Assembly (NCBI GenBank): GCA_027605045.1
Contig: JAQFWX010000062.1
Coordinates: 62,001 to 126,000, forward strand
Length of the DNA: 64,000 nucleotides
DNA from: Phallus indusiatus
Taxonomy: Eukaryota > Basidiomycota > Agaricomycetes > Phallales > Phallaceae
Direction of reading: 5' to 3'
Made by a program: the position numbers and the translations under genes. Below are positions 1 to 64,000 of the stretch, in pieces. Within the stretch, counting starts at the first letter, position 1; every line of letters begins with the position of its first letter. The notes under the pieces are model-generated. The model was not told where the DNA came from. It made no database searches and saw only the letters and a program-made list of their open reading frames with translations.

Positions 1-435
1 TCGATATCCTATCTATTCCAACGGCTTTGTCGGCCCGATGAACCAGACAACATTGTGGATAGGAGCTGGCTTGTATGGACCTACGCTAGCCTGAGGTTTG
101 CATCGTCAACCACAGGAAGAATTGACGGTCCGGATGGTTCAAATTGCACCACATGTGGATGAAATTTGAGGAGATTCATCGCTTCGTAAAACGGACATTC
201 TCGTGGGATTATGTCGTTAGAAAGGATAAAAGGGCAGATAGTAGAAGACTCGGCGTAGGGCCGTGAGACTAGGATGTTCGATGTGTGGTCGCCACCGTCA
301 TTTCCTAACTTCTCGAGCGAATTCCGGCCGGCGAGCCGTAAGATAAAAACATGTGTGAAGAAAATTCAAATACGAACAGGAACCCCGGGTCATAATCTTT
401 CCATAATGTCTGCAAAGATGTAAGCCTTTGATGTC
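1..435. other. Left-edge region, no gene called
   Basis: No supported gene is seen. Short open frames on the minus strand lack family features. The region may hold the promoter and first exon(s) of the downstream reductoisomerase-like gene, whose N-terminal start is not resolved. Confidence 0.4.
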
Positions 436-1767
436 GTTCGTACGACCGCGTCACTCCGTTTGACAGCCGATACCATAAACAGCTATTACGATGCCGACGC
501 TTCACTATCGCATCTTGAAGGAAAACTGTGTGTGTTTATCGGGTATGGATTTATTGTGTGGGGTTTGTGTTTAAACGAGTTCTAAATGACCAGTATAGTT
601 TCGGGAATCAAGGGGCTGCTCAAGCACAGAATCTTCGAGATTCTGGGGTGTCAAACGACAAAATTTTGATTGCCAATCGTGACGATGAATACGCTAGTGA
701 TGCACGCTCTAAAGGGTTTATCGTAGAGCATGATTTTGGCAAAGCAGCGCAAGTTGCTGACGGTGAGTTCGTTAGAAAGATGACAAAATTTTGATGCTGA
801 AGTGATTGTTAGTTTTGTTCTTACTTGTTCCGGATCAGGTTCAGCCGAACCTGTTCAACAATGAAATAGCCCCCAAGCTGAAGAGCAGTGCTGTTATTGT
901 TATTGCCAGTGGTTATAATGTCTTTTACAAGTTCCTGAATATTGCTCCAACAAACGATGTCGTGATGGTAGCGCCTAGGTATGTGTTTTTGTTTTGCAAT
1001 GACAAATTTTAAATTATAGATACTTATATTTATATTTAGGATGATAGGATCTTCAGTGCGCTCCTTATACCAGAAAGGACAAGGTTTTCCCTGCTTCGTT
1101 TCGGCTGAACAAGATGCGTCCGGTAAAGCTTTGGATATTGCTCTCGCTATATCCCTTGGAATAGGTGCAACCAAAGCTGGAGCGATTGCATCCTCTGCAA
1201 GAGAGGAAACTGCCATGGACTTGTTTGCTGAGCAAGCACTATGGCCCAACATCATTGTTCTCTTCCGCGAGGCATTCAGTGTACTCAAGGAAGCCGGATG
1301 TTCTGACGAAGCATTGTGTTATGAAATGTCAGTGATACCTCATGCCATTTCTTTGCGGTAAAGTTACACGGTGGCTTATTTTTAGGTGGATGTCCAAAGA
1401 ACCGGCTGAAATTTTTGAACGCGCAGCCGATCAAGGGTTTATCCGACAGCTGAAACTTCACTCCACGGTCTCACAATATGGACAATTGAAAGGAGCACTC
1501 TCTTTAGACGGTATTGCCGTCCGTAAACATTTCAAGGATATACTACACAATCAAGTATGTCCACAAATAGAGTTGCTATAGGGTTTCTCAATTATCATGT
1601 TATAGGTCCTCAACGGCAAATTTGCGAGCGAATTTAGCAAAATAGAAGCAGAACTTGAAATAAAGGGCGATGATAACCCATTAGAAAAGCTCTACAAAGA
1701 AACAGAAGCTAGCGAGCTCGGTCAAGCGGAAATCAGGGTTCGACAACGTCTTAACCAATCTATATAG
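436..1767 (+). CDS. Ketol-acid reductoisomerase-like (KARI/6PGDH-fold) protein, 5' end unresolved
   Basis: Spliced translation gives a Rossmann N-terminus (CVFIGFGNQGAAQAQNLRDSG, formed across an intron at about 534-592) followed by the KARI C-terminal domain. Seen exons after that intron are about 593-772, 832-978, 1040-1326, 1387-1555 and 1605-1767, joined in phase. In the all-alpha part the stretch REETAMDLFAEQ matches the family's Mg-binding D-x-x-x-E region, and EAGCSDEALCYEM matches the second acidic site. KARI makes dihydroxy-acids in valine and isoleucine synthesis using NADPH. This copy departs from Ilv5-type sequence at many positions (for example GIGATKAG), so it may be a paralogue with a changed substrate. 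No in-frame ATG is visible before the GxGxxG exon, so one or more upstream exons, perhaps with a mitochondrial presequence, are missing from the model. Stop is TAG at 1765-1767. Confidence 0.75.
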
Positions 1768-1851
1768 TTCTATTTCTACACAACCTAAATATGACAACTG
1801 AATATGTCCAATAACTTTCATACAACCGAAGAAAAACAATATAAGCATTCA

Positions 1852-4247
1852 TTACAACTTGCGAGCATACTTTTTCTTAGCCTGCACCCACCAGTACCGG
1901 GTCACCCACGTAATACTTGTAGCGATGATTATAACCATACCCACAACAACAAGGAATCCGTTAAATGGCGCAGGTTTTTGACCAGGATTGCTTGTTCGAC
2001 GGTTACCGGGAAGTCTGCCTAAGTTGAGAGTGACACCACCAGTAGGAACTTGCCCAGCCTGTGTAAAAGCTTGAATTTTGCATTGAGACAGAAGTAAGCG
2101 CCACTCACACTTCCTATGATACCAACCAGCATCAGTATTATAAGGGCTTTATCAGCTGAATACCGAATCTGTGTGTCTTTGACTCGAAGATCAGAGATAT
2201 ATGCGGGATGGGAGTGACTAAGGATACGCTCGTGATGAGCGAGTGATTGATGAAGCGTAAATATATGATCTAGCCAGCGTCACTTTCCGTCTTCTCTGCG
2301 AAATAGAAAAAAAATGTCCGCGTACCTTGGATATCATCTATATACATACCAACGTCCGTAATTGATTGACCATGGGGGTGCATCGCAAGACGTTTCTTGA
2401 GTTGCGAAAGTACTTCCGACTTGGAGCCTAGCAAACGAGACAAAGATGTAACCAATCTCCGAGTTGCAGCCATTCTCATTAACGGTTTCCTATACGGAGA
2501 AACGGGTCTTTTGGGCTTCAAAATTGATTTAAGTGCCGCAATCAAACGCTTTCTGCTAAATTTGAAGGTAGGATGCATTTGTCGAATCAACGCCAAAGGA
2601 GTTGTTCTAACGTTCTTGGTCTTCACCACAGAATCCAAACTCGACGTGGAAGCTTCCTTCTGCTTGACTGAAACTTTGACTTCGTTTTGATCGGAATATT
2701 TCTCGTTATGATCTCGAGGCGTGACTTCCGAAGCCGATGCAGAAATAGTCTGTGCTTGCGTATCGGGAGTAGCATTCGACGAAGGACTAGGCGTAATCAA
2801 GTCGTCGAGATCTTTCACCTCTCGCTCGATTCGATTAAATAGAGGGAAGAATTGGTCTACAACGGAATCAAGAAGACCGTGAGCAATCCAATCTACGAAA
2901 AATGGTTGGTGTATGCTTATTGAGTTAATTGATAGTACTTGCCTGAGGACATGCGAGCTGTTTGTTCTAGCTGCATAATTCTATTTTGTACACGGGAAGT
3001 ATGATCGGATATATCTTCGAAATGAAACTGAGACGAAAATATTAGCATATATGTTTTGGAGGCGTATAATAAAACCTACGGTACATATACCATCACGAAA
3101 CACGACTATATAGATATTCGTAGCGTTCAGAATCCCTTCAAAATGGGGAACATCGTCGGCGCAATCCAGATTCAGATGAAGTTGGGTCATTTTAGCCCTC
3201 GTCCTATCACTTTCCAAAGCTCGGAATACTATGAAATAATAGCCCAGACGAGGGAATGCTTCCACTTTCTCTCGCGTCTCCTGGTGAAGGATATCCTCTA
3301 GAGTGAGAGGATGCAGGTGAAGCAACTACGTAATACAGAAAAAGATGTCATTGAAATGCGCATGTGATAAGAAGCACTAGTCCTACCTTCCCAATTTCCC
3401 GCATATCATTCCATGTTGGACTAGCGACGTCGAGCCACCTGCCAAGAGAATGGATATATTCAACCGAATTTTCACAGGTAACGTAACCTTACCAAGCAGG
3501 CTGGGACGGCTGAGACGGAGGTAATACTTTTATCATTTCCGTTCCTTCGCGAGCCTTCCCCTTTCTGCTACTGGTATGCTCATGCGGGGCCCTCGTTGAA
3601 TGGTCATCATGGGGGGTGGCTGCTGGTGATAAACTTCTTAAACGGGCCGGTTTCCGAAGTTTGGCCAGGCGTTTGATGGCACCATCTAATCGAGTTAGAA
3701 CCAGAGGTAAGGAAATCGAACGAAAAACTCGTTGTCCGTTAATAGCGGATATTCGCTGATCTCCGTCACTGGTAACGAGAGCTGGGGGTAGGAAGAGCAC
3801 AAACTCTCTAGGTACTGCCCGTCCGATGCCTCTAGCTTGAATACGAGCACGGATAACATTCTCGGAACGGGTATTTACACTTGCCGACACTACGCTCGGT
3901 CTCCGTTTTGACCTTCGACGACTACGACGACTACGAATAGAAGAGGCGGAAGATATGCTGGACTGAGAAGAAGAACCAGAAGATGCCCTTGCCCAACGGT
4001 TAATGGCCAATTCGAGGATATTTCCAAGAGCACCCTTTCGCAATCCCAGACCGGACCAGCTCGACGAGGAGGATGCCAACGAAAGTTGTGACTCGTTGAT
4101 AGATTCTACTCTGTCTATGACAATATTTGGGACTGTACTTGATGGCTCGCCCCGGTAAATGTCATTCTCGTTTTCCGGGATATCGTCAAGCACAGAAATA
4201 CGTCGTGCTGAATATTCAAGGGGTTCGGAAGGGTTCAAGGCAGTCAT
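1852..4247 (-). CDS. CorA-like Mg2+ transporter family membrane protein
   Basis: Seven exons on the minus strand: 4247-3493, 3438-3387, 3325-3080, 3027-2943, 2892-2326, 2269-2109 and 2058-1852. The long Ser/Arg-rich N-terminus precedes the CorA core, seen as HLHPLTLEDILHQETREKVE and DSVVDQFFPLFNRIEREV. Two hydrophobic segments lie at the C-terminus, the second FLVVVGMVIIIATSITWV. Family members of the Mnr2/Alr type carry divalent cations through a pentamer and normally have a GMN motif after TM1. Here the best-supported splice (donor GTGAGT at 2108) leaves no GMN. Reading through that intron instead gives a CLN at the same place. The intron after exon 4 has a GC donor (GCAAGT). The fold is clear from the core. 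Transport activity is uncertain. Confidence 0.75.
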
Positions 4248-4407
4248 AGCAGTCCAAAGGAAATCCAGAAAGGTGCAATCTTCGGGGTATCATATGATGC
4301 TCTTTGTGCAAATTTTATATGCAGTTGGAGTGGATTTGGCGAAGATTACGTAATCATTAAGCGTCATATCTGTTCCTTGTTGTCCAGATTCAGAAACCAA
4401 ATTCGAA

Positions 4408-5446
4408 ATGCCTCGTTCTCATTCCCGCTCCCGTTCGCCGCGTCGTCGGAGAGATTTGGATCGAGAAGACAGAGGCGATTCATATTACAGAAGAGATGAG
4501 AGAGAATCAGATAGAAGACGGAGAGAAGATGATCGCTTTACTGGGGACCGTCGCAGAAAAGACCGCGACTCTGAACGGCGGCCATATTCTCGTGAACGTT
4601 ATAGGGATTCGAGGCGGGACGATGATAGATATCGTGAGCGTTCACGGAGCCGAAAAGACTCACAGCCTCCCCGTCATTCGCGCTCTCCTTCACGTAGCCC
4701 TTCACCATCCGCAGCCGCAGACAGTAAAGGAAAACCGAATTTCAAACCCTCGGGGCTACTTGCCGCCGAAACAAATACAGTGAAGAAAACAGATGGTACT
4801 TCGGTTGTTCTAAAATATAATGAGCCACCTGAAGCGCGACGGCCAACGCAGAGCTGGCGGCTGTATGTTTTCAAAGGCAAAGAACAGCTTGGTAAGAAGA
4901 CAGTATTCATAGATTACCCCTCACCTTTTTTTAACCCAACTCTCCCAACGTTCAGAGCCATTGCATATTTATCGACAAAGTGCCTATCTCATTGGAAGAG
5001 ATCAAGTAGTAAGGACCATGTCTTTGGGTTCATACAAATATACATACGTGTGCTCCAACTTATTAACTATCGACAGGTCTGCGATATCCCTATTGAGCAC
5101 CCCTCTTGCTCCAAACAGCATGCTGTCATCCAATATCGACATATTCCCGAAAAGGATGAATTTGGGAATGTCAAAGCTACCGTGAAGTCGGTTTCGGAAG
5201 TACTGTTCCTCCTAAGTCTTGGCTGATTCCGGAATTACAGGCCTTTCATAATTGATTTGGAATCTACAAATGGTACCTTTGTAAATGACGATCAAATCCC
5301 AGCCGCCCGTTATTATGAATTGAGACCAAGCGATGGTAAGAAGATCGTACTCATATTTGAGGAATACGAGTTAATTGATTTTATCGATAGTCATTAAATT
5401 CGGCCTCTCGACAAAAGAGTACGTGTTGTTACATGAAGACGTGTGA
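4408..5446 (+). CDS. PML1: FHA-domain splicing factor, SNIP1/Pml1-like
   Basis: Five exons: 4408-4891, 4956-5008, 5077-5186, 5241-5335 and 5391-5446. The first about 110 residues are an Arg/Ser-rich tract of RS, RD and RE dipeptides, typical of nuclear splicing proteins. The C-terminal half is an FHA domain: AYLIGRDQVV, then HPSCSKQHAVIQYR, then DLESTNGTFVND, with the phosphothreonine-binding G-R, S-x-x-H and N-G-T elements in order. Pml1 in yeast and SNIP1 in animals sit in the RES complex and help retain and splice pre-mRNA. The 5186 donor (GTCGGT) is weak but is the only one that keeps frame with the N-G-T exon. The gene lies divergently from the CorA-like gene, 160 bp apart. Confidence 0.85.
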
Positions 5447-5857
5447 AAAAAGTGGAAATAACAATAATATCAAGTCACACGGTATTTTTTTCTCGTCGTT
5501 GTATTTGTTGCTTTTAATAACCCTCGTATCAGATTCTGCCCTTACACATGGGATTGGTCAGGGACTAGAGAATTCTTTGTGACCATTTGGCGACCCTCAT
5601 AAAGAAACTCATTATTTTCAATACCATCATCTTATGCTTCCCGAATAAGAGTGAGAATACGTCTATGCATAAATTCAGATGAGGCGTTGCATGTATCCGA
5701 TGAACTTGTTACAATAAATAGGTACATTAGCGGTAGATATTGATATACTATGCTAACAGAAGATGATCATGGTGACCAAAACAACAAACTGTAGGTCTTT
5801 ATGAGAAGAGTACAAAGCGACCGGACAACAAAGAACGACTGTACGAGTAGGAAAGAA

Positions 5858-8517
5858 CTAGTCGCCGCCTTCCTCGGTATCGACACGTTGATATCCCGTT
5901 TGGCGCTGATTATTGGGCCCAAGAAGTTTACCGTACCAATTGTCCCTGCTGGAATGTTCTCGCGATGCGTTCGAATCAACGCGTTCAAATTGTCGGCCGG
6001 ACCTAACAAGAGACGCTCTTTCGGATTCTTCTCCGTCGCTGAGCGGTTCTGCATATATCATCTCAGAAAAACTGGCTTAGAGTGTAAAATAGCTGTCAAA
6101 TAACGTACCTTCTCCGAAAACACGGTCCATTTCCTCCAACGGAACTCCCTTTGTTTCGGGATAGACTTTGGAAATTAGTCAGGATGAGTATTTTCATCTG
6201 GGATATTTGAGATAGGAACATACGGAAGTATACTAGGCGAGAATATTAGTTTGTGAAACATTTTGGTAAGTAATAGATCCTACCTAAAACAAAACTACAA
6301 GCACAAAAGAATCCGTGCATTGGGTATAACCGCCATGTGATGGTACTTTGCAAAGTAGGTGTTATTTGGCCAACCAACCAATTAAAAAGCCAGTTCTACG
6401 TAACCACTGTATAAGTCCGATGCCTACAAGTGTTGTACGGCCCGACCTACCGTAGCTGTAGATAGTGAAACACCTTTTGCGCGGTGTGCAAGAGGCATAA
6501 TCTTCGAAAATGGTCAAATAACATCTCCGAATACTTGGAGTTACTAACTTCTGGTGGGTAAAGCCACGGAACCGGACCCCAACTTAAATTAACTGTCAGG
6601 ACTAGACCGTGATGAAAATATGAAAACCAACCTATATCCGAAAGCTGCATTGAAAATGATAACACAGGCAACTACGGCATTCGGCGTCATGGGCACATCT
6701 ATCTTCATCCAATAACCGGTGGTAAAAAGTGCAATCATCATCTGAAATTTCAAGATAATTAAAAGAAGTAAGCATAAACGATATACATACAATGACGGCT
6801 CCTGATAACAGGATGGTTCGCCTACCCCACCAGTCAACAAGGAACCATCTAAACGCGCATAAGAATTCGGCAATTCAAATCAATCGAAAACCAACGTCGG
6901 AATGGTACTCGCAACGTAAATTATTGCATTAATACCAGTCATCAATAGTGCATCTCGACCAACCCAACCGGCCTCTGTTCATTTATAGCGAGTGTGAAAG
7001 GACAAGAAAAATCCAACACGTACGTTCAAAGACCAGGGCTATCAAACAAGTCAGTATGAGACGTATTGTAGATAAATCCATAGTTTAACGTACGGGCATA
7101 GTAGGATATTACTGTAATAGCGTTATTTCGACAGAACCCTTGAACGATAAATTGAAGGCTTACCATTAATACCATTCTACACATAAAGAAGTTCACTCTA
7201 TAATGATAAAAGAAGTTGTTTTATTAAACTTACCAGTTGGGCAAACGCTTGTGATGACATTGCAATTAGAACCCGATATTTGTATTTAGTCCACATAGCC
7301 GCGTATGTTCGGTCGCCCGAAATGCGCTAGCGGATGTTAACCAAGGCATTCGTAGTACATCAAACCAAAAACGCACTTCTTGTTCAACAGTTTCCCTAAT
7401 CTCACGGAATTCTTCCCTGGTTTTTGGGTTATCTAAGTCGCCTCCGTGCAGGTCTGCGATAACGATTAAACCTTCCTCATCGCGCCCTACGTCGATAAGC
7501 CACCTTTTGGATGTCAGCTTGCGAAGTAGAGCACGAGCAATAGATTCACTGACCGAGGGCTTTCGGGCATGAACAACGATCCGATGGCTAATATTGCGCC
7601 AATGACACATTGCATGAACAACGGCAACCTCCAGGAAGCGTCTGAATCGATGAACGAACAGAAGTAATCAACCCACTGTAATCAACGTTGTTTTTCATAT
7701 CATTGCCTTCCGTTTCAAATTAGAGAATGATCATACCACGGAGGAAGCATATCCAAGAATGTTTCCGGTAAATTCCATACATGCAAGAGCGCCTCGCTAA
7801 TTATCATTTTAGCACGCAATTCATGTGAGAAACAGATAGGAGAACATACATGCTCCGCAGGTGACACTTCACTTTGGTAAATAGGGACGATTGTTCTAAT
7901 GAAGGCGCGTCAGTGCATATTTCACCAAGACTATTTAGTTAGATTCTGACGATAAAAGGCCCACTCCGAATCCACTGACAATACGACCAAGAACCATGAC
8001 GGCATAGCCGGTAGTTCCTGTCTGAATCGCACCCCCTAATGTAAAAATGGCCGCACCCCAAAAGAGTGTCATTCTTCTACCAATAATATCGGCCACTCGC
8101 CCGGCAGCAATTGAAGTAACTACAGTAATGTTGTTCAGAGGATGTTAGTCGGGAGACAGGAGAAAAGCTCGACGTACTAAAAGCACCAATTTCGAGGACA
8201 GCAACCATCGTACCAACTTCATAGGGTAAAGGTTGATGAAAGTACTGCTTGAAATAAGGACCTGTTATGATTCCGGACATAACGCTGATACACAAGATGT
8301 TTGAGAGAGGGTCGGTACCGGCCAATCCGTAATAGTTGTATGCACATACCCTTGGTCATAACCAAACTATAGAAAGATTAGATTAAGCAGTTAAAAACCG
8401 CAGTTTTGTGAAAGTACTCACCAAAAACACTCCTACACTCGCAAAACATGATATAGCGTAAAGAAGGGGTTTGCCGACTACCCTATGTTGCGTGGAACCG
8501 TGAAGGTGTTCGAACAT
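5858..8517 (-). CDS. MFS sugar transporter (hexose/HXT-like)
   Basis: A many-exon minus-strand gene starting MFEHLHGSTQHRVVGKPLLY. Splicing joins FLFGYDQG to VMSGIITGPYFKQYF, the standard fungal sugar-porter N-terminus, and a later exon gives GRVADIIGRRMTLFWG with the G-R-x-x-D and RR family signatures between TM2 and TM3. The central loop contains LTSKRWLIDVGRDEEGL, the place of the PESPRWL motif of this family (here SKRWL), and the C-terminal tail is long, acidic and Ser-rich, ending at a TAG at 5858-5860. Members move hexoses or related sugars across the plasma membrane by proton symport. Several exons are under 60 bp and I did not fix all junctions. Substrate cannot be inferred. Confidence 0.8.
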
Positions 8518-8744
8518 GGCACATTGAGATTAGTCGGAGTGAAGTAAGAGACAGGAAAGATTGGGTCTCTGATAAGTTTTTCGTCGTGGCAAGAGCAGTG
8601 CTCTTGAGGACGACACGTAAAGTTGTGAAATGAATTAGCAGCTTATTGGTTTAGTTGGCTCCACTCCGGGCGTCTAAACTCTAAAAAGCAAGCGCGCACT
8701 CTTTGAACTTGCCGGGGGACTCGGTGTCGCCGCTGCAGACGACA

Positions 8745-9086
8745 ATGAACTCGAGCCGCTTGTCGATTCACTCATCCTCTCCCTCTTCCTCATCTTCCTC
8801 ATCTTCAAGCGAAATATCTGACGACTATGAAGAAGAATACCGTCTTGCACAACGCGAGTGGGAGGAAAGCTTAGAGCAATTGCAAACCATATTCTCAATT
8901 GTGCTCTTACCATTTGTAGGCAAATGGCTAGGTCGAAAGTGGAGTCATTGGGGTATGTTTTCAAGAATTTCACCTGAAGTGTTAGTCAACATAATGTGAA
9001 TTTTGTCAAATATAGCGTACGCAAGATACCTAACATTCGGTTTTACCAAGCAGTTTTTCTTTGGGGGGCTATCTTCACGGAGTTGA
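8745..9086 (+). CDS. Small membrane protein, Mim2-like candidate
   Basis: Two exons (8745-8952 and 9016-9086) encode about 92 residues. The N-terminus is a serine run followed by an acidic stretch (SEISDDYEEEYRLAQREWEE). A single hydrophobic segment follows (IFSIVLLPFVGKWLGRKW), then an aromatic, basic tail (YARYLTFGFTKQFF). Acidic-Ser head, WEES, one TM with GKxLGR and a basic tail is the layout I associate with fungal Mim2, an outer mitochondrial membrane insertion subunit that works with Mim1. The assignment rests on pattern only, since the protein is too short for a firm call. The start is the first ATG of the frame. The gene ends 34 bp before the 3' end of the convergent PPR gene. Confidence 0.5.
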
Positions 9087-9119
9087 ATGCAATAAACTAT
9101 TGTATTATATTGTTCGCAA

Positions 9120-11282
9120 CTACCTCATCGCCATTCGCACTTTATCTACAAGTCTACTAAGGGATTCTTCCGGCTCGTGCCCCATTTGATGCATGTCATT
9201 CACAATATCCACCGCTTTTTCTACGTCTCCACGTCTCAGCAGTGAAGATATGATAACATACCACGTCCGATCAGTAATAGTAAAACCTCTATCACTCATC
9301 TCCTTGTAATATTGAAGCCCCTGTTGTAATCCCCGCGCCTCCGGATTCTCTAGACACGCCTTGATTAAATAGTGATACATTATACGGTTGGGTAGTACGC
9401 CGTTTCGTCGCATCCTTTTGAATATGTTGTCGGTATACATCTTGACTTGATCAGGTGTCAACGAGGGATCGCGATGTATTCCGCCCAGTAAAGAAGTGTA
9501 TGTGATGTCATTCGGTCGACTTGCTTTGTCCCCACGATTCTCCATATGGTCTAGCAGGGAAACAGCGTTTTCAAGATTCGTCTGACCGCCTTCTCGTACG
9601 AGAAAGTTAATGATAGCGCTGTACATTGCGACGTTTGGTCGAAGGCCCATCGACATCATAATATTGAGTAAGGACGTATGTGCGTCCTGATTTCCAGCCT
9701 TGTAAAGTGGTGAAAGGACGGTGGTAAATGAATAAACATCCGGGTCAATCTTCAGTTCCTTCATCTTTTGAAGTGTACGACCAACGGCTTGTAGATCACC
9801 GACCCGTCCGTGAAAGCGTAAGAAAACGTTATATGTCGTCACGTCCGGCGTCGGACCATGCTTTTGCATATCCTCTAACATTTTCTGAGCCTTTGGATAC
9901 GCCTTATTGGTTAAGAGACCGTGAAGGACAATATTATATAACGGCAGCAATCCTCGTTCTCGGAGCGCTGCTTCTCCCCGCTCTTCCCTGGTAATCTTGC
10001 GGAATTGATCGAACATAGCAAGAGCTTCTGCAGGCTGACGCGCTCGAAAATATGCTTTAATCATTGCTCCATAGCTGATATGGTTAGGCTCAATTCCGGC
10101 ATTGATCATGTCCTCCCAAACCGCAATAGACTTGTCGAGATGTCCAAACCAACCAAAGGTTTCTAGCAAGACATTGCGTGCATATCGGTTTGGAACCAAT
10201 CCTCTTGATCTGATATCGCCCCAAAGTTTCCCGATAAGGTCGTACCGGTTACATTTAGAGAAGGCACGAAGAAACGAACCCCAAGTGTTCTCTGGGACAG
10301 CTAATTGCTTAGATCCATTTGATTCTTTAGGGGTTTGCTCGTTCTGAACGAGGCACAAGATTTTGGTAGGATCGTCGCAATGCTTGATGACCCGTTCATA
10401 GAGTTCCTGCAATGTAGTGACTTTGTTGTCCGCGGCGAGGCTCATGAGGTATCTATCGAGGGAACCTTGCCGAGAGATTAAACGACACAGAACCAACTCT
10501 TTTGTCCATTCCCTAACTCGCTGCGCAATTTCGAGTTGGTACTCCAGGTGAGCATTGCAAAACGCTGTTATCCTGGGTGCCTTGACTCGAACGATCATCG
10601 GAGATTCTATGAATCGACGGAATGCACCATCGAAATCACCCTTGACGGCACAAGCAGCGACCAAAAGCAGTAATAGCTCAGCAACAGCTGACGGCGTATA
10701 TTTGAATTCTGAGTTCTCGTCCATGAGCGCTGTGTCGTCGGGCATCACATCGGGCGATGAGATGTCTGTATGTAAGTCTTGGGACACCAGAACCTTTCTC
10801 CGTTCGTATTCGACGAAATACTGATCATACAAGGAGATAACGGTGTCGTAATCTCCTGCATCGAAAAGAAAGGTCATCCGCCTTTTAAGAGAGTCCACAA
10901 ATCCATAGGCTGCACAATGGATAGCCAACTTTTCATCGAACGCGTCGTAGTCCGACAAAGAAGGGTCTTTCATCATGAACGCGACGCTCATCCAGTCGCG
11001 ATATGTAACCATGTCCAACGATTGATTTGTGGCCAATTCCTTGTACACGTTTTTGACCTCATTCAGATTTTTCTCGCCTATGGCAAGCCTCAGCGAGGTC
11101 AGCGGCTCATACGATATGGACATCCAACGCTGTCCGTTTCGGGGTCGAATTGGTGTGAAAGCATGATAATTGGCGGTCAGGTATAAAGTTCTCCGGTATT
11201 GTTTGTGTGATGGGGTAACGTATACAAGCTCCAGCAGACTAGAAGGTAAAAGTCCTTGCAGGCGTGGATAGACACGGAGCAT
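9120..11282 (-). CDS. Pentatricopeptide repeat (PPR) protein
   Basis: A single uninterrupted frame of 720 codons. The first about 50 residues are basic and Ser/Tyr-rich with few acids, as in a mitochondrial presequence. From about residue 330 there are consecutive degenerate 35-residue units, for example PNRYARNVLLETFGWFGHLD, PNHISYGAMIKAYFRARQPA and PDVTTYNVFLRFHGRVGDLQ, each with the P-D/N-x-x-x-Y start of PPR motif helix A. PPR proteins bind organellar RNA one base per repeat and act in mitochondrial RNA processing or translation. Intronlessness contrasts with its neighbours but is common for PPR genes. The specific RNA target is unknown. Confidence 0.88.
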   Translation of the reverse strand: MLRVYPRLQGLLPSSLLELVYVTPSHKQYRRTLYLTANYHAFTPIRPRNGQRWMSISYEPLTSLRLAIGEKNLNEVKNVYKELATNQSLDMVTYRDWMSVAFMMKDPSLSDYDAFDEKLAIHCAAYGFVDSLKRRMTFLFDAGDYDTVISLYDQYFVEYERRKVLVSQDLHTDISSPDVMPDDTALMDENSEFKYTPSAVAELLLLLVAACAVKGDFDGAFRRFIESPMIVRVKAPRITAFCNAHLEYQLEIAQRVREWTKELVLCRLISRQGSLDRYLMSLAADNKVTTLQELYERVIKHCDDPTKILCLVQNEQTPKESNGSKQLAVPENTWGSFLRAFSKCNRYDLIGKLWGDIRSRGLVPNRYARNVLLETFGWFGHLDKSIAVWEDMINAGIEPNHISYGAMIKAYFRARQPAEALAMFDQFRKITREERGEAALRERGLLPLYNIVLHGLLTNKAYPKAQKMLEDMQKHGPTPDVTTYNVFLRFHGRVGDLQAVGRTLQKMKELKIDPDVYSFTTVLSPLYKAGNQDAHTSLLNIMMSMGLRPNVAMYSAIINFLVREGGQTNLENAVSLLDHMENRGDKASRPNDITYTSLLGGIHRDPSLTPDQVKMYTDNIFKRMRRNGVLPNRIMYHYLIKACLENPEARGLQQGLQYYKEMSDRGFTITDRTWYVIISSLLRRGDVEKAVDIVNDMHQMGHEPEESLSRLVDKVRMAMR

Positions 11283-12227
11283 CTATCGACGTCAAACCCG
11301 TCAAATTGTGGCTTGTTCTAGCTACGCCTCCGGATGCTAAAAACGGGTGATACAACGATATTACATAATATTTTACGTAAAAATATACATTATTTGCGGC
11401 TTTCAGAAAGGTTAAAACATAATCAACTTTAGACGAGTCCTTGAAACATTGCTGAGTACGGGCAGACATATCGAAGCCCTTCTAAGTCATTGCATATATT
11501 GTTCTCTGTCCTGTCACCACACAGTATATGTCCATGTCAGCATCCGGCCATTCAACGTCGAAGGAAAATTGCAAGCATTGAGATCCGCTGATGAAAAAAA
11601 CATATTCGTGTTGGAGTTGTAAAAATGTTTGTAACTCGTCCGCATTTTTAAAAAGGGTTGCAAAATTTTGTGCAGAGTATATAAAGTTGGCTAGTACAGT
11701 AACGGCGTCTCGTTGGATTTCCGGTTACTAGTTCATAAAGTGCGTAGAGTTTAGGTGTAGAAAGCGAAAGTAATAACTTCATGCATTGTCTTTTAAATGG
11801 CTGAAATTGACTGTTTCCAACTCTTTATTGATTTATCCATGATGGTTACGGCCGTTACGGTATTATAGCGTGCAAGGGATTTGCCGCCCAAGGCGGCTCT
11901 AGTGGCTTACCTAAGAGCAGATCCATCCTTCTCGAGACTTCGCTTGGACTTCGGGTAGAGTATTTGTCTATCAGACCACACAGTAGTAAGTATAGGAAAA
12001 AATAAAAAATTCTTTGAGATGTAGTGTTGTTATCACATTCTGACGTTGTTACGGAGAGGAAGTATCCATGTACATGTTACATGTATGCTAACTTTGTGTT
12101 TTTGATCTCGAAGTCTTCAAAAGGTCAAGAGCATGGCATTAAGTATCATATTTAATTTGAGCCATAACCCTCTTAATATAGATAACAGTTAGTCCAAGAT
12201 ACATGTATAATAGAATTACTATGGGTT
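11283..12227. other. Intergenic region, no gene seen
   Basis: This holds the promoter side of the PPR gene and the 3' flank of the GPI-type gene. It is AT-rich with short stop-broken frames. I see no RNA gene or clear repeat. Confidence 0.5.
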
Positions 12228-12951
12228 TCACAACACCATCCGAGCACCGACAACGAAGCCTCCAACAATAGCGCCAAAGCTTGCGAATAAAGTCATTGAA
12301 TGTTGATTATGTAGATGCCCAACGCCGCCACTGTTACGTTGTAGGTTTGTAAATCAGCTAATTCATTCTCAGGCTTTCATACAACAAAGGACATACTTAT
12401 GATTGCCTGTGGCAGCGACTCCTGCAGCAGAGGTAGCGGATGCGTAAAACTGGGTGAGATCGCTGACAGCGGTTCCAACACCGGAAGTACCCAAAGTAAC
12501 TGCTTTTCCACCGTCTGATGTGATAATGGTAAAAACGCTTCCTGCCGCACCTGCATTTATTGTCAAAAAGTGAGAATCGACGCTTTTGTTTCGAAGGGTA
12601 AACGTTCAAAACACGTACTTGTCACCTTCTCCTCAACATTACCTGCGGCACTCGTAATTACTTCACCAACACTAACTGCTTTTGAAGCTCCATCTGTGGC
12701 TACACTCTCAATCGCAGAGGTTGCCTTGGAAAGGAGAGAGGCAGCTGAAAAACAGGAGTCAAAAGTCTGCTCGCGATATAAAGCTCACAGAGGTAAACGC
12801 ACCATCAGAGGTGAAATCATTGAAAACGCTGTCGACTGTAACGATAAGTGAAATCAAACTTGAAAAGGTAAAACCAAGCGTTATACGTACTTTGAGCTGA
12901 GGCGAACGCGGCTCCAAGAACTGGCAATAATAGAAAACGAATAGCGACCAT
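12228..12951 (-). CDS. Small GPI-anchored-type secreted protein
   Basis: Five short exons join in phase: start ATG at 12951-12949, stop at 12230-12228. The product begins with a classical signal peptide (MVAIRFLLLPVLGAAFASAQ). It continues as a Ser/Thr/Ala/Val-rich, low-complexity ectodomain with repeated AxSxV patterns (SLLSKATSAIESVATDGASK) and ends in a hydrophobic tail (MTLFASFGAIVGGFVVGARM) preceded by small residues. Signal peptide plus a C-terminal hydrophobic tail without a cytoplasmic end is the layout of a GPI-anchored wall or membrane protein. No catalytic domain is visible. Intron borders used include GTACGT and GTGCGT donors, all about 55-65 bp. Confidence 0.6.
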
Positions 12952-13815
12952 AATTACTTGCGGGAAGGATTTAAAATAAAGAATAGGGTAAAATATTTGA
13001 CATTCTCCCTGAGACAATTCCACTCTTTAAGTGTGCCAGACCTCTAACATAGCCGCACGGTCATTTGAGACCTTGGACGACCCTCGAGCAAAATTTGACT
13101 CGTTGACGTCATTGTAATAATTGCGCTAAGGCTTGGCCAAGACTTCGAGCTGTACAGTGCATACGTCGAGCCCACTCCGAGTCGCCAGAGCAGCCGAATG
13201 AAATTATCTTCAAAAAGATCTAGTGATTAAAATTATGCCACTCACAGAATATTATATTTTTTTGCGTATTATGATATCTGGGATTCAGTCCAAATTCGCA
13301 GAAGTTGGAGCCACAGGAATTTTGGAGTTCGGCGTCTAATACATGGCAATGCCAGCAGGCCTTGATTCTTATGTCAATCGGATTATAGTGCAAAACATTG
13401 AGCACAGTTGGCAAGTAGTGTTCCCCGAGTAAATATTTGTTGTATTAGGAATATTCATTTACAACATGTCTTATGATCCCAGGCGACACCAAATGCTTGT
13501 TTTCTCGTTTCTCCCGCCTTGACATGCTCATAAGAACCTAAACTATAACGACCGCCCCACCTTACACTGTCATAAATCATACAGGGCTATTAACTAACGC
13601 CCTTAACGCCCTAAGCCTTAACAGCCATTGATCCTGAATTGATTGCCACACAGCGAGGAATAATGAAGGGAGAAGTCGGCTGTTGATGATGTTATCGCCG
13701 AGCGACTCTGAATCATATACGGTCGTGTGAGCTGCTGATTGTTACTTATTCTGGGACCTCAGGCTTTCATGAAACCCGACTCTGCCGGTCGCTGAGTTCG
13801 GAAAGTACAAATATA
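12952..13815. other. Intergenic region, no gene seen
   Basis: Upstream of the GPI-type gene and downstream of the cyclophilin gene. Only short stop-bounded frames are present. A few short CCCTTAACG-like repeats occur near 13,580-13,620, with no assigned role. Confidence 0.5.
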
Positions 13816-15885
13816 TTACCAACTCGAAAAATCTCCGAAGCCTAGCGTTTTTTGCTTCTTTTTCTCCTGTGGTCCATCCAGTGTGGACAGAGTCTGTCGC
13901 GGTCGCTTTAAGTCAAGGTATTTTCCAACTCCACCGCCATCGCTTCCTAATACAGCATTAGTGTTGGAACCAAGTTTCATCCCGAACCAGTTCATGTCAT
14001 TTGTCGCTTCTTTTTGTTGCGATTCTTTCGATTTAGACGAAAGTTCGGTTTGGTGAGCAAGCTTGCGGGCTAATCGTGTTTTGTACTCTTCAAAGGGATC
14101 TTGGTATCTAAGGCAATTTTAGCTCCAAACAGCACCAAAACACACAGACCGAAACCCACATGACCACTTCCTTTATCCTTACTTCTTTAGCCGGTCGCTC
14201 GGATTTTTCCTTTCTCGGAAGTTGCTCAAGTGCATCAAGAACATCTTCTCCCCCTACTAACTTCCCAAAAACCGTATGTTTTCCATCCAAATTAGGGGTG
14301 GCACGAAATGTGATATAGAACTGTGAACTAATAGACTTGATTGTAAGAAAATGAATCAGAGGAATCAAATTTACACACATACCCGTTGGTACTTGGACCC
14401 TTGTTCGCCATCGCAACTATTCCTCTGCTATCATGCTTGGCGGCATTTTTTGCATCAAACTCATCCCTAAAGGGAGTTCCCCAATGCGATTGTCCACCAG
14501 ATCCAGTTCCTGTTGGATCGCCGGTCTGGATCTTTAACAAAGTCTCAGAAAGAAATACTTTGATGATTTATGAGAGAGAAATCACATACCATGAAATCAG
14601 GAACTAGTCGATGGAATAAGCAATTGTTGTATTTACCCGCTTTGGCCAGCATTAGGAAGTTGTAACATGTTTTTGGCGCCTTTAGTATTGTTAGCTCATA
14701 AAGTACAACAAAGTAAAAACGGGTCGATGGACTTGCCTTTTCACAGTACAGCTCAAGATTCAGACTCGTTCCACCAAGCGTAGTAACAACGCGAACGTAT
14801 GCCCTACGTTTACCCACATCTTTCTCTTTACCTTTCCCTTTCGGGGGATTGGCGATTGCATCAAACATCAATTCTTCCTGTATAAAATGATTCATTAGTA
14901 TTTCGATTTCAAAATGAAGCAAATGAAGATACATACCTCATCGTATAGGGCTGTCGAAGAAGCCGTATGTGGATCAACGGAAGTCGAGGTAAGTGATGCA
15001 CCCGGTAAACCGGTAGAATAAGGTGACGCATTCCCTGTCCGCATAGGTTATACGAGAACGAGCGTATAAAACATGTACATACATGGTAAAGCCGCCTTCT
15101 TCTGGACGGTAGTGGTCTTGACCGTGGTTTTCGTCTCTGTTGGAGTGGCTTTGGACACAGCCAGTGCAGTGGCATAAGGGTTTTGGAGTGTGATTACATC
15201 TTCCCTAAATTCCATTAGAATAAAAATAACCCCGAAACTCAAGACGCGTACTTTTTGAAATCAACATCTGCCACAAGGTCTCTGTTTCCTTTTATGCTCT
15301 CATGAAGGAACACATTCCCTGTAGTGGCAATGGCAACTATATGAGAATGTTCACTGAAACGTTTAAACGAGACAGGGTCGTGAATTTCTCCCTTGGGATC
15401 CCGGGCGTAATTGAGCTTGATGAGAGAAGAAGGATCGATCTTTGTGCCTGTAGTAGGGTGCTTATTATCATGATGTCTGACCCCAAAGGTAAGATAACCG
15501 ATAATTTCACGTAGGAAAGCGAAAAAACGTACTTCAACCAAGGTATAATGTTCACTAGATCAAAAACTGTCCCTGTGCCATCCTCGTTCCTCGCACAAAC
15601 AGGATGTTCAAAGGGTTGAAGGGAAAGCGAGCAACAATCGAAGGGAGTAAGGGCCAGAGGTGTTGGTGCTTTCGATTTCCTAAAATAATGTTCATCGTTA
15701 GCCAAAGATGCAAACTGTTAAAGGCACGTACGCTTTGAAGCCTGAGGATCCTGCGGTATGTTGACCCCATTGGCCTGAATGCTCTGTGTGTGTGATATAC
15801 AACTTGTCATTTGAACCGTGTCCCCTATATATTCAATTAATAATTAGCATTTTGACAGAATTAGATAGTGAGTGGAGGCGTACAT
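13816..15885 (-). CDS. CYP8: U-box cyclophilin (peptidyl-prolyl isomerase, PPIL2/Cyp8 type)
   Basis: The spliced protein starts [18 protein letters not shown], then a degenerate U-box ([18 protein letters not shown]) and [11 protein letters not shown]. The cyclophilin domain follows: [39 protein letters not shown] and [14 protein letters not shown]. The basic tail ends [10 protein letters not shown]. This order is that of PPIL2/Cyp60 proteins, spliceosome-associated nuclear ubiquitin ligases with an isomerase domain. The initiator codon appears to be split: exon 1 supplies AT (15885-15884), a 59 bp intron (15883-15825) follows, and exon 2 starts with G (15824). The usual cyclophilin catalytic Trp position reads as His ([10 protein letters not shown]), as is common in U-box cyclophilins. 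Confidence 0.9.
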
Positions 15886-15919
15886 GATGGTCGGTTACAA
15901 GATTAGTCCCCGGTGTGAC

Positions 15920-17621
15920 ATGTTTATTCGCTCAAGTTATGAAAATCTCTCCCGGTTCATAATGCCATGTTTTGGCGTCTCTCCAAGGGATTTCGAATAC
16001 ATGGCAGTCTCTCGAATATCCAAGGGAGATTTTACAATAGCTACGTACGAGAACCCGTGTCCTCAGGTGACGATTTTACCTTTTGCCAGTGCTAGTTAGC
16101 CTTGGACGGTTCACTGATGCAAGTCCAGGAGGAACGATTCGTGTGCCTTTACATTCACCCAAAGTAATTGGCATCGCCGTCTCACGAGGTGTTAGAAGGT
16201 ATGTCTTATTACATGGTGTCAGTATCTGACTCTGACAAGAATGTCAAGTTATCAGGAGGATGGCCATAATGTCTCTTGCATATCCATAGATCCAGAGGAA
16301 CTACGACTTAGTGTAAAGCAGGCTCATAATATTGAATGGGACATTAACGGAACTAGCAAAGAAATAGCAAGCCAGGTCGTCTTTGTTGGAATATACGACG
16401 GGTATGTTATCAACTATATCCGTATCCTTTACTCTAAATGGCCTATTGACGCGGACGTCAGCCACGGCGGGTCGACTGTCTCTGATTTCCTACGGAGAGA
16501 ACTACATGCCCTTTTCGAAACAGTTGACAAATCTCAAGTACCCGAAATATATGACTGGGTCAAAAGTTTGGGTGGATATTTTAAACGATTTAAAGGTGGG
16601 GCGCTCGCTCAATGGGTGACGGACGACCATTTCGCAACACCACCGCTGGATCTAGAGGCAAGAGCAACACTTGCATTTCTGCAAGTACGTTGTATAACCT
16701 TTTCAAACGTTGACACCTTGCCTAATAACGCGTTAGGCCGATCATCAATTATCCTCATTAAAAGAATCTTCTAAGCAAGGTTCGACCGCGTCAGTAGCGC
16801 TATTTCACACCCTCGATACGCCGCATCAAGTATTTTATACCGCTGAAACAGTTTCGCTCACTGTAGCACACTGTGGGCAAGTGTTTTAGTGAATCTGTAA
16901 AAAATAACATAATAAAAGTTGATGATTTCAGAGATACCCGAGTGATATTATGCCCTACCGATGGCGGTTACGCCCATGCCATGACAGAGGACCATCACGC
17001 TGAAGCTCGAGGCGAATCAGCCCGTTTGAGACGTCTAGGTGGTTCAGGTATAATCAGCGACTCTTTTGGTGAAACGAGGTATGCTCAGAGCGGAAGTCTC
17101 CCGAGAAATTTATAATAATGCGTCTATCAGATGGATGGGTGCATTGGCAAACACGAGAGGGTAAATCTCAGATAGACACGGAAAGAATTTCCTGAGCCTT
17201 ATTTCAATCCCTCAGATTAGGTGATCGCAAATATAAACCTTTTGGAGTCACACCCGAGCCTGAAGTACGAACAAAACTAATAAGAGGTTATACTTATTTA
17301 TCTTCAAGTTATACCCAGATTTGTACTAAATTTGGAATGATAGGTCCTGAATGGGCTTTCAGCGTATCAGTCTCAGACGGCATTACGTCTGTTCTATCCG
17401 ATGACGAGATAGTTGATCTCGCACGATGTTCACCTGACCCTCAGCACGCCGCTAATTCAATTCTTTCGTTTGCTGAAGAGCTTGGGAGCGAGGATAATGC
17501 AACTGTGATTGTTGTTCCGTTGGCTGGTTGGGGTAAAGTCCGGGGCCCAGATAAAACAAAAGAATTACGGGAATATAGGCGGCGCCAGGCCGAAGGATCT
17601 GAAAGACAACGAAGGATGTAA
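15920..17621 (+). CDS. PP2C-family serine/threonine phosphatase
   Basis: Spliced exons give the PP2C motifs in order: GIAVSRGVRRM at the N-terminus, VFVGIYDGHGGSTVSDFLR (metal-binding D-G-H-G-G formed across an intron at about 16401-16467), VAHCGDTRVILC, RLGGSG, GLGD, SVSDGITSVLSDDE and GSEDNATVIVV with the last metal-binding Asp. These are Mg/Mn-dependent phosphatases. The long insert between the second and third motifs resembles the fungal Ptc5/Ptc6 group, often mitochondrial, and the N-terminus is basic and amphipathic. The start is uncertain: ATGs lie at 15884, 15887 and 15920. The first of these overlaps the start codon of the divergent cyclophilin gene. An early 45 bp intron (GTGTCC donor) is needed near 16,056-16,100. 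Confidence 0.85.
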
Positions 17622-17743
17622 AACAATCTAATTGTATATACGGATTCTTTTCGGGTACCTATTGTTTAGTTGATACATAATACCACGCATATTGTCACAA
17701 TTATCTTTCGATAATACGTTATTGAAAGTCTAAAATCCCAACT

Positions 17744-20215
17744 TTATATTTGTGCGACTGCATGCCCATCTGCACGCAAATCGGATCCTGCAGCCCACAA
17801 AATACGACCGTTAGGATCGGGTAATTTCTGGATGATTTGACCTCGGCCGAAGAGAGCTCTTTGCAAACCCGTAACATGGCGGGCGTCATGACCCATATCT
17901 TGAGAGAGATGACTGTAAGTATCTATGACGGGAATGAACGAACAAAAGAACAGACCTTTCAGTTTCTGAATCGTTGCCAAAGATATTCCTTCTTCGAAGT
18001 ACACCTCGCTATTAATATCTCCAGCAGAATCTTGATTCTGAACGGCCTCTTCCTCCGACTGAGTCTTAACTTCTGCATCGGGGATGGCAGCAGAGATACA
18101 GAACCGTGGGGCATCCAAAGCGGCCTGAGGAGTGAAACCACGAAGTAAATTCAAAAGGACTTGCACATGTCCTTGAGGCTGGAAAGACGGTAAGCACAAG
18201 TTTACTTTGAAGAGTTTCCCGACGAACCTGCATGAAACCACCCATTACACCATAGGATAAGAAGAGTTCATCTCCTCTTAAAGCCATAGCAGGAATGATA
18301 GTGTGATACGGTCTTTTGCCTCCCTACCGTAACAAAGTAACAAAGTTATTGACAATCTCTAACATACTTGTACAACGGTACCTTGAGTTCATTGGGGTGT
18401 TCTGGCGTCAGCACGAATCCGCTGCCACGATTTTGAAGTGTGAAGCCACATCCTTTGGGGACGGCACCAGTACCGAAACCTTGTAGTTTTGAATAGAAGG
18501 TCAGAAACCGAGTTACAGAAAACATACCTGCGTAATTACTTTGAATGAAACTGCAAGCATTTCCCCATTCATCCGTTACTGTACAGGGTTAGATTGCACA
18601 TACGGGTTATCAAAAAACACAACATACCCGAAAAGTATACAGTATCAGATGAATTAGCCGGGGACCCCTAGAATACTTGTTTAAGGCGGTTACACCTAAG
18701 CAACTCATCGCAAACTTACATGGCGAACATCAGCAGTGGCCTTGGTGGGATCAAAGATAGTGGCTCTTTTGGCAAGATATTCCTATTTGAAAAGAAAACA
18801 TAGGTTTTAATAAACAACTATGAGAAAAATCTACCTTGCTCAAAAGTTCTTTAACCGGTACATGAACAACATCTGGGTCTGTCACGTAGTATCGACTATC
18901 TACGAAAACGTTGAGACAGTGTCATGCCGTTCTATTGATAGGAAAGTACCAGCAAATGCCAAACTGAGAACACTCAATATTACAGAGTATAGCATCAGCT
19001 AACGGAAAAACTAACCGTAGTGCCTCCACAAGCGTGTGCAAGTACTCTGCCGAGTTATGCTCCATTTCAAGTAGCGGTTTGATCTTCCCTTGAGTTTCTA
19101 AGGTATCTAAGATTCCCAGTGCAAGAAGAGCGGTTATTCCTTGTCCGTTAGGAGGGCACTGAATCAAGAAACTTAATGTTTTCCACCTAAGGTTAGTAAA
19201 AAATATGACAAACCTCATAGATAGTGACTTCATCGGCATATGTGTATTTGATGGGTTCTACGAAATCGGTTGTGTGTTTGGCTAGGTCATCCAATTCCAT
19301 ACAACCACCCTTGCTTTTGATAAGTTCAACAATTGCCTCGGCCACAGGACCAGTGTAGAAGCCAGGCTTGCCATGCTCAACCAGTCGACGAAAGGTTTTT
19401 CCGATATCAGGGAATTTCATTATCTGTCCAGGAAGGGGCGCCTTTCCATTTAACAACATAGCATCACCGTTGGGAGAAGCATGTTTAATGAGTGATTCTG
19501 AGCGTTGCCACTGATGGAGATTGTGAGACAATCAAATATCAAAATAATTAATATCATGCTTACTGCATAACTGTGCAGCTCAGATACTGGAACACTACGG
19601 CGAGGTATTAAATCTAGCCCTTCAAAGGAGTGTATGAGGGCTGACAGAACTCACCCTTCCTCTGCCAAACGGATCGCCGGAGCCATAACCTCAGCAAAGG
19701 TAACCTTTCCGCTACCAAATTGTTCTACCGCATCGAACCAAGCAGCAGCTGCACCCGGAACGGTGACGGAATTGAGATTGGTGACGGGGATTGAATCAGA
19801 TGATACGCCTTGCTGACGCATATAATCAATGGAAAGTTTAGCAGGAGCTCTACCAGATCCGTTCAAAGCTTTGACAGTCTTTGATTTGGCGTCGTAAAAC
19901 AAACAAAATGCATCACTGTCGAAGACAAAGCAATTAGTTTCACTCCCTCGGAGCTCTTGGAAAACATTCGACATACCCGCCAATTCCGCAACAACTTGGT
20001 TCAGTTATGTTGAGAGCGGCGGACGTTGCGACGGCCGCATCGACCGCATTCCCTCCTTTCCTTAGTATTTCCAAACCAGCTTCACAAGCCAAAGGCTGGG
20101 AGCTGGAAACCACTCCTTTTGTGCCATAGACTACAGATCGTCGACTGGCAAACGGCTGCAAGACGACATTGGGTTGATTAACCTTGTTCCAGTCAATTCG
20201 TCCTTTGGCCACCAT
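17744..20215 (-). CDS. Gamma-glutamyltransferase family protein
   Basis: Many short introns interrupt a GGT-fold protein that starts [20 protein letters not shown] and has no obvious signal peptide. Seen in order: [20 protein letters not shown] with [50 protein letters not shown], then [20 protein letters not shown] containing the Thr that becomes the new N-terminal nucleophile on autocleavage, and [18 protein letters not shown]. These enzymes cleave or transfer the gamma-glutamyl group of glutathione or related amides. The soluble, signal-less form resembles bacterial YwrD-type or cephalosporin-acylase-like members rather than the membrane-anchored eukaryotic enzyme. Its 3' end faces the PP2C gene 122 bp away. 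Confidence 0.88.
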
Positions 20216-20412
20216 GTTGAATGTCGAAAGAAGAAATTCTCGTTATCTTTTCCGTTCATCCCGACCGGCTTCGTTGAGCTTCACACCGTGGACAAAAATT
20301 ACGGCTCCCAATACGGGATCGTGACTACGGCAAGCGGCAACCTTCCCATGTGATGTGCGTATGATTAGTTAAGCGTTCTTAGTCACGTCTGTATCATAAT
20401 CACGAGCAAAAC

Positions 20413-22275
<1,863 letters not shown>

Positions 22276-22285
22276 TATCAGCTCA

Positions 22286-25200
22286 TTATGTATCGTTATC
22301 TTTTAGCCATTTCTGGAATACAAGTTCTTGAATAGCTCGACCGATGGCTGCAGACACGGCGAAGGGGACACTAACCGAGATGATGAGCTTCGTCTACTAA
22401 AACAGGATGATAATACAATACCTGTTTCCAATTTGTTTAAGGTACTGACAACATGGATGATAGGTTTCTTCAAATCAACGTGGAAAAAAATTGACATACA
22501 TCGTCCGGTTTATTATCCTCCGAATAAAAGGCAAAAGAGTCAGGAAAACCCTGGGCTCTTGCGTATTCTCGTACGGACAGAATTCGTTTGCACTAAGGAT
22601 AAACAACACTTATTAGTGAAAAGCTGAGGAATAAATTAACGACGCACATAAGGATGAATGATTTTTGCTTGTTTCGCATTGGGACCAACGTTGGTTACAA
22701 TAGTGCTATGCAGATGTAAGTTTGTTATAACGATGAAGAAAGACAGCTACGCACTCGAAATACCCACTTGGGATAAGACGAGTGTACGCATCTACAAACA
22801 CAAATGTGATCTAGGTAAATAAAACCAAATGACTTGAAAACTCACGTCCACGATGTCCTTGTATAGCTTTGGACGATGCCGGATCGCGTAAACCCCATTC
22901 TAAATTTTGTTGTTGCAAATCTAAAAAATTTGAGCATCAGGACGATACGCATACTAATTGAAGGAAAGTCGTGACATACGGCGATAATCTGCTCCATCAA
23001 CGATGGGTAAATCCAATATACTTCCCGCGTAATTAAGCATTAGACTTGAAGAATTCACAATTCCACGTAACTCACTTTAGTACCTTGTCCGACACAAAAT
23101 GTTTTGTATAATGTTGATAGAGAGGTCGCAACTTCGTTCCAATGTCGAAACGAAGCCGGTACTGATATGAATTGACGCATGGCCTCGTATACATAAATTT
23201 GGAATCGCGAATTCCCCATATAGCCTTCCTAGGGCCTACAGGGACTTGTTGGACTTGAGGCCTAACGGGAAGTCCCGACTTGGGGACCATCCTATTTATT
23301 TTTTAAATAAATCAGAAAAAAAATACCAGATAATAAGGTCAACAAGTACCAGTCAAATAGTGGTAAATCTGAAAGCGTCTCTGCAACTGTAACCGTTTCC
23401 AACAGCCCAGTCCCGAGTCCTAAATTAATTGGCAATTTCAAGGTGTCGTTCAATTTGTGGCGTTTACTGGGGCGCGGTAACAATCGACCCACTGGGTCCT
23501 TTCGACCTTTTGATGTTTTGAACCCGTGCGTAGGTTCTGGAAAGCTGAATGCACCATAGGAGGGGCTACTAGCCACTAGGAAAAAACGCGAGCGCGTTTG
23601 AGGTACACCATAGGACAGTGCATACATTATGCCCCCTGACACGTTGTATCTGAATTTTAAACAAATCAAAAATACCCTTAAGCTCGTAGAATTTGATATA
23701 CCCGAGGAAATGTAAAATTCTGTTCAGATTTAGTCGGGAGTATTAATGAAGAATGAAGAGATGTTTTTTTCACATACCTCAACGCCAGCTTTAGTTCCCC
23801 TGCCTTTTTTTCTTCGATTTCTTTTTCCTCTTTCCCTACTTTCTTTTTGACCAATTTCCTGGATAAAAATCCAAGGACCGATTCCAAAACGAAGAAATCT
23901 GGGCGAAGAGCATCCACATATGAAAGCGTTGTAAAAAGCGGCCTTATTGGATCGGTTTTGTGTCGATTAAGGTTTGAATCGTTTTGACTAGTACAACGAA
24001 GAAATGAAGCATTTATAATTGGTGTCTACAAGCTCATAGGCAGTTGCGTACCACGGTGGACCAGAATAAATCAGATCAATTTCTCCTGGATTGATAGTTC
24101 CGTCGACAATCTTGGCCAAGATGCGAGAGGCGTCATTCGTCAGAATTTCTGCGTCTCTGGATAAGTTTTTCCTAAATCAACGTAAGTTATTTTCTATGGG
24201 TCGATGAGAGAAAATCCGGTAAAAACCTCGCCGTCTCAGTTGCCGAAGGATTTTTATCAACGCCGAAAACCGTTTTCATCGAGCAACCTTCAGTCAACCC
24301 CGCTCCAAACCCTGCGGCACCAATATAAGGATCTAGAGCTCGCAAAATACGTTCGCCTCGACAAAGAGATTGAGAGAAATCCTGGGCACTTGCTTCTTCA
24401 AGGCAAGTATCACACGTTTGGAATTCTTCCTCCGTCAAGCTTGAAAAATGTGCATCCAAATTGGACGCCTTGGATTGCATATGAAAGATGAACTGGTTGT
24501 TGAATATCCATTTGGGATCGTTTACACATTGCCTTTCATATTGAGCGGTATGCAAAATCCGAACGCGACCAAGGATATCGGCCGCTTGAATGAATTTGGT
24601 CGACGATGTCATGAATAATTCCATCTGTCGTCAGCATGAAATTAATTCAATACCAGATTCACCAAAATAAAAAATTGAATGTGGCTTACATCGTTGAAAT
24701 GATCTGGATCTGACCGGTCCTTCACTCTGCCGATCTGAAAAATTTCAATCGTGATTTCATCGTCATGAGGTGAAGTGAGGATTCGATTGATTTGACCGAA
24801 TCCACACACGATTCCATTATTAACTCTATAACGTATAAAATCGCGCAAGTGGTACTCGACATTTTTCACACGAGCACCATCTGGGGTTCTTTCAGATAAG
24901 GGTTCCGCGTTCTTAATACACTCGTGGCATTCGTTAATTTCCACTTGTTTGTCTGTGACTTCGACGAAACCAACAGGATTCTTACGATCCCAAGTAGCAC
25001 TGTTGATTGGAGTTATATTTATTTCTTACGTTAACAGAAGGATAGGAAAAGAAACAAGTAACTCGCCAGTAAAAGTACGAATTTTTGTCGGGCCATGTTT
25101 GTCTCGAGTTTTCACGTAGGGAGATTCGGACAACTTTACACTTAGCAAGGACCAGATCGACTGTTATATCTCCACACCCGTCCGCCAAAGATAGGAATAG

Positions 25201-26874
25201 TTCTTGCCCATGGGCAAATTCTTCCAAGATCGTGTCCGCCCCATGAACAAACCAGCGGACATGAAAACTTCTCCGCGAATGTACACGGATGACTTGTGCA
25301 ATCCTACAAATATATCAGAAGCATAGTCACGCCGAAAAAATCTTTCGCTAACAGAGGTCTTTTATCGGTATCACCGCCATCTTCAGAGTCTGATTCACTT
25401 TCCGATTCAGAGTCGCTATCACTGGTATCTCCACCATCATCGATGGTCTTCTTGACAAGAACAAAATCTCCTGGAACCGGCTATAATGATTGTGAAACAT
25501 CCATACAGAGAAAAAATCAAAACGACTCAACGATATAATTGTTTACCGATGGAGGGATTGGAGGCCTCTCTCGGAAAAATAAATGTTTTTTAAGATGAGG
25601 CGGCCATTTACCAACTACTTTAATAGCCGTTTCTAAATGACCAACAATTAAACGATCAATGATGGGCGTAACAGTCGTTTCCCAACACGGAGGTACTTTC
25701 GTCCTTTTCTTCTTTTGAGGGAATACTTCTGGAGCGCGAGCAATGGAACGCGGTAAAGCGCGTCGAGGTAAATTGCCCGGGTCCGTTAATATAATTTTGA
25801 GAAGGGGTGCATCGCTGACATCCTCCCAGCTGACGCTTGGAGTGACGCTAAGGATATCCTGGAGTTCTTCTCGTGTGTATTTCATCTAAAGCAGAACGCT
25901 TATTTCAGTCACCTTGTAGTTAGTACAGGTATGAAGGGACGTACCTCAGGAACGATGTCTTCGGCGGTCCAAGCCTTTTTCAGAATGGGATCCTCATCGT
26001 CTTCTATATTCTCGAAGAATTCGGCTTCCTTGGCATCTGGATCATCGTAGATTTGTTTCACAACTAAGCGCATAATCATTTCCTTCTTGTAAAAAGGGAG
26101 GTAGTATTCTTGGTAAAATTGCGCAGGCGTTCCCAAAATGTAAATTGCGAATTCGGTTTGTATCATTATCTCCCTTTATGTTGCCGGAGGATAATACATA
26201 AGGAACAAAGAAGTATATTGAGATGAAGATGACGAAAAATGTCACTTACTGTCTAAACACTTCAGAGAGAAGTCTCAAAATAACAGTCGTTCTAAAAGGT
26301 ATTTTGACTTGCTCGTAATCATCGTTCTCCGCCTCAGATTTGATATGTGAATGAACCATGCCATAGGCCTCACAGGCACCAGTTCCCTCCGACAAAGCAG
26401 TGATTGGTACTAGAGTACGCATCGCGGCACCGGATTCAAATAAGAAAAAGTCATCAAGCGTCCGCAGTGGAAGGCCGAGTGAATTCTCATGCACTGCTAA
26501 CTCATGCATTAGAGGCTCTTTGCTTTCATTTACGTATGTTCCGTCTTTGGGAAACCTGAATCCTTTACCGTTCGACTTTCGCGATGGCCCCGGTGTCGTG
26601 CCATTTTCCGCACCCGGGGAATCCGAGTCTACCGTAGCAGGAAAACGAACGCGTTTCTAAATTGTGTTGAAGGGTTTGAGACTAGTCAGCAAACACAACT
26701 TAAACACGGATCTCATTAAAAAATCACTCTTACTTTGCCTTTCTTACTCGAATTTTGAACAAGTTCATTCCCATCGTCATCGTGGTTCCGCCGTACACCT
26801 GCAGCTTCAATCTCCCTGTCTGAAGCTTCCAAAATCCCTCCAAAAACGTCCACTCTTCGATTACGACGCGACAT
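22286..26874 (-). CDS. DNMT1: DNMT1-type DNA (cytosine-5) methyltransferase
   Basis: Domains in order: a basic N-terminus (MSRRNRRVDVFGG), an RFD/RFTS-like region (GLPLRTLDDFFLFESGA, FQEYYLPFYKK-like), BAH1 (FHVRWFVHGADTILEEFAHG), BAH2 (VEYHLRDFIRYRVNNGIV, FIQAADILGRVRIL) and the catalytic domain. Catalytic motifs: I GAAGFGAGL; IV PPC-Q, with Cys split by an intron at about 24050; VI as LESV instead of the usual ENV; VIII PQTRSRFF; IX SVREYARAQGFPD; and X QIGNSVPFAV. The last two exons lie at about 22,575-22,300. All key residues are present, so the enzyme looks functional as a maintenance CpG methyltransferase. The start could also be an in-frame ATG at 26898. It is divergent from VPS20 with about 165 bp between starts. 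Confidence 0.92.
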
Positions 26875-27040
26875 ATCACACAATCTGTCGCTCAACAAAA
26901 TAGAGCGTATTCTATGAAACGCGTTTTTTTCAACAAGTTTTGCCTGATTGAACGCGATCGATGGTATTGGTAATTGAGTGGCTTATGTAATTCAATCTCG
27001 CTTAACAGCTTACAGCAAGCTCCCAGCTCTCTGAAGAACG

Positions 27041-27961
27041 ATGGGGAATTCGTCCTCGTCGATGCCCAAGGTCACGAAGCGTGATAGGGCTATACTTGAG
27101 TATGTCTTTTCAAATATATCACGAATTTCTAATCAACGATGTATGACAGCCTCAAACTGCAACGAGATAAGATCCGGCAATACCAGGTCAAGGTACGCCT
27201 TTCGCTGCAATTCTTTCGGATTCTCAATTGTGTTGATTTGAAACGTTTAAGATCCAACACGTTCTAGATCGTGAACAAGAAGTCGCGAAAGAATGTCTTA
27301 GAGTGGGTCAGAAAGATCGAGCTTTACTTGCGTTGCGGCGGCGGAAGTATCAAGAGAGCTTATTGCAGAAGACCGACTCTCAATTAGCCAATCTCGAGGA
27401 ACTGGTATGCTTGTTTATCATGAATAGTTGATTTATCGGAACTTATCTCTATCCATAGGTGTCCACGATAGAGTTCTCGTTGGTAGAAATGTCGGTTCTC
27501 CACGGACTACAACAAGGAAACGCCGTTCTTGCCGAAATTCACAAGGAGATGACGATAGAAAACGTCGAAAAGTTATTAGCAGAGACACAAGACGCAAGAG
27601 AATACCAAAGGGTATGTCTACCTAAACCTTTGGTCCACATGTCCGAGGACTCGCTTGACCTTTTCCGCTTGTCAGGAAATCAACGACATGTTATCAAATA
27701 CCATGACTGCTGAAGATGAAGACGCTGTGCTCAGCGAATTGGCAGAATTACAAGCGGAAGCTTTACGGGCGCAAATACCATCAGTACCTTCAGCAGCTAT
27801 ACCCGAGGCACCAGAAAGTCCGGTGAAGAGCAGCGGTAAGTCGTGTCTTTCATTATACTTTTCATGCTTCAAATCTTGACAACGCTTGCACAGAAGAAGA
27901 AGAAGAAGAGGTGGCAGTGGAGCGTGTCCGAGAAATATCTCGAGTCGCAATTGAAGCATAG
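27041..27961 (+). CDS. VPS20: ESCRT-III subunit Vps20/CHMP6
   Basis: Spliced exons encode about 210 residues starting MGNSSSSMPKVTKRDRAILD. Gly-2 in an MGxxxS context is the N-myristoylation signal that anchors Vps20 to endosomes. The Snf7 core follows (LKLQRDKIRQYQ, LLALRRRKYQESLLQKTDSQ, NLEELVSTIEFSLVEMSVL, GNAVLAEIHKEMTIENVEKL). A short acidic C-terminus ends with a MIM-like helix (VAVERVREISRVAIEA). The protein nucleates ESCRT-III filaments downstream of ESCRT-II in multivesicular body sorting. A run of Glu codons (27895-27911) forms the acidic linker. Introns are about 50-65 bp and all junctions are in phase. Confidence 0.93.
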
Positions 27962-28159
27962 TATCATATTGGTTATTTATTGCATTACAAGATCTTCAGC
28001 TACTATATATCACTGTCAGTGTCATGAAGACCACGACAGCTAATTTCAAGGTATTGCTAGGATGTATTTCTATCTATCTATCATTTATAGCACAGGCGTA
28101 TGTAAATACAACTCGACTCGGCATCTGGAAAGAGATTAAACTGCATTCGAACCACAAAC

Positions 28160-28503
28160 ATGGCTAAGAAAAAGGCCCAAGCATTTCCGGCAGCATCCAA
28201 GCAAGTCGACCCTTTAAATCAAAATCTCACTGACAGATCTCAAAACATCGCAATGAAATACCGTCCATAGAGTATGTACCCAAGCCCGAAACTGGCAACA
28301 TCTGGCCGTTCGAAGTCTCACAGCCATTGACCCCAAAGTCACCCAGGGATAAGAAGTGGGGTGGCGCAGGGAGGTACCTATCAAAATATTATAGGAGAAC
28401 AGCCTGGAACAAACACGGAACAGATCTTCCAGTAGAAGAACAGCCAGGATTGCCGCATTATACGGATTCCACGAGAGCGTGTTTACCAAATATTGCAGTC
28501 TAA
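28160..28503 (+). CDS. Unrecognised small basic protein
   Basis: The start ATG is followed by MAKKKAQAFPAASKQ. A second frame from 28237 runs open to TAA at 28501-28503: ISKHRNEIPSIEYVPKPETG, then WPFEVSQPLTPK, DKKWGGAGRYLSKYYRR and a Pro/His tail. Joining them needs a 32 bp intron (GTCGAC to CAG), very short for this genome, or another start. About 104 residues, rich in Lys, Arg, Pro and Trp. No domain is recognised. It could be a nucleic-acid-binding or ribosomal accessory protein, but that is a guess. Confidence 0.35.
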
Positions 28504-29449
28504 TTTACCTCCGGCACTGAACCGCTCCTAACTAGTTTCGGATCCACGGGTGCTAGTCCCAACAAAAAAATTTTTTTTTTCTCTTTTCTTCTCTTCTGAT
28601 AAGAATATTCTCTTGGATAAAACCCCCAGTTTGAACTAGCTTGTACTTCCATATATTTTATACGCCACTACACATACATTCGGACAAATATGTTTTAATT
28701 GCTCAGAATCCAAGTCAAATTTTTGGCTAATAAGCATCGGGTCGATCAGGCACAAGGGTGCTTTATTGTGAGACGGAGATATGCACTCCCGAAATCGTTC
28801 AATCGCTCTTGCAACTCCTCTCATGGAGTAAAGCCGATGCCGGGCTTGTCTCACCTCAAAACCTCCTGTTTGAGAAAACACGAAGTTGAACACGAGGGAG
28901 AGTAAACAGTATATCCGGAGAAAAAAATAATATTTTCTTGAGAAAAGCTCTGTAGGTAATACAAGTATGAGGAAAAGGTTCCAGTATCGGATAAAAATCA
29001 ACGATATATCAGAAAATGTAGATAGTAGCAGGCAGAGAATACTTATGCGATACAAATAAAAAGCAGAACGAAAAAAACGAAGGAGAAAATAGGGAATAAA
29101 GTAAGGGGGCGCACAGTTTTCGTTTTTTTTTATCAGTGCGGGTTGTGAGAGATATGACCATAGCGTAAATCTACCAACGGAGAGGAACCAGTAGGGCAAG
29201 TCCTTGCATTAGCTCGGGTCGTGCAGCCGGACTTTTAAGCAAGGGCGGGGGTGTATAGAAGAGAGAGGATCATTGTCCTGGGTGACTCTACCACCCATGC
29301 ATGTAAGCCATGTGGGATTAATGATATCACCGGAACTGCTAGGCTTCTCCCCTAGTAGCCCCAACATAACCGAGGATCCTCCTTCCGTGTCCAAATTCCG
29401 TTCCGTATACAAATAAACAATAAAATAGAACCAAGTGTATCAATGCCGA
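28504..29449. other. 3' flank of Yap1-like gene, no gene called
   Basis: A 187-codon minus-strand frame (29199-28636) is open, but its sequence is a low-complexity Phe/Leu/Ile/Tyr mix from T-rich DNA without family features. The region is more likely 3' UTR and spacer. Confidence 0.5.
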
Positions 29450-30862
29450 CTAGTGTAGAGCGGTGCATGTTGCTTTGCGTTGCATATCTATGCAAAGTTG
29501 ATCAATCATACATGGCTGACAAAAGTTTCCTCGTCAGGCTTCCAGAAATTTAGCATCGGCGGAGTATAAGAATGCTCATACCTCCTGCGTAACATGCTTT
29601 TGCGCTAGTGCCGCCTGAAATTGTGCATCGTAAGGCGAAATCGGACTGGTATTCTTCTGGGCGGCGGCGGCGGTAGTTATATCATTCGAATTGAGAGAAG
29701 TCAATCCATTAAATTGACCAAAATTATCGACCAAATTCATGTCGTCCCAGCCTCCAAAGCCCCCAAATGAAGCAAAAGCATTCATTGACTCCGTCGGATC
29801 TCGATAAGACATGAACATGGGATTCGAAGCGACTGTCGTAAATGGTCCTCCAAACAAGTCAAATTCGACATCAGCCATATTAGTTGTGCTATTATCGGCA
29901 AGTGTTGATGGCGCGGTGGATGAGTCGAACGTCGAGTACTGAGAGCTGAAGCTCGGTTGCGAGGTGACATTAATTTGACTAGAAGCATTCGAAGTCGCGT
30001 CGGGTCGACTACGGCTAGGGCCGGGTTCAGGGAGGGGAAAGGAAGTTGAGGAAGAAGCGGCATTCGGCATCCCCGAGCCATTCGGTACAGACATTGGAAA
30101 AGAACTCTGTCTCAGCATAGTGTTTTCGGCTTGTAGACGTTTGAGCATATCACGCAAATTCTCATTCTCCATAGCTTGAGTCTCGCTTTTGGCTTCTAGC
30201 TGTGCTACTCTGTCTTCCAACTGCACCGGGGAAGAAAGTAGAGGGAGAAGGGAAAAGATGAGGGGTACGAATCAGGTTGGCGCCTGGGCACTTTTGATTG
30301 GCAGATAAAATACTCACGTCTTTGACATGCTTCTCTTTCCTTTCTCTAAAAGCACGTTGCGCCGCGCGGTTTTGTTCTTTGCGCTTGAGCAGCTTCGATT
30401 CGTCCTGATGGTGAGCCAACCGTTGAGTATGTCCCAGGTTGAGGGAGAATAAATGCAGAAATGTGCACATACATGACCTCTCTCCCCTCCCGACTTTCTT
30501 CTCGAAGGTGCTACTGACCTCTTAACCTTGCTATCTTGTGTTCCCAAAGATTTGGAAATGGATTGTTGTTCGTCAACCTCAATATTATCGGTAGACTCTC
30601 TTCGTTTGTGGTTCGAGTCCCCGTTCAATTTCGAGTCGTTGAGAAGTGAAACACCATCCTCAGAGGGACTGGGACTCGAGTCCGAATACGGAGGTGATAC
30701 GGAGCTGGCTGTGGCACCATTGGCAATCGTACTATCCAGCGAGTCCTTCGGCTTGGGAGCAGACTGGGGAGGATAAGAATCCTGGAAGATAGGAATGAGA
30801 GGAGAATTATCGAGTGAAGCAAATGGGTCTACAATCGCGGACTCCCAGCCAAATGATGCCAT
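29450..30862 (-). CDS. AP-1/Yap1-like bZIP transcription factor
   Basis: The protein begins MASFGWESAIVDPFASLDNS, with a Ser/Pro-rich acidic region. The basic region KRKEQNRAAQRAFRERKEKH carries the NxxAQxxFR signature of the Pap1/Yap1 subclass and is followed by a leucine zipper (LEDRVAQLEAKSETQAMENE). A Gln/Asn/Ser-rich activation region follows. The C-terminus depends on a last intron (donor at 29580, acceptor at about 29515). It yields EPCMIDQLCIDMQRKATC, a cysteine-rich domain with the spacing of the Yap1/Pap1 redox switch that masks a nuclear export signal. Without that intron the protein stops 21 residues earlier and loses all C-terminal cysteines. The family drives oxidative-stress gene expression. 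Confidence 0.88.
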
Positions 30863-32256
30863 TGCAGCTAGCTGGGCGGGTGGTTAATGGAGGAAGGGGG
30901 AAGGGGAGGAAATAGAAAAGATGACGAGCAAAGGACACGAATCCCTTTTAAGGGCCAGTGAATGCAGCCGTGATCTGCTGGGTAGTGGTGAGAAACGAAA
31001 AGTTGGGGCCGAAATCTCAATATTCAGGCTCCGGCCAAAATTGCCTCCTTCCTTTTCCAGCTGAATTTCGAGCACCCGTGTATATTACGGCGCACGTGAG
31101 GCGCGTGACAAGAGCGTTACGTCTTCTTGAGACCTAATAGATGTCCCAGGCTCACGGATTCAAGATCCGTACCTCAACGGCCAGCGTCAATCGACCAGGC
31201 TTCCCGCCAATGTCTCGGACTTTTGGTCGGAGTCTCGGTGCGCTCAACTTAGCGCCACCTAGCGCTGTAAGACCGGTTGAAAGCGTGACATAGTCTTCTC
31301 TGCCGTGTGCATGCTGCCGCACGAGGCCGCGTATACGTATGCGTTTGTTCTTGACGCAATCATCTCTGTCTCGTGTATCTCGTGTCCCATAAAGCTAAAA
31401 TAAAAACATATGTCGGCCGATGAAAATAATGAGAAATGACTCCCTAGATATTACATGGATCAATTTCCGATTTCCCTCTCTTTTTCACCTTCCCGTCCAC
31501 CAAAATGAGACAACTTCTACATCGCACGATCAGACCCTGATTAGCAGGATCACATTCGCGTGCGTCTTAGACAGATTGTTCTTACGGCGTGTCTCTCCAA
31601 TCGCTATCGTTCGTCGGTCTTTTTTTTCCTATTCTGAACAGTGGCCAATCATTGGGTTAATCTCGAAAATCCTGAACAACTCGGCAGAAGGAATCGGAGT
31701 CCGATAGGTTTGCTTCCATGGACAGCCTATAAGAGGCTATAAAGTGCCTAGAGACGCTCTTCAATTCATGACTGCTTTCGTGTGTAGGTTATGACGCCAT
31801 TCACCGACTGGTTGTACGAGTATCTCAGTAATAATAGTACACGTTCTATCGCACCCCGATACAAGTGTTGAGTGTCACTATCAGCTTTCACAGATTACCC
31901 ACAACGAACAATGAGATATTCCCCGAAATTAGTAGGAAACCTGGCGCAATTGAAAAGCCATACGCTTCGTTTCTTTCAGGAATATCAAATCTTCTACTAA
32001 ATAACTAATATATCTCATGATTTTTCTATGACCAGTCAATAAACGGGCACTGGCACATCAACAACTGCGGAACAGTCTCTCTGTTTGAATCACTCGACGT
32101 CGCTTGCAACACTAGTGTTTGGAAGCGCATCGCCCCATTTTAATCCACAATACACTTTTTCATTTCACCAGCGTAAAGTACATAAACATACAATCCGATT
32201 TGTCCGAGTCGCCTAATTTCTGGTGATTTCCCCCTTCTGAATTTCAAGATCCAGCA
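30863..32256. other. Long upstream region of Yap1-like gene
   Basis: 1.4 kb without a supported gene. It contains pyrimidine-rich stretches just upstream of the start, as is common in long 5' leaders of regulatory genes. No tRNA or repeat is recognised. Confidence 0.4.
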
Positions 32257-33510
32257 TCAACGCACTCTCTGCCCAATGTCACTTCTGTCCCTTATGTAAA
32301 GAAAATAGAGAAAACTTTCTGTTAAATTTATGCTGACTAAATATCTCCCGTGTTCGTTGTAAAGTAGACTTACTTCGTCAAGGAAGCCAACAAATTTTTC
32401 GCGCATTGATTTAGCTCATCTGAAACAGTAAGATCGTTGCCATCAATGCAATTATATCAGGTATAGATATATACCTTCCCGAATCTAGTGAGAACCTGTA
32501 GATTTAGGACTTGGTTAATAAACATGACCTCATTTATCGACTGATCCGAATCGTCTTCTCACCTGGGCCTGAAGGCTTTCCGAAATCTCCTTGACTTGGA
32601 CCATCATGTTGTTGGGACTGGGACTGTCCTGGTTTTGACCCGGCGGGTTGGGGGGGTTGTCCATTGGTCGATCCTGTTGATGAATAGGAGAAGTTATCAG
32701 TAAAATTATGCATATTGCTATCGGAAACCACTGGCAGTGCGCCTTGTAGTGTATCGTCAACTTGAAATAGTATTTACCTCCATTTTGCGGCTTATTAGCT
32801 AAGTCATGTTTGTTAGAATAAAACACAAATAGGTCAAACGAGAAATTTTACCTGTGAATTTGAAATTGAAGTCATTGTTGTGATCGTCACCGGAATTTTC
32901 GTTGGATGAGCCTAAGTTCAAGCCCAGGCCAAAGGGCCCATCCGAGTCAACGAAGGGAAAAAAGTCTAAAAACAATTATTCAGTAGCTCAATGAATGAAA
33001 CGGAAAATTCTGCTAGAAATCAAGTATTGAGTGAAAACAGCTCTCGAAAGCAGCACGGCGAAAGCTCACACTTCGTTTGAATTGTCTAGCCAAACTGGCT
33101 AATCCTTGTCGGGAAGCGGTAAATTTGCTGAATATCCCTCCATTACTTGGAGTCTCAAGAGAAGATACCAATCCGGATGTGAAACTATCTGGTGTGGTAG
33201 CGTCATCTACTGGCACAGTCGTCCCTGTCGTAGAGTTTCCCAGTGTCCCGTCTGTCAAAGGGGCAGTAGTAGGAACAGTAGAGGCAGTAGTAGAGACAGT
33301 AATAGTAATGACAGGAACAGTAGAGACAGTAGTAGGAGTCGCAGTAGCGGACTCCGTGCTGTTGAGGGTTATCAACGTACTCAGGCTGTTTTCGATTTCG
33401 GGAAGTAAATCTAGTTGTCTAGCAATCAACGGTCTCGCGGAGACAGTCGGCACCTGCAGTAAAGGAAGGAGAACCTGAAGCAGAAGAGAAGCTGAAAGAA
33501 TGAAGTGCAT
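32257..33510 (-). CDS. Ser/Thr-rich secreted protein, function unknown
   Basis: The first exon encodes a signal peptide (MHFILSASLLLQVLLPLLQV) ending at TVSA or SARP, then a long Thr/Ser/Val-rich tract with simple TVSTVPV-like repeats likely to be O-glycosylated. Further exons give DFFPFVDSDGPFGLGLNLG, an Asn/Asp-rich segment, a Gln/Pro/Ser-rich segment (GQSQSQQHDGPSQGDFGKPS) and a short end with one Cys (ELNQCAKNLLASLTK). The stop is taken as TGA at 32259-32257. The last three exons are small and their order is inferred from splice signals. No enzyme domain is present. It resembles fungal wall-associated or small secreted mucin-like proteins. Confidence 0.5.
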
Positions 33511-34685
33511 ATCTAAAGTTCAAGCTGAAAAAACAATAAAAAGAAAAGAAAAGCGACTTTGGAAAGTATGCAATCAGGACCGGCCTGTGAATGAAAATTG
33601 GAAAAGTGATTGAAGGGTGGCTGAAAATCACTACGACAGTGTTAATGAATGTAATCAGCGACTTTATAGTGAAGCATTGCAGTTGGCATCTTGAGATTAT
33701 ACAGCAGTTGAATGATATGCATGTATTTCCGTAGTAATCTCTTCACCATCTTCCCCTGTACAAGATCTAGAACGGATCCAAATAAGAATCAATACTCAGG
33801 ACTGTGGCAGGCTTTACGACGCAAATGAGATCAGGTGCATATATGTACCATGATTGTGTGTGTTAAAATCAGTGATAGAAGTGGCAGAGGTTTTTCATAA
33901 CAACGAGTGGAGTTGATTTACAATCTCACTTGGACCTGAAGGTGTCATGATAGAACTCGAAAATCAAGTCGAGTTGTCAATAAATCCTTCAAGCTTGCAT
34001 TTTTCGAGTTGTTGGTTTTCGTTTGAGGGGTTTCGGGTTTATTATCTGATAAACCAAATTGAAATTACCGTGAATGTGATACCGGCGGTCGAAGTACAAA
34101 TTTAAATCAAGTGGCAGTGCAAACCCTAGTTCGATCTGTTGCGTGCTTCACACGGCGGCTGTCGAACCATAATAGTAAACAGTAACCGTAGCCATCAATC
34201 TACATATTCTCCATTGTTACCTAGCAAAGGAGAACAGAAAAACAAATCACTGCGCCTAGGTGACATGATGGTTCTACTGCGGCGTCATATCGCCTTAACT
34301 GGGAAAGTCTGTTGATTTCCAGCCAGAAATGTGCTTTACAGTCTGTTTCGGCTCACTGGCAGAACCTTGTTTACCCTGTACCTTGGCGAAACAGATGAAA
34401 AAGTTTGATTAAACGGCTTTTAAATGACTCGAGATGTGCGCGCTTAAACGTCTCGCATGACACCCGATGTATACGGTGCCGGTGGGTACGTGTACTCATA
34501 GTCTCGGCCGATCGGGGATGTCTATCGACGTCTATCATCCGCGATGCAAGGATTCCAAGAGAATAAATGTGATCTTAGAGGCGGTTGCAAGACTAGACTC
34601 TGTTCGATGATCCGTAGACAAAGCGTTTTCAGATGGTCGCCTAATACGGCTGTACTACCAATTCTATTTATTCCAGCCAATCAAA
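33511..34685. other. Spacer between host block and repeat island
   Basis: No gene or RNA is supported. A TATA-like TTTATAG near 33,662 may belong to the secreted-protein gene. This spacer marks the change from compact host genes to nested repeats. Confidence 0.4.
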
Positions 34686-36183
34686 TCCACTGTTACGGTG
34701 CCCGAGGAGTATCAGGTCACTTTTTTTTGACCGAGCAAATTTTCACTGTGCAATTGCAAGGCATCTCGGCGCCGCGGTTTGGCGCCTGGCCACCTTTTTA
34801 CTATCAGTATTAATCACTGCAAAAATAATTGGTATGTCGGATGATGAGGTCGGGGACGAGTCAGACACAGTCTCAAATGGCCCGGGAGCGGGGTCTGTCA
34901 GTGGCCACAATCATAATCCGACAGGTCGAAATCAACACGTAAATTGTCGTGAGTGAGTATAAACATAATTCTCATGCTATTCCGACCATTTACCTACTCT
35001 TTTACAGCGCGCCGCGGTGACGAAACAGTCACCAACGCATTGATTGAATATCACAGGCGAAACATCACAAATCGGAAACAGATAAGCGAACTTTTGAAAA
35101 CGGAACATGGAATAATTATGAGGTTTGATGCTGTGTCGAAAGGTTGGCAGTATTGACAGTCTTTTTTAGTGAGGCTACAGTTGCACGACGTCGGAAACAG
35201 CTCCATCTCCATGGAAGCATGATAACTACTCGGAGTCTTTCAGATACTCAGAAAAGACAGCTTGTTCTGGATCAGATGGCCAATGATCCCAGCCGTCGAC
35301 AAGGACCTCGGGCCATAAAGCAGACAATTGCGAATGAGACAGGTATTCATCTGACAAGGTAGGGTTCTATGTTTCCGGCAACTTAACTTCTCATTCTATT
35401 TACATCTCAAGAGACTATATCGAATCAGAGATGCGGAAACATGAACCAGATGGCTTTCTGCTACGCCAGCCTTCTAGCAAGAAGATTTGTCGGACACCAC
35501 TCGGACTATCATGCCATATAACAAACGACACGCATCACTCACTCACCAAGTTCATATCCAGTGTTCGAGCAACTACGAAATAAGAGCAGTATTAATTATG
35601 TATTTATACTATAAAACAGCTTCCTCAAGTCAAGGTGTCAGACTCGTTTTTAGAGCAAAGGAATTGATGTTTTTCTTAGTTCAAAGTTTTATTTCGTGGG
35701 TGTCATTTTATCCTTATAGTGGCACTCTTATCAACGTTACTGAAAGATGTTGTTGATGCAGATACCTTATACGATATTTCCTCGCCGAACGTTTCAATAG
35801 AAACTGAAGCTTTATTTTAATTCTTGATCCATGTATGATAGTAACTATATTTTGCTTGATTAAAATCAAACGGACGATGGCTCAATTGGGCCCTATTGAT
35901 CTGACGGCGGTCTGACCGAACCTGATTGACGACCGTCAGAACTCCGTCAGGTTAGGCCAGGTCGCCAGGCGTCGTCAGGCTCGATCGAGCTTTGGGGATT
36001 TTTGTGACAAACCTCATGAGATACGGCAAGCAGCTTTTGTGTTTCTTTTCGATATACGTCGTCATTCAACGCGACCCTGACCACGTGATATACGTGTAAG
36101 CTGTCAACCGACGCGCGGGCCTAACAAATTGCTACTCAGAAAGACAAAAGTGACCTGATACTCCTCGGGCACCGTAACTGTGG
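34686..36183 (+). mobile_element. TIR-bounded DNA transposon remnant with truncated integrase-type transposase
   Basis: Inverted repeats of about 38 bp bound the element: left 34686-34724 and right 36146-36183, sharing GTTACGGTGCCCGAGGAGTA and the next 13 bases. Only one base differs near the outer end (T/A after TCCAC). About 1.5 kb lies between, holding one truncated transposase gene and 560 bp of noncoding DNA. A target duplication is not clear. The size and missing catalytic domain make it a non-autonomous derivative. Confidence 0.75.
34834..35583 (+). pseudogene. Truncated transposase, N-terminal DNA-binding part of an rve-integrase-type protein
   Basis: Four exons join in phase: start ATG at 34834, introns at about 34949-35006, 35121-35167 and 35360-35411, stop at 35581-35583. 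The product has an acidic head (MSDDEVGDESDTVSNG), then a helical region (IEYHRRNITNRKQISELLKT), then SEATVARRRKQLHLHG. It continues with QKRQLVLDQMANDPSRRQGP and ends after SKKICRTPLG in unrelated sequence. Proteins with this N-terminus in Agaricomycetes continue into an integrase catalytic core, which is absent here. The frame is otherwise intact, so the deletion may be recent or the short protein may be kept as a DNA-binding product. Confidence 0.65.
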
Positions 36184-36191
36184 AAAAAATC

Positions 36192-36388
36192 GCCACTGAA
36201 TGCCACTGATACTCAGTGGTGATCCAGTGGGTAGACCCACTGAATATCAGTGGTTTGTCAGTGGTCTGACCACTGAATTTCAGTGGTTTTTCCGCCATTT
36301 CAGTGGTAAAAACCACTGAAATTCAGTGGGATTCAGTGGTATTCTCCCACTGAATTTCAGTGGGGCTCAGTGGTATTCTTCCACTGAC
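36192..36388. repeat. Cluster of CCACTGA / TCAGTGG inverted motifs
   Basis: Within about 200 bp there are seven CCACTGA and about ten TCAGTGG (or near) heptamers, many paired as palindromes such as CCACTGAATTTCAGTGG at 36270-36286. The cluster begins 9 bp after the TIR of the adjacent transposon remnant. It could be the subterminal repeat block of another DNA transposon. Confidence 0.85.
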
Positions 36389-37648
36389 AGTTAAGATAAG
36401 TGATAAGTGATAAGTCTGGTGGTTTCTCGGCCCGTGCATCTATTCTGTCGTTTGCTCTCCTTGTTTGTTATTATATAATTTATGTTTTATTTGTAATAAA
36501 ATGTACATATGTATATATACAAAAAAACCGTGCTAATAATGCTAACGACTAATTGACTATTACTAAACCGCACCCCGGTATCTCCTGTCGCTCTCACTCA
36601 GCCTCATCCTTAATCCCAAGTCCTACAAACTGCGCTGCGCAAGTAGCAAAATCTGTACCTGCTGTTACTTGTAGGTGTATGATTGGGAGTTAACCCACTC
36701 ACCGGTGTGAAGAATGGCAGCGCGTCACTGGTTGTGGACGAGGCGAAAGGCACGGACGCGGTGTGGATGACAGCGGGATGGTGGTAATGGCATGGACGGT
36801 GACGCGAATGGTGGTGTGAATGGTGGTGTGGATGGTGGTGTGGATGGCGGTATGGATGGCGACGTGAATGGCGGCGTGGATGGCGGTGTGGATGACGGCG
36901 GTGAGATGGTGGAAGGAGGGATGAGACTTTGATGAGGCGAGAAAAAAAAGTAAAGTCTTTAAAAACGATGCACGCGCATACAGTCGATTTTGAACTCCGA
37001 TTTAAACACAGCGAGTTACGCGTCGCGATTCTGAAGCCCGCACAACGAGCTTCGTCAGCGGCAAAAAAAATCGGCAGCGGTGTTTGAATACTCAGACTGC
37101 CGGGATACAGCCGATGCGAAGTTCAGGCACATTGCGAAGCTTCAGGCACATTACGTTTTCAATAAGAAGAACAGAATCCTGCTCCTGTAAATCGGTCTGA
37201 GTTACAATTTCATAACTCATCGGATACCCTCCAGTGCAATCCCTCGCAATCCTCCCCCTCCACATCCACATACCATTATATGTTCACAGGACATACGTTG
37301 TTATTGAGGGGAGTGTTCATCCATAGGAGGACTCTGCTGTGGCTTGTGAGGATTGAAGTCGAGAAGTAGTTTTGTTAAGTATTGTTCGATGATCGATCAA
37401 TTGGTAAGTGTTCGTTGCAAGGACATGATGCACGATAACCCACTTACATTAGTTTGAAAAGGCCTCTTGGTTTCTTTTACAAGCAATAATGGAACTTGAG
37501 TTAAGTCCCGGTCATGTGCAAACAGTACAATCTTCGAGCTTATTGTCCCCATTTTCTCGTCGCACTGCTTCAAGTGTCTTCCAACCCGTATCCTCCAGCC
37601 TGTATTACTTTCAGTGCCTCCCATACAACTTCATCTCATCTAACTTGC
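36389..37648. other. Gene-poor region beside the repeat cluster
   Basis: No protein of a known family is seen. The region contains AT-rich DNA with AATAAA-like signals near 36,490, the minisatellite described separately, and short open frames (for example 37489-37827) without family features. Confidence 0.4.
36781..36905. repeat. 12-bp minisatellite (GGYGGYGTGGAT-like units)
   Basis: About ten tandem, slightly varied 12 bp units of the type GGTGGTGTGGAT / GGCGACGTGAAT are visible. The period of 12 keeps a Gly/Asp/Asn/Val-like reading frame, but no gene is supported around it. Confidence 0.8.
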
Positions 37649-38091
37649 CATGGATAATACACAATCTCCAATGTTTGATGGCAACCGTGAGTATTGTTGA
37701 AGTATCGCTGTTATCGCTGTCTTCTTGTATTGAATGGGTGTTTGATAGTAGCCTTATATATTCCGCCTCATCCCACATTACCAGTGGTACAGCGTGGGGA
37801 AATGTCTCTGTGAGTATTCATGTTTGACTTATTTTGCTTTCTTATGGCTTACACGCTACAGGCCGATTTAAAGCATTTAGACATCGACAAAACACAGGCT
37901 GACGCTATTGACTCCATCTACAAAAACGACCAACACTTTCACAAATTATATACCTCTTTGCCGACGGAACAAGCGGAGGCGTGTAAGGTTTTGGGAGCTA
38001 ATGGGTTGGATGTGGAGCAGTTGTGTGATAAAGGGAAGAAGGATTTGGGAGCTGGCTGGAGTAGGCGATGGAGCCGGAAACAAGGAAAACC
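37649..38091 (+). CDS. Possible small protein cut by the 38,092 transposon
   Basis: A possible gene starts MDNTQSPMFDGN at 37649. After one or two introns it continues WGNVSADLKHLDIDKTQADA, then IDSIYKNDQHFHKLYTSLPT and a Lys/Gly/Arg-rich stretch. The frame is still open where the hairpin-repeat transposon begins at 38092, so the gene is probably interrupted. A 120 bp first intron is needed, which weakens the model. Function unknown. Confidence 0.3.
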
Positions 38092-38410
38092 TGTAACGGA
38101 TCCACCGCTATGTGGTGGATTGAGTATATGCCACTTAGGCATATGCAGAGGGCTTCGCCCTCTGCACTAGTTACTATTATTAGCTTTAATAATAGAGGCG
38201 CTTAACGCCTCTGGCTCGCCGTGACGCGGCGAGCCATTATGTAATAACTGTATATTAGTAGTAGCTACGCGCGTGCTGATTCAGCACGCGCAACTTGTTT
38301 TACACCATAAAATATACAGCACTTTGGTCTGTTATACGTGGTGTGAAACTACAGCGTGATACAATTTGCGTACCGTCCGCGGTACGCTATAAAAAGTAAC
38401 GAGACGTTAC
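38092..38410 (+). repeat. Left terminal inverted repeat made of consecutive hairpins
   Basis: Consecutive perfect palindromes (stem coordinates): 38100-06/38114-20, 38126-32/38138-44, 38144-53/38157-66, 38174-82/38187-95, 38194-200/38206-12, 38213-21/38227-35, 38269-79/38281-91, 38368-75/38380-87 and 38396-401/38405-10. Stems are 6-11 bp and loops 1-7 nt. Together they cover about half of the repeat. Confidence 0.9.
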
Positions 38411-39586
38411 AAAACCACTCAAAGAGCGTGTTTTATTGCAATGGTATTCCATGTGTATACAGTCCACTATTAATAGAAACAAATTGCTACTTCCTTTAGC
38501 CAGTGTGGGTCGAATTCCGAAGCCAAAAAATTCAAGGATGATATGACTAGAGCTCGATGCGGCCTTAAAGTCAACGCCAAAGAGTGGAATCGTAAAATGG
38601 CCTACAACTTTACCGGATGCTTAGCACACATAGATATAACATATTGTCCGGATTCTTCAAACATCATTCATATAGTGGGAATCCTCAAGCATAATACTGC
38701 CTGCGAAGAACAAGGAATGCAACGTCTACCCCCAATACCCCTTCACCCACATGTTTTGCGCGTAGCTTTGAAACAGCTTGATAGTGGTGCCAGGTAATTA
38801 TAAATATATTCATGATCATTTGGTGCTAATTTATTCTAGAATATCAGATATACAAGCGCATAATCGATCTCTTTGCAATTCCAAGTTGTATGATGGTCAG
38901 GCTGACTTAGATGAGACAACATCCAATGTCCGCTACCTCCTACTACCTCAAGATTCTTGCCGGCTTTATCGAACTCATGCATGGCTGAAAGGTGTTGATC
39001 TTCTCCAGCCTCCAGAGCAAAATGTCAACAACTGGCTCAATGCAAAGAGTCCACTTCATAAACCTGAGATTGCGCAGGCCATCTTTCATTATAACCCTCG
39101 GACTGAGCTATCAGACTGCTTCACAGCATGCATACACACCGAGGAGATGAAAGCAGCTGCTTGGAAGTATGCCCATAATCGTCAACTAATACTGGATGGC
39201 ACATTTGGGATTTGCGACCGTCGGATTCTGCTATTCATTGGTATGGCGTTAGACGAAAAAAACCGGGGAATTCCAATCATTTTTTTCTTATTTTCTGCGC
39301 CCAGCGGAAATCGTGCCACACATGCCGGATATGATACAGAGATTCTTACTGAGCTACTTAATGCATGGAAAACTGCGCTGGGAAAAGGATCCGATGGCTC
39401 GTGGTTTCAACCTAAGACAGTAATTACGGACACAGACACCAAGGAAAGAGGAGCACTGGTGGCAGTTTGGCCAGCTATCCATTTAATGTTGTGTAAATTC
39501 CACACTCGTATGGCATGGGCCAATAAGCGCAAAACACTTCTTAAAGTGGGAAAGCAGCTGGATTTCTTCAAGCAGCAAGTAGTGAC

Positions 39587-39938
39587 TGTCACGGTACGCT
39601 AGCGCCTTTTCCGATTATTCGATTTCTTCGATTTCTTTCGGTTTCATTTCGTGTTACGATTTCCTCCATTTCCCGTACTTTGCCGTTTCCATTAGTTCCA
39701 TCGTTTTCTCGATTTTTCGATCTCTTCGATTTTCCTCGATTTCTGTCTGTATCTCCTCGGATCCCATGGGGATCAGTCGAGCGCTTCGTATCCTGTACTT
39801 ATATGCGTTTTCCCTAGAGGGGGATACCTAAGCTTGTTCTCTTAGGTTTTCCCTCCTCTAGGTGAGTAGTTAGTCGCTGCCCCTCAATAGATCTTAGGTT
39901 TTCCCTCCTCTAGGTGTGTGCCCTGAGTCGCCCTAACA
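39587..39938 (+). repeat. 5' LTR of family A
   Basis: Starts TGTCACGGTACGCTAGCG and ends CGCCCTAACA. The upstream part is rich in TTCGATTTC repeats. A TATA-like TTATATG (39799-39805) lies about 25-30 bp before AAGCTTGTTCT. Downstream a 24 bp unit beginning CTTAGGTTTTCCCTCC is repeated twice. Confidence 0.95.
39830..39840 (+). promoter_or_regulatory. Predicted transcript start / self-primer sequence
   Basis: AAGCTTGTTCT here is the exact complement of the primer-binding site just after the LTR. It lies 25-31 bp downstream of the TATA-like box, where RNA synthesis would begin. In Tf1-type elements the first 11 nt of the RNA fold back to prime reverse transcription. Confidence 0.7.
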
Positions 39939-39940
39939 GT

Positions 39941-39951
39941 AGAACAAGCTT
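39941..39951 (+). promoter_or_regulatory. Primer-binding site complementary to the LTR
   Basis: AGAACAAGCTT starts 2 nt after the 5' LTR end, the normal PBS position. It pairs over all 11 nt with 39830-39840 rather than with a recognised tRNA 3' end. The minus-strand family B copy has the same arrangement (61393-61403 with 61504-61514). Confidence 0.75.
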
Positions 39952-40082
39952 CTACCTTCGGACCGGTCGTTTCTATTGTCGTTTTCTTTCGGAAACTCTT
40001 TGTCAGCATTGTCTCAGACGTTCCCGACGCTTCTCGCCCATAAAACGACCCCTCCGTCCTTCGTTCTTCGATTTCTTTCGTC

Positions 40083-41327
40083 ATGGATCTAGAAGAGAGT
40101 GACCCTACTACTGAAAGTCGCCTCTCTGCGATTGAACAAAGAATAGAAGAGCTCGTAACTCATCTCGACCGACTCTTCACCCCTCAGGCTCCTGCTGCCG
40201 ATCCCTCTAATCCGACAAACCCCAATCCCAGAGCCTCGGCTCCAAATCCCCAAAACGAGACGAGATCGTCTCGAAACACTCGCCCTGCTGTACCTCTCGC
40301 CTATGATGGGGATCGCAAAAACGGCCGTACCTTCTGGAACTCTGTCGATCTTTACATGAGCGTATGTGGCGGCGATTTCCCGAATCTCAGTACCAAAATC
40401 GTTTGGGTACTTTCTTACATGAATAGTGGGCGTGCTGGTGCCTTCGCCGAACTTATTCAGGCCCAGTACAATCGAGGGTTGGTTCCTTATGAGACCTGGG
40501 AAGACTTCCGACAGAAGTTTCACTCTGAATTCTTCCCGGTAACCGAGGCTGAAGATTCGCTGAACCTCCTTCTTTCAGGACGTTATGCTCAAGGAGGTCG
40601 AAACGTAGATGATTACACTGACGCCTTTCGCATTATCGTGGATCGCGCGGGTTTCACGGTTCATGATGGTCTTGCGTTAACTACCTACTACCGACAGGGC
40701 TTAGATCGAGAAATCGCCAGTAAGGTTGGAACGATGCAGAATCGACCCGATTATAGCGATTACGAAGGCTGGGTTCAAGCCGCTCGTCTTTTCGATCAAG
40801 CTCGTCGTACCAACGATGCTTTCAATGCCACCCAACGACGAGTCGTTCCCGGTAATTCGATTTCAACCCCTCTTACGTCGATTCCGATATCCCGAACTCG
40901 ACCCAGCCCTTTCCCGGTCTATCAACGTACAGCTGGACCCCCTATCTACTCCCCACCTCCTTTTCCCCCGCCTCGCGCATCGATTCCTACCACCATCTCT
41001 CCCCCTGTACGACCATCGGTTTCTACTCCAGTTAATGTCGTACCTCCAATCCGAAATGATGCCATGGAGGTTGACGCTGCTCGTCGCCGCATACAGACTG
41101 AGACAGCCCGGTGCTTCCGATGTGGGCAGTTAGGCCATCTCGTTAAGGACTGCCCACGCGCGTTTGATGTTCGATTCATGCAAGCCGATGAAATCGACGA
41201 AATTCTCGAACAACGCTTCACTCAACAAGATGTGCTGGAAACGCAGAATCGTGCTGAGATTGCTGTCGAAGAAAATGAGATCGCGATCACTTCGACTAGA
41301 GAGGATTTTCAGAATGGCAGCGAGTAA
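40083..41327 (+). CDS. Gag polyprotein of family A
   Basis: An intact 414-residue frame. The retrotransposon gag capsid region spans about residues 70-250 (GDRKNGRTFWNSVDLYMSVC, YETWEDFRQKFHSEFFP). A Pro-rich linker follows, then one CCHC zinc knuckle (CFRCGQLGHLVKDC, about residues 344-357). The stop (41325-41327) lies just before the pol frame, which is in the -1 frame relative to gag, so Pol is probably made by -1 frameshifting or an alternative route. A homologous gag is present in the minus-strand copy at 61,240-59,100. Confidence 0.95.
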   Translation: MDLEESDPTTESRLSAIEQRIEELVTHLDRLFTPQAPAADPSNPTNPNPRASAPNPQNETRSSRNTRPAVPLAYDGDRKNGRTFWNSVDLYMSVCGGDFPNLSTKIVWVLSYMNSGRAGAFAELIQAQYNRGLVPYETWEDFRQKFHSEFFPVTEAEDSLNLLLSGRYAQGGRNVDDYTDAFRIIVDRAGFTVHDGLALTTYYRQGLDREIASKVGTMQNRPDYSDYEGWVQAARLFDQARRTNDAFNATQRRVVPGNSISTPLTSIPISRTRPSPFPVYQRTAGPPIYSPPPFPPPRASIPTTISPPVRPSVSTPVNVVPPIRNDAMEVDAARRRIQTETARCFRCGQLGHLVKDCPRAFDVRFMQADEIDEILEQRFTQQDVLETQNRAEIAVEENEIAITSTREDFQNGSE

Positions 41328-41368
41328 GGGATGCACCCTCACTGCCGACATCAAATAGATTCGATGTA

Positions 41369-44300
41369 TTGTACATAGACGACAAGTGCAATGAGACTTC
41401 TGATTCGAATTCTATTGATTCTGATGCATCTATTCCTCCCTCAAATCCTCCGATCCCTGCTCCTCGTCGCCTTTCGATTGGAAAACGCAAGCGGATTCCC
41501 CACGAATACCGTCTGAACGCCACTGCCGGTACTCAGAAACTCGAAATCGATGTAGAACTCCAGAGCACCGACACTGGCGATCTTATTCATTCAAAAGCGA
41601 TGCTTGACACCGGTGCCAGTGGGATGTTCCTTGACCAAGACTTTGTCGAGAAAAATCGGCTCCCGAAGATTCGATTACCGAAACCGATTCCTGTTTTCAA
41701 TGTTGATGGTACTCCCAATCAAGCAGGAAACATCACGCACGTGGTGGACTTGGTGATGCGATATCAGACACATTCCGAACGTGTCATGTTTGCCGTCACT
41801 GCCCTCGGCAAGTACCCAGTGCTGCTTGGATTACCCTGGTTCAAGGCTCATAACCCGGTGATTGACTACTCAACTGGTGAGGTTGAGCTGACCCGGTGTA
41901 ATCCCGAATGTCGATCTTGTAGACCGCCTCCTGTCGAAAAGAAAGGCCCAAAACGTTTCCTACGTTCAGTTCGAGCAATCCCTCCTGTCACCCTTGACGA
42001 AACCGAATCCACAGATCCAGATATGCCAGATCTCGTGAATGTGGAGGATGAGTTTCACCCAGAAGAGGGAGATCGACTGTTCGCGGTTTCTCTTAATTCA
42101 GAACCCCTGGACAGTTGCCGCATCAGAGCAACTGAAACCATCTCACAGCGATTGGCTCAGGCACATGCGAATAACACAAGGGGTACACTCAAATCTGGAT
42201 TTCGAGAAATCGTCCCCGAAATGTTCCACGATTTCGAAGACGTTTTCGCGAAAGAGTCTTTCGATTCATTGCCACCTTCGAAGAAGTGGGATCATGCGAT
42301 AGAGCTCCTACCTGATTCGGATCCCAAGTTTTGCAAGGTGTACCCCCTTTCGCCTAATGAACAGAAGGAGCTCGATGCGTTTCTGGAAGAGAATCTTCGT
42401 TCTGGTCGAATCCGCCCCTCGAAATCGCCCATGGCTTCCCCGGTTTTCTTTATCAAGAAGAAAGACGGCTCTCTACGACTTATTCAAGACTATCGGGCTC
42501 TCAACGCGATGACCATCAAAAATCGATACCCGTTACCCCTAATTCCCGAACTTGTCAACAAATTAAGGGGGGCGAAGTACTTCACGAAACTCGATGTTAG
42601 ATGGGGATACAACAATGTTCGCATCAAAGAGGGCGACGAGTGGAAAGCAGCATTTCGCACGAATCGAGGACTGTTCGAACCCTTGGTCATGTTCTTTGGT
42701 TTGACTAACAGTCCAGCAACCTTCCAGACGATGATGAACGAGATTTTCGAAGACATGATCACGGAAGGGGTTGTGGCTGTTTATATCGACGATATCCTGA
42801 TCTACACGAGAACGAAAGAAGAACACGATCACATCACACATCGTGTCTTAGAACGGCTAAGGGAGCATAAACTCTATCTCAAAGCCGAGAAGTGTGAATT
42901 CTGTCGTACTAAGATCGAGTATTTAGGTCTGGTCATCTCCGAGAACACTGTCGAAATGGATCCCGCGAAGGTGTCGGGTGTCAGAGATTGGCCAGTCCCG
43001 AAAAATGTCACCGAGGTGCAGTCGTTTTTGGGTTTTGCAAACTTCTATCGTCGATTTATCAAGGACTTCTCACTGATCGCTGTCCCCTTATTCGGTCTCA
43101 CTAAGAAAGAAGCCCCGTTTGTCTGGTCCGACATTTGTCAACAAGCTTTCGATTCTCTGAAATCGGCAATGACCTCTGCCCCGGTTCTTGCGATTCCTGA
43201 TCCATCGAAGCCCTATCGGGTAGAAGCTGACAGTTCTGATTTCGCGACAGGTGCCGTCTTGTCTCAACCTTCTCTCGAGGACAACAAATGGCATCCAGTG
43301 GCTTTCTTCTCGAAGGCTTTGAGCCCGGTGGAGCGAAATTACGAAATCCACGATAAAGAGATGTTAGCTATCATTCGAGCATTAGAAGAGTGGCGACATT
43401 TCTTGGAAGGTGCGACTCATCCGATTGACATTCGCACGGATCACAAAAACCTAGAGTACTTCATGACGGCTCGTAATCTAAATCGCAGGCAAGCTCGTTG
43501 GTCGGTTTATCTCGCGCGCTTCGATTTCACCTTGCGGCATATACCTGGTAAATCGATGGGTAAGCCTGACGGCCTTTCGCGTCGTGCCGATCATGGCTCG
43601 GGAAAGCTGGACAATCGAGATATCACTCTAATCCGACCCGAAATGTTTGCCGTCAACGCCATGCAAACATTCCGCCTTAGAGGGGAGGAGGACGAGTTCC
43701 TAGGCCAGATACGGAAAGCGAACAGAGAAGGCAAACGAGAAGATAGCGTTTCGAAAGCCATCGAATCCCTTAAGGCGATAGGTGGGAGATCAGTTCACAC
43801 CAGTGAATGGGCTGAAGATCAAGACGTCATTTACTACCGAGGGAAGATCTATGTTCCCGAAGTAGACGATCTACGGCGAGAAATCGTTCAACGACACCAT
43901 GACACCAAACTCGCTGGTCACCCAGGTCGATTTAAAACATTGGAACTGGTATCGCGAACCTTTTGGTGGCCGGGGATTTCTCGATATGTACAGCGGTATG
44001 TAGAGGCTTGCGACACTTGTATGCGGACGAAACCTTCTCGACATGCTCCATATGGCGAACTACAACCTACCGAAACTCCAAATCGACCTTGGCAATTCAT
44101 ATCAGTCGATTTCATTGTCGAACTCCCCGAATCGAATGGTTATGACGCAATCCTCTCTGTAGTAGACTCGTTGACGAAACGGGTTCATTTCGTCCCAACA
44201 TTTACTACTGTTGACGCTTCTGGCCTTGCATCTCTCTACCTCCAACACGTCTGGAAGTTGCATGGACTACCCGAGAAGATCATCTCAGATCGCGGACCTC

Positions 44301-45196
44301 AGTTCTCGTCTCGTTTTACCCAGGAACTCTCTCGATTACTTGGCATTCGGCTTGCGCGCTCTACTGCATACCACCCCCAGACCGATGGTCAGACAGAACG
44401 AGCGAACGCTGAAGTAGAGCAGTATCTTCGTATCTTCACCTCTGAGCGTCAAGACGACTGGGATCGATTGCTACCGATGGCCGAGTTCGCATATAACAAT
44501 CATGTTCATTCGGCTACCCAAGCGACACCTTTCGAACTCGATACTGGTCGCCATCCTCGAATGGGTTTCGAACCGCGTTCAACAGAATCGAAGATCGAAT
44601 CGGTTAATGACTTCAAGAATAGGATGTCTCATTCTTGGGAGGAAGCTCGCGCTGCGATTCTTAAGGCTAAGGACGACATGGCTAAGTACTACGATCGTAA
44701 ACATTTACCGGCTCCTAACTACAAATCTGGAGATAAGGTTTATCTAGATGCTAGCGACATCAAAACCACTCGTCCATCTGCCAAATTATCGCATCGCTTT
44801 CTAGGCCCATTTCCTATCGCGACCAAAGTCGGGACCCGCTCATATTGACTCGTTCTACCGAAATCGATGTCTCGAATTCACCCCGTGTTCCACGTCAGTA
44901 AGTTGAAACCAATGAGACCGGACAGTATACCAGGTCGTCGTTCTAAACCTCCTCCACCCCCGGAGATTAGCGATGATGGTGAACATTATGTAGTTGAAGA
45001 AATATTGGACAGTCGCGTTTTCCGCCGGCGACTGGAGTTCAAGGTTCGCTGGGAGGGCTATGGTCCAGAGCACGACCAATGGATTCCCGAGAAAGATGTC
45101 GCAGCACACGATCTCGTACAAGATTTCTATCGATCTCATCCGAATGCACCCAGAATGATTGGCGGTCTTATTTTCCTTCCGCGTCCTAATAGCTGA
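41369..45196 (+). pseudogene. Pol polyprotein of family A with one internal stop
   Basis: Domains in order: aspartic protease (AMLDTGASGMFLDQ), reverse transcriptase with YIDDILIYT near 42,781, RNase H (VEADSSDFATGAVLSQ), integrase HHCC finger (ending EACDTC), and a D-D-E core (ISVDFIVELP, ISDRGPQFSS, GQTERANAE). A GPF module (FLGPFPI) and a chromodomain (LEFKVRWEGYGPEHDQWIPE, about 45,034-45,093) follow. A TGA at 44846-44848 breaks the frame between GPF module and chromodomain. The same frame continues on both sides, so this is a point nonsense change, probably CGA to TGA, not a frameshift. A polypurine tract (45,223-45,238) precedes the 3' LTR. Confidence 0.95.
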
Positions 45197-45238
45197 ATCT
45201 CAGGCGTCGGGTCGCCGCCTTGTTGAAGGGGGGGGTGG

Positions 45239-45590
45239 TGTCACGGTACGCTAGCGCCTTTTCCGATTATTCGATTTCTTCGATTTCTTTCGGTTTCATT
45301 TCATGTTACGATTTCCTCCATTTCCCGTACTTTGCCGTTTCCATTAGTTCCATCGTTTTCTCGATTTTTCGATCTCTTCGATTTTCCTCGATTTCTGTCT
45401 GTATCTCCTCGGATCCCATGGGGATCAGTCGAGCGCTTCGTATCCTGTACTTATATGCGTTTTCCCTAGAGGGGGATACCTAAGCTTGTTCTCTTAGGTT
45501 TTCCCTCCTCTAGGTGAGTAGTTAGTCGCTGCCCCTCAATAGATCTTAGGTTTTCCCTCCTCTAGGTGTGTGCCCTGAGTCGCCCTAACA
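45239..45590 (+). repeat. 3' LTR of family A
   Basis: 352 bp, the same length and nearly the same sequence as the 5' LTR. It starts right after a G-rich polypurine tract and ends CCCTAACA before the GTGAC duplication. Confidence 0.95.
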
Positions 45591-47631
45591 GTGACACGCT
45601 TGTGAACACTTGATATGGCGTAATAATTTTTATTTCCCTTCTTTCAGACCTTTACATACTTATACCATTCTATAGCTTGATTACCAGCATGGATTACAAA
45701 TTAGCGCAAAATATCATTCAGGCTGAACGGAACTACCTAATAATGATGAAAACCGATTTAAATACTACAGCTGCAGCCAACCAGGGGTTGGCATATCTAG
45801 ACTATCTCAATGCTACGTGGATGACTGAAGAGCTATGGAAAAGCTGGTCGCATTCTGGGAGAATCAAAGCTTCTCATATCTTGGGCATTCCTATTCAAAG
45901 TGTAGCATCAACAACCAATCACTTGGAATCCTTTAACTCGGTGCTGAAGAAGAAATATATTAGAGGTCAGGAGCATAGTGGGAAAAGACTGCGGTTCGAC
46001 CTATTGATTTTCCTGGTGGTCACTCAAATTCTTCCAGCAATTTTCGAAAAGCGAAAGGTGGAGACTTCCTATTATGACTGGCTTGCAAATAGATTTGCAA
46101 AATATACAAATGGAGTTCTGCTTCAAAAACAGTCACAGCTCGCACAACCAGTGTCCAAGAAATTTGAATTTAAATCAGCTTCTCAAGACGAAGTTATTCA
46201 CATACTCAAATACAAACGCATCGGACAATATAACTGGCTCGAACCTTATCAGCTTACTGCTACTTGCGCTAGTAGTGTTGAGGATATGCGACTTATTAAC
46301 CATAAAAGGTATACTATGATCATTAATTGTTATGGTTGGGCTAGATGCTCGTGTCCCGCATTTGACAAGTTCGGTTACGCGTGCAAACATCTTTGGGCTT
46401 TCAGAGCGGTGATTGACCAAATGCAAACACCTTACCACTTCATGTTTCCAAATTCATTTGAAGACGCGCAGAAAATATATTCAACTCTTTTCGTCATGGA
46501 CAACAGGCCCGGTCCAAGCTCCGAAGGAAGCTCCACAGATACACCCACCCCCGAAGTACCAAAAATGATTAACGAGTCGTCGTGTCTTCCTCTTCTAAAT
46601 CCACAGCTGAATACCACTGCCGATTTCACTGATATAATGGCAACAGTGGTATCTACTCTATCAGACAATACCAGCGGCGACATCGAGGATAACTCAGAAG
46701 ATGACTCAGATTGTGAAACAATGTTTCAGTCAGATGTGGAAATAATGCCTGAAGAGAGTGTTGATGCGGTATTTAACTTCTTTTGACTTCAAAATTTCAC
46801 CCTGATATTTTTCATTCAGATGACTGCAGAGTCAAGCAATGCAGAGTCCAAAGCCGCGATTAACCATCAGCGTAATGCACGTTTATCTCACGATATACAG
46901 GTCGTATTACCCAAATTACATGGCATCTATACGATTCTCAAAGATTTAGGATCAGAAAATCTTTCAAATAACTCGCAGCTACAAGAATTTTTGGCCTTGA
47001 CAGCTAATATATCAACAGTGTGTCATGGAGGCACACTCGCAACAACACTTGTTGAGGCTGGACCTGTTAATAGTAGTAGCATAAGTATAATTCATTTTAT
47101 CTAAATATTTGAACTTATATGGTGCTATGACGCATAGAGCTCTGGATCGAACATAAAGAATAGCCAACGTGCATGCAAACATACGGTTGATACAACACTT
47201 CGGCCACCATCTCCCGAACATGCACAGAAACGCAAAAAGTCAACCAGTATCTTTTAAGTAATTTCTTGCGCTTAGAATACAATCTATTGCTTGTGTATTG
47301 AAATTCATCTAAATACATTGTTATTTCTGCCAAATCAAATGCAAGCTCAACAAGCCATTTGTGTCATGCCGGCACCTACCAAGTTATGGACATTCACATC
47401 CGACATGGATATAGTGTTTAATGTGGATACAGTTTCAACATCAGATGCACGCGCATAACTTTAAAGACAGATGTATATTTCCTACTCTACTCTTGGTTGT
47501 TTTAAGTACAATTACTATGAGACAAACATCTGTAAGGTGTAACGGTTCCGCTATGAGCAGCGGACTACTATTAACCATAGTACATATTCGTATATACATA
47601 CAATTGTATGCAGACGATCATCGTCTGCACA

Positions 47632-47863
47632 AGTACCTAGGGGTTATGGGTCGATCGTTCAGATTAGCATCCCAGATCCAGGCGCTTAGTGGGATAGACC
47701 CCGGTCACGGCTATAATTTTAATATAATTTTAAATAATATTTTTTATATTTATATATATTAAAGAAGGGTATCGCTAAGATAAAAAACACAGCAGCGCCG
47801 AGATTCGAACGAATGGACCAAAGAAAAAGACATTATAGACGCATGACCTCTCAGCCATACAGC
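47632..47863 (-). mobile_element. tRNA-derived SINE, copy 1
   Basis: Read on the minus strand, the 5' head (about 47863-47792) looks like a type II tRNA: an A box TGGCTGAGAGG and a B box GTTCGAATCTC, but the anticodon stem does not pair, so it is not a working tRNA. An AT-rich linker follows, then a core of about 80 bp (47713-47632) shared with copy 2 at 54,319-54,399, including GGATCTGGGATG and AATCTGAACGATCGA. Confidence 0.7.
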
Positions 47864-47933
47864 ACACACAGGCTGAACAACCGTAAGGCTATATGACGGC
47901 TAGTTACTAAATTACTAAGTAAAAAAAAAAACT

Positions 47934-48252
47934 GTAACGCTTTGTTACTTTTTATAGTGTACCGCGTACGGTACACAAGTTTTATCACGCTGTAGTCCTC
48001 ACACCAATATAACAGACCAAGGGTGCTGTATTATTATGGTGTAAAAACAAAATGCGCGTGCTGAATCAGCACGCGCGTAACTACTACTAATGTACAGTTA
48101 TTACATAATGGCTCGCCGCGTCACGGCGAGCCAGAGGCGTTAAGCGCCTCTATTATTAGAAGTACTAATAGTAATTACTGCAGAGGGCGAAGCCCTCTGC
48201 ATATGCCCAAGTGGCATATACTCAATCCACCGCATACGGTGGATCCGTTACA
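47934..48252 (-). repeat. Right terminal inverted repeat made of consecutive hairpins
   Basis: This is the inverted partner of 38092-38410 with the same hairpins in reverse order. The hairpin at about 47,957-47,976 has stem GTGTACCG/CGGTACAC where the left copy has GCGTACCG/CGGTACGC, a paired change that keeps base pairing. The outermost stem is extended by one pair compared with the left copy. Confidence 0.9.
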
Positions 48253-48307
48253 AAAACGGCTTCAAGTCCGGTGTAGTAATGAGTGTATCTATTTTAAAAT
48301 GCTATCT

Positions 48308-51300
48308 TTACAAGTCAAAGATAGAATCGAGTCTTGAGGTCAAATCAAAAGGGATGTATTCATCCGCAGGTGGTTGAGGTGCCATTGACGGTGTATGAGA
48401 CGAGCCTGGCACCAAGAGCTGTTGTCCACTCGAGATATACGACGGGTACTGAGCCAGGTAGCCTTTTGGAACGCGCGGCGGGTATTCAATATATGGCTAA
48501 AAATGCGTCAAAATGGTGTTTAAAACAAAGAAAAATAAGAACCTTTGTCTCAATATATGAAGCTTGAGTTTGTGTCCCGGTGAGTGACACTGAACCCGAA
48601 CCTTGAGGTATAAGTTGCTGTAAACGCTCACTTGTGTCTTCGAGGTCTTCGGTAATTTTTTTGAGTCGTTTGTAATCCCTTTGAGAGTCTGTATTTTCGC
48701 CAGGACGTTTGCGAGAATTGACGGCTGAATTTATGGAGGCCTGAAGCTGAGTTTTCTTCTGCACCAGCTTTGAGATCTCAGTGTCCTTTCCTCGTACAAT
48801 TCTCTGTAGAGATGAAGCTATAAAGTTTTAGCGTCTAGAAATCAGAATAATAAAAAAAGATTACATTTAAGCCTTATCCCTCTCAACAGCCTTTGGAAAT
48901 GGGTTGAACCTTGGTCACGCGGCTGAATAGCTTCATCTGTGAAGAATGTTAGATTTCCAAGGGCTCGCGAATCGAATTGTAAGCCGCGCATGATTCCAGC
49001 GAGCAGTGTAAGTCTGGTCCCATCTCTGTTGATATTTCTATGAGACTGTTCATTCCCGTTTGTAGTGGAAGGCGCCGCTCTCCAGCTGTTCAGCGGCATT
49101 CTGCTTTCAGGCCAGTATATCGCCACTAGAGGATAAAATCCTTCAACGGTTTGCTTATCCTTCAACCAGTCTGATTACTGTGTCAATAAATAATAAAAAG
49201 TGTTACGAAATCCTTACCAACGGCCTTTTTCCCTCCGGAGCTGATTTGAGCTAGCGTTGCGTCGAAATTTGGTAAAGGCTCTGCGCTCGCTAAACTCATC
49301 ATTGCAGAGAGTACGTATTCATCGACATGTCCTCTCATATTCGAAACGTTACGCGTGAAATGAGCGAAGCAATACCGGTAAAATCGCATAAGGTGTTCCC
49401 TTGGACTGAGCGCATACAAGGGGCGGATCCATACAGCTGAACAGTACCCATGCATATTTCTTGATATTTCTTGGCAATATAAGCCAAGTCCTTGTGGAAA
49501 AAATCATTAGACGTGGGAAGATTTTTTTTTTTTTCAAAAATTCACCTAAAGCTTGGCCACGGTGTCCGTCAGCCGTGACAGTATCAATTCCGTCCCCGTG
49601 AATATGTCGGAATCTCACGGATTGGCCAGTATCAGCCTCGACAACAGAAAAGAGAAGCTTGAATAAATGATAGTGAGCGACGGCGCTCTCAGAAGTCGTG
49701 ATGGCGCGTGCAACAACGACGGCTATAACAGAATGACAATGAGTACAACAATAAACTGGCATAAATAATTCTTACAGCGACCGAATTCTGAAAACCAAGC
49801 CTCCATCTCAAACTCTTGCCAATTCTTGAGACGCTTGAAAGAAGTATCAATCGTCAATCGCGTCGCTCGAAGTAAGAGTTCGCTCATTTTCTGAAACATG
49901 CAGACAACAATGGTAAAACTTCCTTCCTTCGAACCGGGACAACCGTACGTCTCAATACATCGAAGGTACTGCTTATCAACGGGGAGTTTTGAGTGAATAT
50001 CTAACATATATTTAGCACCTGAGATTCAAGTAAGTAAAATTTTATAAATGTGTACATGTAGGCTCATACCTTCCAAACCAGTTCCGGCCGGGTATCTTTC
50101 TTCTCGTAAATTATTGATGAGTCGGGCAGCGTGATCGTAATTTGCTAAAGAGGGATGAAGATCACCAAGACCTGGGTCCCGATGATTCTCCCAGCCCAGT
50201 ATTTTCCGCAAGTTTTGCATAAATGAATAATCCAGCAAAACGCGACGGGGTGTGGCATCAGCCAGTCTCCAGTCAAGAGGTGTGAGGAGGGACTCAAACA
50301 CTGCACGAACGGTGGCGGAAGTTTTTGTAGGCTGTGGTAGACCGTGCGAGTGTGGGTTCGTCGAAACGATTATGACGAACGGACACTGGTGAAGGTCGTT
50401 TGTGTTATGGAACTCCTTGATGTGCCAATCAAATAGAGTTACACACAATTACTTGTTAAGCGTTTCGTCTAGATTCGTATCCAACTTAAAAGGTAAGGCC
50501 AGGAATAACTGTACTTATGCGAAAGTTTCCCGATCTATAGAAATGTTAGTTGAACAATAAAGGTTAAGAGGAAGACTTGTAGCACAAGTCTCAGATAGAG
50601 TTAGATAAGAGGTTTGATAAGCGCGCTTTGTCAAAGTGACCCTTTTGTTGTTACTAAGCTTTATTAGCTAACACTGGATGTGTGGTACAACAAAAAGATG
50701 TAGATACATGATTTTCTGAGCCCTATTTATACACATTTAGGGCTAAACTATTCTACTCGCTACCTAATAATTACATAGTAAATGACACAAGAGATGACAC
50801 AATATTTGAGATGGAAAAATAGATAAGGATAAATAAACGTAACCTTTTTCCTACTAATTACCCTTGGCTGAAGTGTTTTGCCGAATGATGTCATGTATGA
50901 TCGAAGTGGCAAAAGGATTGGAAAAGAAAATAGAAGTGGAAGACGAGAAATGTGGAAGTCCTTGGATTATTTGGTTTTGTTTGTTTTTATGGGGTTTTGT
51001 TGCCGTAGCCTTATATCTTGATGTTTTTGGTGAGGGAGATGAAGTGGTTACATAACAGTTTGGTGTGAGTACGTCAAAACGAGTGGGGCAGTCTCCCATT
51101 GGAATCATTTTACCGCGTTGCAAGACACCATGAGAATCCCGGTGCCAATTGGCTGCCATTCCGTCTGCTTAGCATACAAGCAGGGAAAAAATAGATGTTT
51201 TACTCACGACAAAGTTCTTTTTGTGCCCGCGTGACGATTGCAATATCGCAAGTAACCAATGGACCATAGCCTTCACTTGCCGCTTTACTCTCAAAGTCCC

Positions 51301-52196
51301 ATATCTTCCAGGTGTCACCAGTGAAGAGCGCAACAAGGTATTCTATGTTGTACTCGCCAAGATTACGAAGCCGTAGATGATTGCGCTTTCCTTTTGAAAA
51401 ATATTCGCAGCTTGGTGATTATTAGTCCCAATTTACCTGTATATATACCGAAATACTAACCGAATATAACAGTGCCCGTATTTATCAGTGCAAATCAATA
51501 ATCCTCCTTGACACTTCCGATGCTTGCGTGGCGAACGACAATCCTTCCTTACCAGAACGTGGTTTTTAGGTCTTGGATCGTCAGTCTCGGTCTCACTATC
51601 GCTAGTTGCGTCCCTATCCGGATGAAGCCTCGAAAATGAGCACCCGTGCTCCTGCAACGCGCAGAAGAAACCAAGCGTCTTCATAAAAACTTCCCCCCAT
51701 GTGTCGTATGCCACCGAAGTAAAGGGCGTCCCATGCTCAGAAGAATTGAAAGAGCATTTCTTTAGGGAGCCACCTAAATTCAGGATATTAGGAAGTCGAG
51801 TCGTTTAAAAATTGATGATCGCTTACATGTGTAACGTGTTTTCTCACATTTTACAGGCGTTCCTGTATCTTTGTCGCGAAGCAGATAGCACTTGACATTT
51901 CGTTGTCCATTGTGCCCAATGCCATTAAGTGAGTACTGTAAATTATCTTTCGGATGAATGAAATTGTCAAGATTTATAGAAAATTTATGCGCAATAGCTA
52001 TGTTCATCTGAGCTCCAGAGACTGGAGTTTCGACGACGGCGCCAAGTGGATGATGTATGATGGCGTCGACGGTCGTTTGACGCGTCAGTCGTCCCAACCC
52101 AATTAGTTGTTGGACAGGAGTGAAGAAAACGGGAAGTGGGGAGACATAGTTTTGGCTTAAAAGAAGTGGACGAAAAGGAGTGTCGGGTTCAGTCAT
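48308..52196 (-). pseudogene. Second transposase-like gene (uncharacterised basidiomycete DDE-type family), split by a solo LTR
   Basis: Minus-strand exons read from MTEPDTPFRPLLLSQNYVSP at 52196 through a Cys-rich region (KCQGGLLICTDKYGHCYIRC) to YGPLVTCDIAIVTRAQKELC and CPTRFDVLTPN / DLHQCPFVIIVSTNPHSHG. The core follows: LTIDTSFKRLKNWQEFEMEA, FRHIHGDGIDTVTADGHRGQ, RFYRYCFAHFTRNV and APSTTNGNEQSHRNINRDGT. Then come a coiled coil with a basic patch and an end at RLDSIFDL. The D-x-S-F, ADGHRGQA and C-x-H elements resemble a MULE-type DDE core. I recognise the family as widespread and unnamed in Agaricomycetes. It is broken only by the LTR at 50403-51057, exactly between TPN and DLHQ. The ATG 33 codons upstream is also possible. 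Confidence 0.65.
50403..51057 (-). mobile_element. Solo LTR (family D), 655 bp
   Basis: The ends are TGTTATG...CATAACA. The target duplication GTTTG is at 50398-50402 and 51058-51062. Read on the minus strand it contains a TATAAATAG box and a downstream AATAAA, as in an LTR. Removing it and one GTTTG restores the open frame of the surrounding transposase gene. Confidence 0.88.
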
Positions 52197-52795
52197 AGGA
52201 TCAGTGAATAAAGTGGGAAAATCGAGAAAGAGTGACAGGAATGTGGGGTTTTGGGGGTATGAAGTTGTCGACGAAAACTTCGCGTTTAAGTACAAAAAAA
52301 ATGCGTTGTATTTTTGTTTGTTTATTTGGCGAAACTTAGAACTTATGAATTAAATTTTTGAAGATAGATCTCCTCTCTTCAAAACTTTTTGCGCGACGCG
52401 CGACGTGTATATTGGGGCGGCGTTCAGCGCATGGTCTCAAGTTCATTTCAAGTCCCCATCATTGCTCTAATTGGTTGGAACTAGGGTAGAGGGAATGTGA
52501 GACGCAACTTTGGGTTCAAAACATTGGACGTGTACGATCAAAATTTCTTTTTATGGTATTTTTTCTCCTCCGTCGACGGACAGATTCCCCAAATATGCGG
52601 AGTCCCCAGTGTATTTGGGCACGAAAAAAATAATAAACGGACATTTAATTTACGCTCAATTCATTTACCACATGTTTTATGAATAGGACCCTTTTTAGAT
52701 CTTTTTTTTTTTTTGAATCTCGAAAGCATATATAAGGCGGCATTGGGTACCGCGGTTACCCCATCACCCATCCCCTACGATCCTTTGCTTTGACT
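52197..52795. promoter_or_regulatory. Divergent promoter region
   Basis: 600 bp between the minus-strand transposase-like gene and the plus-strand zinc-finger gene. A TATATAAG box (about 52,728-52,736) lies about 60-68 bp before the ATG at 52796. Confidence 0.5.
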
Positions 52796-53923
52796 ATGCG
52801 ATACGAAGTCGTCCACTCTCATTATACACGCTCCTGTCTTCCTAATCGCAATATTGCGAGACGTTGGAGAGCCTCCCAACGTGCCCTGAAACTGCCTCTC
52901 ACTTTTCTTGACCCTGCTCTTCGCGCGCTCTATGTCTCTGCCATGGAGCTGCAGGCCAAATCATCGAACATTGTCGCCTGCAATCCTTACACAAAGGAGG
53001 CCGAGGAACTGGCGTAGTTTGTCCTCCATTTTTCTCCTTGATTTTCTTATTTTTAACTCGCTTTAATTAGCCCGCTCCACAACGGTCAGCGTAACACATG
53101 GCCTGCAGTGGCCGTAGCAGCCCTTGCAGGGTATGCTAGGGTCCGAAGACTGGGCTGGTGCTGCTGGTGCTCATTTGCCACTGAACGGCCCAGCTTTGCG
53201 ACCTTCACGCAGGATCCAATTGGATCATTTCTAGAGTGTTTTGAATGCGGGTTTTTTGGTAAGCATTCAAGTTTTCTGACAATATATACATATATTCTAC
53301 TGAAATTCCGAAGTTCCTTTGAATAAAATATATGAAACGGCTACTGAACTTGCAGGATATCCTTATACAGCAAATGGTGGTGAGTTCAAAAAAAATTACC
53401 GTTCTTATTTTTCTATTAATCTTGCTAGCAGCGCTTCAGCCAATTATTAAGTCCATCGCCATTCCTCCTCCAAAAAGCCCGTCAACTCGACCTGCTTTCA
53501 GTCGGCGAACGATTCGTCAGGAGAGTAGTACTCGTAAGTGTTAACTTTTTGTTTTGTTTTTTTTTTGAATGGGTACTAATTATTACTTTTACAGCATACA
53601 GTTTGAGACCGCGCATCAAAGTTGAGAAAGAGGAAAGTCCGGAATTGCCTTCCATGCTCGAGGAAATATTCGCAGACATCAAAATAAACGAAAATAAGAA
53701 CGGAAAAAAGAAGAAAACATCCCGGAGGCAACGCCATTCCGCCCCTTCAACCACTGCGCGAACCCATGATCAGGCGATGGAGCTCTACACAGAACCTTCC
53801 GATCATGACCAGGAAGGTACAAAAATTGAGTTTTGTCCTTACTGCGGCAATGGATTCGTCGAAGATTTTATGGACAGCCATCTGAGAGAAGAGTGCACTG
53901 AATATACCAATGACATGGACTAG
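52796..53923 (+). CDS. Intact Cys-rich / zinc-finger protein inside the repeat island
   Basis: Five exons join in phase: 52796-53013, 53074-53261, 53355-53379, 53431-53534 and about 53595-53923. The product has a basic N-terminus (MRYEVVHSHYTRSCLPNRNI), a Cys/Trp-rich centre (LGWCCWCSFATERPSFATF, then CFECGFFGYPYTANG), a Pro/Ser linker, a Lys-rich coiled region and a C-terminal CPYCGNGFVEDFMDSHLREE finger followed by Cys (C-x2-C...H-x3-4-C, UBZ- or CCHC-like). No known family is recognised. The gene has a TATA box and no disruptions. It may be an accessory gene of the transposon carrying the divergent transposase-like gene. Confidence 0.6.
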
Positions 53924-54139
53924 AATTTTTAACTAACACAACGTACATTCATTTTTTTTACTGCACATTATCTGTACTGAATTCTTTAACTACATTACTT
54001 TCACTTCTCTTTACCCCTAAATAATAGATAATAACTCAAACTAATTTTCTACTGATTATTTCCCTGTCAAGTACTTTACACGACGTTTTTTGCGCTTGAG
54101 CCTCATTACGTTTTGGAGTTTGATTAAACCTATGTGTGG

Positions 54140-54400
54140 TTTGCCCTAGTGGCAAAATCACTAGTCAAGTGCCTGTTTTTTTGTGAGGTCGCTCGTTCGA
54201 ACTTCGTTGCCTGTATATTTTTATTTAAGCGAAGCGCGCCTTTTAAATTGATGTATTAAATGTATTGATGGCTACAAGATATATTACTAATCATTTTTTT
54301 TATTCAGTACAAATATACGGCATGACTGGGGTCCATGTCACTAAGTGGGTGGATCTGGGATGACAATCTGAACGATCGACTGATCACCCAGTACCTAGTA
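54140..54400 (+). mobile_element. tRNA-derived SINE, copy 2
   Basis: The tRNA-like head at 54140-54215 has an A-box-like GCCCTAGTGGC and a B-box-like GTTCGAACTTC. A spacer follows, then the conserved core at 54319-54399 (GGATCTGGGATG, AATCTGAACGATCGA) shared with copy 1 in the opposite orientation. The heads are far more divergent than the cores. Confidence 0.65.
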
Positions 54401-54409
54401 TTATGTAAT

Positions 54410-54560
54410 GTACATAGGCGCCGTCACACCAGTAAATACCGCGTAACGGTAAAGGCGCCGGCAGCCTTTCTTACCTGCACTTGCAAATATACAGCTTTAT
54501 ACTGTTTGTTGTGAGTCCGTAAGAACCGGGCTAATCGTAAACTGTAACGAAACGTTACAG
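54410..54560 (+). repeat. Degenerate piece of the hairpin-type terminal repeat
   Basis: Pieces resemble the inner part of the 38092 inverted repeat: ATTATGTAAT, AATATACAGC, and the terminal hairpin TGTAACGAAACGTTACA at 54543-54559. It may be the end of a related transposon. The similarity is patchy. Confidence 0.35.
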
Positions 54561-55595
54561 GGCGCCTAGCACTTAGCTGTCACTGGAGACATTGTAGGGT
54601 TTGACCAAAAAAAGGATCCTGATAAAATTATGGTTCGAGGTATAGGCATATAACAATTCACTAACTTGTAATATCATATTATAACTAACACTCAGATTAA
54701 GAGATTCTGAGTTGAAAAATTGTGAGTATGTTGCTATTTTTATCTTAGTTAAATCATGTAAGAATTTTTACTTATATAACACTATCAATAACCTTTTCTA
54801 TTCAATCAAATAGTATACAAAGTAAAACATATATTATTATTAACCATAGTGGAAATTTATATAATGAAGTTAATATAATTACTCATCAATCCAGTTTTTT
54901 ATCATAATTTTGAGGAAGTGGGAAATACTGAGTTTCTATGTAATTAAAACTTGAAGTCACAGTATGTGACATTAGAGTTTTCTCAAGATTTTCCAGAAAT
55001 CCCTGTATTATTAAGGTTTTTCTAGGAAAACTCTGATATTACACAGTGTAATCTCATGCTTAAAATTAAGGTTTTTCCATGCATCTAAATTATAATAGAA
55101 ATATATCTTCATAATAAATATAAAAAAGATTTTTAGAACATTCTTCAATATGGATGATGATAATGTAAGTTTCATTTTATTCATTATTTTACTGAATGGA
55201 TAACATTGATCATGGACTTATATGATAAAGAATTATTACATAATTTGGCCAAGATAATTATAGCAGTATACTGACAATTTTGCAAGCCAGAATCCCTTGA
55301 GCTGAGTATTAGTTATAATATGATTTTGCAATTTGGTAAAGTGTCAATAGCCTATGCCTCGAACCATGATTTTCTTAGGATCCTTTTTTTGGCTAAACCC
55401 TACAATGTCTCCAGTGTGTGTCAGGGCCGTACGCCGCGCTACCGTTTTTCATGTATATAGTCGCTGTCCCTAGAGTGAGGGTCCCTAAGCTTGTTCTCTT
55501 AGGATCCCCTCCCTCTAGGTGAGTAGTTAGTTTCTCTTTCAATATAATCTCTTAGGATCCCCTCCCTCTAGTGTGAGCTGAGTAGCCCTAACAGA
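54561..55595 (+). repeat. 5'-truncated family B LTR, split by a MITE
   Basis: 54561-54580 plus 55417-55595 correspond to the 3' half of the family B LTR (CTTAGCTGTGTCAGGG, then CTAAGCTTGTTCTC, ending CCCTAACA). The first about 200 bp of the LTR are missing. It abuts the reverse-transcriptase fragment of the minus-strand Gypsy copy at 55596. Confidence 0.75.
54581..55416. mobile_element. 836 bp MITE with CACTG ends
   Basis: Terminal inverted repeats of about 70 bp start CACTGGAGACATTGTAGGGT and include AAAAAAAGGATCCT and TGGTTCGAGG. A 3 bp duplication TGT (54578-54580 and 55417-55419) flanks it, as judged against uninterrupted LTR copies. The interior is AT-rich and noncoding. CACT(A/G) ends with a 3 bp duplication point to the CACTA/EnSpm group. 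Confidence 0.88.
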
Positions 55596-56315
55596 GAACG
55601 CGTTGAGTGATCTGATTGTGCTGTTCCCGATCCCAAGTGTAGATGAGGATGTTGTCAATGTAGACAGCAACGACACTTTCTGAGATCATGTCTTCAAAGA
55701 TCTCGTTCATCATCGGCTGGAAGGTGGCAGGACTGTTAGTGAGACCAAAGAACATCACCAAGGGCTTGAAGAGGCCGCGATTGGTGCGGAAAGCAGCCTT
55801 CCACTCGTCTCCTTCCTTTATCCACATATTGTTGTAGCCCCAGCGCATGTCTAGCTTGGTAAAGTACCGCACACCTTGCAGCTTATTGATGAGCTCCGAG
55901 ATCAGAGGTAGCGGGTAGCGGTTCTTGATTGTCATGGCATTCAACGCGCGATAGGCCTGGATGAGACGAAGAGAACCATCCTTCTTCTTGATGAAGAAGA
56001 CCAGGGACACCATCGGTGACTTGGAGGGTCAGATTCGTCCTGACGCAAGGTTTTCTTCCAAAAACGCATCCAGCTCGGCCTGTTCGTTGGGCGACAACAG
56101 GTAGATCTTGCAGGACTTGGGCTCAGAGCCTGGCACAAGCTCTATCGGGTGGTCCCACTTCTTTGACTGCGGCAACGAATCAAAAGACTCCTTCGAGAAA
56201 ATGTCGGCAAAGTCATGGAACATTTCTGGCACGATGTCCCGAAAGCCTCTAGGTGCTGGTGCGTCCGCATTGTTGGCATGAGCCTGGGCCAGTCGCTGGG
56301 AGATAGTCTCGGTAG

Positions 56316-56712
56316 TGTAAGGACACGATCGTTCAGCGGTTTAGACTTAAGGATCAGACGTTATAACCCAGTAGTCCAATCTATAATAGCGCAAGGAGCT
56401 ACACTTGCGCGCACAGTAGTACTTATATACATGAGTGAGCTATCTCTACCCAATAGCGCTCAGGTGCTTTATCTACCAATAGGAAGGGAGGTAGTCGACG
56501 ACGAATGAGAAACAGGAGTGGAAAGGAAGATGGTGACAGTATGAAGCGAACGGAGAAACGGAAGGTGTTCGGGAGAATACAGGAGGAAAGATACGGACCG
56601 GCATACCGGGTACCGTACGATGGATGTGGTAGCGCGTAGACTAACACATACGTCTATACTATACGCACAATATACTAGATTAGCCCTTATGATCCTAGCA
56701 CGTACCCTGACA
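56316..56712 (-). mobile_element. Solo LTR family C, copy 1
   Basis: 397 bp. On the minus strand it starts TGTCAGGGTACGTGC and ends with the family's CTTACA. The duplication GGTAG is at 56311-56315 and 56713-56717. Confidence 0.9.
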
Positions 56713-57079
56713 GGTAGCATATATGCGGTGAGCGTCGGGCCTGTTGGGTAGCATTGATATCGAGAAGAGTCGATCGCCTTCTTCAATCTCAGACTCGACG
56801 TCAACCAAGTCTGGTATCTCAGGATCACTGGCCTCGGTGTCATCGAGTTCTGGCAAGGGCGCGCGTCGGATCTGTTGGAACGCACGTTTAGAGAGCTTAC
56901 CCGCTGGCCAACGCGGTGCACAAGACCGACAGCTGGGGCTGCAGCGCATGAATTCTACGTGTCCAGCTGCATAGTCTATGACAGGATTATGAGCTTTAAA
57001 CCACGGCAGTCCAAACAAGACGGGGTACTTGAGCGAGGTAACGGCAAACAGGGTGCGTTCGGAGTGATTGTCATGATCC

Positions 57080-57808
57080 GATTCATGACATCACTTCCGG
57101 TAACGTTACGTAATCCATATCCGATTCTGTTATCTCCGTTATCTTATCACGCTTACATCACTCATGATAAGACCTTCGCGTTCAGTCATCTTTACCAACC
57201 TCGCAACTCGTATAGAGACGTACCCGTCTCCTTTAACTCCTGGAACACCCGCAGAAAGCCCTTTCTAGAATATTCCACGCACGTTCCAGTTATGAGATCA
57301 CAGATGACGAACGTAGGTCCATGTATGCACAGCACTTATCCCTGCATGCCTCATGGTCATCACATGAGACATCATACCCTGCATATATTGATATTACTTA
57401 CGAATCTCACGACATGTTTACATTTCTCTAGTTCGGAATTTATTTCGAACTGAGCTAGAATTATTTATCTGACGTGTATATAAACCCTAGCATACACGTA
57501 GATAGTTCTTCAGACTTAATATCGAACGTAGTTCGATATCTCTATAAACTCTCCTTTCCTATTCTCCTCATCATTGCTCGTCGAGATCGTTGCCCGAGAA
57601 CTACGACGACGGATTCCATTCGTCGTTGTCGAGAGCTGCGTCTTGAAGCTCTCTTCATTCTCCTCCAGCTTGACCTCATCCAGCACGAGATACAACTCGC
57701 GGCACTTGAGGCTCGGAACGCAATCATCAAGAAAGCACTATTGTTCTATTCAGCGACTAAAATACATTACAGTATCTATAGCCGTTCCCGGATATCGGTA
57801 CTTGACAG
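57080..57808. mobile_element. 729 bp insertion with TGATCC duplication, type unknown
   Basis: It interrupts the pol frame between HFRDH and DNHSER. TGATCC is present at both borders (57074-57079, 57809-57814). The ends are not TG...CA and no clear inverted repeat is seen. It contains a TATATAAA box (about 57,476) and a 118-codon frame (57474-57827) without family features. Confidence 0.55.
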
Positions 57809-57865
57809 TGATCCCGAAAGTGAATGACGAGGTCGATGACATGGGTGATAGAGCCAGCATGGTTG

Positions 57866-58261
57866 TGTCAGGGTACGCTACCGCCGTCTCTCATTTTCTT
57901 ATTTATTATCATCGGCATCATTTCTTTTCTATTTTATTTATCATTTCCATATTTTACTTTTACTCTCCGTTTCCTTGTTCTGTCTCTATTTCACTTTCTC
58001 TACTCGTGCGCGTCGCGCGCTCGTACCCGGCGTGATGCCCGTGACATCACGTCGCTTAGGTTCGGCTTGGGCGCCTGGCACTTAGCTGTGTCAGGGCCGC
58101 ACGCCGCGTCGTCGTTTTATGTATATAGTAGCTGTACCTAGAGTGAGGGTCCCTAAGCTTGTTCTCTTAGGATCCCCTCCCTCTAGGTGAGTAGTTAGTA
58201 TTCTCCTTAATATATTATCTTAGGATCCCCTCCCTCTAGTGTGAGCTGAGTAGCCCTAACA
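57866..58261 (+). mobile_element. Solo LTR family B
   Basis: 396 bp, TGTCAGGGTACGCTACC to CCCTAACA. The duplication GGTTG is at 57861-57865 and 58262-58266. It contains TATATAG and AAGCTTGTTCT, as in the other B LTRs. Confidence 0.92.
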
Positions 58262-58698
58262 GGTTGGGCGTACCGTCAACGTTGAACACGGGAATGGGTT
58301 TAGCAAGGCGTACGGCAGGAAGTCGATGTTTCTCGACAAAGCCACGGTCGAGGAACATGCCACTAGCTCCAGTGTCCAACATGGCCTTGCTGTGCAGCAG
58401 GGCTCCGGTGTCAACACTCTGTAACTCCACAGGGATCTCTAGCTTCTGCGTCCCAGCAGTAGCTGCGAGTCGGTATTCGCCAGGCAGCGCATGACGTTGA
58501 GAAGGCGTCAGCATACACGAGGTTGAAACAGAACGTGTAGCCGGTGGGGATGATTCTTTGGGTTTATCAGGGGATGCAGCAGGGGTAGTTAGATTCGAAT
58601 CAGATGTGTCATTTTGTTCGCGATCTATGTACAAAACGTCAAATCTATTAGATGTCGGCAACGAGGGTGCATCGTTCACTCGTCGCCGTTTTGAAAAT

Positions 58699-59093
58699 TG
58701 TCAGGGTACGTGCTAGGACCATAAGGACTAATCTAGTATACTGTGCGTATAGTATAGACGTATATGCTGACCTACGCGTTACCATATCCATTGTACGGTA
58801 CCCAGTATGCCGGTCCGTGTTATCCTCCCGTATTCTCCCATACTTTCCCCGTTTCTCCGTATGCTCCATACTGTCACCATCTTCCTTTCTACTCATGTTT
58901 CTCATTCGCCATTGACTGCCTCCTTTCCTATTGGTAGATAAAGCACCTGAGCGCTATTGGTAGAGATAGCCTACTCATGTATATATATACACCTGTGCGC
59001 GCAAGAGTAGCTCCTTGCGTTATTATAGATTGGACTACTGGGTTATAACGTCTGATCCTTAAGTCTCAACCGCTGAACGATCGTATCCTTACA
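58699..59093 (+). mobile_element. Solo LTR family C, copy 2
   Basis: 395 bp, TGTCAGGGTACGTGC to CCTTACA. The duplication AAAAT is at 58694-58698 and 59094-59098. It is inserted in the 3' end of the family B gag. Confidence 0.92.
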
Positions 59094-59371
59094 AAAATCC
59101 TCTACCTCTGCTGCAGCCACAGTCTCACTTTCTGTTGGTGCAGAGTCGGCGCGCATCTGGGCTTCCAACGCGTCCTTCTGGGCTAATAATTCCACGATAC
59201 TGTCGTCTAGTTCATCGGGCTGGAGATACCGAATGTCGTATGCGCGAGGACATTCACGGGCCCAGTGACCAGCCACACCACAGCGCCAACACCTGGTTGA
59301 TTCTGGGCCTAGGCGTCAACGGGCAGCGTCAACATCCATCAGGTCATGCCTAACCTGTGGCGTGGGTGTAA

Positions 59372-59716
59372 TGTATTTGCTCTGGTTCAAGGTATAGGCA
59401 CCTTGTACTGTTGCAAATAAGAGAGTTGTTTAGAGGGAACCTAGTCTGGCAACAAAGGTCTTGTTATTGAGGGTGAGACAGAGCTTGCTGCTGCTGCTCT
59501 AAGACTTGAGCTGGCTGCTACTGGAGTAGTAAAAATTATAGTGAAACATTATAGTGAGACAGAAAAAACAAAGAAACACAAATACAAGCAAGAGCTCAAA
59601 AAAGAATAAAAAACTGACATAATGTGGGCTTTTGTTGTTTATATGCTGTTTTTGGATTTAGTGGCTGTGCCTTTTGACTTGTTTTTGCTGAGCTGGGTAA
59701 AAGTGCCCTAGATACA
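59372..59716. mobile_element. Probable 345 bp insertion in gag linker
   Basis: It begins TGTATTTGC and ends GATACA, an imperfect TGTAT/ATACA inverted end. It interrupts the Pro-rich gag linker between APAPTV and TPTPQVRHD. The flanks TGTAA and TGACA do not match exactly, so the borders are tentative. Confidence 0.4.
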
Positions 59717-59799
59717 TGACAGTGGGAGCAGGAGCCGCAGGTCTGGGGAGAGGTGCGGATGCGATTTGAGGCGCTGGTCTGGGAGGTGGGTAAGGAGGA

Positions 59800-60288
59800 T
59801 GTCAGGTATTAGAATTAGAGAACCGGGATCCCTTTCAAAAAACAGTAGAAAATCAGATAAGCCATATTTCTTTTCGCTTTTATTCTTCTCTTGTATTTTT
59901 ATTGTATTTCTAAGTTCTTGTGGCCTCTTGTGGACTACCGGTAGTATAGTTAACTCATAGAATGTAAACCCGCCGTCTATAATGACGCGGGAAACCTTTG
60001 TAAGTAGATAGAATTCAATACAGTACTTTGACTCCAGAACCTTTGCTTTGTCTTAACCGAACTTAATTCTAAACCTTCTGTCAAATCGTCCAATGATTTG
60101 ACTACTTGATACTTATCAAATTTAACTTCGCGTTCTCGGTCATCTCGGCTTCAGTAACAAGACTTCGAATCAAGACTACTCAAGTTCCGCTTAGTCTACT
60201 TTTCGACTTTTCCGCTGGATAGACTATTGAACCTATTCATTAAAATATCTACGCGCATACATTGTTGCCTAAGCTCAGTAACCTTACA
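59800..60288 (+). mobile_element. Solo LTR family E
   Basis: 489 bp, TGTCAGGTATTAG to CCTTACA. The duplication GAGGA is at 59795-59799 and 60289-60293. It splits the Pro-rich part of the family B gag. Confidence 0.88.
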
Positions 60289-61405
60289 GAGGAGCTGGAT
60301 AGAAGGGGGCAAGGGGCCTCCTCTGAATCTGGGGGACTTGGTATGACGGGAAGGGGTTTGGGTGAGACCGGTTAACAGGGACGGCTGCGGGATTTGTCAA
60401 GGCGGTTGCAGAGCCCATGAGTCGACGGCGGGCAGCAGTGAAAGCGTCGTTGGAACGCCTGTCCATGTCAAACATGCGGGCCTGTCTGATCCAGCCTTCA
60501 TAGTCGTGAAGCGCGGGTCGGTCCTTCATCGTCGCTACCAGAGATGCAATTGCCGAGTCTAGGCTGTTATGGAAGTATGTGTTAATGGCGAGGCCCTCCG
60601 TAAAGCCAGCGTGCTCTATGAGTACGCGGAAAGCGTCTACATACTCCTCCACAGTCCTGTTGCCTTGGACATAGCGATTGGAGTAGAGGGTGTTGATGGC
60701 GTCCTCTTGCTCGGATTGTGGAAAGAAATCGGTCTTGAATCTTTCTCGGAAATCATTCCAGTCGGCGAAGGGCTTCTCTCCTCTTTGGTATTTTTTCAGC
60801 ATGGATTCGCTAAAAACGAGAGCGCGACCTTCGTTCATATACGACATTGCCCAACCGATCTTGAGTTCGTCGGTCTCGAAGTCACGACTGCATATACTCA
60901 TGTAGAATTCGACGGTATTCCAGAAGGCACGGCCCTTAGCGTGATCCCCGTCGAATGAAGGAGGTACAGCAGGTCGGGTGTTTCGGGAAGAGCGTGAACT
61001 GGCTTGATGCTCAGGAGCCGGCGGCTGTCTCGACGGGGGTACGTCGTCGGTAGGGGGGTTTTGGGTTGGAGTGACGCTGACTGCATCTCGGATACTCCGC
61101 AGCACCTCAATCATCTGTGAGGCCTGGGATTCCTGTCTGGCCATGCGGGCGTCCATTTCCGCGAACTGCGGCATGACAATAGTCGCCACATCGTTGAGGG
61201 TGACGACCGGCGGTGCAGAAGGTGGGGGTGAAGAATCCATGAGAGAGAGAGGAAGGAAAGGGGGTGATTAAAAAGGGGCAGAGGGGTCGTTTATAGACAG
61301 GACTCGAAGGGAAAATACGACACTGCGAGAGTCGGTGTCGAGCGCAATTTTCCGATGGTGAACGTCGATAAAAACGGCCGGTCTACGAGTAGAAGCTTGT
61401 TCTAC

Positions 61406-61807
61406 TGTTAGGGCTACTCAGCTCAGACTAGAGGGAGGGGATCCTAAGAGAACATATATTGAAGGAGAAACTAACTACTCACCTAGAGGGAGGGGATCCT
61501 AAGAGAACAAGCTTAGGGACCCTCACTCTAGGGACAGCGACTATATACATGAAAAACGATAACGCGGCATGTGGCCCTGACACAGCTAAGTGCTAGGCGC
61601 CCGAACCAAGCGTAAGCGAGGTGATGTCACGGGCATCATGCCGGGAACGAGCACGCAACGCGTGCGAGTAAAGGAAGTGAAATAGGGAAGGAAGGAATAA
61701 ACGGAGAGTGAAAGTAAAACATGGAAAATGTAAATAAAATAGAAAGGAATATATGCCGGCAATAATAAATAAGGAAAAATGAGAGACGGCGGCAGCATAC
61801 CCTGACA
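61406..61807 (-). repeat. 5' LTR of family B
   Basis: 402 bp on the minus strand, starting TGTCAGGGTATGC and ending CCCTAACA. It contains the same AAGCTTGTTCT start sequence as family A. It is inserted in the DUF3435-type gene or its flank, and the matching distal target duplication is not present because the copy is truncated. Confidence 0.9.
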
Positions 61808-61989
61808 CTTGGGGCCTTGATGCTCACCATGATCAACAGCTACGCAAAGCGTAAAGGCTGCGCTCAACTTGACGACTTCGAGACGCCGAAGGGGTACATA
61901 CGGGTGATTGCTCATGCCATCGACGGCAGATATGGCGATCCCAAGGCCTGTTTGTCGACTGTCGTTCAGTACTGGAAGAACACCACAGC

Positions 61990-62369
61990 TGTTACGGTAT
62001 GCTAGCGCCTCGCCCTATTATTCAATTTCTTCGATTTCTTTCGATTTCATTTCACACTTCGATTTCATTTCACACTTCGATTTCATTTCACACTTCGATT
62101 TCCATCATTTCCCGTATTTTGTCGTTTCCACTATTTTCATCGATTTCTCGATCTTTTCGATTTATTTCGATTTCTGTCTGTATCTCCTCGGATCCCATGG
62201 GGATCAGTCGGGCACCTCATATCCTGTACTTATATGCGATTTCCCTAGAGGGGGATACCTAAGCTTGTTCTCTTAGGTTTTCCCTCCTCTAGGTGAGTAG
62301 TTAGTCGTTGTCTCCCAATAGATCTTAGGTTTTCCCTCCTCTAGGTGTGTGCCCTGAGTTGCCCTAACA
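61990..62369 (+). mobile_element. Solo LTR family A, copy 1
   Basis: 380 bp, TGTTACGGTATGCTAGCG to CCCTAACA. The duplication ACAGC is at 61985-61989 and 62370-62374. It contains three tandem 18 bp ATTTCATTTCACACTTCG units. Confidence 0.93.
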
Positions 62370-62678
62370 ACAGCTAGTCTGAGCCGGGCTGGACGTCCTG
62401 TGAGGAGCGACATCGTACTGTCCACTACAAACGTAAGTGGTTTGTGCCATTCCTCTCTGGCTCGACGTAGAAACTTACGTTCTAATAGTTCATCAACGGC
62501 CCGCTCCAGAGGGAGATGAACCTGGCTCGTCAGAAGCGTGCGAGGAAGTTCGGCACTATGATCCACTTCATCTATCTTGGCACACTGCTCTGGAAGTACG
62601 ACTGGCATCGATACAACAGCCCCAAAGACCGTCTTGATCTGTGGGACGGCATTATGCTCAACGTCTTCACCTCTGCTC

Positions 62679-63056
62679 TGTTATGGTATGCTAGCGCCTC
62701 GCCCTATTATGGTATGCTAGCGCCTCGCCCTATTATTCGATTTCTTCGATTTCTTTCGATTTCATTTCGCACTTCGATTTCCATCATTTCCCGTATTTTG
62801 TCATTTCCACTATTTTCATCGTTTTCTCGATTTCTCGATCTATCCGATTTATTTCGATTTCTGTTTGTATCTCCTCGGATCCCATGGGGATCAGTCGGGT
62901 GCCTCATATCCTGTACTTATATGTGTTTTCCCTAGAGGGGGATACCTAAGCTTGTTCTCTTAGGTTTTCCCTCCTCTAGGTGAGTAGTTAGTCGCTGTCC
63001 CCCAATAGATCTTAGGTTTTCCCTCCTCTAGGTGTGTGCCCTGAGTCGCCCTAACA
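62679..63056 (+). mobile_element. Solo LTR family A, copy 2
   Basis: 378 bp, TGTTATGGTATGCTAGCG to CCCTAACA. The duplication TGCTC is at 62674-62678 and 63057-63061. The first 27 bp after TGT are tandemly duplicated. Confidence 0.93.
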
Positions 63057-63275
63057 TGCTCGAGTCGGTGAGTACATCGAGTCCACTGCTCGTGAAGGGA
63101 GTGGTCGAGGTCTTCACTACAAGGTGAGCCTCTGTTTCAGCGACTGATGTATGCCGAGACTCACGCTATCGCACTCATAAGGACGTCGAGTTCGTCGTCT
63201 TCCGCAACGAACACGGGCAGCCCGAATTCGCTATGGAGGTTAAGAAAGATGGCAAAGGCATGACCGCTACGCCTT

Positions 63276-63671
63276 TGTCAGGGTACGTGCTAGGACCATC
63301 AGGACTAATCTAGTATACTGTGCGTATAGTATAGACGTATATGCTAGCCCATGCGTTATCATATCCATTGTACGGTACCCGGTATGCCGGTCCGTATCAT
63401 CCTCCCGTATTCTCCCGTACATTCACCGTTTCTCCGTACGCTTCCATTCTGTCACCATCTCCCTCTTTCTCATGCTTTCCTATTCGCCATCGACTACCTC
63501 CTTTCCTATTGGTAGATATAGCACCTGACCGTTATTGGTAGAGATAACGTACTCATGTATATATATACACCTGTGCGCGCAAGAGTAGATCCTTGCGCTA
63601 TTATAGATTGGGCTACTGGGTTATACTCCGTCTGATCCTTAAGCTAACTACTGAACGATCGTACCCTTACA
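63276..63671 (+). mobile_element. Solo LTR family C, copy 3
   Basis: 396 bp, TGTCAGGGTACGTGC to CCCTTACA. The duplication GCCTT is at 63271-63275 and 63672-63676. It is inserted in the DUF3435-type gene. Confidence 0.93.
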
Positions 63672-63710
63672 GCCTTGGAGAAAGTACGCCCTTTATTTTA
63701 GCCCATTAAG

Positions 63711-64000
63711 GATGCACACGATTCCGGATCCTTGGACAGGTCATGCCGGTTCGATCCGTAAAAATACCCACGAAGATTTGGATCCGCGGCTCCGGATCCC
63801 GGCGCTTATTTGACCCGCCGGATCCAGGTTCAGGTTTCGAGTTATTTTTTAAATTTACGGATCCACACGGATCCTGCTATATTTTTGACTGTCAAGAAAT
63901 TACATTTATATACTACTAACTACTAAGCTGCATCATACTCGGTCTCTTCATTATTGTCTGGGTCCAACCCACTTGTCTCCTGGTCATCAGTGCCTTCTGA
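63711..64000 (-). mobile_element. Terminal part of a probable hAT element, continues past the edge
   Basis: GC-rich DNA with repeated GGATCC/GGATCCG motifs is followed on the minus strand by the end of a coding frame (64000-63933) reading LDPDNNEETEYDAA then stop. Such acidic C-termini are typical of hAT transposases in basidiomycetes. The element's inner part lies outside the window. Confidence 0.45.

Follow-up and report, generated by a model that had tools for sequence, protein, structure and literature searches.

One of the questions raised by this locus is why two 320-bp stretches, each a chain of small hairpins, face one another across a transposase gene in the genome of Phallus indusiatus. 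Are they the terminal inverted repeats (TIRs) of a 10-kb DNA transposon, as a sequence-only reading had proposed, and what could such a density of hairpins be for? The two stretches are present at both outer borders named in that reading, within the 64,000-nt window (the whole stretch of DNA analysed), and their arms are 90% complementary over 214 nt and 88% over 64 nt. They are, however, solo LTRs of a Ty3/gypsy chromovirus, and their opposite orientation is due to chance. The supposed left TIR (38092..38411, + strand, 320 bp, TGTAACGG...ACGTTACA) is bounded by its own 5-bp target duplication, AAACC (38087-38091 and 38412-38416), and the supposed right TIR (47933..48252, - strand), which is 91% identical to the first and belongs to another subfamily of the same family, is bounded by AAAAC (47928-47932 and 48253-48257). 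Both carry the LTR ends TGTAACG...CGTTACA, the outer flanks of the left and right arrays have no duplication in common (AAGGAAAACC vs AAAACGGCTT), and a paralogous empty site (C170:87461-87468) lacks the right repeat only. Since the target duplications are separate and the empty site concerns one repeat, the mapping of ends and empty sites proposed as a check contradicts a single 10-kb element, and the DNA transposon, for which a transposase gene between two inverted copies had spoken, keeps virtually no probability, the more so as direct pairs of the 320-bp repeat bracket a retrotransposon at sites across the genome and six MULE paralogs have no listed LTR place within 20 kb, in LTR lists that are incomplete. 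The likeness to MULE DNA transposons is the MULE transposase gene between the two LTRs; the difference is that the hairpin arrays are not MULE TIRs. The case carries a caution, in that solo LTRs in inverted orientation can be mistaken for DNA transposon termini.

The material between the two solo LTRs consists of pieces unrelated to them. A transposase gene of MULE type is split in two: its 5' part (PF10551; 38495..39586, +), whose homology to six paralogs (68%) begins at 38495, is separated from its 3' part with a SWIM zinc finger (PF04434; 45614..46786, +) by a second Ty3 element (39587..45590, +; LTR starts at 39587 and 45239) that has a GTGAC target duplication and served as a low-hairpin control. 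On contig C195 the MULE gene is present without this nested element. Further on, the initial 103 bp of an LTR from another family are present (47538..47640, +). The full LTR of this second family, 264 bp long, is found in L020:497-760, and in its LTR ends and first 14 internal bases the family agrees with the hairpin retrotransposon. ARAGORN found no tRNA gene in the window, so none near the right LTR, and near the left LTR there was no Rfam match above the gathering score, with one chance-level match outside that LTR.

The hairpin-bearing element itself is a Ty3/gypsy chromovirus. Its LTR occurs at about 140 places in the genome, many of them forming direct pairs some 8.9-9.3 kb apart, and the nine full copies fetched measure 9178-9595 bp. 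A matching 5-bp target duplication flanks eight of these nine, and, in a set of 91 LTR places examined, 23 of the 28 that are solo or solo-like; the direct LTRs start with TG and end with CA. The encoded domains are gag, protease, RT, RNase H, integrase, an SH3_Tf2-1-like domain and a chromodomain, the order protease, RT, RNase H, integrase being read from copy L034, in which the ORFs are interrupted and were searched separately; the chromodomain (PF00385, E 4.2e-6, above its cut-off) adjoins SH3_Tf2-1 at the integrase end. Domain order and chromodomain are those of agaricomycete Ty3/gypsy chromoviruses, and the RT region shares 54-64% identity with database proteins, of which those that are named come from Phanerochaete, Trametes and Mycena; what may set the element apart from these relatives, which were compared as proteins, is the hairpin density of its DNA. 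A purine tract (AAGGGGAGGA) is clear upstream of the 3' LTR. The bases after the 5' LTR (TCTTTTTTAACACC) do not start with TGG, and self-priming was set aside, exact complementarity between these bases and the LTR being limited to three stretches of 9 nt. A segment of C195 considered as diverged gag was likewise rejected, being an 867-nt insertion.

The hairpin array is real at both borders. With stems counted as perfect from at least 6 bp, the left copy has seven (122 nt paired) and the right copy six (106 nt), far more than when the left copy is dinucleotide-shuffled 300 times (mean 0.8 stems and 10.6 nt, maximum 3 and 42 nt). Single-strand folding gives z values of -11.2 (sense) and -10.6 (antisense) for the left copy and -13.2 and -10.0 for the right, compared with -4.1 for 300 nt of the nested Ty3 element's LTR. 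The nine hairpins in fixed order described earlier are a rough fit, since the predicted fold also includes stems that are longer but imperfect (alignment columns 76-88/168-180 and 209-220/256-267). The heritable hairpins of a mobile element survive from the sequence-only reading, with unrelated simple repeats not the explanation, and the DNA transposon frame does not.

Nor are the hairpins limited to the LTRs, for short Watson-Crick hairpins follow one another densely through the LTR and the coding interior alike. The interior contains 173 perfect hairpins in 8552 nt (20/kb, with 29% of bases in stems); the corresponding densities are 3.5/kb for shuffled sequence, 4.7/kb for the nested Ty3 element and 8.1/kb for phage MS2. 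This density is independent of protein and codon usage and is absent from the Ty3 element in the same place: against a synonymous codon shuffle that leaves both protein and codon usage unchanged, one gag-pol ORF has 66 hairpins vs 11.8 +/- 2.8, three other ORFs have 28 v 5.4, 24 v 6.4 and 15 v 3.2, and the control Ty3 pol has 15 v 13.8. Folding in excess of shuffled controls spans the whole element, with mean sense-strand z over 200-nt windows of -5.40 in copy L033 and -5.06 in copy L036 (42/42 below -2 in each), -0.37 and +0.09 in the controls and -4.09 in MS2 (16/17 below -2). In L033 the sense strand folds more strongly than the antisense (-4.44; Wilcoxon P 0.0009), and in L036 the strands hardly differ (antisense -4.96). 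Most stems are 6-9 bp long with a loop mode of 4, the longer ones numbering 45 of 8 bp, 16 of 9, 3 of 10 and 1 of 12, and loops of 3-6 nt outnumber those of 0-2 nt. Genome-scale ordered RNA structure (GORS) is structure that extends across coding sequence in excess of the needs of protein and base composition, and in RNA viruses, or in an ssRNA phage like MS2, it resembles the predicted structure of the hairpin retrotransposon. The differences are that this is an LTR retrotransposon, that its stems are nearly pure Watson-Crick, that strand bias is not clear and that, measured by the same script, it has 2.5 times the perfect-hairpin density of MS2. A scan of IMG/VR with the hairpin pattern gave 0 matches.

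Are these hairpins maintained? On three outgroup-polarised branches hairpin loss runs about a third below the random-substitution prediction: 44 stems of at least 6 bp were lost vs 64.9 +/- 6.2 in random runs (1/100 as low), and 30 of at least 7 bp vs 40.3 (2/100 as low). Stems changed less than loops (0.77% v 1.36%, P 0.013). Watson-Crick changes on both sides of a stem number 1-3 per copy pair vs 0.06-0.55 expected; with L036 as reference, three both-side changes are not Watson-Crick. In a gag segment diverged by 12%, one copy has 13 hairpins and the other 14, roughly half of which are not shared, and the changes fall 65:24:10 by codon phase, one phase being dominant. The tests relied upon are the outgroup-polarised ones of divergence and losses; plain stem-vs-outside divergence and a random-placement test were set aside as biased, because stems are picked as perfect in the reference. 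Counting against selection, besides those three non-Watson-Crick changes, are the findings that stems do not change significantly more slowly than sequence outside hairpins (0.77% v 0.94%, P 0.28), that the deficit of losses fades for stems of at least 8 bp (20 vs 24.5, 14/100 runs as low), and that losses outnumber gains on the same branches (44 v 15).

Variation among LTR copies was followed in an alignment drawn from 91 of the roughly 140 genome places, of which 85 were aligned as rows that included both ends and spanned 280 bp or more, and 76 were counted as distinct. The paired change between the two arrays (GCGTACCG/CGGTACGC vs GTGTACCG/CGGTACAC), previously taken as what selected base pairing would produce, is real but is a single event: among the 76 distinct copies it is confined to the left copy of the window and the counterpart of that copy on C195, which are two alleles of one insertion. 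CpG deamination was rejected as its source, the majority state containing no CpG, but either polarity may apply, the left copy being a divergent one. The covariation signal proposed as a check is weak and the count not decisive: five pairs have both-side changes vs 2.9 in shuffles (52/500 reach 5), of the 27 both-side cells 22 come from a single pair, and a structure displaced by -2 columns scores about as many, with six pairs. Single-side substitutions in stems, regarded earlier as a sign against the proposal, are frequent in individual copies, mostly as CpG decay, and are to be expected in dead copies. Lineage-level variants are fewer in LTR stems than elsewhere, subject to ascertainment: common:private variants stand at 4:43 in stems and 24:17 in unpaired positions (P 5e-7, structure derived from the same copies, columns 207-269 excluded), and with stems taken from one copy each time P is 2e-5 to 1e-3, the bias being partly retained. 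In elements C141 and C153 both LTRs carry the same deletion removing hairpin P6, and these elements did retrotranspose, so that P6 is dispensable, at least in trans.

The likeliest cause of the hairpins is selection for dense short local pairing, with template switching as their generator the main rival. That the hairpin chain of the chromovirus is kept by selection on its single-stranded forms is, judged from sequence, evenly poised between right and wrong. Such selection would act on the genomic RNA and/or the minus-strand cDNA, where short local stems may compact and protect the single strand and hinder long sense-antisense duplexes, while being short enough for melting by the ribosome and reverse transcriptase; template switching at existing hairpins could then supply new stems and paired changes. 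Somewhat short of even is the chance of a second structural code along the whole length, in which selection would keep a dense series of hairpins of up to about 9 bp, in coding and non-coding sequence alike, and individual stems would turn over by synonymous change and template switching. Among the roles suggested earlier, RNA structure is a live candidate. Selection on the sense RNA would, however, lead one to expect G.U above A.C, and single-mismatch stems show the reverse (5 v 19 in L033, P 0.007; 6 v 16 in L036, P 0.05), which counts against it; single changes between copies show no preference for either. If selection is upheld, the hairpin density of a cellular mobile element would surpass that of a structured RNA phage familiar from textbooks, the same bases encoding both proteins and structure. 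The element could then be used to study what structure in retroelement RNA or cDNA is for, be it protection, packaging or avoidance of small-RNA silencing. More than 140 LTR copies and many dated insertions would make selection versus template switching addressable as the origin of hairpins.

Could the hairpins instead accumulate without use, as template switching during reverse transcription or replication keeps rewriting one arm of a weak hairpin from the other? This is unlikely, yet it is the alternative that survives best. In the text drawn upon here, PMC8794818 describes template switching as making perfect hairpins, paired changes and loop inversions; the latter two are shared with the hairpin retrotransposon, and that text, which covers RNA genes, makes no mention of transposable elements or LTRs. 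Exact inversion of a loop in place is seen in 3 of 20 LTR pairs of single insertions (P3 TTC/GAA; P6 centre T/A and C/G) and accounts for 5 of the 6 transversions outside indel neighbourhoods in these pairs; inverted states occur among copies at P3, P6, P8 and P10, several P6 deletions are located at hairpins, and nearly all pairing is Watson-Crick with no sense-RNA G.U bias. Against this, the nested Ty3 element, likewise reverse transcribed, shows none of this, 12 copy comparisons turned up no loop inversion in the interior, and only 2 of 61 listed substitution clusters fit a template switch, some clusters being repeated between branches. The one-phase dominance of changes in the diverged gag segment is unlike block copying, and stems end at about 9 bp.

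Distinctly improbable is a role at the DNA level, with cruciforms or single-stranded DNA hairpins acting in integration, replication or chromatin. Watson-Crick symmetry and the loop inversions in genomic copies would suit it, as would the favoured mismatches, which are minus-strand wobbles. Stems of 6-9 bp with a loop mode of 4 nevertheless make poor cruciforms, the shortage of 0-2 nt loops points the same way, and the hairpins are not confined to the element's ends. Very little probability attaches to the LTR palindromes being sites where a protein of the host or of the element binds, with a separate cause for the interior: the LTR stems are conserved in sequence itself, beyond pairing, but the hairpin sequences differ from one another, in the second LTR family, which shares the ends, the hairpins are others and weaker, and the hairpin density of the interior equals that of the LTR.

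The two 320-bp hairpin arrays, the left of which (38092-38411, plus strand) reads TGTAACGG...ACGTTACA and the right of which runs from 48252 to 47933 on the minus strand, are solo LTRs, with AAACC on either flank of the left array, AAAAC on either flank of the right, and no duplication common to the two outer sides of the putative 10-kb unit. These separate duplications dispose of the sequence-only reading of the pair as hairpin terminal inverted repeats of one 10-kb DNA transposon, and its call for empty sites ends the same way: contig C170 has a paralogous stretch, 89-90% identical, that lacks only the right array, the flanks of which are joined there with just the target bases between them. 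Between the arrays lies a MULE transposase gene (PF10551, with a SWIM finger) that is split by an unrelated nested Ty3 element at 39587-45590, with the duplication GTGAC. Window 27971-47537 has a counterpart on contig C195 (97-99.8% identical) in which the left LTR is present and the nested element absent, the MULE gene there representing the empty site of the latter, and six MULE paralogs (68% identity), which start at window 38495, have no hairpin LTR within 20 kb among the LTR places listed. Thus, the 10-kb unit is a chance assembly. The C195 region (423314-436900) appears to be either the second haplotype or a large duplicated tract, and the alignment ends exactly where an LTR fragment of a second family starts (47538).

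To what, then, do the arrays belong? Across the 67-Mb genome (206 contigs), a 32-base piece of the repeat has 140 matches with up to three mismatches and its reversed control none, and many copies form direct pairs spaced about 8.9-9.3 kb apart. The 91 LTR places examined comprise 32 3' LTRs, 26 5' LTRs, 23 solo LTRs with a duplication, 5 solo-like without one and 5 partial or unclear. Nine fetched pairs delimit elements of 9178-9595 bp, eight with matching 5-bp target duplications, in which a purine tract precedes the 3' repeat and the two repeats show 0-2 differences or one indel. The interior, which diverges by 0.0-3.8% among nine copies, encodes a gag-like protein with a zinc knuckle, protease, reverse transcriptase (RT), RNase H, integrase, SH3_Tf2-1 and a chromodomain, the RT region being 54-64% identical to the best 120 of 560 database proteins (named relatives among the matches listed are from Phanerochaete, Trametes and Mycena). 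The direct repeat pairs, duplications and interior domains therefore identify the element, here family 1, as a Ty3/gypsy chromovirus. One copy, L034, has minus-strand ORFs of 373 and 154 aa (845-1966 and 2332-2796) between chromodomain and 3' LTR, likewise hairpin-rich and with no Pfam match. L034 and another copy, L035, each contain, at different places, a single insert some 400 bp long with the sequence CTGTTAGGG...CCTGACA, probably a solo LTR akin to that of the nested Ty3 element, and in L037 a solo hairpin LTR sits within the interior of its own family's element.

Hairpins run in a chain through the whole of family 1. When a hairpin is taken as a perfect stem of 6 bp or more with a loop of 1-20 nt, the interior of copy L033 (8552 nt) holds 173 hairpins, or 20.2 per kb with 28.9% of bases in stems, and that of L036 holds 19.1 per kb, against 3.0-3.5 in dinucleotide shuffles; the nested Ty3 element has 4.7 (shuffled 4.2), whilst the RNA phage MS2 reaches only 8.1 (shuffled 3.4). 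With protein and codon usage fixed, gag-pol contains 66 hairpins versus 11.8 +/- 2.8, three other ORFs 28 v 5.4, 24 v 6.4 and 15 v 3.2, and the nested Ty3 pol 15 v 13.8. Folding z-scores in 200-nt windows fall below -2 in 42/42 sense and 39/42 antisense windows of both L033 (means -5.40 and -4.44) and L036 (-5.06 and -4.96), in 16/17 of MS2 (-4.09), in 2/26 of the nested element (-0.37) and in 3/39 of control DNA at 5001-13000 (+0.09). Stems in L033 are short (67, 41, 45, 16, 3 and 1 of 6, 7, 8, 9, 10 and 12 bp), the commonest loop length is 4 nt, and successive hairpins stand a median of 15.5 nt apart.

With L036 as the outgroup to polarise three branches, change amounts to 0.77% in stems, 1.36% in loops (P 0.013 against stems) and 0.94% at other sites (P 0.28), with 44 hairpins lost versus 64.9 +/- 6.2 under random placement of the substitutions and 15 gained versus 10.3 +/- 3.3 (10/100 runs as high). 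Both-side Watson-Crick changes number 1-3 versus 0.06-0.55 by chance in all ten copy pairs, the events being partly common to pairs; two of the ten also contain, between them, three both-side changes that are not Watson-Crick. In gag columns 2050-2900, L033 and L036 differ at 99 of 841 positions, distributed 65:24:10 by codon phase, and of their 13 and 14 hairpins 7 and 5, respectively, are unchanged in the other copy. This fits a turnover of hairpins in which density stays constant and the protein is constrained, or this single diverged segment may reflect decay from a hairpin-richer ancestor. One-mismatch stems on the sense strand favour A.C over G.T (19 v 5 in L033, 16 v 6 in L036), the opposite of MS2 (3 v 7), a bias suggestive of pairing on the minus strand, or on no particular strand; the modelled folding energy of L033 leans, on the contrary, to the sense strand.

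Within 76 distinct LTRs, 98.7% of cells in the common fold are standard pairs. Free single-side stem changes had been named as the sign against selected pairing, and that sign is present in part: rare variants, mostly CpG decay, strike stems freely, but common lineage-level variants lie mostly outside them. Common to private variants stand at 4:43 in stems versus 24:17 elsewhere, a count biased by derivation of the fold from the same copies, and single-copy stems give P 2e-5 to 1e-3 with part of the bias remaining. Column pair 79/177 is G-C in 44 LTRs, A-U in 22 and unpaired in 10, and one subfamily, read by eye, has stem 209-220/256-267 longer by one base per side. The sense fold beats the antisense in 70/76 copies by a mean of 7.8 kcal/mol, about 5 of which shuffles assign to base composition. 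Two full elements, on C141 (L081/L082) and C153 (L091/L092), each have a deletion of hairpin P6 common to both of their LTRs, and in the C153 pair the P3 loop of one LTR is also inverted relative to the other.

The most likely cause of the chain, at about an even chance and by analogy with structured RNA genomes, is selection that favours densely spaced, short, locally paired stems in the single-stranded forms of the element. The short stem ceiling would let reverse transcriptase and ribosomes through. A more doubtful possibility is that template switching alone produces the chain. That it acts on LTR hairpins is shown: away from indels, 20 single-insertion LTR pairs (18 with matching duplications, 17 of them scored by script) differ by 28 transitions and 6 transversions, and exact loop inversions, in three pairs, account for five of the six, so the hairpins really formed in single-stranded or extruded DNA, or reverse transcriptase turned round there. 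Template switching alone, however, leaves unexplained the plain state of the neighbouring Ty3 element and the codon-phase pattern; alongside selection, it may furnish stems everywhere. Searches of a mainly open-access body of literature, which includes PMC8794818 and PMC3601003, found no account of an LTR retrotransposon built of hairpins.

The second LTR family (264 bp), whose LTR start lies at 47538-47640, shares its ends and first 14 internal bases with family 1 and is its sister family. Its folding z-scores are -2.2 sense and -3.75 antisense, and the 40 matches listed include many 99% copies, several in direct pairs about 8.83 kb apart. Hairpin-dense spots elsewhere in the sequence analysed are few, with at least 6 hairpins in 13/485 windows of 500 nt without family-1 DNA. 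At 36081-36400 a palindrome array of CCACTGAA/TTCAGTGG (6 stems, 102 nt paired in 320 nt), unrelated in sequence to family-1 LTRs and recurring on C195 (segment L054, about 1361-1840), perhaps represents subterminal repeats of a DNA transposon. A further stretch at 57069-57734, with 6-7 hairpins per 500 nt, is 88.7% identical to an 867-nt insertion in the gag region of a family-1 copy on C195.
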